Of a DNA stretch of 64,000 nucleotides, positions 1 through 64,000 are shown one piece after another. The position numbers were made by a program, and so were the translations under genes. The number at the start of each line of letters is the position of its first letter. Positions within the stretch are counted from its first letter, which is position 1. The DNA comes from Haematococcus lacustris (lineage: Eukaryota > Chlorophyta > Chlorophyceae > Chlamydomonadales > Haematococcaceae), in the NCBI GenBank assembly GCA_030144725.1, contig JASKMD010000008.1, positions 5,583,056 to 5,647,055 of the forward strand, read 5' to 3'. Below the pieces are notes generated by a model. That model was not told the origin of the DNA. It ran no database searches and saw nothing but the letters and a program-made list of their open reading frames with translations.

Positions 1-1704
1 AGAGGCTTGTCGAGGGCCTAGGTGTGCTGCCGCTGGCTCCACCTCTCAGTGCAGGTCCTAGCAGCTGCCTCCATGCTGCATGTTGTGTGCACAGTTGTAT
101 GCCGGCTCCATGCCAGCTTGTCAAGAGCAAAGGTGCACAGGTGCAGCAGAGGAGGTAAAGGAGATCCAGGCTACACATCTGTGTACCCTTCCTGGACGCT
201 GACGTTTCACTGATGCTGACGCTCCCCAGGGGCATGCTGGCGGCATGAAGGTGCATGGGGCTAGGTGTGCTGCAGCCGTGCACTCCTCTCAGTGCAGGTC
301 ATAGTAGCCACCGCAGCCTGCCCCTGGCCTCCACCTTGCCACAACCCAAGCCCCATCTCGTCAGCCCTTACCCTCCAACACATGGACATCATGGACATCC
401 CCCTCCATACCCCTTTCCCTCACCCTTGCCCTCACCTTCCCCTTCCGGTTGCCCATTGTTGTCATCGAACATGCTCGGTGGTGTGAGCTACTTTCAGGAC
501 CTCATCAGCTGCTGGTAAGCTAGTGCATGTCTGCCCTATTATCTTGTGGCTGCATGGCTTGTTTCGAGCAAGGTCCAAGAAACTTCCTGTCAGCAAGTTC
601 TGGCTGCTTGGCTGGCACCCACGTCATCACTAAGTGATGTTGAGGGTCGTAGTAGGGTTTGCAGTTAGAAAAAGCGAGACAAAGGCTAGGTTCGAATGAG
701 CCAACCCAGGGAAAGCAGGGATCTGGCTAGGTCTTGTTGAGCTGCCAGCAGCAGCCAGTTGTCTATGTATGGTATAATACTGCCTCAGTGGCCCTTCACC
801 TGGTGGTTGATACAAACTACATGTCAGCCAGAGTGGGAGTGAGTGTCCTCAAGTATTTCAGATGTCAGCAGTTTGGTGTTTAGAGAGAGGGTAGTGGAGG
901 CAGGGATGAGAAAGGTGCAAGAAAGCTTGAAAGGTCTGGGTCTGGATTTCTTTCTTGCTTGATGGTGGGAGCAGGCCGGTGGCTCCTCCTGTAATGCACG
1001 CCAGTGAATACCAGAGTAGTCTTGTTCTTTTTCTTTTTCTCTGGTTTGCTATGCGCAACTGACATGCCAGCAGCCACCGGCTGTTCACGCAGCTAACAGA
1101 AGGACTGCTCGTGGACAACAGAACACGTCAAACTCTTCCGATGCATGAACGAAAAGGATGGGCCCCTAGCAAATGATTAGCAACCGTTACAAGCAGCAAG
1201 TGTAGCTGTATGTGTATCAAGGTCAATAGCACCAACCCTGAATAGCTTTCGAACCAAGTAGGAACCCATACACGGAGTGTAGCAACAGCTGGAGCAGCAT
1301 GCCGGATATCCTCTTTTGGGTTCACTCCCACTGGGTTGGGGGTTATTCGCCCCTTTGGGATATGGGTTCAATTCCCACAGGGGGCGCTTGTTTGTTGTGA
1401 GGTCAATGACAATGAAGTATATGCACCACTGCTGCCACCAGCCCCAAAATGAATGCGGCTCTGCGGGCAAATATTGGTTTCATGATGTCCAAACAGAAGT
1501 CTGTTGTGAAGGGCATACAAACAGACTTGGGATCAGGAATGCTGTGGGATGGTTCAGGTTTCTGTTTCTGGTGATTTTTCCTGAGCATCATGCCAGTCAT
1601 GGACCAGCCCCGGTCACCCCTGTCACCCTGACTGTTCCACATCAGACCGCACCAACCCCAAATTGTGGCCAACTTCTCAATGACCTCCACCCCACCCGCC
1701 GCAC
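1..1704. other. no resolvable gene; intronic or intergenic DNA
   Basis: No convincing exon is seen. The stretch lies downstream of the last recognised exon of the minus-strand gene at 1705-7100, so it may be intron or 3' flank. It holds a tRNA-like B box (GGGTTCAATTCCCAC, near 1366-1380). The short ORFs here are not supported by conserved motifs. Confidence 0.5.
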
Positions 1705-4700
1705 CTGTTGGGAACAGGCAGCATGCTGACCAGCTTGTCAAAGTCACGGGACAGGAGCAGCGCGGCTATGCGGTAGCAGCCCAAGTAGAAGGCACGCAGC
1801 AGCTGCTGGTCCTGCACAGTCGAAGCTAATACCCCGTCAGCACCAGCAGGACACCAACAGAGACTGCAGCAGTGTCAACAGGCGGGGCAGCGGTCGTAGT
1901 GGGCCCTCAGCAGCAGCGGGCAGGGGCAGTGGCGCCTTCTTCCTGTACCTCCAGCATCTGCAGCTCTCCCTGGCGCCCTGACCCTGCAGCTCACCTTGCT
2001 GGGCCCCCCTGGCTGCAGCTTGGCTGCATCACGGCACTTGGTGAGCAGCGAGGCCGCCCTGTCGTTCAGGTCATCCAGCGGGGCCTGGCCGAACTCGGTA
2101 ATGTGCTGGATTCGTATGGAGCTGCGGCAGGCCAGGCCAGCTCAGACAGCGTCAAGTCAAAACTAGGGTCAGATGCGCGTCAGGTGGACGTGTAGGGGCA
2201 GGTGGGTCAGCTGGGTCAGGGGCAGGCTCAATCAAGTAGATGCAACAGCAGCCAACGACACAGCGGCAGCAGCAGCCCTGGCAGCAGCGCTGGCTAGAGA
2301 TCTTCAATGTTGTGTTTGGTGGAGTGATCGCTCTACGCCTGGGGGTCTCGCTCGCTACAGAGTGCATGAGGGGCCATGATGTAAGGAGTGATGCAGGGAG
2401 TGATGAAGGGAGTGATGTAGGGAGTGATGTAGGGAGTGATGTAGGGAGTGACGCCCCTTACCTGCGCAAGCCCCTCCACCCCTTCACCACTTTTGCTTAC
2501 CCAACCACACAACCACCCTGCTGCCCTACCCCTGCTCTCAACCACCCTTGACTCACCCAGGCTCCCTCACTGTCCCACTCCTGACCCACTCCACCGCCCT
2601 GCTGCCCTGCTGCCCTGTCCATGTCTCCCCTTGCTCCGTCCCTACCCCTGCCCCAGCCCCAGCCATGGCTTCAGCGCCTCTAACACTTACAAGTGGCACA
2701 TGAGCACCTCCTGGATACCTTTCTGGTCCAGGTACTGCTCCATGCGCCTCAGACCCTCCTGCAGGCAGCAGCCACAGGGAGCGCCTGGCAGCATAGCAGG
2801 GGAGGGTCCAGGAGCGCCGGGAGGAGTTAGCCAGCAGGGGCCATGGCACGCCATGGCGCGGCCAGCAGCCATGCCTGGCTGCCAGTGTATCAGCGTAAAC
2901 CATTAACAAGAAAGGGTGTGGAGCAGGGCAGGCAGTGAGGTGCAGGGCAGGCAGTGAGGTGCAGGGCAGGCAGTGAGGTGCAGGGCAGGCAGTGAGGTGC
3001 AGGGCAGGCAGTGAGGTGCAGGGCAGGCAGTGAGGTGCAGGGCAGGCAGTGAGATGCAGGGCAGGCAGTAATGAGCGCCCCAGCATCGCCAGCACCTGGT
3101 ACTCTGGGATGTCAATAATGCAAGGGTCTCTCACGGCCCGGGTCACCATGCGCTTCATGTACTGCGCCTCAACCGAGCCTAGCACCAGCGTCACCTGCAG
3201 CCAGCAGCAAGGCAGTTACAGGGCTCGGAGGGCAGGGGCAGGGGCAGGGGCAGGGGCAGGGGCAGGGGCAGGGGCAGGGGCAGGGGCAGGGGCAGGGGCA
3301 GGGGCAGGGGCAGGGGCAGGGGCAGGGGCAGGCGCAGGCGCAGGCGCAGGGGCAGGGGCAGGGGCAGGGGCAGGGGCAGGGGCAGGGGCAGGGGCAGGGG
3401 CAGGGGCAGGGGCAGGGGCAGGGGCAGGGGCAGGGGCAGGGGCAGGGGCAGGGGCAGGGGCAGGGGCAGGGGCAGGGGCAGGGGCAGGGGCAGGGGCAGG
3501 GGCAGGGGCAGGGGCAGGGGCAGGGGCAGGGGCAGGGGCAGGGGCAGGGGCAGGGGCAGGGGCAGGGGCAGGGGCAGGGGCAGGGGCAGGGGCAGGGGCA
3601 GGGGCAGGGGCAGGGGCAGGGGCAGGGGCAGGGGCAGGGGCAGGGGCAGGGGCAGGGGCAGGGGCAGGGGCAGGGGCAGGGGCAGGGGCGGGGGCGGGGG
3701 CGGGCTGCTATGGGTAGCTCCCCCATGCGTCACCATGCACAGCCTGCCTGCCAGCCTGCTTGCACGCACTGCCAACCAGAACATCCCCTCCCTGTTCCCC
3801 TGTTCCCCTGTTCCCCTGTTCCCCTGTTCCCCTGTTCCCCTGTTCCCCTGTTCCCCTGTTCCCCTGTTCCCCTGTTCCCCTGTTCCCCTGTTCCCCTGTT
3901 CCCCTGTTCCCCTCTCCCACTCTTCCTCTCCTGCCCTCCCCCTCCCACCTTGCCAAGCTGCACAGAGCCATTGTCCCCCATCATCCAGGCAGCTTGGCGA
4001 GTGTCCCCTAGGCAGTGAGGCCCCACCACGCTGCTGCAGTGGCGGAACAGGGGCAGGGGCTGGGTCACGGGGGGCCCCACTAGCCGCCGCATGCCGCCCC
4101 CCAGGAGGTACTGGGGGGCAGGGCCAGGGTGTGCCACGGTGCGGGTGTGGGTGTGGGCGGCGTGGCAGGCGCCTGGGCGGGGCGGCTGCAAGTCTGTGAG
4201 CGTGACTTGGAAGTTGCGGACTGCGGGCAGAAAGGGTGACAGCAAGGGGTCAACAGGCCAAGGGGGCAGGGACAAACTCTGGTTGTCATGATTCAGGGAC
4301 CCACCCCACCCCACCCCACCCCACCCCACCCCACCCCACCCCACCCCACCCCACCCCACCCCACCCCACCCCACCCCACCCCACCCCACCCCACCCCACC
4401 CCACCCCACCCCACCCCACCCCACCCCACCCCACCCCACCCCACCCCACCCCACCCCACCCCACACTTACAAGGAGGTTTCTTGGCTTCCCTGCCGCTCT
4501 CCACCTTGCTGGCCTCCCCCCCCGCTCGGCTGCCCACTGCCTTGTGGGCTGCCTTGGCCTGTGCCCCCGCCGCAGCGCCTGCCACCCCCCCCGCCTGCTG
4601 GAGTCACGCCCACCGCCGCCCCTGCCATGCCCTTCTTCCCCTCCTTGCACTCAGCAGCAAGGCCGCCCGGGACTGCCGCATTGCAGGCGTTCTGCACCTT

Positions 4701-5559
4701 GGTCGCTGCGGCTTGGGCTGGGCCAGACGGAGCTATGTGCAAGTCTGCCGTGGTCAGTAGGGCGGGGTGGGGCCGCCTCTCCTTGCTGGCTGCAGGCCCC
4801 TCCTTCTCATCCCCCACAGCCTCTCCCTCCCCCTTCCCCTCCTCTTCCTCCTCTTCCTCCACCTCCTCCATTTCTTCTCCTCCCTCCTCCCCTTCGCCTA
4901 CCTCCCCCCCCTCCTCCTCCTCCTCCTCCTCCACCTCCTCCTCCTCCACCTCCTCCTCCCCCATTCCTTCTCCCTCCTCCTCCCCCAATTCCCCCTCCTC
5001 CTTCTCCCCCTCCTCCATCTCCATCGCTCCCACATCCCCCCCCTCCCCTTCCCCCTCTCCCTCCACCCCTTCCCCCTCTCCCTCCTCCCCTTCCCCTTCC
5101 CCCTCTCCCTCCTCCCCTTCCCCAACCTCCTCCCCACTTTGCCCCCCCACCTCTTCCTGATCACCGCCACCACCCACCTCCCCTTTCCCCGCCCCTGACC
5201 CCTCTCCCCACTCCTCACCACCTAACTCAGCCATAGCCCCTTTAGCCTGCCCCCTGCCCACCCTTCCCCCCACTTCCCCGCCCCCCGCAGCAGGGGCGGC
5301 ACCATTGCCATTGGCATGGGTCCCCCCACGCCCTGTGCCGCTGCCACCTGACTTGGGCTTCAAGGCCACAACTGCCTCTACGCTAGGTGCCCTCTCAGCA
5401 GCCAAGCTGTCGCTGCCATCCTCCTCCACAGCAGCCATTTTGTCAGCTCTGGCACAGATGCGGTACATCCATTCGGGTCCTGCTTTCATGCCCATACCCC
5501 TTCTACTGCGGCCCGCTGGAGAACGAGCAGGGGCAGGGAAGGTGGCAGGCAATGGCACA

Positions 5560-5597
<38 letters not shown>

Positions 5598-7100
5598 AAC
5601 GGTGGCTGCTCTTGCTCCTTTTGCTGAGGCTGTGCGGGGTCTAGCAGCAGCCTGAGGAGCACCCGCTTTTGATGCTCCTCCTCCTTGTGCTGGCCCCCTT
5701 GCTGCCCCCCCTGCTGCCCCCCCTGCTGGCCCCCCTGCTGCCCCCCCTGCTGCTCCTGCTGCTGCCCCATTGGCGGCTGTCGCTGCATGGTTGTTGGAAA
5801 GCAGCAGACCGTTCTCCTGGCAGGCTGCAGGGGTAGGGGTAGGGGTAGGGGTAGGCTGCAGGGCTGGCTCAGGGGTTGAAGCTGGCTCATCAGGGGTGAG
5901 AGCCTTGGCTGCGGTGGCAGCAGCCGCAGTGCCGGCAGTGCTGGGTGTGGAGGTAGCAGTGGTGTCCGCAGCCGCAGCAGCAGCAGCCGGCATGTTGGCG
6001 GCCATAGCCCCTGCCGCTGCCGCTGCAGTCGCAGTGCTGGCCCCTGCTGCTGCAGTGCTGGTCCCTGCCGCTGCAGCTGCAGGTGCAGTGGCGTTGCTGG
6101 CCCCTGTCCCTGCCGCTGCAGGAGTGGAGGCAGCGCCCAGGGCAAGCTTCTTGGCCTTCAGGGCACTGCTGCTGGCCCGGGGTGTTGCTTGGGGCAGGGC
6201 GGGGGTCTGGGGAGGGGTGTTGGCCGCTGTCAGTGCGGCAGGAGCGGTTCCTGAGCCAGGGCCAGGGCCAGGGCCAGGGCCAGGGTCAGGGGTAGGGGTA
6301 AGGATTGGGGCATGGGCGGGGCTGATAGCCGTCCTGGCAGCAGCACCTGCTCTAGTCACTCTGCCTGTAGAACCAGGGGGTGAGCGTGGCGTGGGGGCAG
6401 TGGCTGCTGCTGCTGCTCTGGTGCCTTGCTTGCCTTGCTTGCCTGCCTTAGCTGCCCTGGGAGTTGGACTATGGGCATGCAGGGATTTGACTGCACGGGG
6501 AGTCGACAGGGTCTCAGCTTCTCCTCCTGCTGCTGTTCCTGCTGCTGCTGCTGTTCCTGCTGCTGCTGCTGTTCCTGCTGCTGCTGCTGTTCCTGCTGCT
6601 GCTGCTGTTCCTCCTGCTGCGGCCCTACACACAGCAGCACGCTGGGGCAGCACGGAAGATGCCAGTGTTGGTGATGCTGCTACAGTCGCTGGCGCAGCCC
6701 CTGCCTCCGCTGCAGCTGCGGGTGTCAGGGTATCCGGGGAGAGTCCTGGCACGCAAGGTGCAGCAGGTTGTGGGATGGAGGCAGTCGCTGCTGCCCGGCT
6801 GCCACCCCCGCTGCGCTGCAGCCCTTAAGCCAGCCTTCGTCAATTTTCCAGAAGCTGACTTGCGTGTGACAACAAGGGAAGCCACAGCGGTGCTGCTGCC
6901 ACCAGCCACAGCCACAGCCACTGTCTCACCCACAGCCTCAGCCACTGCCACCGCCTGAGCCTTACACAACTCTGTACGCAGGGAGCAGCAGCAGAGGGGC
7001 ACTGTGTTAGCCGCTGGACTTGCCCCTTCCCATGCCTGAGCTTCTGCCCTTGACCACAACAATCTAGATAAGTACTCACTGCTATTTACGATGGCTCCAT
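1705..7100 (-). CDS. unidentified multi-exon gene with Ala/Glu/Gly-rich N-terminal half
   Basis: I do not recognise this family. Exons that splice in phase on the minus strand are 3949-4220, 3096-3194, 2691-2758, 1995-2121 and 1705-1811. Together they give a continuous C-terminal segment containing SVQLGK, VTLVLGSVEAQYMKRM, IIDIPEY, EGLRRMEQYL, ITEFGQAPLDDL and FYLGCYRIAALLLSRDF, which looks folded and helical. The exon at 2691-2758 reads to a TAA, but that TAA sits in a strong donor (TT|GTAAGT) and the frame continues at 2121, so it is probably not the stop. Upstream, about 4475-6830 is one long open frame rich in Ala, then Glu/Gly, then Ser/Gln tracts; a conserved-looking patch (MKAGPEWMYRICARADKM) lies near 5430-5500 and is followed by an acidic tract. 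Start and stop codons are not located. G-runs near 4540 allow two frames, so the join there is uncertain. Confidence 0.45.
2387..2450. repeat. 12-bp tandem repeat (GGGAGTGATGTA)
   Basis: About five tandem copies of GGGAGTGATGTA with small variants, in an intron of the minus-strand gene. Confidence 0.85.
2926..3068. repeat. 19-bp minisatellite
   Basis: About seven copies of a 19-bp unit (GGTGCAGGGCAGGCAGTGA). It lies inside the intron between exons 3096-3194 and 2691-2758 of the minus-strand gene, which explains the false repetitive ORFs on both strands. Confidence 0.9.
3229..3708. repeat. hexanucleotide (GGGGCA)n array, about 80 copies
   Basis: Nearly pure GGGGCA repeats with a short GGCGCA variant block near 3331-3348 and GGGGCG at the end. 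The array lies in the intron between exons 3949-4220 and 3096-3194. All six frames are open through it, so the Ala-Gly, Pro-Cys and Pro-Leu ORFs seen here are artefacts. Confidence 0.95.
3793..3912. repeat. 8-bp (TGTTCCCC)n array, about 15 copies
   Basis: Perfect octamer repeat in the same intron as the (GGGGCA)n array. Confidence 0.95.
4297..4464. repeat. pentanucleotide (ACCCC)n array
   Basis: About 33 uninterrupted ACCCC units in an intron. The same pentamer recurs at 32216-32381 and briefly at 39664-39692. Confidence 0.95.
4800..5150. repeat. polypyrimidine tract, coding for a Glu/Gly-rich stretch on the minus strand
   Basis: An imperfect CCTCCT/CCCCTCT tract of about 350 bp. Read on the minus strand it is an open Glu/Gly-rich segment of the long exon of the unidentified gene. 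The purine strand asymmetry is extreme. Confidence 0.8.
6418..6760. repeat. dispersed duplication, copy 1 (pair with 15640-15960)
   Basis: Shared blocks include the segment around GCCTTGCTTGCCTGCCTTAG and a roughly 120-bp block beginning CACACAGCAGCACG. CTG-rich filler between the blocks differs in length. Copy 1 falls in the Ala/Gln-rich coding part of the minus-strand gene. Confidence 0.8.
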
Positions 7101-7768
7101 TGCTGTCTAGGTGGCGCTCACACTCTACAACTCGGCTCGCATCGTCCACCTATGCCACAGGCAGGAGTCACGAGAGCGTGGGCACTCGGACGCGGAGGCT
7201 ACCAAGGCAGCTCGCAGACCCTATACCTCCATCGCACAGGGCTCGGCTGTTGCCATGTCCGCGGGCGGTCGCGGACGACGCGCAGTGGCGACTAGCACAT
7301 TGACGAGAATGCGGCAAAGCGACGAACACCAACAAACATTTCGTGAAGATAGAGTCGGCGATCTTTTCCACTAGGTGATTTACTTGATGAAGCAGTAGAT
7401 GGAGGCGATCGTGCTTGCATGGCAGTTGCTGTGTCGGGTAGTTAAGCGACCCTGTGGGCAAACTGGCATGCGCATACGCTATGGGCAGCCTAAACCCAGC
7501 GCGGCGTGAAAGGCGCATCCTCACTGACATTGCAATCAGAACACAACACGCAACAGCACGCATCGAGACCCTCTCCCACGCTGGGGGCGTGACCGCGACG
7601 GCGGAATGCTGCTGAACCTGCTGCCAGGTACAAGATGCTTATAGCATTGGTTCATGTGGCTCCGCGATGGATAGCCGCGATGGATAGCCGCGAGCACCAA
7701 GAATTAGTCAAAAGATGCAAAAATTTTGCTGATAACTATGTTTGCCGTTGTGCAGGCTGGTGAAGGCC
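7101..7768. other. intergenic region between divergent genes
   Basis: This separates the minus-strand gene from the plus-strand coiled-coil ORF and may hold both promoters. No TATA box or other clear motif was picked out. An 11-bp unit (GCGATGGATAG) is duplicated near 7664-7686. Confidence 0.4.
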
Positions 7769-8395
7769 ATGGGTGACAAGAAAAGGGGAGTGAAGGCTAG
7801 ATGTGCCGGTGCGCAAAAAGCGAGGGAGGTTCTGGCACGGCGCAGGGCTGCTGAGGCTGAGGCCAAGGCACAGGCTGGTGCCGCTGAGGCTGAGGCCCAG
7901 GGACAGCCTGGTGCTGGCGAGAATGGGGCGCAAGCAAAGGCTGTTGCTGCTGAGGCCGAGGCTGAGGCCCAAGCTGATGCTGTTGTTGATGAGGCTGAGG
8001 CGCAGTTGCACCAGCTGCACGCTGGCCTGCTGCACAGGGAGCAACAATTTGCTAACAACCAGCGCTTGCATCAACTACAGCAACAGCTTCAGGACCTCCA
8101 GCGGGGTGAGCTTCAGCGCAAAGAGCAGCAGCTGGCTGAGTTGGTGGCGCAGCAGCAGGCAGCTCTGATACAGTGGGAGCGGCAGCTGACAGAGCAACAA
8201 CAACAGTGGCAGCAGCAGCGGGCGAACCTGCGCCGGAGGGAGCAGGATCTGACTGAGCGGCAACACCAGCTAAAGCAGCGGCAGGCAGACCTTAGCCAGA
8301 GGGAGCAGGACCTGATTGAGAGGCAGCATCAGCTACAGCAACAGCAGGCAAATCTTAGCCGGAGGGAGCAGGAGCTGACTGAGTGGCTGCACTAG
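7769..8395 (+). CDS. Gln/Glu/Arg-rich coiled-coil protein, possibly element-borne
   Basis: The chosen ATG follows a splice-acceptor-like TTGTGCAG. The product (about 208 aa) starts with a basic stretch (MGDKKRGVKARC), then an Ala/Glu/Lys-rich region (residues 15-75), then a long heptad-like coiled coil built of imperfect repeats such as REQDLTERQHQL and QQRANLRR. The frame stops at TAG (8393-8395), but the same repeat continues for about 30 codons, interrupted by three more TAGs (near 8434, 8458, 8473). The region downstream (8560-8800) resembles the 3' tail of the family-2 Fanzor copy at 47.1-47.3 kb. Function is unknown; it could be a decayed cargo or host gene. Confidence 0.5.
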   Translation: MGDKKRGVKARCAGAQKAREVLARRRAAEAEAKAQAGAAEAEAQGQPGAGENGAQAKAVAAEAEAEAQADAVVDEAEAQLHQLHAGLLHREQQFANNQRLHQLQQQLQDLQRGELQRKEQQLAELVAQQQAALIQWERQLTEQQQQWQQQRANLRRREQDLTERQHQLKQRQADLSQREQDLIERQHQLQQQQANLSRREQELTEWLH

Positions 8396-8480
8396 CTGCA
8401 GCAGCAGCAGGCAGACCTTCACTCCAGGGAGCAGTAGCTAATTGAGCTAAGGGAGCAGTAGCTAAGGGAGCGGTAGATAA
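8396..8480 (+). pseudogene. continuation of the coiled-coil repeat with in-frame TAGs
   Basis: Heptad repeats continue in frame (LQQQQADLHSREQ then TAG, LIELREQ then TAG). TAG stands where intact repeats have Gln (CAG) or an acidic residue. This is most simply decay of a formerly longer protein. Confidence 0.5.
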
Positions 8481-8559
8481 TCAAGCTCACATCCAGACGC
8501 TGCAGCAGGAGCTTCACAGGTTGCAACAAGAGCTAAAGATGTTGGTCCATCCTGAAAAG

Positions 8560-8800
8560 CTCAAGACAATCCCAACATAACAAAGAATGAACCCCTCACA
8601 AAGGGGATGTGTGTGGGTTGGAGCTATTGGGGGAGCTCTAGCTACAAGCACACACACCACAATGGCTGAGCTGAAGTGGGCATAAGGCCCTCTAGCGTTA
8701 GCCTTTACAACAACGAGCTCGCAGCCTGTGTTTCATTACAACTCTTGCTTGATTTTGGTGCAGCATGAGGGTTGTAGGGTTCAGAAGTTATGAGACCGTC
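8560..8800 (+). repeat. 3' tail shared with family-2 Fanzor element (copy at 8.6 kb)
   Basis: It shares with 47095-47300 the order: CATCCCAACATAACAAA-like block, AATGAACCCCT, ATGTGTGTGG, CGCTCGCAGCCTGTGTTT-like block, and GCATGAGGGYTGTAGGG at the end. A more diverged copy is at 16735-16880 and a faint one at 57150-57240. Confidence 0.65.
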
Positions 8801-10520
8801 ACATGTTAGACCCTCCCCACTGTCTTGAGAAGGGGGTGTGTCCTTTACACTGGGTTTATTCCCGCTCAGAGTGAGGATTGAGCATCGAGGCCTCAGGAGC
8901 TCGGAGCCTGTGTTCGGCTCTTGCTATAATCTAGAAGAGCAAGAGGGAGTCTAGATATGGTGTATAAATCGCCCTGCACCCCTCCAAATCATCATGCATG
9001 CGCTCCACAACAGACTCCGGCATGCTGCACACAGTTGCTTGCCTAGCGTCGTCCAGTACCAGGTAGCGCCGAAGCATGATGTGGCCACGTTGCCTATGGC
9101 TGGCACTGGTGTCTTGTGCATGGCATGGCACAACAATCTGTCAGCACAGCCGGTCACCCCTCCCATTGAACCACCACGTAAGGGACATTTGACTTTGCGG
9201 CGTGCCTGGTGAGAGTTGAGTTGTCATTTTTACGCGAAATGCCTTATCTTTGCGTTGCGCTTGCGCCTGCGCGCCCGAGCTGCTGGCACCCACGGTGACC
9301 GGCAGTCTGCCAGGCACGCGAACGGTTCCGCTGTGCGCGATGGGCCTTTCAAGTGCTGCCTAACAACACCCACAACGCGGGATGCAGAGTTCTCCGCTGC
9401 GGTACACTGCTGTACACTTTATGCATGGAGCCCAGTTTTCTCAACGTCATCTTACACAGCCAGCTCAATCCCACTCTGCCTGCTCATTCAGATGTTGCAG
9501 TACCATGTACCGTAGGTCAGCACGCAAGGTGTTGGCTGGCACACACAACCCCACCGCCTTGCAATACTCGTTTAACATTTTCACGCTCAGCTTCTTGCCC
9601 AAGGTACACAGCTGCTGCCAGTAGCCAGTTAAGCAAGGCTGGAGAGTTCGATCGAGTTCGAGAGTTCGATCGAAACATCGAGTTCGAGAGTTCGATCGAA
9701 ACATAGCCAGTGAAGCAAGGCTGGAGAGTTCGATCGAGTTCGATGGTCGTGAGACTAGCATCAGCAGAGTGGGGAGCATGGGGGAGGGTTTAGCCCACCT
9801 TTTGGAGCCTAATCAAGAAGGGATTGATGCAGTTGCCACTGCTGTGCTCCTATTGTGGTCTCTTCCTAGTTTTAGAGCCACTCAGCCAGCGCATGTTGGT
9901 TTTCATGTTGGGCATGAGGTCGGGCTCCTCGCACATAAACAGGGACTCACTCCTACTGGGTCAACGTACATCAAGTCCGCAGGCTCGGTAGGGTCGAATA
10001 CCCGGCAACATGCCCTACCAGCTCAGCGTGTGACTCAGCGCGGCCGCATTCCGACGCTTCTACCAGCGGGTAAATCCGTGCAGAAATGAGTCCGGAAAAG
10101 CCGTTGTCCCTGTCGTTAGGGGGGTTGGTGGTTCAATGGGAGGGGTGACCAGCCGCCCCACACACTTTCCCGCGAGTTCAGGATGGACTAACATCTTTAG
10201 CTCTTGTTTTTTAGCGGCCTCATCCGTGCAGAAATGAGTTAGGCATTATCTCTTGGGCCATGGCGATTAGGCCAAATGCGGGGGTGGCCAATTGCAATGC
10301 TACCGTCACAATCTGAACTAAGGTACTGGCTGGGAGACATCTTGTTGCGAGGATACCCTGAACATAACTGAATAGAGGCACAGAGGTATCTGGTATGTTT
10401 TGAAGTGCCACACAATGAGGTGCCAGAGATCTGCATGGGCATCGCATCCATGTGTACAGTGGCAAATGAAAGCCCGGTTTCGCTGTAGCTTCATAGGCGA
10501 CACCGCTTCTTACATCTCAT
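8800..10520. other. no supported gene; repeats only
   Basis: Short ORFs have no recognisable domain. A minus-strand reading near 8940-9090 (RYLVLDDARQATVCSM, then VVERMHDDLEG) may be an exon fragment but is unassigned. A box-A-like tRNA motif (TGGTGGTTCAATGGG) is near 10127-10141. The phrase CCGTGCAGAAATGAGT occurs twice (about 10076 and 10227). Confidence 0.4.
9641..9745. repeat. TTCGATCGA-rich short tandem repeat
   Basis: Repeats of GAGAGTTCGATCGA with flanking AGCAAGGCTG. The core TTCGATCGAA is palindromic. Confidence 0.75.
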
Positions 10521-10540
10521 GCACTCACCCGCCATTGGCC
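10386..10540. repeat. 155-bp direct repeat, copy 1 (pair with 10966-11120)
   Basis: The two copies share most of their length, including CATGGGCATCGCATCCATG and AAATGAAAGCCCGGTTTC. They flank the minus-strand ORF at 10525-10881, and the second copy sits just before VPS2 exon 1. Confidence 0.9.
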
Positions 10541-10881
10541 TTCACTCGTGGGCGCACAGCCTTGTCAAGGAAGGCATCCCAAAGCGCTTGCGGGAGGTGG
10601 TCGATGAGGTGGGCCAACTTGGCCTTTCTTCCGTGGAACGTGTTATCCCTGCTGCGGGCAGCGCGGGCCTCTCCTGAAGGCTTCCTTCTGCGCTGTGCCT
10701 CGGTCAATTCGGGTTGTGCTGCCTCGTCGCGGTCGAATATGTCGAAGTCGGGGTCCTCCGGCGCTGCTCTAGGCCCACCCACACCGGTTCGTCTCTTCTT
10801 CCTCGCCCTAAACAATAGCAACGCGAGGCAGCAACATATACTAAGGATTTTCGTGTTTGTCACACACATGTCTACACTCAT
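10525..10881 (-). CDS. unidentified exon/ORF between the 155-bp direct repeats
   Basis: A minus-strand reading of about 95 residues (RARKKRRTGVGG... PEDPDFDIFDRDEAAQPEL ... DNTFHGRKAKLAHLIDHLP ... ALWDAFLDKAVRPRVKANGG) ends at a good donor (GGCGGGTGAGTG). It has a basic start, an acidic middle and an amphipathic helix. I do not recognise it. Being bounded by direct repeats, it may be an inserted or duplicated gene piece rather than part of VPS2. Confidence 0.4.
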   Translation of the reverse strand: MSVDMCVTNTKILSICCCLALLLFRARKKRRTGVGGPRAAPEDPDFDIFDRDEAAQPELTEAQRRRKPSGEARAARSRDNTFHGRKAKLAHLIDHLPQALWDAFLDKAVRPRVKANGG

Positions 10882-10965
10882 GCCCCCAACCCCAATAAAT
10901 GTTTCAAATACAGGTCGGTCTGAGCGCGGATGAGTGCCTTGCTGGAGAAGATGGGTTTGGGGGTA

Positions 10966-11120
10966 TCTGGTATGTTTTCAGGTTCCACACAATCAGGTGC
11001 CGGAGGTCTGCATGGGCATCGCATCCATGTGTACAGTGGCAAATGAAAGCCCGGTTTCTCCGTAGCTCCTAATGCAACACTGCTTCTTCCATCTCATGCA
11101 CTCACCCGCAGCACTAATCT
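10966..11120. repeat. 155-bp direct repeat, copy 2
   Basis: Pairs with 10386-10540. The sequence just before this copy (10930-10958) also duplicates the beginning of VPS2 exon 1. Confidence 0.9.
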
Positions 11121-11153
11121 GAGAGGTTCCGAATCCGAGGCGTTTAGCGAGAG

Positions 11154-14100
11154 ATGAGTGCCTTACTAGAGAAAATGGGCTTGGGGAAGAAGCCGGACGT
11201 TAAAGGTGACATCCTTAGTTGCTGCCCGCGCTCCAGGCAGGCTGTGAAACAGCACCTGGCTCACCTCGTGCGCGCAGAGCAAGTTCGCAACAGCCAGCGC
11301 GAAATTAGGAAAGGAACCCGAGGTGCGTAATGTGTGGGTCCCAGATTCTGGGGCTAAGAGCTTAGTCCCTACTGAGGGCCAAGTCCACAGTAACACAGGC
11401 AAGCCTCCTGATGCTGGGCCACCATGAGCTTCGTGATCTCAGCCTTGTTGTGCCACCAAGCCTTGCATATGGCCAGATCATGGGCTTTAAAGGGTTTACG
11501 CACCACCCTGCATGCTAGACTTGTTGACGTGCAGCCCTGCAGCACATTCCCCTACTCTCATGGGCAGAGGAAGTGTTGTCTGTCATCTGAACTGGGTGAC
11601 TGCGACCTACAGCCGGTACCAATACGTGATTCACTACCCCAACCCGAAGGCTGGGCAATCTATGTTGGCATGAATCACATGCCATGATGTAAGAAACAGC
11701 TTCAGCATTGCGCGGTGCACACACATACTTGCAATAGGACGTGCAGCCCCTTGTCCCTCACTAGGGCCTCCATTTTAGCCGGAACTAGCAGCCACTAGCA
11801 GGCACTAACTAGCTCCGGCTAAAATAGTGTTATTGGGCTGTGTGGAGTAAACCCAGTGCACTAATGGCACATGAGCCGCCTACCACCTACAATATTGCCT
11901 GACCCGAGGGCTATATGATGTAGAGTTGGCATGACAAAACATGCACTAAGTGTAAGCTGATGACAGCTCAAATGGGGGGGCACACACTACTGTGCCTCAG
12001 CAGGCTGCTGCTGCTGCTCCTGGGCCTTGGGGGGCTTGTCTCGCAGCCGCTTGTAGCCCAGGCCAGGGTACTCCTTGCCCTTGGCTGGCAGAGCTCCCTG
12101 GTCTGGCCAGAAGCACAGCTCCAGCGGGCGCCACCTGCTCTCCCCAATGCGCTGCATGTTCAGCGCTGCATTGCAGTCCCTGTCCAGCCACCTGCCTGGC
12201 TGTGGTGCTGGCTTGGCCTTGGCAGCCTTGCTCTTGCCCTTGGTGGGCTCAGCTGCCCCTGGCTCAGCCTTGGCGCGCTTGCTGCGCTGGGCTGGCTGGG
12301 GTGTGCTGGGCCCTGGCTCTGAGGCTGCTGCCTGTGTTGCTTCCTGGCTGCTGCGGGGGGCCTGTGGGGGCCTGCGGGGGGCCACTACAGGGCACCACAT
12401 CAGGCCCCTCACTGGTTGGCCACGCTCCTGGCTCCAGGCTGGGCGCACCAGGCGCTCTTCCACCTGCCCTGCTGGGGGCCTCCAGCCTGCAGGCCTGGTG
12501 GCACTGAGTGTGTTCAGCTCCACCTCACAGGGCTGCTTGCCATTCACTGCTGAGCTGACCCGGCTGGTGCGGTGCTCATCGACAAGCACCACCCTGCCCC
12601 CATCCTGGTCTTTGCCCCTGGGCCTGCACACCACCTTGCGGCAGGCACGCAGCACCGCATCAGCACCCCACCCACCCCCAGTGCCAATGGTAGCAGCGCC
12701 AAAGAACACCACCAGCTGCTTGGCATGCCCATGGCGCTTCATGGACAGCTCCTCCATGCCCTCCTCCAACTGCAGCCATGCACACAAGGCACACACACAT
12801 GGTGGCTGACATGGTGGCACACAGTTAGGCATGGCACAGTCAAGTACTTTTTCGTTTCGTTACCTCTCAGTCCCTTTCCCTCCCTCCCTCCCACCTACCC
12901 ACCCACCCACCCTCACCTTGTTAAAGAACTGCTCCAGCGCCCGGTCCTGGGATCCGTACAGCCTCAGCCGCTGCCGTGCCCACTTGGGGTCCAGGTACAC
13001 CTCCCACACCGCATCCCAGGTGGCCAGAGTGACGGTGATGTGCTTCAGGTTGGCCTCCAGGGAGGTGCCGGCTGAGCTTGCTGCTGCCAGGTGCAGGAGG
13101 TGGGGCTTGATTGGAGCCAGCCACCGCTGTGTGTCACGGCGGGCATTGTTCAGGCCGCTGGCATGCTTCACCTCCCCCTTGGTCAGCTTCCACCGGCGCA
13201 GCTGGTCTGCCTTGAGCTGGCCTGTTGCTGGATCCCACACCCCAGAGGCTGCGCTGACTGCCTGGGTGAAAGTACAGTGATGTTGAAGCCTAGGAAAGGG
13301 AACAGGGCTAACCCAATCCAGCCAATAGGACGTGCAGCCCTGCAGCTTGCGCCCCATGCTTACCAGCAGAGGCAGGAGCAAGGTTAGCAACATCTGGCCT
13401 GTTATCAGTGTTATTGTTGTTGCGTAGGGTAACAGTGAGGGGCTGGGCAGCTGCCATTCTATTCGCCATCATGTGCACTAGGTGATGCATCAAGCAAGCA
13501 TGTTACCACAGTACCTGATGCGGCTGTGACCTGCACTACAGTACCTGACGTGGCCTGGGGCTGGTTGAGCTGGCTGGAGGCTGTCCGGCTGCAGACATTG
13601 ACCGCGACATCCTGGAGCTGCGGCGTGCCGAGGCAGGGCTGCTGAAGGACATCAAGGCCGCAGCCAAAGCCAACAATGAGGCAGGGACCCGCACCCTGGC
13701 CAAGTCCCTCATACGACTTAGGAGCCAGGTATGTCACACCCGCTGTGGTGCCGTCACTGCTGCCCTTCAAGAGTAGTAGTAGCGGTGTTGTTATGCTGAG
13801 GAGGCAGGGCACAGGCAGGGGTGCTAGCCAACCTCTGAATGTTGGTTCATCAAAGGGAAACTGAAGTGAAGGCAAACTTTGGTGAACTACCACTACTCAG
13901 CCTCTGCACCAGCTGCACTCCTTATGGGGCCCACAGCCCCATCTGAGTCCATAGCTCCCCTGCCTCCCTGGTCGTGCTTGCCTGCGTCACCCCACCTCAT
14001 GAGTGGCCTGACTGCCTGGCTCGCTGGTTGCCTGCAGATTACCAAGCTGCAGGGATCCAAAGCCTCACTGCAAGGGGTGTCCATGCAGATGACGGTAAGC

Positions 14101-15621
14101 AGGGGCCGCAGGATGGTGCCGTGCTCCCCTCCACTGCTGCTGGCTTCGCTGCAGGGCGGCAGAGCGGTGCAGCCATGCAGCCTGCTGTGCAGAGCAAAGC
14201 CCAGATGGCTGCCCCCCATGGCAATTGCCAGGCAGGCAGGCAGGCTGGCAGGCAGGGGCATGAGGGAGTGCAGGCTCATGCGCCGGTGCATCTGCTGTGC
14301 TTGTGCACCTACCCGTGACGTGTGGTGCTGGATACTTTGCAGGCTCAGGCCACCTGGGTGTTCAGCCTCCCCCTTCCCTGCAATGCTCTGCTGCCGTGTC
14401 GACCCCAGCCACTGCCCACACATCTACTGCTACTCCTCCCCTTTACTGTCCCTTTTGCACCGTTTCTGCTGCTCTGCTGTCGCTCACAGTGCCAGCCGCC
14501 TGCTGCTGCCTTGTAGACAGCAGCCACCACCTCGACTGTGGCCAAGGCGGTGGGCGCCGCCACCAAGACCATGACCAGCATGCAGCAAGCCATGAACCCA
14601 CAAAAGGTCTCACAAACCATGCAGCAGTTCTCAAAGGTGCGCTGCAAGAGGCTGTGCATCATAGGTTCACGCTGTGTGCTAGGCGGCTTCCATCATGCAC
14701 TATGAGGAGGCAGTGCTGGCTGGGTATGGCACGCGTGGTTTGCCCATGCTTATGCTTCCCACTGCAGTCCCTGTAGTCCCACAGGCTGTGCCAGTGCTGT
14801 GCCTGTGACTGTCAACAGATATCAGAGCCACTGCCATGGTCTGTACCTCTCACCACCCATGCTGCAGCCCAATGTCGCTGCATACACAGCCATCAATGCT
14901 CCATGTCAGCCATGTCAACATGTGGCCGGCATTGGGTAGTGTGCAGTGCAGCCTGTTGCATAGTGTTAACCTGGGTCCCTCGCGCAGGAGAATGCACGCA
15001 TGGAGATGACGCAAGAGATGGTGGGGGATGCCATTGACGGCGCCCTGGACGACGATGAGGTCGAGGAGGAGACATCAGAGCTGGTCAGCCAGGTGGGGGG
15101 TCGCAGGCTGGCCTGCATGCCCAGGCTCACACACGCCATCCGTATGACAGGCGCCCGCATGTCTAGTCCAGCCAGTCGGTCGGTCGGTCGGCCGGCCAGT
15201 CAGTCAGGCAGCTAATCAGCCAGCCGACGGGCCAGGGCATGCACATCAGGTCCGCCAGCTAGGAAAGCTAGGAAGGCGGGTGGTGGCTGAGACCCCAAGA
15301 TGTCCCTCTTTCCTTGCTTCTGATGCGCTGGGAATTATGTGCTTGCCTGGTCTCAGGCCATCAGCTGAAGTGAATAGCCTTCTCACAAGCCACACGCCAT
15401 GCTGCTGCCATCACTGATGAACGCCTTGCCTGCGAGCTCGGGTTCTGATGCCATGCCAAATGCAGGTCCTCGACGAAATTGGCGTGGACATAGCTGCCAG
15501 CATGCAAGCCGCGCCTACTCGCAAGGCTGCAGCCGCCAAGCAGGCAGCGGAGGACGACGCAGTCGCAGGGGATATGGACGAGCTAGCGACGCGCTTGGCG
15601 AACTTGAAGTCGACATCTTGA
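11154..15621 (+). CDS. VPS2/CHMP2-type ESCRT-III subunit (plant VPS2.2/2.3-like)
   Basis: ESCRT-III subunits polymerise on endosomal or plasma membranes for membrane scission. Exons that join in phase: 13595-13728, 14038-14094, 14517-14636, 14988-15092 and 15466-15621 (TGA). They read DIDRDILELRRAEAGLL, SLIRLRSQITKLQGSKASLQG, MQQAMNPQKVSQTMQQF, EMTQEMVGDAIDGAL and, at the C terminus, a MIM-like helix (MDELATRLANLKS). The order and wording match VPS2/CHMP2; LIRLRxQIxxLQGS is closer to plant VPS2.2/2.3 than VPS2.1. Exon 1 is probably 11154-11205 (MSALLEKMGLGKKPDVK); its phase fits 13595, but about ten residues of the usual basic N-terminal helix are absent, so one small exon is probably missed or lost in the intron that carries the Fanzor element (11750-13322). 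Confidence 0.85.
11206..11746. other. intron 5' part of the VPS2 gene
   Basis: No exon was identified with confidence. The missing small second VPS2 exon may be here or between 13340 and 13594. Confidence 0.4.
11750..11986 (-). ncRNA. candidate Fanzor guide-RNA (omegaRNA) scaffold, copy A
   Basis: This is the 3' terminal block after the Fanzor stop codon, conserved among copies A, B, C, D, E and F. It contains an inverted repeat TTTTAGCCGGAACTAG (11773-11788) / CTAGCTCCGGCTAAAA (11809-11824) with a 20-nt loop. In TnpB/Fanzor systems the guide-RNA scaffold maps to this place, ending at the element edge so that adjoining DNA supplies the guide. No expression evidence is available here. Confidence 0.5.
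11987..13261 (-). CDS. Fanzor-like RNA-guided nuclease (OMEGA/TnpB family), N-terminally truncated
   Basis: Two exons, 13261-12917 and 12769-11987, join in phase across a 147-bp intron (AAG|GTGAGG ... CTGCAG|TTG) and encode about 375 aa. The first exon carries the Fanzor helical region (WKLTKGEVKHASGLNNARRDTQRWLAP ... ATWDAVWEVYLDPKWARQRL; not copied in full). The second has LVVFFGAATIG, then VVLVDEHRTSRVSSA, a low-complexity linker, and the RuvC-III motif GRWLDRDCNAALNM. The usual zinc-finger cysteines after RTS are replaced (SSAV), and no DxG RuvC-I motif is present because the N-terminal exons are missing. The coding part begins at a splice acceptor close to the element's left end, so this copy is not autonomous unless spliced to something upstream. 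Confidence 0.8.
13341..13594. other. VPS2 intron sequence between Fanzor copy A and the next VPS2 exon
   Basis: No further exon is recognised. The acceptor used by VPS2 is CGGCTGCAG|AC at 13594/13595. Confidence 0.5.
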
Positions 15622-15639
15622 AGTCTTGAGTTGACTGTT

Positions 15640-15960
15640 TGCTCTGGTGCCTTGCTTGCCTGCCTTAGCTGCCATGGGAGTTAAACTATGTACATCTAGG
15701 AATTTGGCTGCAGGGTCTCAGATGTTCCTCCTCCTCCTCCTGTTCTTGCTGTCCCTGCTCTGCCCTGGTGCTGTGTGCGCTGCTGTGTGTCCTTCTGTGT
15801 GTGTCGGTAGGGTTTTCGCAGCCTCACACACAGCAGCACGATGGGGCAGCACGGAAGATGCCAGTGTTGGCGATGCTGCTACAGTTGCTGGCCCAGCCCC
15901 CGCCCCCGTTGCAGGTGCGGGTGTTAGGTGGCCGGGGAGAGTCATGCCACGCAACTTGCA
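15640..15960. repeat. dispersed duplication, copy 2 (pair with 6418-6760)
   Basis: It carries the same blocks in the same order as 6418-6760, starting 19 bp after the VPS2 stop codon. The shared block with CACGGAAGATGCCAGTGTTG is nearly identical. Confidence 0.8.
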
Positions 15961-16202
15961 GGAGGAAGAGGTCGAAGTGAAGGAAATGTAACGTTGAGCT
16001 GGAATAACATAGCTTGCAGGATGAGAGGCATGGGATGCATAGCATGTGCTGGTGGCATGGATGGCTGGACCTTTGCTTTGTATTACCTTTCAAGGTCTAA
16101 CACTAAATTGCAAGTTGGGTCTTTAATCCTATCAGTGTCACATCCCACATCAGCTGACACATGACCTGGTGTTGCCGACCTTCCCACACCTTGACACACC
16201 TT

Positions 16203-16880
16203 TCAGGTTGTTTGACCGGGACGTGTCAACCGTTTCCCTTTTCACCGTTGTACAGCCCCCTTGTCCCTCACTAGGGTCTCCATTTGAGCCGGATCAGAAG
16301 TACCTACTAGCCACTAGCAGCCACTAACTAGATCCGGCTCAGATAGTGTTATTGGGCTGTGTGGAGTAAACCCAGTGCACATGGCACATGAGCCGCCTAC
16401 CACCTACACTTCGAGCAACTTGGGTTTCCCGTGAAAAATACACGCTCATGTGAAATCACACTAGTGCTATGTTACTAGGGTGTGTTGCTAGGGTATGCTA
16501 GGGTGCGCTAGGAACGCTAACACAGTCACCCAGCTGGGCGTGGAGCAGTCACCGTTGTACAGCCGGCCTAGGGCTACGGCCTTCTGAGCTGTGCAGATGG
16601 GATAACCTAACGGTGCCACCTAACCGTGCCAAAGCCGGGCAGGCCGAGCCGGGAGTGGGGGTACGTGCTCAACTAGCCTCTGTTGCGCAAGTGGCGGTGC
16701 GAGTGGTCACAATGGCCAGCTACAGCAAGTCACCCCCATCACAAAACATTGAACCCATCACAAAGGGATGTGTGTGAGCAAGGGCTATAGGAGGTTGAGT
16801 GATGGAGGCACACCCCCCAGATGGAGGGAGGAGCTGTCGCGGGTGATAGGCATGCTAGCAGTAGCCTGTACACCAATGAG
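16203..16880 (+). pseudogene. family-2 Fanzor remnant, interrupted by a small family-1 element
   Basis: The piece GTTTGACCGGGACGTGTC near 16208 matches the RuvC-III exon of the 46.9-kb copy (YDRDVS). After an insert (16258-16549) the homology resumes: GGGCTACGGCCTTCTGAGCTGTGC, CCGTGCCAAAGCCGGGCAGG and TGTTGCGCAAGTGGCG parallel 46950-47070, followed by the family-2 3' tail at 16735-16880. It is too damaged to encode protein. Confidence 0.65.
16258..16549 (-). mobile_element. ORF-less family-1 Fanzor derivative (copy G) with 15-bp flanking duplication
   Basis: CACCGTTGTACAGCC at 16243-16257 is repeated at 16550-16564. The 292-bp insert starts with the family-1 right end and hairpin in diverged form (left arm TTTGAGCCGGATC, right arm GATCCGGCTCAGA), then jumps to a left-end segment (CTTCGAGCAACTTGGGTTTC) also present upstream of copy F at 62296. 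It has no ORF. Confidence 0.75.
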
Positions 16881-17127
16881 CTGGTTGCCTTTACATGGAG
16901 AAGCAAGGGGGCCGCAGGATATACTAGGGACTCGTAGCGTTGGCCAGCATTGCTGACCTATGTAAGGTTGTTCACGGCGAAGGTTGTTACCAGGCCGCTT
17001 TCACTAGGTTGCCTTCAGGTGCAATGGCAAGGCCAGCGGCCCCACTCTCACTTCTACCTTCCCCGGCACAACTCGCATCACGCCATCGACATCGGCGCTC
17101 TGCAAGCAGGCATTAATACAAGCAGCG
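16880..17127. other. intergenic, nothing recognised
   Basis: It contains a duplicated TGCAAGCAGGCATTAA (about 17101 and 17137). No gene is seen on either strand. Confidence 0.4.
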
Positions 17128-17338
17128 TCACACAATGCAAGCAGGCATTAACAGAAGGAGTGGCCGTGAATGTGACATCTGCGTATGAGTGGGCACCATT
17201 TGCGAGCGACACTGATGCGCGGATAACGAACAACCGCTCCGTCTGGCCCACGTCGCCTCCCGCCTTGGTGAAGCCCCAACATACTGATCAATCCACCTGA
17301 TCCTACCAGCAATCGCCAGTACCGCAATGCTCACCATG

Positions 17339-19188
17339 AACTGGCGGCGTGGCAGGGGCAGCTCCACGAAGCATGTCTGGCCTGCGCACAGGAACATCAG
17401 AACAGGCGAGAGCTAAGAAGAGCAGCCCAACACCTCCACCTCAGGAGGGCCTGCAGGACCTGCTCTAAGGGGTGCGCCTTGCAGCCATGCAGCCCCAGGT
17501 CCCATCCAACCAGCAGGCTGATGGCGGCATGTCCCCAAGACCCCCCCCACCCCGCCCACCCCCATGCACCGCCCCCCGACCCCACCCTGACCCCTGACCA
17601 CCCTGGCCTCGGCTCTGGTTAGACCTCGGCCCTGGCTCCCGCTGTGGCCCCTGCCCACCTGGTAGCAGCGAGACCCGGGAGAAGGCCAGCAGCTGGCGGG
17701 CAGGTGGGGGGTCTGCAGCCACACACATACCATGCGCTGTGCCACACTGCCATGCTGCAGCACCGCCTGGGAGCTGGACGCCATGCCACTGAAAACCTCC
17801 TTGCTGCAGCACCGCCAGCACATCTTCCCTTACTCTATTTATAAGTCACACATGTGTTTTCAAGGTCACACCTTACCTTCCCTACCTACCCTTTGTTCAG
17901 TAGTCAGCCAGCGCTCTCAGCCCAGCCAGGCCAGCACTTGCCTGGGCCAAAGCTCCTTCGCTCCCGCTCAACAAACGCCAGCACCACCTCTTCGTCCCCC
18001 CGCCACTCCCCCTCTCCCTCCTCCTTGCCACTATTCATGCTGTTGGTCACCAGGCAGGGATGCAGGCGACTCAGGGGTGGGCCAGGCTGGAAACTGCTGC
18101 TGCCGCCGCCGCCGCTGCTGCTGCTGCTGCCGCTGCTGCCGCTGCTGCTGCTGCTGCTGCTGGCATCTCTGGACAGCAGCTTTGCGCCTGCCGCTTCTGA
18201 ATGGACAGAGAGTTTTCTTCTGCTGCTGCTGCTGCCAGCAGCTACTCCCTCTGCCACCCCCTCCCCCTCCCACCCGGCCTGACCTCTGCCCACCCCCACC
18301 CCGCTGCTGCTGCCCCCCCAGCTTGGCCCAGCATCAGGAACAATGTCCAAGGGCCCCACCCCACCCCACCCAGCCTGCCTGCCTTCATCCTCCTCCCCCC
18401 GGGGCCCCACCCCCGCACCAATTCCGGCAGCAGCAGCAGCAGCAGCAGCAGCAGAGGCGGTGGTCTGGTCCCCGACCCCTATACCAGCCAGGCCCCTGCG
18501 GACCCTGCTCGTGCTGGAGGAGGTGTGGGCCGTGAGGGGCGTGTGGTATCCCTCATGGCTCAGCGTCACCCTCACCACCCTGAGGCACTCTTCAGGGCCA
18601 GCACCACCACCTCCCCCCTTGCCCTCCTCCCTACCTGGCCCAGCCCCCCACCCCCACCCCCCTTCCCCCCCCCCTGTCAGGTCAGGTGAGGTGCCTGCCT
18701 CCTCTCCCCCTGCCTGCCCGGTGAGGTGCCTGTCAGGGTCAAGGGGTGGCCCGTACAGGCTGTGGGGGGGCTGGGGGTCAGCAGCGTGGCGGCAGGGCCG
18801 CAGCTGCAGGCGGGAGTAGCGCCAGCGCACGTAGGACAAGCCGTGGCCAAAGGGGAACAGGGAGGGCACCTGCAGCCGGGGGCAGGGCCACGGCTGGACG
18901 CAAGGCGGCGGGGGCAGTGGGGCAGCAGGGGAGGGGCCGGGGGGCAGGGGGAGGGGTGGCGGGAGAGGGGTGTGTGGGGGGACGGGGCCAGGTCAGGACA
19001 TGCAGGGGAGGGGCCCGGGGGGAGGGGGAGGGGTGTGGGTGGGGGGAGGTCAGGACCTGTAAGTAGCGGTAGGTGCGCCCAGGCCATGGTCTCATGTCCA
19101 TGTTGCTCATGCTGGCCTGCAGATCAGAGCAGGCCGTACACCACGCAGCACTAAAACCCTAAGCAATTCGTGTTTTGGCAACGCCAGG

Positions 19189-19219
<31 letters not shown>

Positions 19220-22200
19220 CCGTGGCCAACGCCACTGGCACAGCAGTCTCACTGTGTTGTCGTGAGGATGCCTAGGATGAACTGCCTGCCTGTGCTTGCA
19301 CTTTGATGGTCATGCCGGCAGCGCTGGACAAGAGGCAGGTCAGGTCAAAGCGGAGGCAGGTCATGCCCAGGGTGCCAAAGAGCAGGCCCAGGGTGGAAAC
19401 GCCAGGGTGGGCTAAGGGAAGGTCACACACCTGTTGCGTGTAGTTTTCAAAGTAGGTGGTGACCGGCAGGCGGCCCGAGGGGGAGACGCGGCCAAACAGT
19501 ACGTCAGCGATTGCCTCCCCCCCCTGTTGACCCGGATACCTGCAGTCACCAGGGGGGGGGGCAGGGCCTGACCAGCGTAGGGTAGGACGGGGGGACAGCA
19601 GCTGAGCAGTGCCACACTGGTACGGTGTGCCCTTGTTACCTAATCATTTTCTAGAATACTACATGCCAAATGTCTTGTTGGTTTACCTTTTGTTTTTTAC
19701 CTGGAGGGTCACTTAGCTGTGCAGCTGAATGGATTAAACAACAGCAGCAGCACGAGCAGGAGCGCCAGGCCCCTGCCCACCCTGGCCCTCCCAAGGCTGT
19801 GGCTGCTTGCCTAAGGCCCTGGACCCCCTGGCCCTCCTGCCCGGGTCAGGACATGCAGGGGAGGGGCCCGGGGGGGAGGGGAGGGGTGTGGGGGGGTGTG
19901 TGGGGAGGTCAGGAGCTGTAAGTAGCGGTAGGTGGCTGCCTGCCTGGGGCCCTGGACCCCCTGGAGCCCCTGCCCCCCTGGAGCCCCTGGAGCCCCTGCC
20001 CCCCTGGCCCCTCACCAGGCATTGAGGACAGCCACAACATTAGGCAGGGCCAGCAGTGGGCTGATGTCCAGCGGCCCTCCCGCCATCAACACCACCACTA
20101 GGGGCTTGCCGCCACGCGACGCTGCCTGGGTGGGCGGGGCAGGGGGCAGCTAAAGGCAGAGCTGGGGGGCCAGGTTCTGGGTCACCTCGCACCCAGGGCT
20201 CGCAGCCTGGCAGGGGTAAGCGGAAGGAAAGGCTGAAGTCTCACTGGCTCTGGGGAAGGGCCTGGATGGAGGGCTGATGTGCATGATGGCAGCAAGGAGC
20301 GAGCCTGGGAGGGGTGAGCAACAGTGAGGTGAAGGTACACACATGTTGCAAAGGTGAGTCATTGCGGGCAGAGGTGAGGGGTTCAAATCCCGCAAGGATG
20401 CCATGTACTCTTCGCTGCGATCCATGCCCTGAGCCAGGTCCCTTTTCCCTGGTATGCACATCACTGGGCCCTGGGCATGTGACCCTGCACCTGGTGCTGA
20501 GCACTTGGCAGCTAGCACTGCGCCTAGCAGAGACGTGCTCACTGATGGGCGCAGGTCAGGCAAGTAAGGAGGGAGGGGAGGGGAGGGAGGTTGCAACACA
20601 GTTGGGGAAGGTGGGGAGGGTGATGAAGGAGGGGAGAAGAGGGGAGGGAGGGGGGAGGGAGGGGAGAAGAGGAGAGGGAAGGGGAGGGAGGGGAGAAGAG
20701 GGGAGGGAAGGGGAGTGCTGGCTGAGCCGTCACCTGCACCAGCTGCTCCTGTGCCCCTGTTAAGCGTAGGCTGAAACGGTCCAGGCCCTCATTCTCAGTC
20801 TGGACCCGCTGCAGCCCGTCCTGCACCCGGCAGGGGCAGGGGCAGAGGCAGGGGCAGGGGAGGGGCTCAGCTTGGCCCCAAGCACCTGACTCTAGCAACC
20901 TGACGCAGCCCAGCCCGACCCAGCCTGGCCTTACCTGGCCATTCATAGGGTTAAGGCTGCTGCCGCCCACAAAGACAACCCCAGCCGCAACATCGTCTCT
21001 GGTCATCAGGTTGGTGACCCAGTAGTTCAGGCCGTCCAGGTACTGCGATCAGCACAGGGGCACACAGGCTGGGCCGGGCCGGGCCAGCAAGGGGATGAGA
21101 GGAGCAGGCCAGGCTAGGCAAGCGCACTGGCAGGCACGCTGGCAGGCAGACAGCATGACTGGCATATCACCCCTCCGCCCCTCCGCCCCTCCACCCCTCC
21201 ACCCCTCCACCCCTCCACCCCTCCACCCCTCCGCCCCTCCACCCCTCCGCCCCTCCACCCCTCCGCCCCTCTGCCCCTCCGCCCCTCCGCCCCTCCGCCC
21301 CTCCGCCCCTCCGCCCCTCCGCCCCTCCGCCCCTCCGCCCCTCCGCCCCTCCGCCCCTTCCCTCAGCACCTGGGGCCAGGGTGAGCCCAGTGCCTCAGTG
21401 AAGATGACCGCCTCCTCCTCTGCTCCGGCCTCACACACCACTTCAACTCCAGCCGCAGCCTCCGCCTGAGCCCCTCCCCTGCACCCCCTGTTGGGCACAG
21501 CCCCCACAGCCTGGGGCCCTTGCTCTGCCCCTGGTGCTACCGCCCTGCACCAGCTCCTGCCCCCACCCAGCCCTTTGGGCCTGGCCACGCACTTAGCGCG
21601 AGGGGCAGCAGCGGAGGAGGAGGAGGAGGAGGAGGAGGAGGAGGAGGGAGAGGAGGAGGAGGAGGTGGAGTGGGAGGAGGGGTGTCCACCAGCTGGCCTG
21701 CTGGCAGGTGGTGTTTCCCGGGATTGTTTAGTGGGTGGGTACACGGGGGGCAGGGTGCCGGCCAGCAGCTCCTGGATTGCCTGCAGGGGCGTGATCACTG
21801 GGCCTTTGCCTGCGGGCAGCACAAACAGGAGGTGGGCAGGGCTGGGCAGGGCGGCAGGGTTGTCTTGTTGGTGGTGGAGCAGGGCAAGCAGGAGGGTGAG
21901 GGAACTGGGGGAGACGCAGTGAGTAGAGGAAGTGAGGAGGGTGGAGAAGGGTTGGATGGAAAAGGAGGGAATGGCGGGGAGTATTTGGGGGACAGGGGCA
22001 GGCAGCAATTGGGACGTGGGAGGGGGAGCCAGGCGGATGTGGGGTGCGGTTTAGGCAGGAAAGAGGGGAGACAGGAGTAGAGGAGGCCTCAGCAGGGGTG
22101 AAGGTGGGGATGGAGAGGGGCCTGGCAGCAGTCAGGGCAATGCGAGGCTAGGCGGAGGGAGGTGGGGCCCAGGGGGGAGGGGTGTGGCCCTGGTGACGAC

Positions 22201-22418
22201 ACCTGAGGGCAGGCCGTAGTAGTTGCCCAGCATGTGCTCCCTGCTGTCCGCTAAGTGGCCCATCACCACCAGCCTCCAGGCAGCAGGCCCCGCAGCACCC
22301 TTGCCCTCCCCGCTGCCCCTGCCGCTACTCCTGCTGCTGCTGCTGCTGCTGCTGTTGGTGGCATCCTCAATGTCGCTTGTGCCCGAAGTGGAGGCAGTAT
22401 GAGTGCCACTGCTGGTGC

Positions 22419-22450
<32 letters not shown>

Positions 22451-25174
22451 GTGCTGCTGCCGCTGCCTGGCATCGCAGCCTGGCCATAGGAGGGGTGCAG
22501 GAACATCTGTGGGTCCAGGGGCAGGGCCCTGCAAGGCCCAGGCCAGGCCAGCAGGCACACGCACCAGCTTTAGCACCTGGCCATCACCTGACCTTGTGAA
22601 AAGTAAAATAATGTAAAACTCCTGATCCACCAGAGGACATCGCTGTTTCCCCAACTGCACCCCCTTGTTAATGACAGGGACTGTGGGGAAGAGGGGCAGT
22701 GGGGCGGTGTGGGGCGGCATAGTGTGGGGCGGCACAAGGGGCCCCACCTCCTCCAGCCCCAGGCGCTGACTGGACGGTTGACAAGCAACACCATTGACTG
22801 AGCAGCAGCAGTGCGGGCCAGGGCCAGGTGCTTCCGACTGCCCACCTGCACACAGCGGTGGAACTGCTTGCATGGCATGGGCGGGCTGTTGTATGGGCGG
22901 ATGATTGCAGTATGGGTGGCAGAATGATCACAGTATGGGTGGCAGCAGGGGGCATGAGGACAAGCAGGCCACTGGTCAGGAGCTTGGAAGGGCGCATGGC
23001 ATGGCATGCTGCATTTGTTTGGGAGGTAGGGGGTTCGATCCCCACCACGTTGAATTTCAAATCATCCCATGGAGTGACTTCGCGGTCACTGTGCCGGTCG
23101 CTGAGAATGCCAAGCACACATCTCGCCTCCAGCACGCGTTTCAGCACGGTGTCGACGTCCGACTCACGCATGTGACCGCCCAATACTGAGTCCGTGATGT
23201 TGAAAGCAGCACCTGGCAGCGCAGCGACACCCGGAAAGGTTGCAATGTGGAGGATCGCTCTGCGCCGGCAGCGACAGGAAGTGAGACCGGGCAAACACCT
23301 GCATCCGCCTCCACGGCCCCAGGCGCCAGGATTGAGCAGTAATGTGTGTCTTTGCATTGCCTATGTCTGCACATGGCTGTGTGGATGAGGTGACCGGGCG
23401 AGCAGCGAAAGGCAGCAAGATACGGTGCCCTGACTTGCCGTCGCAGTTTAGGTCACACCCGGCCTTGGTCGATTGCGCCACAGCCTGCAAAATGCCAGCC
23501 GCGACTCTGCAGCACGGCAGCAGAGAGGGCATCTCGGCAACATGTGCGTCGCGCACTTTGAAAAAGCGTGGCAGACCACCAGGCTTGGCTAGCAGCTGGC
23601 TACAAAAACAGGCGGTGGCGCGATGCAGAAGCCAGCTGGCACGCGCAGTGGCGGGCACTGCCGCTGGCTGTTGGGCTTGCACTTGGAAGGCGGTCAGTGC
23701 CTGGAGGGCGGTGCTGGAGGGGCCTCCTGGTGAGTGGGGCCACTACACTGCTGAGTAAGCTGCTGAGGCCGCCATCAGCGCATGCCGCTGCCACGCTGAC
23801 GCCACACTGACGAGGACTTCAGAGCAGAGACTGAATCGCAGTTTGCAATAGCACCCAGAGCCCAACCACCGCCGCCGCCACAGCCGTCGCCGCAGCCGCA
23901 GCAGCAGAGGCAGCACGCTGGGCTGCTCCCTGCACGTCCTGCACTGAGGCCGTTCCCCTCCCATGCTAGGTGTTGGGCACTGTGTCCCTGTCATTCCAAC
24001 CCACACCATGCCAAGGCGGTGGCTGTACTCTAGGTGACAGTGGCCGTGCTGCGTGGTTGTCGCGGTGGCTGGGCTGGTGTGAGCAGCCACATGGCTGTTC
24101 AACGGACAAGCCGCATGGGTCCCTGGTCTGCTGTGCCCTCACTTGTGGCCGTCAGCGATGTCGGATACGGCTCCGCAGTCGCTCACCACGAAGCCCTGTG
24201 CATCATCACACACGTCACACCCCCTTCACACCCCCAGCTCACCCCCATCACACCCTTCGCCACACCCCTACCACCACGAGGCCACTGCTGGGTGGAGAGA
24301 GCCAACAGAACAGCTTACCCCCGCAGCAGCTAGAAACAGTGACGGCAGCAGGGTGAGCAGCATCACCCTCCCACCTATTAGTGTATAAGGCAGGTGTGAT
24401 GCGGAGTGAGGCAGGAGTGAGGCATGTGAGCGGCAGGAGTTAGGCAGGAGTTAGGCAGGTGTGAGGCGGGTGTGAGGCAGGTGTGAGGCAGGTGTGAGGC
24501 AGGTGTGTTGGTCTGCCTAGTGCCCACCCCCCACCAGGCTGACCACCCCCCACCAGGGGTCAGTGCACCTTAAAGCCCCAGTGCCGCCTCAGGGTAGTGT
24601 CCAGCAGGTCATGGTTGGCGCAGGCTGGCACCCCATTCAACCTGGCAGGGGCCAGGCCAGGGCAGCGGCAGCCACCACACCTTACCAACCACAGGCCTAG
24701 CCCGGCAGAGAGGGCTGCAGCAGGCTGACCCATCCCGCCAGCTGACACGGCAGCAGCACAGCAGGCAGGGTAGCAGCAGGGAGGGCAGGGATTTTTAGCA
24801 GTTGACCTACGGGCGCACACCTATGACCCCTCCTCCTGCACCCCACCACCTGCCCTCCCACCCTCACCCTGCAGCCACACAGGTGGCGCTGATGCAGTGC
24901 CAGCCCAGCTAAGATTGTCCTGGCTGGCACCTGAAACACCCCTGATGCAGCACCAGCACCAGCTGCTCACCAGCTGCTCACCAGCTTCTCACAGCTGCTC
25001 ACCAGCTGCTCACCAGCTGCTCACCAGCTTCTCACCAGCTGCTCACCAGCTGCTCACCAGCTGCTCACCAGCTGCTCACCAGCTGCTCACCTGTTGTAGC
25101 TGCACATCACGCTGCCAGCCTCCCCCTCACGCACACACGCCTCAAAGGCTGGCAAGTAGCTTTCCGCCAAGTCC
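17339..25174 (-). CDS. glycoside hydrolase family 3, beta-xylosidase-like (C-terminal two thirds)
   Basis: GH3 enzymes release terminal xylose/glucose/arabinose from glycans; extracellular or vacuolar location is usual. Exons, all joining in phase: 25174-25091, 24641-24569, 24195-24143, 23506-23424, 23212-23049, 22845-22748, 22528-22203, 21809-21370, 21042-20935, 20820-20734, 20125-20016, 19539-19431, 19116-19057, 18869-17942, 17712-17659, then from 17381. Motifs in order: [50 protein letters not shown] (the Asp of SDC is the expected nucleophile), [104 protein letters not shown], and the fibronectin-III-like [17 protein letters not shown]. Low-complexity Ser/Gly/Ala linkers swell exons 22528, 21809 and 18869. 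The N-terminal third is absent here: see 44015-45537. The 3' end is uncertain (between 17339 and 17128). Confidence 0.88.
17942..17943 (-). other. GC-AG intron donor in the GH3 gene
   Basis: The exon ends CCCAG and the intron begins GCAAGT. Joining to the acceptor at 17712 restores the frame and the GH3 C-terminal domain ([15 protein letters not shown]), so this non-canonical donor is supported by protein continuity. Confidence 0.7.
20370..20395 (+). other. tRNA-like B box (SINE fragment) in a GH3 intron
   Basis: GAGGGGTTCAAATCCCGC matches the tRNA T-arm/B-box pattern GGTTCRANNCC with a self-complementary stem. The rest of a tRNA is not present. Confidence 0.4.
21170..21358. repeat. 8-bp (CCGCCCCT)n array in a GH3 intron
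   Basis: About 23 copies of CCGCCCCT / CCACCCCT between exons 21809-21370 and 21042-20935. It begins right at the donor side and keeps both strands open. Confidence 0.9.
23020..23048 (+). other. tRNA-like B box (SINE fragment) in a GH3 intron
   Basis: GGGGGTTCGATCCCCACC directly abuts the GH3 exon donor at 23049. It is an excellent T-arm-like stem-loop with no acceptor stem recognised. Confidence 0.5.
24957..25092. repeat. 11-bp (CAGCTGCTCAC)n array
   Basis: About 12 copies in the GH3 intron immediately after exon 25174-25091. The array may have spread from the donor itself (CAG|GTGAGCAGCTG). Confidence 0.85.
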
Positions 25175-25588
25175 CTGCAGCCGGGCAGCACACCCACCCT
25201 CCTCCCTGCCCAACCGCCTCCTCCCTCCACCTGCCCCGGGCACAGACCAAGCCGCCTTCCACCCATCCTGCTCTAGCCCTACCCACCGCCAATTGTTGCC
25301 AGCCAGCACCTCCACCAGAGAGGCACTGGCTAGGACGAGGCATTGGGAGGTGGACGGGCTTCCATGGCCACACAGGTCACCCCAGGCCAGCAGCTGAGCG
25401 GTGTGCATCAAAAACAACAACCGGCTGGGGCAGGGGTGGCGGCGGGCAAGGACGCCAACCTTCTGCTCCTGGCGCCATGAAGGTTGTGGGGGACAGCTGG
25501 GCCAAGGCAACGATGCCCAGCAGCCACAGCAGGCTGGGGGCTTGGCGGAGTAGCCTGACACAGCCTAGGACAACACAACTGCTGGACT

Positions 25589-26088
25589 NNNNNNNNNNNN
25601 NNNNNNNNNNNNNNNNNNNNNNNNNNNNNNNNNNNNNNNNNNNNNNNNNNNNNNNNNNNNNNNNNNNNNNNNNNNNNNNNNNNNNNNNNNNNNNNNNNNN
25701 NNNNNNNNNNNNNNNNNNNNNNNNNNNNNNNNNNNNNNNNNNNNNNNNNNNNNNNNNNNNNNNNNNNNNNNNNNNNNNNNNNNNNNNNNNNNNNNNNNNN
25801 NNNNNNNNNNNNNNNNNNNNNNNNNNNNNNNNNNNNNNNNNNNNNNNNNNNNNNNNNNNNNNNNNNNNNNNNNNNNNNNNNNNNNNNNNNNNNNNNNNNN
25901 NNNNNNNNNNNNNNNNNNNNNNNNNNNNNNNNNNNNNNNNNNNNNNNNNNNNNNNNNNNNNNNNNNNNNNNNNNNNNNNNNNNNNNNNNNNNNNNNNNNN
26001 NNNNNNNNNNNNNNNNNNNNNNNNNNNNNNNNNNNNNNNNNNNNNNNNNNNNNNNNNNNNNNNNNNNNNNNNNNNNNNNNNNNNNNNN
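25589..26088. other. assembly gap (500 N)
   Basis: A run of exactly 500 N, so its true length is unknown. On the left it cuts the GH3 gene before its conserved N-terminal exons. On the right the sequence begins inside one arm of a foldback MITE. Confidence 0.99.
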
Positions 26089-26147
26089 GGACAAGGTCGG
26101 TCAACACGCAGGGACGGACGCAGGGATTAATTTGTAGGAGTGAGGTG
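26089..26147. mobile_element. partial foldback MITE at gap edge
   Basis: The end (GCAGGGATTAATTTGTAGGAGTG) matches the right terminus of the palindromic element at 27878-28115 with several mismatches further in. The other half is presumably in the gap. Confidence 0.7.
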
Positions 26148-26183
26148 TGTGGCTGAGGAGTGTGGCTGAGGTGTGTGGCTCAG

Positions 26184-26310
26184 GCAGTACCTTGAGGCTA
26201 ATGACGGCCTGTGGGGCCGCGTGAGCCTTCTGCGCTGCAGCCAGGCTGGTGGCGGGGGTGCCGGTGGAGAGGTGAGAGGCGGCGGACACCAGGGTGTGCT
26301 CCGCAACCCA
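26184..26310 (-). pseudogene. exon-like fragment, possibly ribokinase (PfkB)-like
   Basis: An open minus-strand stretch between an acceptor (CTTGCAG) and a donor (CTCAAG|GTACTG) reads ...HLSTGTPATSLAAAQKAH... APQAVISLK. This loosely resembles the LTGxPVxSxxxAxxAA...VIVTLG segment of PfkB kinases. No neighbouring exons were found. Confidence 0.25.
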
Positions 26311-26449
26311 CTGCAAGCGCACACACGCACACACACTCTCAGCCTGGCAGTGCAGGCAAGGCAGTGTGCAGGGGAAACCATGGGGGTTGCAAAGGAGGAA
26401 AGGGGTGGGTTGAAGCAAGCCAATCTGCTGAGCTAAAAACGACCTGGAA

Positions 26450-26507
26450 AGCGGTTTCCGACGCTGAGCGTGGTGTCTACGAATAGTATAGCGTGAGCAG
26501 AATTGAG
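26450..26507 (+). repeat. 57-bp repeat, solo copy
   Basis: GCGGTTTCCGACGCTGAGCG through GAGCAGAATTGA recurs at 26628-26684 and, inverted, at 41424-41480, where it forms the left part of truncated Fanzor copies B and C. Confidence 0.85.
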
Positions 26508-26689
26508 ACGAAACCCTAGCCGGACCCCACTCCCGTATGACGGTCTCATGACTGCTCGACTGTGTGGCCGCCCTTACTAGAGAGCTTCTTTCCCTTCTGT
26601 TGACCTAGGGCTGCGTAGTTACCTAGTGCGGTTTCCGGCGCTGAGCGTGGTGTCTACGAATAGTATAGCGTGAGCAGAATTGAACTTGC

Positions 26690-27181
26690 TGGAGGCCCCC
26701 AGCAGGGCAGGTGGAAGAGCGCCTGGTGCGCCCAGCCTGGAGCCAGGAGCGTGGCCAGCCAGTGCGGGGCCTGGTGTGGTGCCCGGTAGTGGCCCCCCGC
26801 AGGCCCCCACAGGCCCCCCGCAGCAGCCAGGCAGCCACACAGGCAGCAGCCTCAGAGCCAGGGCCCAGCACACCCCAGCCAGCCAAGCGCAGCAAGCGCA
26901 CCAAGGCTGAGCCAGGGGCAGCTGAGCCCACCAAGGGCAAGGGCAAGGCTGCCAAAGCCAAGCCAGCACCACAGCCAGGCAGGTGGCTGGACAGGGACTG
27001 CAATGCAGCTCTGAACATGCAGCGCATTGGGGAGAGCAGGTGGCGTCCACTAGAGCTGTGCTTCTGGCCAGACCAGGGAGCTCTGCCAGCCAAGGGCAAG
27101 GAGTACCCTGGCTTGGGCTACATGCGGCTGCGAGACAACCCCCCCAAGGCCCAGGAGCAGCAGCCTGCTGAGGCACAGTAG
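26690..27181 (+). pseudogene. C-terminal Fanzor coding fragment, copy B
   Basis: The frame is open from WRPPAGQVEERLV to the TAG at 27179-27181 (about 160 aa). It includes RGLVWCPVVAP, the Lys/Pro-rich linker and GRWLDRDCNAALNMQRIG. No start codon or N-terminal domains are present; an in-frame TGA lies just upstream in the 57-bp repeat. Confidence 0.8.
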
Positions 27182-27711
27182 TGTGTGCCCCCTCCTCTTA
27201 AGCTGTCATCAGCTTACAATTAGTGCATGTTTTGTCATGCCAACTCTACTGCATAGCCCTCGGGTCAGGCAATCATGTAGGTGGTAGGCGGCTCATGTGC
27301 CATTAGTGCACTGCAGTGTTTTTTTTTTCAAAACAGCCAAGGTGATGCTCGTAACGAAGGGTCCAGGACCATCACATGGCTGAATACGCAGTTGGTCCCG
27401 ACTGGTAACGAAAAACAAGTATCGCAGCATTTTCTTAGGCCAAAAGAAGTTTTTATATATTTTTTATACATAAAAAGACATTTTCGGTTACGAAGCAGCC
27501 GAGGCCAGCCAACGCAAGGGTCCGTTTGGTAACGAAATCCAGGCCTAAAAAACGAGCTTTTGGTTCCGATCGTTACGTATTACGCAAAAAAAACCACTGG
27601 TGCACTGGGTTTACTCCACACAGCCCAATAACACTATTTTAGCCGGAGCTAGTTAGTGGCTGCTAGTGGCTGCTATTTCCGGCTAAAATGGAGGCCCTAG
27701 TGAGGGACAAG
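27182..27711 (+). ncRNA. candidate guide-RNA scaffold of copy B, disrupted by a MITE
   Basis: It corresponds to 11750-11986 of copy A in opposite orientation. The hairpin (TTTTAGCCGGAGCTAG ... TTTCCGGCTAAAA, 27639-27688) is intact but is now about 430 nt from the ORF because of the insertion at 27314-27599. Confidence 0.45.
27314..27599. mobile_element. hAT-like MITE (286 bp) with 8-bp target duplication
   Basis: Ends CAGTGTTTTTTTTTTC and GCAAAAAAAACCACTG are imperfect terminal inverted repeats. GTGCACTG flanks both sides (27306-27313, 27600-27607). Uninterrupted copies of the host repeat (for example 11855-11870, reverse) carry the empty site once. An 8-bp duplication plus CAGTG termini fit the hAT superfamily. 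The interior is AT-rich and non-coding, with GGTAACGAAA repeated inside. Confidence 0.85.
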
Positions 27712-27877
27712 GGGCTGCGTAGTTACCTGAGGGCCCAAAACCAGATGTTGGCCCAAAACAAGATGTTGGTTCGTGTGGGTTGGGCCCAAAACAGACAATC
27801 CATAGTTGACCAGCTAATGCTTGGGCCAGGGCGGCCGGTCATGCTCGTTCATTTGGCGAACGGCCTTCATGCTTGAG

Positions 27878-28115
27878 CACTCCTACAAATTAATCCCTGC
27901 ATTCTTCCCTGCGTTTTTGGCCAACCTTGTCCGATTGGGATAAAATTTTGATAGATCGTGTTTTGCGAAAAAATAAAACATATTGTTTTTTGAAAATTTT
28001 CTCAAAAAACAATATGTTTTATTTTCTGCAAAACATCATCTTTCAACTTTTCAGCCCAATCGGAGAAGGTTGGCCAAAAACGCAGGGAAGAATGCAGGGA
28101 TTAATTTGTAGGAGT
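27878..28115. mobile_element. palindromic foldback MITE (238 bp)
   Basis: The two halves are nearly perfect reverse complements, starting ACTCCTACAAATTAATCCC and ending GGGATTAATTTGTAGGAGT, with an AT-rich centre (AAAACATATTG / CAATATGTTTT). GAGC flanks both ends as a possible 4-bp target duplication. There is no coding capacity. Confidence 0.85.
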
Positions 28116-29008
28116 GAGCGGCACAGCTCAAGGCCAGGCCGCTAGCACAGCTGCAGGGGGCACCGCTTGCTCTCCCCAACACACTGCCGGTCCAGCACCT
28201 CTCCCGATGTAGTAAACTGCCCCATGAGGGAGCGTCAGCAGCCTTGACCTTGCCAGCCTTGGCATGCTGGGGTGTGCTAGGAATGCTGATTCAGCAATGC
28301 TGAGTCCAGGCTCATAGGCTGCTGACTGTGCGCTGGATTAGAGGCATCGTCGGGCACCAATTGAAGGCTAGATGCAACAGTCGGAGGCTCATTTGCCCGT
28401 TTGGAGGCACACAATTCTTGAGCTGAAAGATTGGAAATCTTGGTGTAGCATGAGGGCTGTAGGTCACTAGGGAGCGCAATCTAGATCTAGCGCAATCTAG
28501 CGCAATCTAGATCTAGCGTTTTTTTTTACTTATGCCATGGGATGACTCCGCCCACTGAGCGTGACCCGGAATGTTAAACCATCTTTAACCAGTCGCGCTC
28601 TACCGCCCACTCAACCAGCTGCAGGCAGGCTAGGTGCATCTATCTGCCCGCCTGCCTGCAAGGCACTATGTACAGTTGTGTGAGGTCAGAATGCATGTTT
28701 GGCTGAGGCATAAGTGCCGCCAAGCATGTTGAGTTGTGCGGCTATTGTTGCCATAGCGAGTGTTTACATACTCATCGACAGTCTCGGAGTCCCGTAGTAG
28801 TAATGCAATGTACTTACATCGTGACGACGTCGTAAAGAATTAAAATAGACGTTTTGGTGTAGGGGTGGAAACTTGAAAGATTTGGGATTTTGGTGTAGCA
28901 TGAGGGCTGTAGGGGTAAGTATATCAAAACAATTGCACAACACGACCATCTGCTCGCTAATCGTGCAGCTCTCGTGCAGCTATCGTGCAGCTCACTTAAA
29001 CATAATCA
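28116..29008. other. intergenic region upstream of the plastid NFU gene
   Basis: No gene recognised. It holds CTAGATCTAGCGCAAT repeats near 28480-28515 and two copies of GGTGTAGCATGAGGGCTGTAGG (near 28441 and 28892, split here as a family-2 terminal motif; see 47270). The second lies about 95 bp before the NFU start codon and may be part of its 5' region. Confidence 0.5.
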
Positions 29009-32000
29009 ATGCAGAAATCTCAGAGCCGAACCGTTGTGCCTGGCTCGCTAAGTGCGGTACCAAAGCTACTCACGGCACGTCCACGGCGCAGCACACCCAG
29101 TCTCCGACTATGCGCATCTGCCCAGCTGCCGGCCTCAGTGCAGGGCCCGCAGACCGATGAACACGTGAGCTACGACGCGATGCCTGGGCGTTTCATCTGC
29201 TCCTCGACTCGCTCCTACACTTGCGTGTGTCCGAGATCTTGATGTCAGTCTTCCGGCCATGTGATGACGCCCCACCCAATGAAAAACCTGGTAAAATCCG
29301 TACCTTTCAGGTCCCCGCCGGCCATGCCTCGTTACATGCTGCCCTTTATGGAGATGGAGGTGCTGAGGCACATGATTCCCAAGGCCTGGCTTATCGACTG
29401 CGCCAGGCAAGCAACATGCGGTGTCACAGTCTACTAGGGCTTGGGGCTGACCACCTGTTTGAGGGCGATGGGCAGTCATGCTGCCACCCTTGCAGTTATG
29501 ATAGTTGCTGGGTCCTAGCTGTAAAAGGATCAGGACTAGTTGATCAGGACCCATCAGCAATGCTGTGGCAGGGCTAGGTGACACCATAGCTCCCTTGCCT
29601 CTTGGTGGAGTTCCTCGCACTCATCTCCTAGTCCCTGCCCACCTGGCCTGGTGAGCTTCAGGTCCAGCTACCGTGCCCGCCTTGCCCCTGTGCCCCGGTT
29701 TGCACCCTTGAAGTCTCTGCCTGCCTGCATGAAATGAGGGGCCAGGCTGGGTCCAGGGCTAGGCAGTGGGAATGAGAGAATGAGCCAGCTTTGGCTCCAG
29801 CTGCTGCTGCTTGAGCCAGGCTGGCCTCCTCCCTGGCGGCTGTAGCCAGCCTGGCCCCCTTCCCGGCTGCAGGACCAGGATGACGGCAGCCAGCTGGTGC
29901 CTGTCCACCAGTGGCTGCAGGACAGGGACAGCGAGAAGCCCTTGGGGGTGTATGGTAGGTGGGGCAGGGGCAAGCAGGGGCCGGGCAGGGGCGGGGGCAG
30001 GGGTAGGAAGGGGCTGGGCAGGGGCTGGGGCAGGATGTGGTGCATGGCATGCAGGGTGGCCCAGCACTCAGCTCCCCCAATCCCTGCCGCGGCTGACATC
30101 AGCCAAACATGATCTAGCGTATGGGTGGCTGCAGACATCCACGAAGTCAAGCCTAGCCTAGCCGCTCTGACCATCCCTCTACCGTCATGTCTTGACTGAT
30201 AGAGCTGTGCCTGCCCCCTGCCCCCTGCAGCTCTGCAGCCCTGTACTCTGCCCCCTGCCCTCTGCCCCCTGCCCCCTGCAGCCCTGCCCCCTGCCCTCTG
30301 CCCCCTGCAGCCCTGTACTGTGCGGAGGGGCGCCTGCAGTACATTGGCTTCTCCCGCAACACCGTCACGGCTATCAGGGTGGGCCAGCATGCTGCTGTTC
30401 ATGTACTTTCCCCCAGTTCCTGAGGCCTGGGGCAGTTTTGTGTTCAACTCTTTGTCATGCAGGGTCACTTGACTCGGGCAGGGCCAGAGCTGTGCGCCAG
30501 CGTGCGCAGCATGGTGTTTGCCAACAAGGCCATGCTGAGCAGGGAACTGCTGGAGAGGGAGGCGGCGGCCTGGGCTGCAGCGGCAGGGGGATGGCCACCA
30601 GGGAACGGGCCAGGTGAGAATGCGGGAGGCAGGGCAGGACAGGGAGGGCAGGGCAGGGAGGGCAGGGCAGGGGGAGGGCAGTGTCAGGTGAGATACCTGG
30701 CTGTGTGAGGGTGTCTGTGTCAGGCCATATGTGGACCCCTCCTCCCCCCTCCCTGCTTTTGCTCGCCCCTGCCTTCATGGTGAGAGCCCCTCTGACCCAT
30801 GCCCCTACGGTGGTTCGTGTGGTGCGTTGCAGAGCGTGCGGCGTGGGAGGCCAGCGCTAAGGTGCTGAGTCCAGCTGAGCTGACGGAGTATGAGGAGAAG
30901 GCTGCAAAGATGAGGTGGGACAGCCCCTGGCCAGCAGCCTAGCAACAGCCACCACCTGTATGGCGACCAGCCCTAGCACTGCAAAGCCCATCACAACCAC
31001 CTATACAAGAGCTGGGGTAGCAACAGCACTGATCTCCAGCTGGGCGCTCAATCTGCTCACCCCTCCTCCACCTGCATCTTCACCATGACGCACCATCAGA
31101 CCCGCATGTAATTGGCACCGTCACTGTTTAGTTGCGTGATAGTATTAGATAGCATTGGATAATATCGGATTGTACCAGACAGTATAGAATAGCTGTAGAG
31201 TAGCTACAAGCCACCAAGTGTCAGCTGTAATCATCCATGTGACAGTATCGGATAGCATCAAGCAGTTGGGGGCTGTGTGGTGTTGAGGCAGGGAGCTGAG
31301 CTGGACAGGCCTCCTCCTAGGGCCAGCCCCACTGCCTGCCGGCACCAGGCTGGGCCCACCATCTGAGGCAGGGAGACAGGGATGGCTGAGTGCTTGATCA
31401 AGACAGTCCCTATGGCCCCGCACAGAGCAGCTTGCTGTATCAGGAGCCTACCATCTTCACCACGCCACAGCTGGGTCCAGGCAGGGAGTTGGGCTGCATG
31501 GTGTGCTGCAGACCCTGGCCCAGACCCTCCTGGCAGCCAGGGCTGTCTGCATAGAGGCGCTGCACTCACTGGCCTGCTGCTGCCCCCCTGGCCACCTTGG
31601 CTGCAGGAGGGCTATGGGTGAGGGGCGGGAGGAGGTGATCGCGGGGACGGCGGCTGCTGCTAGTGGCGGCACTGTGTACTCTGCAGAAGAGCTGCGGAAG
31701 AAGAGGTCAGGAGGGCTGGACACACACTCAACCTCAGTCGCCTTTGACCAGGTCACACACCCAGGTCACACACCTTGGTCACACACCTTGGTCACACACC
31801 TTGGTCACACATCCTGGTCACACGCTCTGGTCACACACTCTCTGGATGAACATGGGAACGGACGGTCACACACTGGGAAAAGATGGTCAGGACCGAGGTT
31901 GGCGTGTGGATTAGCCATGGCAGTCATTCAGCCACACTGCAGTTGGGGGGTAGCAGCTGCACCCACATGGTGGAGGAAGCTGTCATGCTCCAGCTTACGC

Positions 32001-35000
32001 TCCAGCCAATGCCTTCACGCTCCCATCAGCCCAGGGCACTTCAGGGAGGATCCTTGCAGGGAGGTGGGGTTGTGACGGGCAGCAAGGGGCGCCACATGGC
32101 AAAGGGCATCATCCACTGGTTCACTCCTCTCAGGCTACACCTTCATATGCCAGTCTGCCCAGGGCGCTTGGGGCAGCAGTGCTTGAGCCTGGCAGGAGGT
32201 GGGGCTCCCAGGGGCCACCCCACCCCACCCCACCCCACCCCACCCCACCCCACCCCACCCCACCCCACCCCACCCCACCCCACCCCACCCCACCCCACCC
32301 CACCCCACCCCACCCCACCCCACCCCACCCCACCCCACCCCACCCCACCCCACCCCACCCCACCCCACCCCACCCCACCCCACGCCACGCCACGCCACGC
32401 CACGCCACGCCACGCCACGCCACGCCACGCCACGCCACGCCACGCCACCCCTCCCCACCCCACCCCACCCCACGCCCCGCCACCCCAGGGGCAACATCAT
32501 GCAAGGGGCTGTGGCCACACGGCCTGTCCCCTTGGACCTGGCTGCAGGGAGGACATGATGAGGGCGGTGGAGGGTGATAACTGGAGCGCTGTCATTGACC
32601 AGCAAACACAGCAGGCTCTGGGCCAGGCCCACACGCCCCTGCCCCATGCCTCTGGCCCTCCCTCCGCTAGCAGCAGTAGCAATGGCAATGGGACCAAGGC
32701 TGCGGCAGGCTCCCCCACATCTGCCAGCAATGGCAGCGCCAGCAGCAGCAGCAGCAGCAGCAATGGTGACAGGAGTGCTGCTGGTGTGGCTGCCGGTTCC
32801 CCCTCACCTGGCCCCAGCTCAGGGCCCCTGGCCTCCCCCTTTGCATCAGCCACGGTGCACAGGCGGGTTGGTGAGAAGGGGCAAGCCAGCAAAACAGTGG
32901 ACATGACGATAGCCAGTGTGGACGCTGCCCTGGAGGAGGTGAGCAGCATGACAAAGCCGCTGGGGCAGGGCGCACACCACACCACACACCACCACCCCAC
33001 CACCCCACCCCACCCCACACCACATTACACTTACACTGTGGTTAACTCTGTAGGTGCGGCCTTACCTGATGGCTGATGGCGGGGACGTGGAGGTGGTTGA
33101 GGTGAAGGATGGCTATGTGTACTTGCGGCTGCAGGTGAGGTGGGCCCTTCCGCCTGCAGCACTGCGTGCCTGAGTCCTGCTCCTCCAGCTGCTGCTGCGC
33201 CTGAAGCATTGCTCGGGGTTTGAACTCAGCACCTGTCTCAACTGTGATGTTCGGCCAGGCCCTACTACACCTGTCTCATGTGTGATGACCTTATCAAGCT
33301 GCATGTGCTCCTCTTTGTGACCTTTGTGCATATGGCTGCCTGCCTAGCGTCACTGACTGCCTACTGCTTGTGGTTCCACATGTGTGTCAGTCGCCCTCTC
33401 CCACTGATGGATGTGCCTGCTGCTGCTGCTGCTGCTGCCATCAGGGCTCCTGCTCCACCTGTGCGTCCTCCCAGTCCACCATGAAGATGGGCATTGAGCG
33501 TGCCCTAAAGGCTGCGTTTGGAGACGCCCTCCTGGAGGTCGTGCAGGTCAGCCCCACCGCCTGGCACCTGTCAGGCTGCTGGCCATGTCCACCGCCCACA
33601 TGCACACATTCCACTTCGCCCACATGCACACATACCACTTCGCCCACATGCACCCGTCAGCCAGGTGTCCAATCTAGGCTATGCTGGTCTCGATGCTGAG
33701 GACATTACCATCCTTATCACCAACACATGGTATAGCATGGCATTGCATAGTGTGGATGTGTGAGGAATGAGCCAGGAGTGAGAAGCATAGAGGCTTGCAC
33801 CATGGCATTGCAAGCCAGACCGTTTCAGCAGGAACAAATAGGGGTGGAGTTGCTGGCTTGGTATTGCTTGCTAACTCTGGCGCATGGAGTTAAAATTGAG
33901 CACATGTGGTAAGGCTGGAGGTGGTGATGGTGATGGCTCACACCTGTGCAGCCGTCAGCCATTTGGCTGCTTGGCCGCGCTCCCCATCTAGGGCTTCAGG
34001 CCTTTCTGCAAAGCACTTCAAAGCTAGGTGTCGAAAGCCAGGATGCACAACAAAGCTGGGTGCGTAAACAAAGGTGAGGCTGCAGGTGAGCTGGGAGATA
34101 GGCACCATATGGACCACAGTTTGGAGTCCCCTCTCCCTGGTGTAGAAGTCCCTGGGCTTGGCTGACCCAAGCCAAGCGAGCCAGCGGGGCGCTGTGTTGG
34201 GCCCTCTCCTCTGCTGCTGCCTCCCTCCCCTCCCCAGCTGCTCCTGCCCTACGGGGTGTTATATGCAGGTCGACAAGGTGGATGTGGCCACTGCCAGTGT
34301 GGCTAACATCAATGCCCACCTTGACATGCTGCGTGGAGCCATCCACAATTTTGGGGGCAGCGTCGAGGTGGTGGAGGTCCAGGGCAGCTCCTGCACTGTC
34401 CTTTACAAGGTAGGCCCCTGGCCCTGTACCTGCTGCTGCCTGACCTCCAGCTGCTGCTGTCTGACCTGTACCTGCTGCTGCCTGACCTCCAGCTGCTGCT
34501 GTCTGACCTGTACCTGCTGCTGCCTGACCTCCAGCTGCTGCTGTCTGACCTGTACCTGCTGCTGCCTGACCTCCAGCTGCTGCTGTCTGACCTGTACCTG
34601 CTGCTGCCTGACCTCCAGCTGCTGCTGTCTGACCTGTACCTGCTGCTGCCTGACCTCCAGCTGCTGCTGTCTGACCTGTACCTGCTGCTGCCTGACCTCC
34701 AGCTGCTGCTGTCTGACCTGTACCTGCTGCTGCCTGACCTCCAGCTGCTGCTGTCTGACCTGTACCTGCTGCTGCCTGACCTCCAGCTGCTGCTGTCTGA
34801 CCTGTACCTGCTGCTGCCTGACCTCCAGCTGCTGCTGTCTGACCTGTACCTGCTGCTGCCTGACCTCCAGCTGCTGCTGTCTGACCTGTACCTGCTGCTG
34901 CCTGACCTCCAGCTGCTGCTGTCTGACCTGTACCTGCTGCTGCCTGACCTCCAGCTGCTGCTGTCTGACCTGTACCTGCTGCTGCCTGACCTCCAGCTGC

Positions 35001-36231
35001 TGCTGTCTGACCTGTACCTGCTGCTGCCTGACCTCCAGCTGCTGCTGTCTGACCTGTACCTGCTGCTGCCTGACCTCCAGCTGCTGCTGTCTGACCTGTA
35101 CCTGCTGCTGCCTGACCTCCAGCTGCTGCTGTCTGACCTGTACCTGCTGCTGCCTGACCTCCAGCTGCTGCTGTCTGACCTGTACCTGCTGCTGCCTGAC
35201 CTCCAGCTGCTGCTGTCTGACCTGTACCTGCTGCTGCCTGACCTCCAGCTGCTGCTGTCTGACCTGTACCTGCTGCTGCCTGACCTCCAGCTGCTGCTGT
35301 CTGACCTGTACCTGCTGCTGCCTGACCTCCAGCTGCTGCTGTCTGACCTGTACCTGCTGCTGCCTGACCTCCAGCTGCTGCTGTCTGACCTGTACCTGCT
35401 GCTGCCTGACCTCCAGCTGCTGCTGTCTGACCTGTACCTGCTGCTGCCTGACCTCCAGCTGCTGCTGTCTGACCTGTACCTGCTGCTGCCTGACCTCCAG
35501 CTGCTGCTGTCTGACCTGTACCTGCTGCTGCCTGACCTCCAGCTGCTGCTGTCTGACCTGTACCTGCTGCTGCCTGACCTCCAGCTGCTGCTGTCTGACC
35601 TGTACCTGCTGCTGCCTGACCTCCAGCTGCTGCTGTCTGACCTGTACCTGCTGCTGCCTGACCTCCAGCTGCTGCTGTCTGACCTGTACCTGCTGCTGCC
35701 TGACCTCCAGCTGCTGCTGTCTGACCTGTACCTGCTGCTGCCTGACCTCCAGCTGCTGCTGTCTGACCTGTACCTGCTGCTGCCTGACCTCCAGCTGCTG
35801 CTGTCTGACCTGTACCTGCTGCTGCCTGACCTCCAGCTGCTGCTGTCTGACCTGTACCTGCTGCTGCCTGACCTCCAGCTGCTGCTGTCTGACCTGTACC
35901 TGCTGCTGCCTGACCTCCAGCTGCTGCTGTCTGACCTGTACCTGCTGCTGCCTGACCTCCAGCTGCTGCTGTCTGACCTGTACCTGCTGCTGCCTGACCT
36001 CCAGCTGCTGCTGTCTGACCTGTACCTGCTGCTGCCTGACCTCCAGCTGCTGCGGCAAGTGAAGGGAATGAGGGTGTCATTCTGGACACAGTGTGACGTG
36101 AACTGCATGGAGCTGCACCCCTGAGGCTGTGCCGCTGGTGCCCTGTGTAGGGCCCGCCCGCCATTGCCAAGGGTGTCATGGCTGCCATCAAGGATCGCTT
36201 CCCGTCCATCAAGGAGGTGGTGCTACAGTGA
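29009..36231 (+). CDS. plastid iron-sulfur scaffold: GIY-YIG-like domain fused to two NifU-like domains
   Basis: NFU proteins carry and transfer Fe-S clusters in plastids. Exons: 29009-29164 (tentative; Ser/Arg/Ala-rich transit-peptide-like leader MQKSQSRTVVPG...), 29873-29954, 30311-30378, 30463-30613, 30833-30914, 31607-31705, 32548-32938, 33054-33134, 33445-33546, 34269-34409, 36151-36231 (TGA). All junctions keep phase. Domains: GIY-YIG-like (GVYALY...LQYIGFSRN, then PELCASV and WPPGNGP), as in the N terminus of plant GRXS16; a Ser/Ala-rich linker; NifU domain 1 (VRPYLMADGGDVEVVEV, with the cluster ligands in GSCSTCASS); and NifU domain 2 lacking the CxxC (NINAHLDMLRGAIHNFGGSV ... AIAKGVMAAIKDRFP). 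The double NifU arrangement is that of plant plastid NFU1-3. The GIY-YIG fusion is what I find unusual. Confidence 0.85.
31376..31475 (+). pseudogene. fragment of the complex I 30 kDa gene inside an NFU intron
   Basis: About 100 bp (GGGATGGCTGAGTGCTTGAT onward) matches NAD9-type exon 2 at 37349-37455 with a few substitutions and a deletion of 24 nt that keeps frame. It lies in the intron between NFU exons 30914 and 31607 on the same strand. Confidence 0.85.
31745..31850. repeat. GGTCACACACCTT tandem repeat
   Basis: About seven imperfect copies of a 13-15 bp unit begin a few tens of bases after NFU donor 31705. Confidence 0.8.
32216..32480. repeat. (ACCCC)n then (CACGC)n pentanucleotide arrays
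   Basis: About 33 ACCCC units switch abruptly to about 13 CACGC units (32382-32446), then return to ACCCC. It lies in an NFU intron just upstream of exon 32548. Confidence 0.95.
34427..36051. repeat. 42-bp minisatellite, about 39 near-identical copies, in the last NFU intron
   Basis: The unit contains GACCTGTACCTGCTGCTGC followed by CTGACCTCCAGCTGCTGCTGT. Copies are essentially identical. Its length is a multiple of three and frames on both strands are stop-free, giving artefactual ORFs of 550-820 aa. The flanking donor (AAG|GTAGGC, 34410) and acceptor (TGTGTAG|GG, 36150) join conserved NifU sequence, so the array is intronic. Confidence 0.95.
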
Positions 36232-37001
36232 TACCCCAAGCCCACAGCAGCAGGGGTCATCCCCAGGATACCCGGGATCCCGATGTTCTCCAGTGTTGTT
36301 GAGGGTCTGGCATGGGCCAGCATCACTGGGTGTGGAAGGAGAGTGTGGTGCCCAGGCTCAGTGGCAAGGCGTGCGCGGTGAGCAGTGCAGCAGTACAGGA
36401 CCATGTTGATGAGCATTGAGCAAGCATGCATATGACATGCTGCATTACACAACATGTCGTTGCTGTACACAGCAAGCTGAGGCGGTAAGTTTGGGAAGGT
36501 GGGACATGGAGCAGCCAGGGCGCCCGCCGCTGTCCAAGCTTAGCCTGCCGCTGTCTCTGATGTCGCTGCACCCGGGCTGGCTGCTAGTGGCCACTACTGG
36601 TCCGACGCAAATGGAGGCCCTAGTGAGGGACAAGGGGGCTGGCTCCCGCTACCGCGGTACCGCAGTACACGCTCGGCGCATTCCTTCCGCGTCTTTCTGC
36701 GCAGCTGTGATCATTGTGCCGAAGATGGTTTTCAGAGAGGGTCGCGTGTACATAATCACGGTTGCTATCTACAGCATGGCTGAGTCGATGCGAAATGCAG
36801 TGTTGCATGGCTTGAATATCGTAGTAATCGCCAGATGCAGTTTATGCATAGCAGTACGTGCAGAGGAGCTGTCTGTAAAGAAGCGTAAAGGGAGTGGAGG
36901 TCCTGGGAGGTTCTTGCTTTCTGGAGAACATGCATTGACGTCCATGCCATGGCCACAGGTAGCTCCGTGTGTGCTGCTGCTCGGCTGCTCCTGGTGCCGT
37001 G
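36232..37001. other. NFU-complex I intergenic region
   Basis: It holds one fragment of the family-1 Fanzor right end (copy H, 36565-36635) and otherwise nothing recognised. Confidence 0.5.
36565..36635 (+). mobile_element. Fanzor right-end fragment, copy H
   Basis: GGCTGCTAGTGGCC and ATGGAGGCCCTAGTGAGGG, ending GACAAGGGG, match the terminal part of the conserved right end. The proximal hairpin arm and the ORF are missing, and the distal arm is mutated. Confidence 0.7.
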
Positions 37002-38698
37002 ATGCTGCGTGGATTGGGCAGTGTCCTGCTGCGGGCCCCCTACGCCGTGGGATGCGCAGAGGAGGCATATAATGCAGCAAAAGGATTCGCAGCACGTGCG
37101 CTGCACGCTATCTCTGCGGACAGGCAAGTCTCAAGCCAAGGGTTCTGGCTCATCGGGCCTGTGCCATCACTGCATCCCCCGCCTGTTGCTACGCAGCCTT
37201 CTCGCAGTGGTCGAGCAGCCGCAGCGTGACGTAGCATCATGCTCTTCGCAGCTGGTGCAAACACGCGGGATGTCTTTGTGCTACGCTCGGAAAGTGGAGG
37301 AGAAGACATACATCAATGCGGAGCACTTAGCCACCTTCGGGCAGACAGGGATGGCTGAGTACTTGATCAAGACAGTCCCAAAGTTCATTACAATGGCCGT
37401 GAACGGCCCCGCACAGAGCAGCTTGCTGTATCAAGAGCCTACCATCTTCACCACGCCCGAGCACCTAGTTCCGTTGTGCTACTTCCTGCGCGACCATGTC
37501 AACACCCAGTTCAAGTGCATGCTGGACATCACCGCTGTCGACTTCCCTGAGCGAGCCAAGCGCTTTGAAGTGGTCTATCATCTGTTGTCACCCAAGCTGA
37601 ATAGCAGGATCCGCGTCAAGGTCTGTGTACATACCCGACCCTACTAGCTGTGCCTGTCAGCAGCACACAGCCCATGCATACAGCCATACAGGTGTGCTTG
37701 TGGGAACACTGCATATGCAATGTCCCCGCAGTGGATTTTTGCTACAGGTGAGCATGTCACAGCAGCAAGGATGAGTGGCAGTGCCTGTAGCAGCAGCAGC
37801 AGCAGGAGCGTCAGCAGCTGCACCTCAAGCTGCTGCAAATGCACACAGACTGCTTGCATCTAATTAAGCAACATCAACCCTGGCAACAGTGTTATGTCAG
37901 GTACGTAAGTGGGCACCATATGCATGGCATGTGCACTACTGCAGGTGTTGGTGGATGAGGTGACACCAGTGCCCACCACTGTGAACGTCTGGAAGGCGTC
38001 GAACTGGTTTGAGCGCGAGACCTGGGACATGTTTGGCATCTTCTTCTCTGGCCACCCTGACCTGCGGCGCCTGCTGACCGACTACGGCTTCACAGGGCAC
38101 CCACTGCGAAAGGACTTTCCTCTAACTGGATACACAGAGGTAGGTGGCAGGGCTCATGCCATGCAAGCTGTGCATGGCTCACTGTGGTCAAGCGCTGACA
38201 TGTTTTGGTCAGCGGCTCTCGTGGGATCAGAGCGACGGAGCAGCAGAAGTGGCAGGATCTGCATCAAGATAGGGAGAGAAGGGAGCATCTTAAAGATAAG
38301 CAGCAGGAGCAGCAGGGACAGCTGCCATGGCAATGCAGCCAGCAACATACACTGCTGTAGCTCATGCAGTCAGGGTCCCTGGCTAACTTGCAATGCCTAT
38401 GTGGGTCATGCTAGATGGGCATAGTAATCCTTCAGTGGAGGACAGTTTTCATGCCCAAGCTGCTCATTGGCAAGCTACCTACCTATCAGGCTGGTGGTCA
38501 CAAGCGTGTTAAACCATCTTCATGAAGTGAAGGGGTGGCAGTGAGCCATAACTGGAGCTAGGGGACATGGTTCGGCAATACTGTGCGCAGGTGAAGTATG
38601 ACTACAGCAAGAAGAGGGTGATCAGTGAGCCACTGGAGCTGACTCAGGAGTTCCGGTACTTTGACTTCAACTCCCCTTGGGAGACGCTTAACCGATGA
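37002..38698 (+). CDS. mitochondrial complex I 30 kDa subunit (NAD9/NDUFS3-type), nucleus-encoded
   Basis: A core peripheral-arm subunit of NADH:ubiquinone oxidoreductase. Exons: 37002-37123 (or -37127), 37197 (or 37249)-37620, 37945-38139 and 38591-38698 (TGA). The first exon is a mitochondrial presequence ([17 protein letters not shown]). The body has [22 protein letters not shown], split here by description only; then [40 protein letters not shown] and a C terminus [12 protein letters not shown], all diagnostic of the 30 kDa family. Exon 1 can be joined by a GC donor (ACAG|GCAAGT) to 37197 or by a GT donor (CAA|GTCTCA) to 37249; both keep frame, and I cannot choose between them. In chlamydomonad algae this gene is often nuclear. 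Confidence 0.9.
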
Positions 38699-39258
38699 TG
38701 CTGAGTAGCTACAAGGCAATGCAAGCCTGCGGCAGCGTTAGCTTACATAGAGGGAGGTGGAAGCACTATTGGCAGCAGCAGCACCTGCTTCCCCGTTGAG
38801 CCAGTGATAGCCAGGGCATGTCAAGCTAGGTTGTTGCCCCATTGGCTCGAGCTTGACGTTTATGGAATGTACAAACGATACTCTGTCAGATGAGAACCGA
38901 TAGAGCTTGAAGTATGCGCATATGGCAAGCTTAGCTGTTGCCCCACTGCTGTACATGGTACATGAAAGCAACGGATTGGTGTTTGTAACCTGATGTGGCT
39001 TGTCGCATGCGCACATCCCTTACCACCCTGCAACTCCGCAGCATTCCGTGACACCCTGCAACTCGGCAACTATTGAATAACCATACAAGGCTCTACCATA
39101 TGCCCAAAAGCTTTACCGTACATGCACCTTCGTATGAGGAAAAACTCGTGTCCATGCTTTGGTCGTATTTTAAGAAAGCTAGAATCCGAGCTTGAGAATC
39201 GGCTCGTACTGCCCGTAATACCGTGATACAACTTCGATACCGGAGCTGAACAACCAAG
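38699..39258. other. intergenic region
   Basis: No gene recognised on either strand between the complex I stop codon and the next start. Confidence 0.5.
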
Positions 39259-40212
39259 ATGATGCAGGCCACCACTCTATCAGCAACTTCTCGACCCGTC
39301 GCACAAGCAGTCCTGTGCAGGTAACAGTACACAGCTTGCAACACTGATAAGATAGCGATAACGATAGCGATTTGCCAGGTCAGCCTCATCCCGCAGGGCT
39401 ACGCTGGCGCCCACAAACCTAGCTCCTACAGTGGTACGATGATGTAGCGCGCAGCCAACTCAGCTGAAAAAGTTATTCAACATGTGTGGTTGGTGCACTG
39501 TAGGCTGAGCCGTGCCCGTGTCTTTCTGCGTTGGAGGTAAATAAGCTCGGATGTGTGTAAGGCGGACACTGGAGCCTGCTCACTACAACTTGCAACCTGT
39601 CTGATGTCTGCGTCAAGATAATGCAGACAATGCTGGCCACCTGCAACAACTGACCCTACCACTGCCCCACCCCACCCCACCCCACCCCACCTCATTTTCT
39701 GCCACCACAGGTCTTCGCAGCCAAAGCCAAGTGCATCCACCCAACGCGTCCAGTGAAGGATGCTTGCCCTGATTGCCCACGGCGTAAAGGTCGAGCAGCA
39801 CTTGAAGAGGAGAAGCCCTCTGTCAGAAGCTTGCAGGTAAGCCACTTCATGCGTGTAGTCAGACCAGCAGCACAGCTGCCCAATCGAGGTGTAGGGAACA
39901 CGTTGCAGCACTTGTAAGAGTGCTGTTTCAGTCGTGACAAGGATGTTGCCAAGTTGCGAGACGACACTGAATGCTGCCATGCTGTTTCAGGTGCTTGCCG
40001 CCAAAGACAAATGTGTTCACCCAGCTCGCCCTGTGAAAGACGCCTGCCCAGACTGCCCGCGCCGCAAGGGCCGCACAGCCACCCTGAGCGGGGAGGAAGT
40101 ACAAGCGGCTCCTCGTAGGGTGCTAACCGTGTTGGCAGCGAAAGCCAAGTGTGTGCACCCCACCCGCCCCCTCAAGGACGCCTGCCCTGACTGCCCCCGG
40201 CGTAAGAAGTAG
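39259..40212 (+). CDS. small plastid-type protein with three CxHP...CPDCPRRK repeats
   Basis: I do not recognise this family. Exons 39259-39320, 39379-39433, 39711-39836 and 39991-40212 (TAG) join in phase to about 154 aa. The first two exons give a typical organelle leader (MMQATTLSATSRPVAQAV, SASSRRATLAPTNLAP). The mature part is three repeats, each introduced by AAKxKC: CIHPTRPVKDACPDCPRRK, CVHPARPVKDACPDCPRRK and CVHPTRPLKDACPDCPRRK, joined by short linkers (ALEEEKPSVRSLQ; TLSGEEVQAAPRRV). The invariant Cys-x-His and Cys-x2-Cys could bind a metal ion; the Arg/Lys tails could bind nucleic acid or acidic partners. Both are inference. Confidence 0.75.
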
Positions 40213-40482
40213 GACTTTGGTGGACTACTCCCCTCTATGGCACAAGACAAAAATCAGATGAGCAGCAGAGCAGCATGAGGAGAGTCCCTCCTTCCCACTG
40301 ATGTCCACGTGTGTGTATTGAGAGTGTGCAGTGCAGGCGCACTCATCAAAGCGTGGTGATAACAGCAGCAGCAGAAGTAGAAGAACAAGATTGGTGACAG
40401 TGGTACAGTCAACACACTGTGGCGGGTGTACTTGAAGGCACTTGGTTGAAGACCTTGACCTTGGCGTCAGGCTGGCAGGACA
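40213..40482. other. 3' flank of the CPDCPRRK gene
   Basis: Nothing recognised except a short AGCAGCAGC run. Confidence 0.5.
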
Positions 40483-40655
40483 TGGCTTTGTCATTCATCA
40501 AGTTGTCCAATAGCGTACTCTCGCTATAGTCATCCCTAGCCCCATCACAATATACGAGGTGTTGTCCTTGCATGGTCCCCTGCCTGGCACACAGAACACC
40601 CATGCAAGGCGGCATGGGACGATGGCATCATTCCTGTGCCATATCATATCACAAA
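40483..40655. repeat. inverted repeat arm, left (173 bp)
   Basis: The reverse complement occurs at 41550-41723 with very few differences. Between the arms lies truncated Fanzor copy C. Confidence 0.95.
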
Positions 40656-40683
40656 GCTCTCTCATTCCAAGCATGTCCTGCCA

Positions 40684-40925
40684 GCCCCTTGTCCCTCACT
40701 AGGGCCTCCATTTTAGCCGGAACTAGCAGCCACTAGCAGCCACTAACTAGCTCCGGCTAAAATAGTGTTATTGGGCTGTGTGGAGTAAACCCAGTGCACT
40801 AATGGCACATGAGCCGCCTACCACCTACATGATTGCCTGACCCGAGGGCTATGCAGTAGAGTTGGCATGACAAGACATGCACTAATTGTAAGCTGATGAC
40901 AGCTCAAGAGGAGGGGGGCACACAC
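40684..40925 (-). ncRNA. candidate guide-RNA scaffold, copy C
   Basis: Same block as copy A, with hairpin arms at 40712-40727 and 40748-40763. Flanking DNA beyond the right end is TGTCCTGCCAG on the plus strand. Confidence 0.45.
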
Positions 40926-41506
40926 TACTGTGCCTCAGCAGGCTGCTGCTCCTGGGCCTTGGGGGGGCTTGTCTCGCAGCCGCTTGTACCCATGCTCAGG
41001 GTACTCCTTGCCCTTGGCTGGCAGAGCTCCCTGGTCTGGCCAGAAGCACAGCTCCAGCGGCCGCCACCTGCTCTCCCCAATGCGCTGCATGTTCAGCGCT
41101 GCATTGCAGTCCCTGTCCAGCTGGCTGTGGTGCTGGCTTAGCCCTGGCAGCCTTGCCTTTGCCCTTGCCCTTGGTGGGCTCAGCTGCCCCTGGCTCAGCC
41201 TTGGTGCGCTTGCTGCGCTTGGCTGGCTGGGGTGTGCTGGGCCCTGGCTCTGAGGCTGCTGGCTGTGTGGCTGCCTGGCTGCTGCGGGGGGCCTGTGGGG
41301 ACCTGCGTGGGGCCACTACCGGGCACCACATCATGCCCCGCACTGGCTGGCCACGCTCCTGGCTCCAGGCTGGGCGCACCAGGCGCTCTTCCACCTGCCC
41401 TGCTTGGGGCCTCCAGCAAGTTCAATTCTGCTCACGCTATACTATTCGTAGACACCACGCTCAGCGCCGGAAACCGCACTAGGTGACTACGCAGCCCTAA
41501 GTCAAC
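40684..41506 (-). mobile_element. 5'-truncated Fanzor element, copy C
   Basis: Right end with hairpin (40684-40925), then the Fanzor C-terminal region on the minus strand, then the 57-bp piece (41424-41480) and GTGACTACGCAGCCC. It has the same internal breakpoint as copy B. The product region has lost the stretch around the first part of RuvC-III: it reads PAPQPAGQGLQCSAEH in frame, with GRWLDRD frameshifted. Confidence 0.75.
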
Positions 41507-41549
41507 AGAAGGGTATTGAGCTCTTATGGGCATTTTGAGGGATGGGCAT

Positions 41550-41723
41550 TTTGTGATATGATATGGCACAGGAATGATGCCATCGTCCCATGCCGCCTTG
41601 CATGGGTGCTCTGTGTGCCAGGCAGGGGACCATGCAAGGACAAACACCTCGTATATTGTGATGGGGCTAGGGATGACTATAGCGAGAGTACGCTATTGGA
41701 CAGTTTGATGAATGACAAAGCCA
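41550..41723. repeat. inverted repeat arm, right (174 bp)
   Basis: Reverse complement of 40483-40655. Confidence 0.95.
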
Positions 41724-41770
41724 GGTTGACTTGTAATGTTTTCATGTTTACCGCTGTTCCTGCTCAGCCC

Positions 41771-41970
41771 CTTGTCCCTCACTAGGGCCTCCATTTTAGC
41801 CGGAACTAGCAGCCACTAGCAGCCACTAACTAGCTCCGGCTAAAATAGTGTTATTGGGCTGTGTGGAGTAAACCCAGTGCACTAATGGCACATGAGCCGC
41901 CTACCACCTACATGATTGCCTGACCCGAGGGCTATGCAGTAGAGTTGGCATGACAAAACATGCACTAAGA
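41771..41970 (-). ncRNA. candidate guide-RNA scaffold, copy D (ORF-independent)
   Basis: Full-length right-end block with intact hairpin, but not attached to any nuclease ORF. If transcribed it would be a trans-acting guide locus. Transcription is not demonstrated. Confidence 0.4.
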
Positions 41971-42149
41971 AAAGGGAACAGGGCCAAGCCAATCCAGTCA
42001 ACCCCAGCTGTTGACTGGATGGCAATGACTGGATAGCAGCGACAGCCAATGGCAAACCTGACCACTGACTCAACAGCTCGTGGTCCTGCTTGCAGATGGC
42101 TCTGAAGTGCTCTGACCTGGGACATCTGGCTGCCCCTTTGCCTGTGCAC
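41771..42149 (-). mobile_element. ORF-less Fanzor derivative, copy D (solo scaffold plus left end)
   Basis: The conserved right-end block (to ACATGCACTAAG at 41968) is joined directly to the left-end block AAAAGGGAACAGGGCCAAGC, with no ORF. CTGTTCCTGCTCAGCCC (41754-41770) and CTGTTCCTGCTTAGCCC (42150-42166) flank it as a 17-bp duplication with one mismatch. Confidence 0.7.
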
Positions 42150-42388
42150 CTGTTCCTGCTTAGCCCGGACCCAGGACCGCCAAGACTTTGGGCAAGAGCT
42201 GGACTGTCATTTATAGCATTCTTAGAGGCCACATCCCCAGGGAAGAACCCCGTTTGCCGCAGGTGAGGATCGCTCCTAAGAACAGGAAACTCTTGGGAGT
42301 CACCATCATGGCCACGACCTCAATCGCCAAAAGTCGCTAACCGAAATAGCAACTATCGATGCGCCGGGGTGCGCCGGGGCGCGCTTAG

Positions 42389-43514
42389 ATGAGATTGACG
42401 AGGGGCGCGTCTGCACCTGTGACCCGCGCAAGCCTCAGCAGCATCAGGAGCATCCGGGCGGCAGGTTGCGCGATGGCTGCACGACCCCCCATCGTGGTGG
42501 TGCGTGGAACTGGCGTCGACGACATCTGGGCTGCAACTGCACGGCACCGAGACTTGGCGTGTTGCGGCAGGTCGGGAGCGTAAATGCAGACCTGGTGCTG
42601 CCCATTGAGCGCTTGCCGCTGCCTGGCGAGACCCTGGCAGCTGCATCACTAGAGACGGTGCCAGGGGGCAAGGCAAGTGGCAACTGTTTGCATGTTGCGC
42701 AATGCGTGTTGCACGTGGACAGCGTCGTTTGTGCCACACCGGCGGGGCTGGACGCAGGGCGCAAACCAGGCAGCCGCGGCAGCGAAGCTGGGATACCCCA
42801 CGTTTTTCGTAGGCAGGTAATTGAAACACGGTCAAGTAGTGACAGCAGAGGCAGGTGCCGCACCCCAAAGCTGCTTTGACATGTTGCATGCACAGCCTGC
42901 ACAGTCCTTCCTTCCTATTTCTAAACCCACGTCGTTGAAGCTTGCTCAACTGCTGACAGTGCTAATTGCAAACCAGTGCCAGTTCTAAAGCCTGGCTGGG
43001 AAAACTCTAACCAAGCTCTTCCGCCAGCCCCTTGACTCCTCCACACTGCAGGTGGGGTGTGATGCCAATGGGGTCATGCTGCGTGAGGCGCTGACAAGCG
43101 CAGGCGTGGACACCACCTTCTTACGCCAGGTGCCCGGCTCCAGCGGCACCGCCCTCATCCTGCTGCAGCAGTCAGGTGTGGCGGCAGGGTGTGCTGCAGC
43201 AGTCATGCTGCTCCGCCTGCCCTGCCTGCTCCCAGCCCCTTGACTACAGGCAGGCATCCCTGCCATGACTCCTTCACTCTCTTTCACTCTTCTTTACTCT
43301 CCTTAACTCCCCAAGAAGCAGCCTGACAATTGCCTGCCTGCCCACCCCAAAATCAACCAACAGAGCAACCACCCCGCCCGGCCGCCAGCATGCTCTGCGC
43401 CCTGCCAGTTGCCTGCCTTGCCCCTTGCTGACTCCCTTGGTGGTGGGCGTGGCACTGGGTGGCAGGCGAGAACAGCATCATCATCGTGGGCGGGGCCAAC
43501 CAGGGCGGCTGGGA
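42389..43514 (+). CDS. ribokinase (PfkB family), 3' part lost in assembly gap
   Basis: Ribokinase phosphorylates ribose to ribose-5-phosphate. Exons: 42389-42499, 42571-42672, 42758-42816, 43052-43175 and 43466 into the gap. The N terminus (MRLTRGASAPVTRASLSS...) looks like an organelle leader. Conserved text: PPIVVVGSVNADLVLPIERL, LPLPGETLA, PGGKGANQAAAAAKLG, FFVGR, VGCDANGVML, SGTALILLQQSGENS and IIIVGGANQGGW. The donor after PGGK is GC-type (AAG|GCAAGT). The join 42816/43052 is one base out of phase by consensus sites, suggesting a base error or a different donor. The catalytic GAGD region should lie downstream and is not in this window. Confidence 0.85.
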
Positions 43515-44014
43515 NNNNNNNNNNNNNNNNNNNNNNNNNNNNNNNNNNNNNNNNNNNNNNNNNNNNNNNNNNNNNNNNNNNNNNNNNNNNNNNNNNNNNN
43601 NNNNNNNNNNNNNNNNNNNNNNNNNNNNNNNNNNNNNNNNNNNNNNNNNNNNNNNNNNNNNNNNNNNNNNNNNNNNNNNNNNNNNNNNNNNNNNNNNNNN
43701 NNNNNNNNNNNNNNNNNNNNNNNNNNNNNNNNNNNNNNNNNNNNNNNNNNNNNNNNNNNNNNNNNNNNNNNNNNNNNNNNNNNNNNNNNNNNNNNNNNNN
43801 NNNNNNNNNNNNNNNNNNNNNNNNNNNNNNNNNNNNNNNNNNNNNNNNNNNNNNNNNNNNNNNNNNNNNNNNNNNNNNNNNNNNNNNNNNNNNNNNNNNN
43901 NNNNNNNNNNNNNNNNNNNNNNNNNNNNNNNNNNNNNNNNNNNNNNNNNNNNNNNNNNNNNNNNNNNNNNNNNNNNNNNNNNNNNNNNNNNNNNNNNNNN
44001 NNNNNNNNNNNNNN
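43515..44014. other. assembly gap (500 N)
   Basis: A run of exactly 500 N. It truncates ribokinase (from the left, +) and the GH3 N-terminal part (from the right, -). Confidence 0.99.
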
Positions 44015-45537
44015 AGGTTGATGTTGGGCTCAAAGTCGTTCAGGGCCCTGAGAAGAGGAGAAAATGGGTCACACAGCGGCGGCGGCAGCGGCAGCGGCGG
44101 TGGCCGCAGTGGCAGTGGCGGCGGCCGGTGGCAGCGGCAGTGATGGTACTAGTTTGCATCAGCCTCGCAAATGCCCAAAACACTATCTGGCTGCTGAGGG
44201 TGGTAGACAGCAGCAGGGCCATGCAAAGGCGGTCACAAAGCACAGCAGGCTCGTTGCTTGCGTATGCAAAGAGTGAGTGAGGTGGGATGATGTCATGGGC
44301 TTGCATGAAAAGTGTGATGGCGCACATGGGGCCCTCGCCTGCAGCGATCGCCTCATTGTAGTATGCCCTCATTTCATCAGAGATGGCTGTGGAAATCTGA
44401 GCAGCAGCAGCAGCAGCAGCAGCAGCACTGCCATGACCATGTTCAGCTGCTGCACCTGGTTGTTGTTGCTGATTTCAGTTTTAACTTCATTGCTTCAACG
44501 TGCCACTGCTGGTTCAACAAGCTCAGACTGGCCTGCTGACACTGAGCAGGGGCTGCTGCTGCTGCTGCTGCTGCTAGTGCTGCTGTTGCAGCTGTTGCAG
44601 CAGGGCAGCGGCAGCGCCTTGCAGTGCAGGTGAGGAGCAGGGTAATCTGGCAGCAGGTCAAGCAGGCCTGCCCACCACATGATGCAGCACTCACAACCCA
44701 CCTGATTTGCCTGGTTGGCATCACTCCACAGGGCTCACCTCCCCACCCCTCCCCTCCTCTCCCACCCCACCCCACCCCTCCTCTCCCACCCCTCCCCTCC
44801 CACCCCCTCCCACCACTCCCACCACTCCCCTCCCTCTCATCCCTGCCTGCCTGCTGACCCTCAACACCCAATTACCCGGCAGCAACAGGCACCTCAGCTA
44901 CAGGCTATGCCGTTAGTCATTGTTTGTTGCTGGCTAAATGTTGATCAGTTCTTGGTTGGTTGCTGTTAGTTAACCCCGCTAAGCCGTAAGCCAGGTATGG
45001 CAGCCATGCATTGGGACCCTCTTCAGTGTACTGCAGGCTACTACTAGGGCAGGCAGTTGTTGGCCAAGCAGGCCAGGGGGTGTGAGGCAGGTGGGCTGGG
45101 GGCCTTGGCAGCGCTGAGTCAGGCAGGCACCTTGAGCATGAGGTGGGTGTTAAAGGTGGCCCCGAGGGCGAGCGGGGTGGGGAACATGGTGCCGCCTGGC
45201 TGCTGCAGAGAAGTGTAGCCGTGGCAACCCTCTGCAGGCAGGCGGCAGGCCACATGGCAGGCGGCAGGTAGCAAGCGGCAGGTAGCAGGCGGCGGGCGGT
45301 AGGTAGCAGGTAGCAGATAGCAGGCAGCAGGCGGCAGGCAGCAGGCGCTTGTCTCCTCCCTCCTGTTGTTCAGGTCTAGGGACGCATGACGCTGAGTTGG
45401 TAGCAGTGCCATGCTCAACAACAACCATGTCATGATCACAGTGACTGGCTAGCCCCCTCAAGCCCACCTGACCAGAAGTTGAAGGCTGGGACATGCAAGC
45501 GAGGGATGGCTGGGGCGTCATGATACAACTGAGGTCC
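44015..45537 (-). CDS. glycoside hydrolase family 3, N-terminal part
   Basis: Exons on the minus strand: 45537-45468 (GPQLYHDAPAIPRLHVPAF, FWS), 45231-45131 (EGCHGYTS ... GGTMFPTPLALGATFN), 44396-44326 (ISTAISDEMRAYYNEAIAAG) and 44047 into the gap (ALNDFEPNINL). Joined in phase they give the standard start of a GH3 beta-xylosidase domain (IPRL...WSEG.HG ... TMFPxPLALGATFN ... EMRAYYN ... PNINL). The next expected words (RDPRWGRGQETPGEDP) would be in the gap. The piece ends where the GH3 gene at 17.3-25.2 kb is missing sequence, on the same strand. The true start codon and any signal peptide upstream of 45537 are not resolved. Confidence 0.85.
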
Positions 45538-46331
45538 CTGCACACCATCACAGTGGCACTGGTCAGCCTCCCCCACTCTTCCCCTGCCAATTACAGCCAG
45601 GCAAGAACAGCTGAGTGCTTCTGTGCAGTGCTTGGCAGGCAGCTCTGCTGCTCTTTCCTCCCCACTATGGGCACGCCACGGTGCACGACCCCGGTGCTGC
45701 ACCGATGCTACGACACACGCCACTGAAGGTCCGCGCAGGGACGGGAGCAGGACAATGCACCGCGTCAAAGTCAGGTCCTTGGGTAAGGGTCGATGCTGCA
45801 GCGTGGCCAGATCATCGCGCGCTGGTGCTGCTGCAAGCTCGTGCCTTCTCTGCAAGCGTCATTCGACGCAGCAGTCGCTCCGCGCGATGGGAGCAGCTGG
45901 TGCCATCAGCGTCAGCACCAGCCAGCACCACCAACAGCAGCAGCGCCAGCGCCATTGACGACACTAAAGCAGCTCGTTGTGCGGGCGCGGGTGCGGGGAC
46001 AGGGCCAAAAGTTCCACCAGAGATTGGACATTAAACCCTAACTGCCAATAGGTTGGCGAGAGATGCTGTCGACCTGCCTCCTCTTGCTGCTGCCCACACT
46101 GCTTTTGTCGCTGCTGCCGTTGCCGCTCACACTGCTGATGCTCTCGATGCTGATGCTCACGCTGCTCACGCTGCTCACGCTGCTGATCCTCCCGTTGAAG
46201 CTGATGCCGCGAACACCCGTTGACCCTACCCTTGGCCAGCTGCTACTTGGCCAGCTGCTACTGTTGCTGCCTCTGTTGCTGCTGCTATACCTGACCATAC
46301 ACATGTGTGCCACTGTGTCTTGCTATTGTGC

Positions 46332-47083
46332 CTGCAGGTCAACAAGCAGGCAAAGAAGCGGTGACCGGACCGCATCCTGGCTCTGGCCTATGGGGCAGCT
46401 GGCTTCAGCGGCAGCGGCACCATTGGCTGCAGGGGTGTCCCTGTCAGCCAGATGCTCTAGGAGGCAGTGAAGCAGGGCAGGGCGTGTGGTGCTTGTGGAT
46501 GAGTTCCGCACCAGCCGGGTCAGCTCAGCCGACAACACTCCCAGCGTGACCCTCCCTGACACGCCGCCTGAGTCCTTCAGGTGAGGGGGTTGAGGAGAGG
46601 GTCAAGGTCAGGGGTTGGCAGTGTTGGGAGGTGGTGGAGTCAAGATAACTAGGTAGGGTCAAGATGAGACATCTTACAAATGTGCATTGCCCCATGTGTC
46701 CATGCAGGTGGCTGCGGCCAGTGACAAGCATGGCAAAGCGATCCCAAGTCCAGGGCCCGATGTGTTCAACAAGCATCAACAACATCACGAGGTAAGCACA
46801 GACCCAGTTCTACAATGTGCATGACATGAGCATATCCCACATGACATGACACATGAATTGACGTCATGCATCTTCCAGTGCCATGTGCAGGTTCTATGAC
46901 CGGGACGTGTCTGCCGCGCTGAACATTCGCCGCTGTGCAATCGGCCCAGGGCCACGTCCTACTGAGCTGTGCTATTGGACTAACCGCCCAGCCATGCCAA
47001 AGTCAGGCCAGCCAGGCCAGGATTGGGTGATCATACCCGACAAGCCCCTGTTGCGCAAGTGGCAGCGCCGGATCCAGCGGTAG
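46332..47083 (+). pseudogene. family-2 Fanzor-like nuclease, decayed
   Basis: Exons 46487-46580 (VVLVDEFRTSRVSSADNTP ... ESFR), 46708-46791 (WLRPVTSMAKRSQVQGPM, CSTS) and 46891-47083 (FYDRDVSAALNIRR ... LLRKWQRRIQR, TAG) join in phase. A preceding exon from 46332 (RILALAYGAAGFSGSGTIG) has an in-frame TGA and TAG and a frame change before VVLVDE, so the copy is probably dead. The order (AYGAAxFSGSG, VDEFRTS, DRDxSAALNI) is that of Fanzor proteins. As in family 1, the zinc-finger cysteines after RTS are SS and the later pair is CSTS. Confidence 0.75.
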
Positions 47084-47310
47084 CCAACTACAACTCAAGA
47101 CCATCCCAACATAACAAAACAATGAACCCCTAACAAATGAAATATGTGTGGCACAGGCACTGGCACATGCACAGGCACACACACCAGGATGGCTTAGTTG
47201 AAGTGGGCACTAGGCACACTATCGGTAGACTCTGCAATGATGCGCTCGCAGCCTGTGTTTGATTACATTTGGTGTAGCATGAGGGCTGTAGGGTTTAGGA
47301 GTTAAGCGTA
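47084..47310 (+). ncRNA. family-2 Fanzor 3' tail, possible guide-RNA region
   Basis: Directly follows the stop codon. It is related to the tails at 8560-8800 and 16735-16880 and ends GCATGAGGGCTGTAGGG. Position relative to the ORF is right for an omegaRNA, but no strong hairpin was identified by eye. Confidence 0.3.
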
Positions 47311-47890
47311 CTCTTACCCCAGCCCTACCCTGACCCCGCTTCCCGGCAACTACCCAACGTCCCGGCAATAATACAAAAGCGTGGTCAACGGCGGGTCAAT
47401 GATGCGAGTATTGCAAACATCGAATCGGTCTTGCATGTTGCGTTTGTCAAGTTCATCCCTAGCTAACAAAGCTTGTTCGGAGCTTACAGCTTAAAGTTTA
47501 CATGCCGGATTGGCATTAGTGAACTCACATGCCAGCCTAACACCTTGTAAACTAGGCCACGTGTTAGCCACACCAACGACTTCTGGAGATTTTGCGCAGT
47601 ACGCGCTGGCAGATGTTGCCTGCTAGCCGCGGTTGGAAGGCGGTGCAGATCAGCGACATATCCACTCCGAGCACACCCGAGTTATAGATTATTCATGGTT
47701 TTGATAATAAACATACAAGTCGGTTTTGCCGCTGCAGGTGCTGTTGCGCATGGCTCTTCCAGAAGCTCCTCAACGGCCTGCTGGGAAACAGCCTCTGCGA
47801 GCAGGCCATTTGAGACTTCACTTTCTGGGCAATGGCCGGCTTGAGCTTACACATGCGTGATGCCACTATACCACGTGACCGACACAGGGT
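47311..47890. other. intergenic, nothing recognised
   Basis: Short ORFs only. The minus-strand ORF at 47693-47947 partly overlaps the duplicated block that begins at 47891. Confidence 0.4.
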
Positions 47891-48829
47891 ATCCAGGGAC
47901 ACAACAGGTGACACTACATGAAGACGTACACAAGGCTTGTCAAGCACTCGCTATCACAAGCATGCATCACTAGTACCGTTCTAGTACTCATGCGTCCACA
48001 CTACGCCCATCTCCACCCTTACGCGCACTGCACCCCTTCACACATGACTGTATGACCCACTGACACCTAACAACTTGTCACAACAAGCTATTAGGCCAGA
48101 GTGCCAGGCTCAGTCAGCATGAAAGCCCCACTCCACACACAACACTTCCGTCCCAGTTCCTCTCCGTTTACTTCTGCTCCGCTGCCACCACACATGACTA
48201 TGCTACAAGACCATCTGGCCCTGGGCAAACATGCCAAACCAGAGGCTGTTGCTCCTGAGCAATGGTCCCACACCCCATGCCCATCACAGTCCATGTGCAA
48301 TTTGCAGCCATGATGCCATGCAGAAGTACACTGCCCCGCATCCATACAGCACCATACACATGGCTTGCCTACAGCTCCTGCCCTAATACATCAAAACTGT
48401 CCCGCAAGCTGAGCTGATGATGCAGTGCACGCAGTTTCATGTCGGAGAAGCACACCACTAAGTATGTGCAAGCTGTGGGTGGGCTAGCATCCAAGGAATG
48501 CTAGCCGCATGGCATGCAGACACCATGGCCTGAGCCACTGAATGTGCCTAGCTGCAGCCAGTCTGCATGCACATGGCCAAAACAGTTCCCAAGACCCCCT
48601 GCTAACCTATAGCATGCACATTAGATGCACATGCAGGCACGGTCAACAAAGCTATTTGCACTGCAGCAAGCATCCCCCTTGTGGTGTGCAGAAACACAGC
48701 AGGGCTTGCCACTAATGCACCTCTTGTTCTGTGGCCAACCAATGATAACAGCCTAGATACCTGTAATGCCAGCCATGTGCTTGCATTCAAGATGTTTGGG
48801 ACAGTGATGCAGGTGCACATTGCCACAGG
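47891..48829. repeat. 0.94-kb direct duplication, copy 1 (pair with 63067-64000)
   Basis: Over its whole length the two copies differ by scattered substitutions and small indels (for example TGCAGGCACG versus TGAGGCACG). Indels break the reading frames differently, so it is unlikely to be coding. The second copy runs off the window end. Confidence 0.95.
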
Positions 48830-49029
48830 CATGTTGAACTCAAGTCATGCACTTGATATGTGGGCCCTCTACTTATTATAGTGCGCAATACCCACAGCGC
48901 TGACTGTGAGCACAAGCACTGATGTGAAAAGTACAGGCATACACTCCTGGCGGAGCAGGCAAACGTGCAAGCTGTACAGAGAGTGTGTGTGTGGGGAGGG
49001 GGGATGGTAAGCCAGATTGGTGAGGCGCC

Positions 49030-49476
49030 TCACATGGCAGCGACTGAGACCACCCTGTTGGCACGGAGCAGGAGGCTTGAAGTTGGCATTGGGAGGGCTT
49101 CCGGCTTGGGAGAGCTGAACATGGCTGGGCAAGCAAAGTGGGAGCCTGCAGTGGCAGCAGCTCTGGTAGCGGACACTGGAGGCGTAGCCAAAGGTGCAAT
49201 GCTGAGCGATGGCTCGGTGCGCGGCATGCGTTGAACGTTCACATACAAGCCCTTGACGGGGCTGGGAGTGGGACCAGGTGTTGTAGAGCAGCGCTGCTTG
49301 CGTCCGTTGCTTGGCAGGTGCTGGGACGGCGCGTCAGGGCGAGCTGGGTTTGGAGGGCTAGGCCTGCGCTTCGATGCTTTCTTGATGACAATCTCTAGGC
49401 TGGCGAAACCGTGCGAAGTTGAAGGAGACCTGGCCAGAGGACGAGGCAACCAAGCTAAACGGTGAATAAATCCCAT
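49030..49476 (-). CDS. small Pro/Ser-rich protein with a PNRC-like motif
   Basis: A 148-aa ORF from a real ATG, intronless as read. The N terminus (MGFIHRLAWLPRPLARS) is basic and hydrophobic; the middle is Pro/Ser/Arg-rich; near residues 112-134 is FACPAMFSSPKPEALPMPTS. This fits the F-x2-SP-x-P-x2-LP-x-P pattern of PNRC proteins, which recruit decapping factors or nuclear receptors. Function is inferred from that motif only, and an intron could be hidden in the Pro-rich part. Confidence 0.45.
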   Translation of the reverse strand: MGFIHRLAWLPRPLARSPSTSHGFASLEIVIKKASKRRPSPPNPARPDAPSQHLPSNGRKQRCSTTPGPTPSPVKGLYVNVQRMPRTEPSLSIAPLATPPVSATRAAATAGSHFACPAMFSSPKPEALPMPTSSLLLRANRVVSVAAM

Positions 49477-50490
49477 TGCCTAGCCAGCGGAATTCCAGTC
49501 CAGGTTAGCTACCGAATGTCTCACCTGGTGCTTGCGACGCTGCTAGGCGTTGCGTTGGTTTCGAAGTATGGCTGCACAGCAAGCACGAAGCTTCGCTCTT
49601 GATATCTAGGACGTGTACGTTTGCGCTAACGAGTAACGACGTGCCTCAAGGCTGCAGGTGGCCTCACCTGCAGTTCTCGCTCTGTAACTTTTCCTAGCTG
49701 GGGCTTTGCTGCACAGGCTGCGACCAGGGCGTCCAGCAGGCCTTCAGCATCCCCGCGGAACTGCGGGGCAGCGGTGACGAGCTTTTACATATGGCCACCC
49801 TAGCGAACTACCAGCTGCCACAGACTGCTGAGATGCAGTCTGCCCGTCGTTGTGCTCACCATGGCGGGCACGGAGGAGGACATTCGCGGTCCCAGATCTC
49901 GCAACTAAGGTAGGAGCTTGAAATGGGCCGGAGGACAGGATTGGCAACACAGGAGGCAATAGCTTAGGCAGAGTGCCGGCGCAAACGATATAGCATGCTG
50001 CGGTGTGAAGTGAGATGAGTGATAGGTTCACGTTCGCAAGGTGGCAGCGTACATCGGAGTGGGGGCGCTCACCAGGAAATTTAGAGAGACGTTCATAGCT
50101 AGCGAGTTCGTGTCACAATACTTTCGGGGATCCGGCGCAGAATCCGGCCCAGGGTCCGGTCCCGGTCTTGCGCTTTACATTCCACAGCGGCGGGAAGATA
50201 GCACCCTCCAATATGTGAGCAGCCAGCAGCCCGTCGTCGCACTTCCAAGGCTCACAGCGGCATCAGCGCCGCCAAGAAGCAGACCCGGGCAGGATGGCAA
50301 CAACAAGGAGCACGAAGCCACCTTAGCCAAGGCTAGCCCCAAAGGCACCAGCTGGAAAACCTACAAGGAACACCGAAGGAAAGTTTACTGAAGGAAAGTA
50401 AAAAAGACTACGCCCTCGCCGAAGGGAAGTTGGCGCCTTGGGCCTTGCGGTCACATTGCAATCCAACCCGCCAGAGTAGTTCTCTTACTT
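49477..50490. other. unassigned region
   Basis: A plus-strand open frame at 50041-50391 (ALTRKFRETFIASEFVSQYF ... KTYKEHRRKVY) has no ATG in frame and no recognised domain. A minus-strand ORF at 49744-50031 is also unsupported. Confidence 0.35.
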
Positions 50491-50494
50491 CGTC

Positions 50495-50575
50495 AGGTGG
50501 GGTCCAACCGTGACCTTTCACTCGTTGCGGAATCCCCCATTACCAACTGAGCCACCAACCCCACGACGGGGACGC
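50495..50575 (-). other. tRNA-derived SINE head
   Basis: On the minus strand, box A TGGCTCAGTTGG (50543-50554) is a perfect match to TRGCNNARYNGG, and a B-box-like GGTTGGACCCC follows (50499-50509), with a tRNA-like GGGGTTGGTGGCTCAG start. The T-arm is imperfect, so it is a SINE head or tRNA relic and not a functional tRNA. Confidence 0.55.
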
Positions 50576-50589
50576 AACATCTGAAGGCT

Positions 50590-51037
50590 ATGCCCCGTTT
50601 AGCTCAGGCTCGGGCTCAGGCTGTAAGTTTGGGGGCAGGGGCCAGCAGTGGAACTGTGTTGCGGGCCTCAGTCACCACTGCCACCTACCAGGCGCAGGAT
50701 GCAGAGGCGTCGGTGGGCTCTGCAAGCAAAGCCATAGCCAGGCAGGTTGCTGGACAGGGACTGCGATTGGGGAGAGCAGGTGGCGCCCACTGGAGCTGTG
50801 CTGGTGGCCAGAGCAGGCAGCTCTGCCAGCCAAGGGCAGAGAGTACCCTGGTCTGGGGTACAAGCGGCTGCAACACCGCCCACACAAGGCCCAGCAGCAG
50901 CAGGAACAGCAGTCTGCTGAGGCACAGTAGTGGGTGCCCATTTCTTGAGCTGTCATCAGCTTACAATTAGTGCATGCAGGTCATGCCAACTCTAGACTAT
51001 AGCCCTGAGGGTCTGGCAACAGTGTAGGTGGTATACA
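50590..51037 (+). pseudogene. Fanzor remnant, copy I, with RuvC-III deleted
   Basis: GGACAGGGACTGCG is followed directly by ATTGGGGAGAGCAGGTGG. The about 24 nt that encode AALNMQR in other copies are gone. The downstream ORF end and part of the right end (to GTGTAGGTGGTA) are recognisable, but the terminal hairpin is missing. Confidence 0.75.
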
Positions 51038-51039
51038 CT

Positions 51040-53130
51040 CATGCACCATGTCCATGTGCAATGGGTATACGTCACAAAGCACCTGAACACCATCTTGAGT
51101 AGTCCCGCTGATGAATCCTAGTGGTCCCTAGGGGGCTGCCCAGCTGTCGTCATTTCTTTGGGGGTGTGAAAGGGACTACACATATATAGGGCACATGTGG
51201 GCCAGTGGCTGGGCCCAAACCGTGACATAGCAGACCATGCTTTCAAGAAGCATTCTCAAACTTGAGCTCCCGTTGCCGTCAGTCCCATTCAGAGAAGTCT
51301 GAAGAAGCATATGGTGGAGTCCAGCATGCTGTGCGGACAAAGGTGGGCCACCTACGAGTGTTGAGAGACGCTCTGGCCCTGCAGCAGCAGCAGCACTTCC
51401 AGGCATGCCACAACACCAGCCGTTGCATTTGATGACGCGTCCTTAGCTGCTGGTTAGCTGCTGACAGATGAGACCTGCAGGGGAGACCTGCAAGGGAGAC
51501 CTCAGCGGAGACCTCAGCGGAGCCAGGGCAAAGATCCTGGCCTATGGCGCTGTTGACGAGGCGGAGTTGCGCAGGTCAGGTCCGCAAACACAATCCTGAA
51601 TGTGACACTGGCCTGCACCTAATGTTATGCTGTGCAGAGAATGTGGCTTCACCTTCACCAACCAGACCTTCACCACCCAAGTAGCCACAGGAGCACCCCT
51701 GTCAGACCTGGCTGCTTACAACATGGTTATGGGCACTCAACATGTGAGTGGGCATAAATGTCGTACCCTGTGATGCCAGGCCTTGCTGGCTTTGCTCACA
51801 ATGATACAGACTGGGGCAGCAGTATAACGAGAGCATGCATGTGGAGGACAGTGGGGTGTTTTTGACCATGGTGAGAGCCGTCTCTCCATTCCTCCGCCAG
51901 GTCCGCAAGGCTGCCCTGCTGCACATTCCATAGTCACATTCCATAGTCATTTATAGCGATAGCTGTTCGCTGTAAAACTTCTAAAGATCAGTAAGATAGT
52001 ATTCAGGGGTGCGGCCAATGGCGGGGGTGACCATAGTCTTTTGAGCATCATTCACGATGAAGGGTTGCTTACCCTACGCACGCATATCCCTCGGTGTCTG
52101 ACTCTTACCGGAATGCTTCCAGAATATGCTTCCAGGATCTGCATTGCTTCTAGATGGGCCTACCAAGTCCACACAATTGGTGAGGTGGCCGAGCTTGAGG
52201 ACGCCATGAACGAGCGCTTGCAAGCCATGCCACTACCCCAGCTGCAACTGCTCTGCAGAACCCACCGGCAAGGTCCAGGCCACTTTGTCATTATGCTGTC
52301 ACACAAGCCCTACCACTCACCCTCAACGACATAAAGCAGGACCTATGTGAGCTTGCCACTGTTTGAGTCATTGAGGATGAGGTTTGAGACATTTTCTGTC
52401 ATGTGTCCTCTTCCTCCCTTTCCTTCCTCGACTTTTTCAACACCCCACACACTGGCACACATGCGCACCATGTGGGCAGGTGGGCGGTTGGCTACACGTT
52501 CAAGTACAGCAAGGGACGCTCACCAGAGCTGGCAGCTGAGGACTGTGAAGCTGTGAGGCGCAATCCGGCCAGGTTTGCCCGCCCTGTCTGCAGCATGAGG
52601 TCACAACATGCCAGTGAGAGGCTGGGCTGCCGAGGTCGTTCTAGCACCAGTGAGGCGCACCCTGGCTCACTTGACCTCTTGAATGACCGGATTGCACCGT
52701 TGCAGCCTTTCAAGGGCGACTTCATCCAGCTCCACAGGCTGGAATACACTGTGGACGACATCCAACGCACAGGTCAGCGTCAGCACATGTGAGCACGTCA
52801 CCTCTGGCTACTACTCTGACGCTCAACACACTACAATCGTGTATGCATGAACACGCTTGCAGGGCACCGGCTGCACACCCACGCTCAGCATTGGGAGGCC
52901 AGCGACAAGAACACCAAGGAGCTATACAAGCACTTCAGCGATCTAGCCTCAGGTTGCGTCGGGGCGCTTGGGTGCTGCTGCCCAACGCATGGACCAGGTG
53001 GGCTTAGGACCTACCGCACCATGTTCAAGAGTGTGGTGGAGGTCGGTTGTCCCGCCTTGGCTGCCAACGGCGTCAATGTGCAGCTCTCAGAGCGTACTAG
53101 GAGCACGCATGACACTACTCATCACTAGCC
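51040..53130 (+). pseudogene. unassigned coding-like fragments, probably transposon-derived
   Basis: Exon-like pieces include CRECGFTFTNQTFTTQ (about 51640), VAELEDAMNERLQAMPLPQL (about 52190), TFKYSKGRSPELAAEDCEAV (about 52500), LNDRIAPLQPFKGDFIQLH (about 52680) and HWEASDKNTKELYKHFSDLA (about 52890). A block near 51777-51820 and the block 53034-53218 recur inside the large inverted arms. I cannot assign a family. Confidence 0.35.
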
Positions 53131-53218
53131 TGAGCTGAAGCTGTTGCCAACGAAGCTGAAGAACTTCGCTGAGGCGTTTTTGCACGGTGTTTCGCTGCCA
53201 TGGGGCATCACGCTGGTG
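53034..53218 (+). repeat. third copy of an inverted-arm segment
   Basis: Same orientation as 59897-60084 and inverted relative to 54190-54377. It ends CACGCTGGTGCAG exactly where Fanzor copy E begins. Confidence 0.9.
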
Positions 53219-53725
53219 CAGCCCCTTGTCCCTCACTAGGGCCTCCATTTTAGCCGGAACTAGCAGCCACTAGCAGCCACTAACTAGCTCCGGCTAAAAT
53301 AGTGTTATTGGGCTGTGTGGAGTAAACCCAGTGCACTAATGGCACATGAGCCGCCTACCACCTACATGATTGCCTGACCCGAGGGCTATGCAGTAGAGTT
53401 GGCATGACAAAACATGCACTAAGTGTAAGCTGATGACAGCTCAAGAGGAGGGGGGCACACACTACTGTGCCTCAGCAGGCTGCTGCTCCTGGGCCTTGGG
53501 GGGCTTGTCTCGCAGCCGCTTGTACCCCAGGCCAGGGTACTCCTTGCCCTTGGCTGGCAGAGCTCCCTGGTCTGGCCAGAAGCACAGCTCCAGCGGACGC
53601 CACCTGCTCTCCCCAATGCGCTGCATGTTCAGCGCTGCATTGCAGTCCCTGTCCAGCCACCTGCCTGGCTGTGGTGCTGGCTTGGCTTTGGCAGCCTTGC
53701 CCTTGCCCTTGCCCTTGGTGGGCTC
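53219..53725 (-). mobile_element. truncated Fanzor element, copy E
   Basis: Right end with hairpin, then the C-terminal 80 or so codons on the minus strand (GRWLDRDCNAALNM intact; TAG at 53462). It is broken at GGGCTC and followed by AGCTCAAC repeats. Confidence 0.8.
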
Positions 53726-53734
53726 GCAGCTCAA
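53462..53734 (-). pseudogene. C-terminal Fanzor fragment, copy E
   Basis: The open frame holds the Lys-rich linker, RuvC-III DRDCNAALNM and the conserved tail (ELCFWPDQGALP). Everything N-terminal is missing. Confidence 0.8.
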
Positions 53735-53810
53735 CAGCTCAACAGCTCAATTCAATCAGCCACCAGTCGCTGAGCCCAGATCAGCCCAGATCATGTGCAG
53801 TGACGTTGAA

Positions 53811-55034
53811 GCTGCTGACCTAGAACGCCAACCCAAGGTGGGCAGAGGGGAGGGGGCGGCAAGCGTAGCCACCGTTGCTCACTTCTGCTTTCAATTCCAA
53901 GTGTGGTGTTGGGAAGTGGTCACCAACGTCAACACCAGCACCAGGGGGCTGTGAGGGCCATAGGGGACTGGACTGCCTGCCAGTCCGTATCACTGTGAGC
54001 AAAGCCAGCAAGGCCTGGCAGGATACTGGTGCACTGGCATGCCTCAAAGTGCTGGTGCTGAAATCGGTCCTAGAATCGAACCAGTTGTACTCACGGCGCA
54101 AAGGCCCCTAGTCTTTAGCCTGCCCACATGCCTGCCAGTCACCCACCCTGCCTGTGTCTCATCTTCGCCGGCAAGGCAGCAAACTGCACCAGCGTGATGC
54201 CCCATGGCAGCGAAACACCGGGCAAAGACGTCTCAGGTAAGTTCTTCAGCTTCGTTGGCAACAGCTTTAGCTCAGGCTAGTGATGAGTAGCGTCATGCGT
54301 GCTCCCAGTAAGCTCTGAGAGCTGCACATTGACGCCGTTAGCAGCCAAGGCAGGACGACCGATCTCCACCACCAATCAAGTCTCCCGGTAAAAGTTCCCC
54401 CTATAGGGGGGAAATTTGTTGGCTGTGGATGGGGGAAGTTTCAAAGTGCCCAACCGCGATACACGACCAGCACAAGCGACTAGCGAGCCCTCACACTGGC
54501 TTGTTAGGCTCCTCCGTATGCTTTGACGCGCAACCTTGACTGCCCAGAGGCGGTTGGTAGGGGGCGGTTACTGCCCAGCAATCGCAGCGCAGCACCCATA
54601 TGATGGAACGCTACTATCTCGATGAGCGTAAGCGCGCAGCCCTAAAGGCACTTGCTAGGGGAGCCGCATCGGCGGGCCAAGAGGACAGGCCAGCATCCTC
54701 CACAACAAGCAAAAGTAGCGACGGACACAGATGCGCCCAACTCAGTGCCAGACGAGCTGCAGGAGGACCCACAGCAGGAGAAACACCTGCGGCCAGCAGC
54801 TTTCCTGCCTTGGCAGGAGCGCAGGGAGCGCTCCTATGCCCGGATGCAAGGGTGTGGTGTCTCCATGGAAGGTCAGCCATCGCTAGTCAGCTGCACTGCA
54901 GACTGCGCCATGCGCCACCAATGCGTGTCACCATGTGTGCTTGTGTGTGGAGTCATGCAACCTTCCTGGAGGCTCTCAATGCCGCTCACTATCCATTGGC
55001 ACTGTACCCATCTCAGCAGATCAAAACAGACAGC
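53811..55034. repeat. large inverted arm, left (1,224 bp)
   Basis: Reverse complement of 59233-60456 with no net length difference and only scattered mismatches (for example GTAAGCGCG versus GTAAACGCG). It includes the start of the putative KDZ gene (MMERYYLDERKRAAL at 54600) and a CCCCCTATAGGGGG palindrome near 54403. Confidence 0.97.
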
Positions 55035-56750
55035 TTCAGCCAGGCATTCTTTGACTACCTTCGGGCCATTGACCGGCTCCTCTCCATGCCCAGCTTGTTG
55101 CAACAGCGCCCATACCTACAGGTCCAGCATCCAGTGACAGTCCCATATGTGCGCTCTTCCCAGGTAAGAAGGTTGCATGCATCTGCTGGGCAGGAACGTT
55201 TTGTGTGTCATCATTTTCATCATCGTCATCGTTTTCATCATCATCAACATCATCATCAATACAAGGCGCTGTGTGTGTGAGTGTGTGTATGTGTTTGTTC
55301 ATTGCTGCAGGTGTACCACAGAATGGCTATGTGCCTTGTGTTGCTGGTGATGCTTTCAACAAGCCCAGCAGCTATGCCGGTGTGGCCACCCGTGACCTAG
55401 AGCAGCACGCAGATACCTACCTGGATCGTTCAGGGCTGGAGGGCGCAGTGCAATAGCTGCATGGCAGTGGGCAGCTCAACCTGGCAGGTGCATTTGCAGC
55501 GACCAGAGCTACAACAGAGGCAACAGGAGCTGGAGCAGACGCAGTGGTAGCAGCAGCAAGAGCAGCAGACTGCTTAACCTCGTTGTCCAGCCTCGTTGTC
55601 CAGCCTGAGGCCAGCAACATAACAGCCGGCCAGCCCTGTGCAGTGCGTGGTGTGGTTGTCTCAGTGTGCTGCAACATGCACACAGCGAAGGAGTTTGTGT
55701 ACTACCTCCTGGCCGTGGCGCTGCTGTTGCGTCAGTGCTGCGGCGTGCTGCACATGTTGCACCTTTACATTGGCTTTGCCTGCCATTTTCAGGTGTGTTG
55801 TGCGCCATGCCAGGCTCGTGTTGGTGTAGCCAGGCACAAGAGGGCAGAGTGTGTGCTGCCATGCATGCTGCCATGCATGTGTGTGTATGCTGCCATGCTG
55901 TCATGTGTGTGTGTGTGTGTGTGTGTCAGGTCACCTGGGCACGATATGCTGCCGTGCTGGGCTTCAACACTGAGCATGTCCGCCTCATGGTCAATTGGAT
56001 GCACGGCGCTTCCCACAACATGGCCTGCCAGCTGAAGAATAATAGCCGGTGTTCGGCTGCCCTCCATCTAGCTGTCAGCAGACATGGCTCAGCTTCAGAT
56101 GAGGGGGTTCAGATGAGGGGGTTACGTCGGCCCCACGAGCAGCGCAGGTGTGTGTGGCATGGCAAAGGGGCTGGGTATTCAGAGTGTTCAGGGTGTGCTG
56201 TGACACAGGTGGTTCAGTGCCGTGTTGTGTAGGTACAGTACCCAGGTGGAGCAGCTCACCAATGATGTGCATGAGTTCATGAGTTCAATGATGTGCATGA
56301 GTGAGAGGCCAGAGCAACAAGGACTCGCGCACAGCAAGCAACGCCATTAAGGCACAGCTCAGGACAGCCGGTTAGATTCTTAATGAGGCAGCACTCTACT
56401 AGGCGCTAGGGAGTGGCGAGGAGCAGCTTCGGGCCATGGTGAGCGGTAAGCCAGCTCCATGGGTTCAGGCATCCACAGCAACCCCCTGCAAGCCGCTGCA
56501 CTATGGGCGGGAGCTGCACCAATTGCTCAGTGACAGGGATAGGTGCATTGAGCAGCAAGATCTGCTGCATATGGAGCAAGGCCGGCTGCTTGTCAGGTTG
56601 CGGCACATGATTGTTGTGTGCAAGGGGGCATACAGTGGGCCTGAGGCGCATGGTGAGGCTGAGTCAGGGCAGCCGCAGCAGTCATTGCACATAGGGCGGT
56701 TATTCTATACAAACAACACATGGAGGAGTACCAAGACATGCTAATTAAGG
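54600..56750 (+). pseudogene. KDZ-type (Kyakuja-Dileera-Zisupton) transposase, decayed
   Basis: Spliced fragments in order: MMERYYLDERKRAAL; FLPWQERRERSYARM; ALNAAHYPLALYPSQQIKTD, SFSQAFFDYLRAID (to donor about 55163); CVAGDAFNKPSSYAGVATRD; VCCNMHTAKEFVYYLLAVAL, LHLYIGFACHF; VTWARYAAVLGF, LMVNWMHGASHNMACQL; then a Gln/Glu-rich tail (ELHQLLSDRDRCIEQQDLLH). Algal KDZ transposases, as I recall them, have YIDFGC at the catalytic Asp and NWMHGAxHxxxCQL near the C-terminal catalytic part. Here the Asp position reads Gly (YIGFAC), and the VGExxEQLW segment is hard to find, so the copy is probably inactive. Exon limits are approximate. Confidence 0.55.
55870..55930. repeat. TG-rich microsatellite
   Basis: ATGCTGCCATGC repeats followed by (TG)n, in an intron of the KDZ-like gene. 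Confidence 0.85.
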
Positions 56751-56759
56751 CTGAGGGCA

Positions 56760-57870
56760 TGCACATGAGCTAGGAGGGCAGGGGCACGTGCATAACTTAC
56801 CACTTGTAACACCCTTGTGATCTCTTGTGACATGGTGATCGTGTAATGCTATCAGTTGAGAGAATGCTAATGCTAACCGTTGGGAGCTAACCTAACTAGA
56901 GTTTATCTCAATGTCACTTGGTCATAACCTCTACATACCATGCATGTATCATCCGCATCCCTAGGTGCCCAGCTCCTGGTTGGAGTATCCAAGCCAAATA
57001 AGAAGGGCTGCGCCGAAGCCTAACCTCTCAAGCCTAAACACTGCTAACACCGCCCTGCCTCCTAGACTCGATCCCTAGCTAGCCCACCCCAACCTATCCA
57101 GAGTCACCTAGCCCCAGCCGTAACCCTCCCACCCTAGCCATCGCCTGCACCATAACAACATCAAAGGGGGATGCGTTTGGGGTGAGTTCATGGGAGCTTG
57201 TAGCTACATACCACATGATATGTTGTGACGCGCTCGCTGCATCATGTGGTGCCCACTTGCTCAATGGTCTCTTGATCTCATATGTACATGTCTGCTAGCT
57301 GTGCTATGAACAGGGCTCCTAGCTGCTTGCAACCCCTAGCTGCTCAAGGTATGAGGTGTTGGCTACTCAGTAAAGCTCAGTGGCAACTGAGGAGCAAATG
57401 CGTGCATTACTGGGTGCCCGTCTGCCTTGCGGTTTGGCATGTGCATTGGAGCTGTTGCGTGTTGTTGCATGTGTTGCGCAGCTTTTACAGCTCATCAAAT
57501 TGTGCCCAAAGCCCAAGAATAAACAAAGATAGAAGAAACGAACCATTGAAACACTGCATACCCTAGGGGTCACGAGTCAAGGAAGTACCAACTGAATTAA
57601 CATCCACCAACTTGTCTGGCTCATTTCCTTCACAGCTTAGCTAGCCTCGGGTTGCACGTTGCAAAGCCATTTCTGTCTTTGCCAAAACGCAGATCTGCTT
57701 GTTGCCAAGGATGGCCTCCACACGTTCCTTCTCTGTCCATGCTGTCCCAGTCCAGACCACTTGTTGAACCTGCATGCACGTACATGCTCTGACCTTCCCC
57801 GTGCACGTGCACGGGCAGGGGGGCAGGGTGGCAGGGCGGCTGGCCAGGGAGCAACAGGTGCATCGGGGTG
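56760..57870. other. interior of the inverted-arm structure, no gene recognised
   Basis: It contains a faint match to the family-2 tail near 57150-57240 (CATAACAAC, AAAGGGGGATGYG, GAGCTTGTAGCTAC). No conserved ORF. Confidence 0.4.
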
Positions 57871-57884
57871 GTGTTGTTAGGGTG

Positions 57885-58430
57885 GGCCTAGGCTACGGTG
57901 TAGGGTGTAGGGGGCTAGGGTGTAGGGTGTACGGCTAGAGTGTAAGTTGTAGGGTGTAGGACGCGGCTAGTGGGTAGGGTGTAGGGTAGTGGGCTGTAGG
58001 GTGTGGGGAGGTAAGGAGTGGGTGTGGGCATGTAGGGAGTGGGCTGTAGGGTGTAGGGTGTAGGGAGGTAGGTAGGAAGGGTGTAGGAGGTAGGGGAGGG
58101 AGGAGGGAGGTAGGAGGGGAGGTAGGAGGGGGTGTAGGAGGGGAGGCAGGAGGGGGGGTAGGAGGGGAGGAAGGGAAGGTAGGGGATGTAGGGTAAGGGA
58201 GGGTAGGGTGGGGAGGTAGGAGGGAGGGAGGAAGGGTGAAGGGAGTGGGCTGTGGGCTGTAAGGTGTAGGCTGTGGGCTGTAGGCTGTATGGCTGTGAAA
58301 GGTGTGGTGTAGTGGGCTGGCTAGTGGGCGGCTAGTGGGTAGGGTGTAGGACGCGGGGTGTAGGGTGGAAGGTGTAGGGTGTAGGATGAGGCTAGGGTGC
58401 AGGACAAAGCTAGGGTGTAGTAGGCGCAAT
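57885..58430. repeat. degenerate G-rich (GTGTAGGG)n array
   Basis: About 545 bp of irregular GTGTAGGG, GTAGGG and GGAGGTAGG units, with the C-rich strand reading as a Pro/Ser ORF. It resembles but does not equal algal telomere repeats (TTTTAGGG or TTTAGGG). Confidence 0.85.
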
Positions 58431-59079
58431 GGGTGCTGTGGGAGAAGTGATGATGCATGCATCCACGTGGCATACATGCAAGCAACAGACTCGCTGCTCC
58501 CGGCGCAGGCGCTCCCAGAACTCTGTACCAATTGCCTCCACTGCCACTGCCTGGTTGCTGCCTGAGGGCCTGAGGGTGCGTTGGGGCCGCTCAGTTGATC
58601 AATCCTGCAGCCATCATGCTACAACAACAATGTGGTGTGGTCACACTCCACCACCAGCTCTGTGGAGCTGCTAAGAGAATGGGAGGCGTCAACACCAACA
58701 TTGCGGTGCCACTGCCACCAACACAACAAGCAACAACAAGGCATGACAACAACAACACAATGCAAATGGATGGTTGGGTGACCTTGCTGTGCAGCGGCAC
58801 TACGGCCCTCCCCGCCAGCTGCGGCACAGAGGTTGCCTCCCTTGCCAGCAACAGCGACGATGGACTCCACGCCAGTAGTGTATGTGAATTGCCCACGCCG
58901 CCATCAGCTGCAGCACCAGTAGCAAAACCAGTGCTACAGTGATTTCTGGCTGCTCTGGCTAGTCCTGAGCAGACTTCCTAGCTGCGGACTGACCTGCTCG
59001 CTGAATAGCATCTGAGGTAGCTCACCAATCCTTTTGGCAGATGGTTGCAGAGAGAGGTGCACAGGGGGGAGGTAACGTT

Positions 59080-59118
59080 ATGCACACAGGTTATGCACAC
59101 AGGTTATGCACACACGTT
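59080..59118. repeat. short tandem repeat (GTTATGCACACAG)
   Basis: Four tandem copies of TTATGCACACAGG-type units. Confidence 0.8.
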
Positions 59119-59232
59119 ATGCACATCAAGTCACACAGCAGTCATGCAGCCAGAGGTAATGCAGAGATCAGCTTTCTCGCTTCTCTCAATTCTCACTTGT
59201 TGTAGTTGTGCTCGCTTGAAGCTGAAGTTGAG

Positions 59233-60456
59233 GCTGTCTGTTTTGATCTGCTGAGATGGGTACAGTGCCAATGGATAGTGAGCGGCATTGAGAGCCTCCA
59301 GGAAGGTTGCATGACTCCACACACAAGCACACATGGTGACACGCATTGGTGGCGCATGGCGCAGTCTGCAGTGCAGCTGACTAGCGATGGCTGACCTTCC
59401 ATGGAGACACCACACCCTTGCATCCGGGCATAGGAGCGCTCCCTGCGCTCCTGCCAAGGCAGGAAAGCTGCTGGCCGCAGGTGTTTCTCCTGCTGTGGGT
59501 CCTCCTGCAGCTCGTCTGGCACTGAGTTGGGCGCATCTGTGTCCGTCGCTACTTTTGCTTGTTGTGGAGGATGCTGGCCTGTCCTCTTGGCCCGCCGATG
59601 CGGCTCCCCTAGCAAGTGCCTTTAGGGCTGCGCGTTTACGCTCATCGAGATAGTAGCGTTCCATCATATGGGTGCTGCGCTGCGATTGCTGGGCAGTAAC
59701 CGCCCCCTACCAACCGCCTCTGGGCAGTCAAGGTTGCGCGTTAAAGCATACGGAGGAGCCTAACAAGCCAGTGTGAGGGCTCGCTAGTCGCTTGTGCTGG
59801 TCGTGTATCGCGGTTGGGCACTTTGAAACTTCCCCCATCCACAGCCAACAAATTTCCCCCCTATAGGGGGAACTTTTACCGGGAGACTTGATTGGTGGTG
59901 GAGATCGGTCGTCCTGCCTTGGCTGCTAACGGCGTCAATGTGCAGCTCTCAGAGCTTACTGGGAGCACGCATGACGCTACTCATCACTAGCCTGAGCTAA
60001 AGCTGTTGCCAACGAAGCTGAAGAACTTACCTGAGACGTCTTTGCCCGGTGTTTCGCTGCCATGGGGCATCACGCTGGTGCAGTTTGCTGCCTTGCCGGC
60101 GAAGATGAGACACAGGCAGGGTGGGTGACTGGCAGGCATGTGGGCAGGCTAAAGACTAGGGGCCTTTGCGCCGTGAGTACAACTGGTTCGATTCTAGGAC
60201 CGATTTCAGCACCAGCACTTTGAGGCATGCCAGTGCACCAGTATCCTGCCAGGCCTTGCTGGCTTTGCTCACAGTGATACGGACTGGCAGGCAGTCCAGT
60301 CCCCTATGGCCCTCACAGCCCCCTGGTGCTGGTGTTGACGTTGGTGACCACTTCCCAACACCACACTTGGAATTGAAAGCAGAAGTGAGCAACGGTGGCT
60401 ACGCTTGCCGCCCCCTCCCCTCTGCCCACCTTGGGTTGGCGTTCTAGGTCAGCAGC
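59233..60456. repeat. large inverted arm, right (1,224 bp)
   Basis: Reverse complement of 53811-55034. The two arms enclose 4,198 bp. Confidence 0.97.
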
Positions 60457-60745
60457 AAGGAATGCACATGGGGATACACGGTTGGTGCTTACAGGGCCTG
60501 TAATACAGGCTGAGGATGATGACATGTGTGAGGTGGTCACCGTGCATGCAACCCCAGCCTACTACTACGGCCGCCCATGGTACAGCAATGTGGCGGTGGA
60601 TGTGGCAGAAGAGGGGGGTGAGCATGCTACATTCTGCACCCAGTTGAGACTGCTGTTTTGGTGGGGTGAGCATGAGCTGGCCTTGATCAGGTGGTACCGG
60701 CTCTCACCTGCAGAGGTGCAGGAGGTGGACTACCTAACCAGCTAA
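60457..60745 (+). pseudogene. transposon-associated coding fragment
   Basis: The open frame reads EDDDMCEVVTVHATPAYYYG, RPWYSNVAV, CTQLRLLFWWGEHELALIRW and ends VDYLTS, TAA. It has the look of a short accessory domain found with KDZ-like transposons (xxLALVRWY), but I cannot name it. It begins right at the arm edge. Confidence 0.4.
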
Positions 60746-60769
60746 GGCAACCGCTGGGAACATCCAGCC

Positions 60770-61008
60770 CCTTGTCCCTCACTAGGGCCTCCATTTTAGC
60801 CGGAACTAGCAGCCACTAGCAGCCACTAACTAGCTCCGGCTAAAATAGTGTTATTGGGCTGTGTGGAGTAAACCCAGTGCACTAATGGCACATGAGCCGC
60901 CTACCACCTACAATATTGCCTGACCCGAGGGCTATATGATGTAGAGTTGGCATGACAAAACATGCACTAATTGAAAGCTGATGACAGCTCAAAGTGGGGG
61001 GGCACACA
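60770..61008 (-). ncRNA. candidate guide-RNA scaffold, copy F
   Basis: Conserved right-end block with hairpin arms TTTTAGCCGGAACTAG (about 60793-60808) and CTAGCTCCGGCTAAAA (about 60829-60844), starting just after the TAG of the only full-reading-frame copy. Confidence 0.5.
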
Positions 61009-62262
61009 CTACTGTGCCTCAGCAGGCTGCTGCTGCTGCTCCTGGGCCTTGGGGGGCTTGTCTCGCAGCCGCTTGTACCCCAGGCCCGGGTACTCCTTGC
61101 CCTTGGCTGGCAGAGCTCCCTGGTCTGGCCAGAAGCACAGCTCCAGCGGACGCCACCTGCTCTCCCCGATGCGCTGCATGTTCAGCGCTGCATTGCAGTC
61201 CCTGTCCAGCCACCTGCCTGGCTGTGGTGCTGGCTTGGCTTTGGCAGCCTTGCCCTGGGCCTTGCCCTTGGTGGGCTCAGCTGCCCCTGGCTCAGCCTTG
61301 GTGCGCTTGCTGCGCTTGGCTGGCTGGGGTGTGCTGGGCCCTGGCTCTGAGGCTGCTGCCTGTGTGGCTGCCTGGCTGCTGCGGGGGGCCTGTGGGGGCC
61401 TGCGGGGGGCCACTACCGGGCACCACATCAGGCCCCTCACTGGTTGGCCACGCTCCTGGCTCCAGGCTGGGCGCACCAGGCGCTCTTCCACCTGCCCTGC
61501 TGGGGGCTTCCAACCTGCAGGCCTGGTGGCACTGAGTGTGTTCAGCTCCACCTCACAGGGCTGCTTGCCATTCACTGCTGAGCTGACCCGGCTGGTGCGG
61601 TGCTCATCCACGAGCACCACCCTGCCCCCATCCTGGTCTTTGCCCCTGGGCCTGCACACCACCTTGCGGCAGGCACGTAGCACCGCATCAGCACCCCACC
61701 CACCCCGTGGGGGGAGTGGGGGTAGGGGGGGAGCATCAGGGGGTTGGGGAGGCTGCACGGCTGGAGGCTGAGGGGCGCTGGGGGAGCCTGGGGTAGGGTA
61801 GCCCACAAGACAGGTGAGAAAAATGCGCAGGACAAACAAGGAAGCTATGAAACGGAGCTGAGAGTGGATCTCAGCCCGTAGCCGGAGATGCTCCCTCAGC
61901 TTTCGCCTGGTCTTCTTGCAGCCGCGCAGCACTGCGCCCTCGGGGACCTTAATCACCTGCGGCCAAGCACAATTAACATTTTGACAGGCCATTTTGACAA
62001 GCCAAGACACAAGGCGGGGTCAACACAAACAGTGCGGGGGCACATAAGGCGGGAGCAGACCCACACCTGACGTTGACGCGTGGCCCAGCCATCACGGCGC
62101 GCCTGTCGTTGCTTGCCTTGGGCGGAACGAGAAACTGCGATGGAACCAACAGGAGCGACGGGTTATCTCACAGCGCAAAACTCACGTCTAGGGCTCACGT
62201 CACGGCTGGGGACACGCACCTTTACGTTTCTTGTCGCTACCCTTCCGCTTCTTCTTAGCCAT
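61009..62262 (-). CDS. Fanzor-like protein with N-terminal NLS and internal deletion
   Basis: Three exons, 62262-62220, 62116-62067 and 61956-61009, join in phase to about 346 aa. The first exon is MAKKKRKGSDKKRK, a strong nuclear-localisation-like basic cluster. Exon 2 is also basic (KQRQARRDGWATRQRQ). Exon 3 has VIKVPEGAVLRGCKK and LREHLRLRAEIHSQLRF, a Pro-rich linker (PSAPQPPAVQPPQPPDAPP), then GWGADAVLRACRKVV, VVLVDEHRTSRVSSA, the Lys/Pro-rich linker and GRWLDRDCNAALNM. Relative to copy A, the helical domain (WKLTKGEVKHASG...) is missing and no RuvC-I DxG motif is seen, so nuclease activity is doubtful although the frame is intact. It is a candidate truncated, RNA-binding relative. Confidence 0.75.
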
Positions 62263-62344
62263 CACGCGATGCGCAGTGCGACGGGCGGTGGCCTCTTCGA
62301 GCAACTTGGGTTTCCCGTGAAAAATACACGGTTGTGTGAAAATA

Positions 62345-62401
62345 CACAATGCCTGGATGGCTCAGCCTCGCGTCATGGGTCTGTGGAAGATGAGCGAGAG
62401 T
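62345..62401. repeat. 57-bp direct repeat, copy 1 (pair with 62822-62879)
   Basis: ACACAATGCCTGGATGGCTC through GAAGATGAGCGAGAG occurs twice, bracketing a 420-bp unrelated segment upstream of the Fanzor start. Confidence 0.95.
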
Positions 62402-62821
62402 TGCTTACACAACCCATTAACTAGCTATCAACTAGTATCAGCTATCAACTTGCAGCCAGGCATGGGTGAAGAAACTATAAAGAACCTTATGCCAATGCTT
62501 GTGTGAACCAGGCACTGCCATCGTATCCCATGGGTGTGAGTCCATGGCTGGGCAAACTAGGCGCACTGAGGAGAAACCCTGTTTGCCCTGGCAATGAATG
62601 ATGTCGTGCAACCTTATGGTATGCTTTGGCCTCACCCCTCACCTAGTGCTGTGCACCATGGCTTGGGGCCTGCACTAGACATGCATGCAGGCTACACTGC
62701 CACACCGCGCTGGACGCAGAGCACCTCCCTGAGGTACCTGCAGCAGCCCTCTTTCACCAGGTCATGCGCCATCAAGGTGTGGTGGTGGGAGCCCCTCACT
62801 ACCAAGTCCCTTGTTACCTAA

Positions 62822-62879
62822 ACACAATGCCTGGATGGCTCAGCCTCGCGTCATGGGTCTGTGGAAGATGAGCGAGAGG
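62822..62879. repeat. 57-bp direct repeat, copy 2
   Basis: See copy 1. It is followed by CAACAGCT-type 9-bp repeats (62884-62925), also seen next to copy E at 53730-53755. Confidence 0.95.
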
Positions 62880-63066
62880 CTCGCAGCTCAACAGCTCAAC
62901 AGCTCAACAGCTCAACAGCCCAGATCAAGTGAAAAGGGAACAGGGCCAAGCCAATCCAGTCAACCCCAGCTGTCAGCCACCTTGCACCTTGCATCGTAGG
63001 AGGGGTCATTACATAGCTGTGGAACATCCAGCCTCCATCCAGCCTCCATCCATCCATCCAGCCTCC

Positions 63067-64000
63067 ATCCAGGGACACAACAGGTGACACTACATGAAGA
63101 CGTACACAAGGCTTGTCAAGCACTCGCTATGACAAGCATACATCACTAGTACCGTTCTAGTAATCATGCGTCCACACTACGCCCATCTCCACACTTACGC
63201 GCACTGCACCCCTACACACATGACTGTATGACCCACTGACATCTAACAACTTGAGACAACAAGCTATTAGGCCAGAGTGCCAGGCTCAGTCAGAATGAAA
63301 GCCCCAACTCCACACACAACACTTCCGTCCCAGTTCCTCTCCGTTTACTTCTGCTCCGCTGCCACCACACATGACTATGCTACAAGACCATCTGGCCCTG
63401 GGCAAACATGCCAAACCAGAGGCTGTTGCTCCTGAGCAATGGTCCCACACCCCATGCCCATCACAGTCCATGTGCAATTTGCAGCCATAATGCCATGCAG
63501 AAGTACACTGCCCCGCATCCATACAGCACCATACACATGGCTTGCCTACAGCTCCTGCCCTAATACATCAAAACTGTCCCGCAAGCTGAGCTGATGATGC
63601 AGTGCACGCAGTTTCATGTCGGAGAAACACACCACTAAGTATGTGCAAGCTGTGGGTGGGCTAGCATCCAAGGAATGCTAGCCGCATGGCATGCAGACAC
63701 CATAGCCTGAGCCACTGAATGTGCCTAGCTGCAGCCAGTCTGCATGCACATGGCCAAAACAGTTCCCAAGACCCCCTGCTAACCTATAGCATGCACATTA
63801 GATGCACATGAGGCACGGTCAACAAAGCAATTTGCACTGCAGCAAGCATCCCTTGTGTGCAGAAACACAGCAGGGCTTGCCACTAATGCACCTCTTGTTC
63901 TGTGGCCAACCAATGATAACAGCCTAGATACCTGTAATGCCAGCCATGTGCTTGCATTCAAGATGTTTGGGACAGTGATGCAGGTGCACATTGCCACAGG
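63067..64000. repeat. 0.93-kb direct duplication, copy 2 (pair with 47891-48829)
   Basis: Same orientation as copy 1, truncated by the window end. No supported gene. Confidence 0.95.

Follow-up and report, generated by a model that had tools for sequence, protein, structure and literature searches.

Fanzor1 elements of Chlamydomonas are often 5'-truncated and 3'-intact, and were called Helitron2 by Bao and Jurka in 2013. In excerpts of that report the hairpin at their 3' end is read as the Helitron2 transposon end, truncated copies are mostly flanked by duplications of ~7-19 bp, and in two further Helitron2 elements, labelled CQu, end structures are reported to carry compensatory changes (PMC3627910). 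Fanzor proteins are also known from OMEGA systems. In these systems the omegaRNA occupies the right end of the element, downstream of the stop codon, and is retained at ghost loci, and the biological role of Fanzor is described as unknown (excerpts of PMC10432273). For Fz1, omegaRNAs of 75-150 nt are given in PMC11423790. Searches of the literature for Fanzor together with Haematococcus, or Fanzor together with covariation, returned no title or abstract concerning the Haematococcus lacustris element described below. In the TnpB-bearing IS200/IS605 elements, which PMC10432273 also discusses, one right-end structure could serve the transposase and the guide RNA.

In this study, we analyse a hairpin at the right end of Fanzor1-like copies in a 64,000-nucleotide stretch of H. 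lacustris DNA (the window, whose positions are used throughout) and at right ends across the genome. On balance, we read it as the 3'-terminal structural signal of a 3'-anchored, Fanzor1-bearing element, most likely mobilised in a Helitron2-like manner and probably doubling as part of a guide RNA. The strand-specific signal in its stem is the new element of this analysis.

Copy A, its Fanzor1-like gene and its relatives in the window

Copy A is a 5'-truncated insertion flanked by two 18-bp duplications. Its sense strand is the minus strand, its 3' end is at 11749, and hairpin and tail lie within its last 77 bases. Its features are as follows.

11732..11749, minus: right 18-bp target-site duplication GGGCTGCACGTCCTATTG; the first G may be the element's own
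11749..11766, minus: right-end tail CCCTAGTGAGGGACAAGG, with a mini-stem CCCT/AGGG inside it
11767..11986, minus: 3' untranslated block from the Fanzor stop to the tail, kept among close copies
11772..11825, minus: terminal hairpin, 17-nt arms 11772-11788 / 11809-11825, 94% complementary
11987..12769, minus: last Fanzor1-like exon, DEHRTS...LDRDCNAALNM, including the stop codon; start set by eye from copy L028
12770-12916, minus: retained intron
12917..13265, minus: 3' part of the preceding exon, the remainder being truncated away; limits by eye, upstream limit approximate
13323..13340, minus: left 18-bp duplication GGGCTGCACGTCCTATTG; copy A sits between both duplications

The element ends with GGGACAAGG or one G beyond it, and the adjoining GGCTG is part of the target duplication. 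The tail has 2,168 exact matches in the H. lacustris assembly (308 Mb) and its reversed control none. Scanning the whole window for 16-bp arms with at most one mismatch gave seven places, of which five are the Fanzor-element hairpin and two are one palindrome near 28.0 kb; the same scan gave no place in three simulated windows. Folded as RNA, 11744-11832 of copy A reaches -46.2 kcal/mol (z -5.3) and 16257-16350 of copy G -46.0 kcal/mol (z -5.25). An Rfam scan of the window from 11 to 17 kb returned no credible match.

The coding part of copy A begins downstream of the RuvC-I aspartate. Copy L028 is full length, with ~3.76 kb between its duplications, and encodes a protein of 938 aa in five exons (limits placed by eye, using splice signals and open frames) which starts with MAKKKRKG and carries GIDPG, DEHRTS and LDRDCNAALNM. 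GIDPG is invariant in an alignment of 20 member proteins, DEHRT and DRDCN nearly so. The Fanzor1 motif of Bao and Jurka, i.e. the RuvC-I aspartate, [TS][TS] and RD in the C-terminal half, is present. A complete C4 zinc finger between [TS][TS]XX and RD was not found: in most sequences listed only PC...WCP with two cysteines is left. The TnpB-type profile PF07282 matches 12 of the 20 members at E <= 0.1 (best 3.2e-6), and its match to the L028 protein (0.11) falls below the cut-off. Sequence and profile searches of solved structures gave no Fanzor match. There are 648 protein relatives, and the 120 listed are all from H. lacustris and annotated as hypothetical proteins. Between L028 and L016, which has one stop, dN is 0.033 and dS 0.144 (dN/dS 0.23 over 886 codons); the protein is therefore under purifying selection. 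Judged by these sequence features, the gene is likely, though not proven, to be Fanzor1-like. In one annotated gene model, P0045 (H. lacustris QJQ45_009687), Fanzor sequence and a reverse transcriptase domain (E 1e-30, residues 879-1129) are combined; this model probably spans two elements.

Further copies and fragments in the window are listed by position.

16258..16548, minus: copy G, ~290 bp, without Fanzor; both end regions are present, and duplications of 16 bp flank it at 16242-16257 and 16549-16564
16283..16343, minus: hairpin of copy G, arms TTTGAGCCGGATC (16283-16295) / GATCCGGCTCAGA (16331-16343) in plus-strand letters
27600..27718, plus: copy C, right end with hairpin; an unrelated insertion at 27314-27599 interrupts its 3' block
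36578..36637, plus: fragment with tail and 3' arm remnant alone
40682..40937, minus: right-end block of copy D
41765..41969, minus: right-end block of copy E, without Fanzor
50732..51096, plus: diverged Fanzor 3' part, whose end has neither hairpin nor tail
53216..53474, minus: right-end block of copy F
60765..61021, minus: right-end block of copy H

The recurring block described in the initial annotation was found again at 40682, 41765, 53216 and 60765, split over 27169-27718 (plus) in copy C, and in diverged form at 16257. The hairpin lies between the Fanzor stop and the right end, in the last 80 nt, which is the site of known omegaRNAs according to excerpts of PMC10432273. That every Fanzor copy ends in the hairpin does not hold: copies G and E have no Fanzor, 36578-36637 is a fragment, and 50732-51096 is Fanzor without a hairpin.

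The 286-bp insertion in copy C starts with CAGTGTTTTTTT, ends with AAAACCACTG and has the 8-bp repeat GTGCACTG on both sides (by eye); it resembles a small inverted-repeat DNA transposon. Comparison of the window with itself also revealed a tandem array of identical copies with an 84-bp period (34423-36053). Other repeats are an inverted duplication of 1,228 bp with 99.8% identity (53811-55038 / 59229-60456), a direct duplication of 940 bp with 97.8% (47891-48829 / 63067-64000) and a 239-bp palindrome with 90% identity to its own reverse complement (27878-28116).

Covariation and strand polarity of the stem

Right ends gathered for the covariation analysis numbered 108. Eighty of them, on contigs C1, C2 and C11, were chosen regardless of the hairpin and joined with 28 ends with long upstream sequence (20 from the genome and 8 from the window, some being the same insertion). 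The 80 are from the first 85 tail places listed; five on C1 were omitted, four of which had been listed before. The upstream block is present in 87 of the 108 ends, 61 of which are distinct; by search expression it is missing from 20 of the 80 copies of this first sample and from 12 of the 40 copies of a second sample. The alignment holds 57 of the 61 distinct ends, L104, L059, L070 and wC being omitted as rearranged, deleted or redundant.

In these 57 ends, 93.1% of the pairs in the 13-pair stem are standard, against 88.8 in shuffles, 0 of 500 of which reached the observed value. Cells with a double change number 34 against 9.2 (reached in 0 of 500), pairs with a double change 5 against 2.7 (12 of 500), and further pair types 18 against 15.7 (33 of 500). 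Shifting the partner lowers pairing to 21-57%. Shuffle and slide controls together confirm the covarying hairpin proposed by the initial annotation. Its copy G arms were quoted correctly, as was the double change from T-A to G-C in them; its A.C mismatch stands for the plus strand only, and on the Fanzor-sense (minus) strand this position is G.U, which is paired in RNA.

Because related copies can beat shuffles without any structure, arms were swapped between clusters. In the 10 clusters of at least two haplotypes, own 3' arms paired at 11.5 of 12 positions and swapped ones at 10.8 (permutation p 0.004). Over all 18 clusters (core), p was 0.064 for standard pairs; restricted to Watson-Crick pairs, it was 0.016. 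The arms of L151 and L155 differ solely in one pair, T-A versus G-C. The paired bases of the hairpin change together, and therefore the fold is being kept.

Templated mutation can occur in palindromes, and several of the changes are few events inherited by many copies. Both points would suit a mutational origin of the covariation, in which template switching in a quasi-palindrome corrects one arm to the other and leaves a fold without function. Such correction would yield perfect pairs; yet two G.U pairs (7 and 11) are found in most haplotypes and A.C is rare, and own arms pair better than swapped ones. We regard this origin as very unlikely.

The stem also carries a strand-specific signal. 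On the sense strand, a change from C to T facing G gives G.U, and its counterpart on the opposite strand gives A.C; if selection did not act on one strand, both outcomes would be expected about equally often. In the flanking block of six clusters, changes of these two kinds stand at 84:83. Private changes from the Watson-Crick consensus in the stem gave 12:2 in the first sample (one-sided binomial p 0.004 versus flank). The second sample, 40 copies from other contigs of which 28 have the block, gave 9:4 and is weak alone; both combined gave 21:6 (Fisher versus flank p 0.011). The combined ratio was 24:6 with looser clustering (p 0.003) and 12:5 with stricter clustering (Fisher p 0.13). The arm swap and the counts after it drew on 54 distinct arm pairs, later on 76. 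The consensus states of 10 clusters comprise 96 Watson-Crick, 19 G.U, 0 A.C and 5 other pairs, and represent few independent events.

The G.U excess in the stem points to a folded sense single strand, and with these controls the selection on structure claimed earlier is supported in this form. The signal fits RNA, and equally single-stranded DNA of the same polarity. In single-stranded DNA, G.T is less harmful than A.C.

Insertion sites, 5' ends and introns

Duplications were sought in the 28 right ends with long upstream sequence. At least 13 bp of the right flank are common to the upstream region in 20 of these ends, 10-11 bp in 2 and none in 6; among 112 control stretches further downstream, the 13-bp level was attained by 4 and the 10-bp level by 15. 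The duplications are 13-19 bp long and start with GGCTG. In a motif table of 20 duplications, which is partly selected for GGCTG because of the rows left out, the left copy reads GGCTG in 19 and AGCTG in 1. This table holds 15 of the 22 matched rows and 5 from the larger sample. Left out were wA, wH and L024 (the same insertions or copies as L009, L011 and L023), L022 (10 bp), wE (11 bp, no GGCTG), wF (match 6.9 kb away) and L014 (no GGCTG). In unselected right flanks, GGCTG occurs within the first six bases in 67 of 80. No TAM-like motif was found in the 14 positions upstream of the 20 insertion sites (maximum 0.45 bit).

The 3' end is fixed and the 5' end variable, from full length down to ~40 bp (L038). 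L029 and L038 (and by eye L148) are inserted copies without the 5' arm, so the hairpin is dispensable in the inserted product. Six of the 80 ends (L057, L058, L078, L080, L083 and L103) have the 3' side of the hairpin alone and start in or near its loop (GCTGCTAGTGGCC), as if the 5' end of the element were often generated there. In L041, telomere-like TTAGGG/CCCTAA runs lie within the hairpin region, ahead of the 3' arm.

A diverged Fanzor locus, L111, has a last exon with 206 aa open and shares the 29-bp tail. The rest of its 3' block could not be aligned, and at this one locus no hairpin comparable to that of copy A was found. A hairpin beside the tail of L110 had been considered as a replaced stem. 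This was rejected, as a genome search matched its sequence to tail-less repeats elsewhere; it is an unrelated repeat adjoining a ~34-bp insertion.

The junction of the last two exons, searched with exact 18-base patterns, occurs 335 times unspliced and never spliced. Copies are therefore not made from mature mRNA. The element might still move by target-primed reverse transcription of an unspliced RNA, with a LINE-type reverse transcriptase recognising hairpin and tail. The fixed 3' end, the target motif at the 3' junction, the variable-length duplications and the 5' truncation to ~40 bp suit this route, and reverse transcriptase genes with long open frames are abundant. As in LINEs and SINEs, a fixed 3' end goes together with duplications and 5' truncation; copies without introns, as this route would give, were not found, the 335:0 junction count speaking against it. 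Moreover, the exact tail was found within 10 kb downstream on the same strand in none of 8 reverse transcriptase matches on C1, C2 and C11 (by eye; 8 of the 150 listed). We consider movement by reverse transcription unlikely. Many of the 150 matches listed lie in open frames of ~1,300-1,440 codons, and the H. lacustris genome may contain intact LINE-like elements.

With regard to Helitron2, the 3' subterminal hairpin is present, and short stems, TGTG..CACA and CCGTG..CACGG, were seen by eye near the non-fixed 5' end. Asymmetric terminal inverted repeats of at least 8 bp were not found between the first 140 and the last 172 bp of a single copy, L013. The RepHel profile PF14214 has 18 matches in the genome, 7 of them long; the tail is absent from two of these long loci, read over 9.9 kb each, which have 6.7 kb in common.

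A proposed role of the right end in mobility and guiding

The hairpin may primarily be an omegaRNA scaffold for Fanzor, with the RNA made from the 3' block and its guide taken from the flank; that Fanzor-less copies keep it would then reflect guide RNAs acting in trans. A structured segment lies after the nuclease stop and ends at the right end, as in omegaRNA loci, and its position and size match the known Fz1 omegaRNAs as given in PMC11423790. Ghost loci of Spizellomyces punctatus have an omegaRNA and no Fz (excerpts of PMC10432273), the sense strand of the stem tolerates G.U, and Fanzor coding is under purifying selection (see L028 versus L016). Several observations stand against it: the diverged locus L111 has the tail only, no conserved motif lies upstream of the 20 insertion sites, and the zinc-finger cysteines are reduced. 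GGCTG is found at the empty site and the occupied right junction alike; therefore a guide-adjacent motif would mark the element too, and a simple element-sparing TAM geometry is not seen. L111, the missing upstream motif and GGCTG at both junctions speak against simple homing, but they do not count against an RNA. A candidate guide-RNA role of the hairpin is plausible from its sequence context, and the scaffold is one of two or three readings which the data allow. That it is the primary role we hold to be possible rather than probable; both roles can hold together.

We favour, by a modest degree of confidence, the hairpin as a terminal signal for mobility. The element is 3'-anchored and mobile and carries an intron-containing Fanzor1-like gene, and the hairpin would fold as a single strand of Fanzor-sense polarity, to be recognised at the right end by the mobilising machinery. 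This machinery would most likely act on DNA in a one-ended, Helitron2-like manner; as the element showed no further gene, the machinery would most likely be supplied in trans. The right end would probably double as the 3' part of the Fanzor guide RNA, much as in IS200/IS605. Selection on the fold, its sense strand, the fixed end, the kept introns and the duplications starting with GGCTG are supported by the data; the recognising enzyme, the DNA intermediate and the guide-RNA use are inferred.

We count for the terminal mobility signal the covariation, own-arm pairing, G.U excess and L151/L155 pair swap, together with the fixed 3' end, duplications, variable 5' ends, Fanzor-less copies and intron retention. 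The Chlamydomonas Fanzor1 elements, which show the same syndrome in excerpts of PMC3627910, count for it as well. We count against it that L013 has no asymmetric inverted repeat, that the two RepHel loci read (of 7 long matches) have no tail within 9.9 kb, that copies without the 5' arm exist, that the second G.U:A.C sample (9:4) is weak and that the strictest clustering gives 12:5. Target-primed reverse transcription, too, would be in keeping with the duplications and the very short 5'-truncated copies.

Concerning the elements already described, CRe-1, CRe-2 and CRe-3, non-autonomous Helitron2 elements of C. reinhardtii, are alike in their intron-containing Fanzor1, intact 3' end, 3' hairpin, frequent 5' truncation, internal deletion and duplications of ~7-19 bp (excerpts of PMC3627910). 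According to the same excerpts they insert after TTTT and Helitrons with similar ends were found, whereas the H. lacustris duplications start with GGCTG, the upstream bases are uninformative, and no such Helitron was found in the few loci checked. Spu-1 Fanzor and the ghost loci of S. punctatus likewise have a structured right end after the stop which is kept without Fanzor; their omegaRNA was identified by small-RNA sequencing, with 30-nt inverted repeats and an upstream CA motif (excerpts of PMC10432273). In H. lacustris no such repeats or upstream motif were found, and the RNA is a candidate from sequence. One right end could serve both purposes here as in IS200/IS605, but no TnpA was seen, and duplications and introns are present. 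We group the H. lacustris element with the 3'-anchored Fanzor1 carriers of green algae; it is a variant which differs in its target motif and, in L013, in having no inverted terminal repeats.

The genome has about two thousand right ends, many without a complete Fanzor. It is conceivable, if doubtful, that each yields its own guide RNA, in which the covarying scaffold is constant and the guide, taken from the flank, differs. If so, a single alga would hold a library of guides spread over its genome for a few intact Fanzor1 nucleases, and in a eukaryote mobility and guiding would be served together by one right-end structure. With some two thousand right ends, many subfamilies, at least one gene copy free of interruptions and a strand-specific signal that can be measured, the family offers a natural data set on which of the two roles, mobility or guiding, maintains a Fanzor right end, or whether both do. 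The test of G.U versus A.C with a flank control is usable on the right end of any element.
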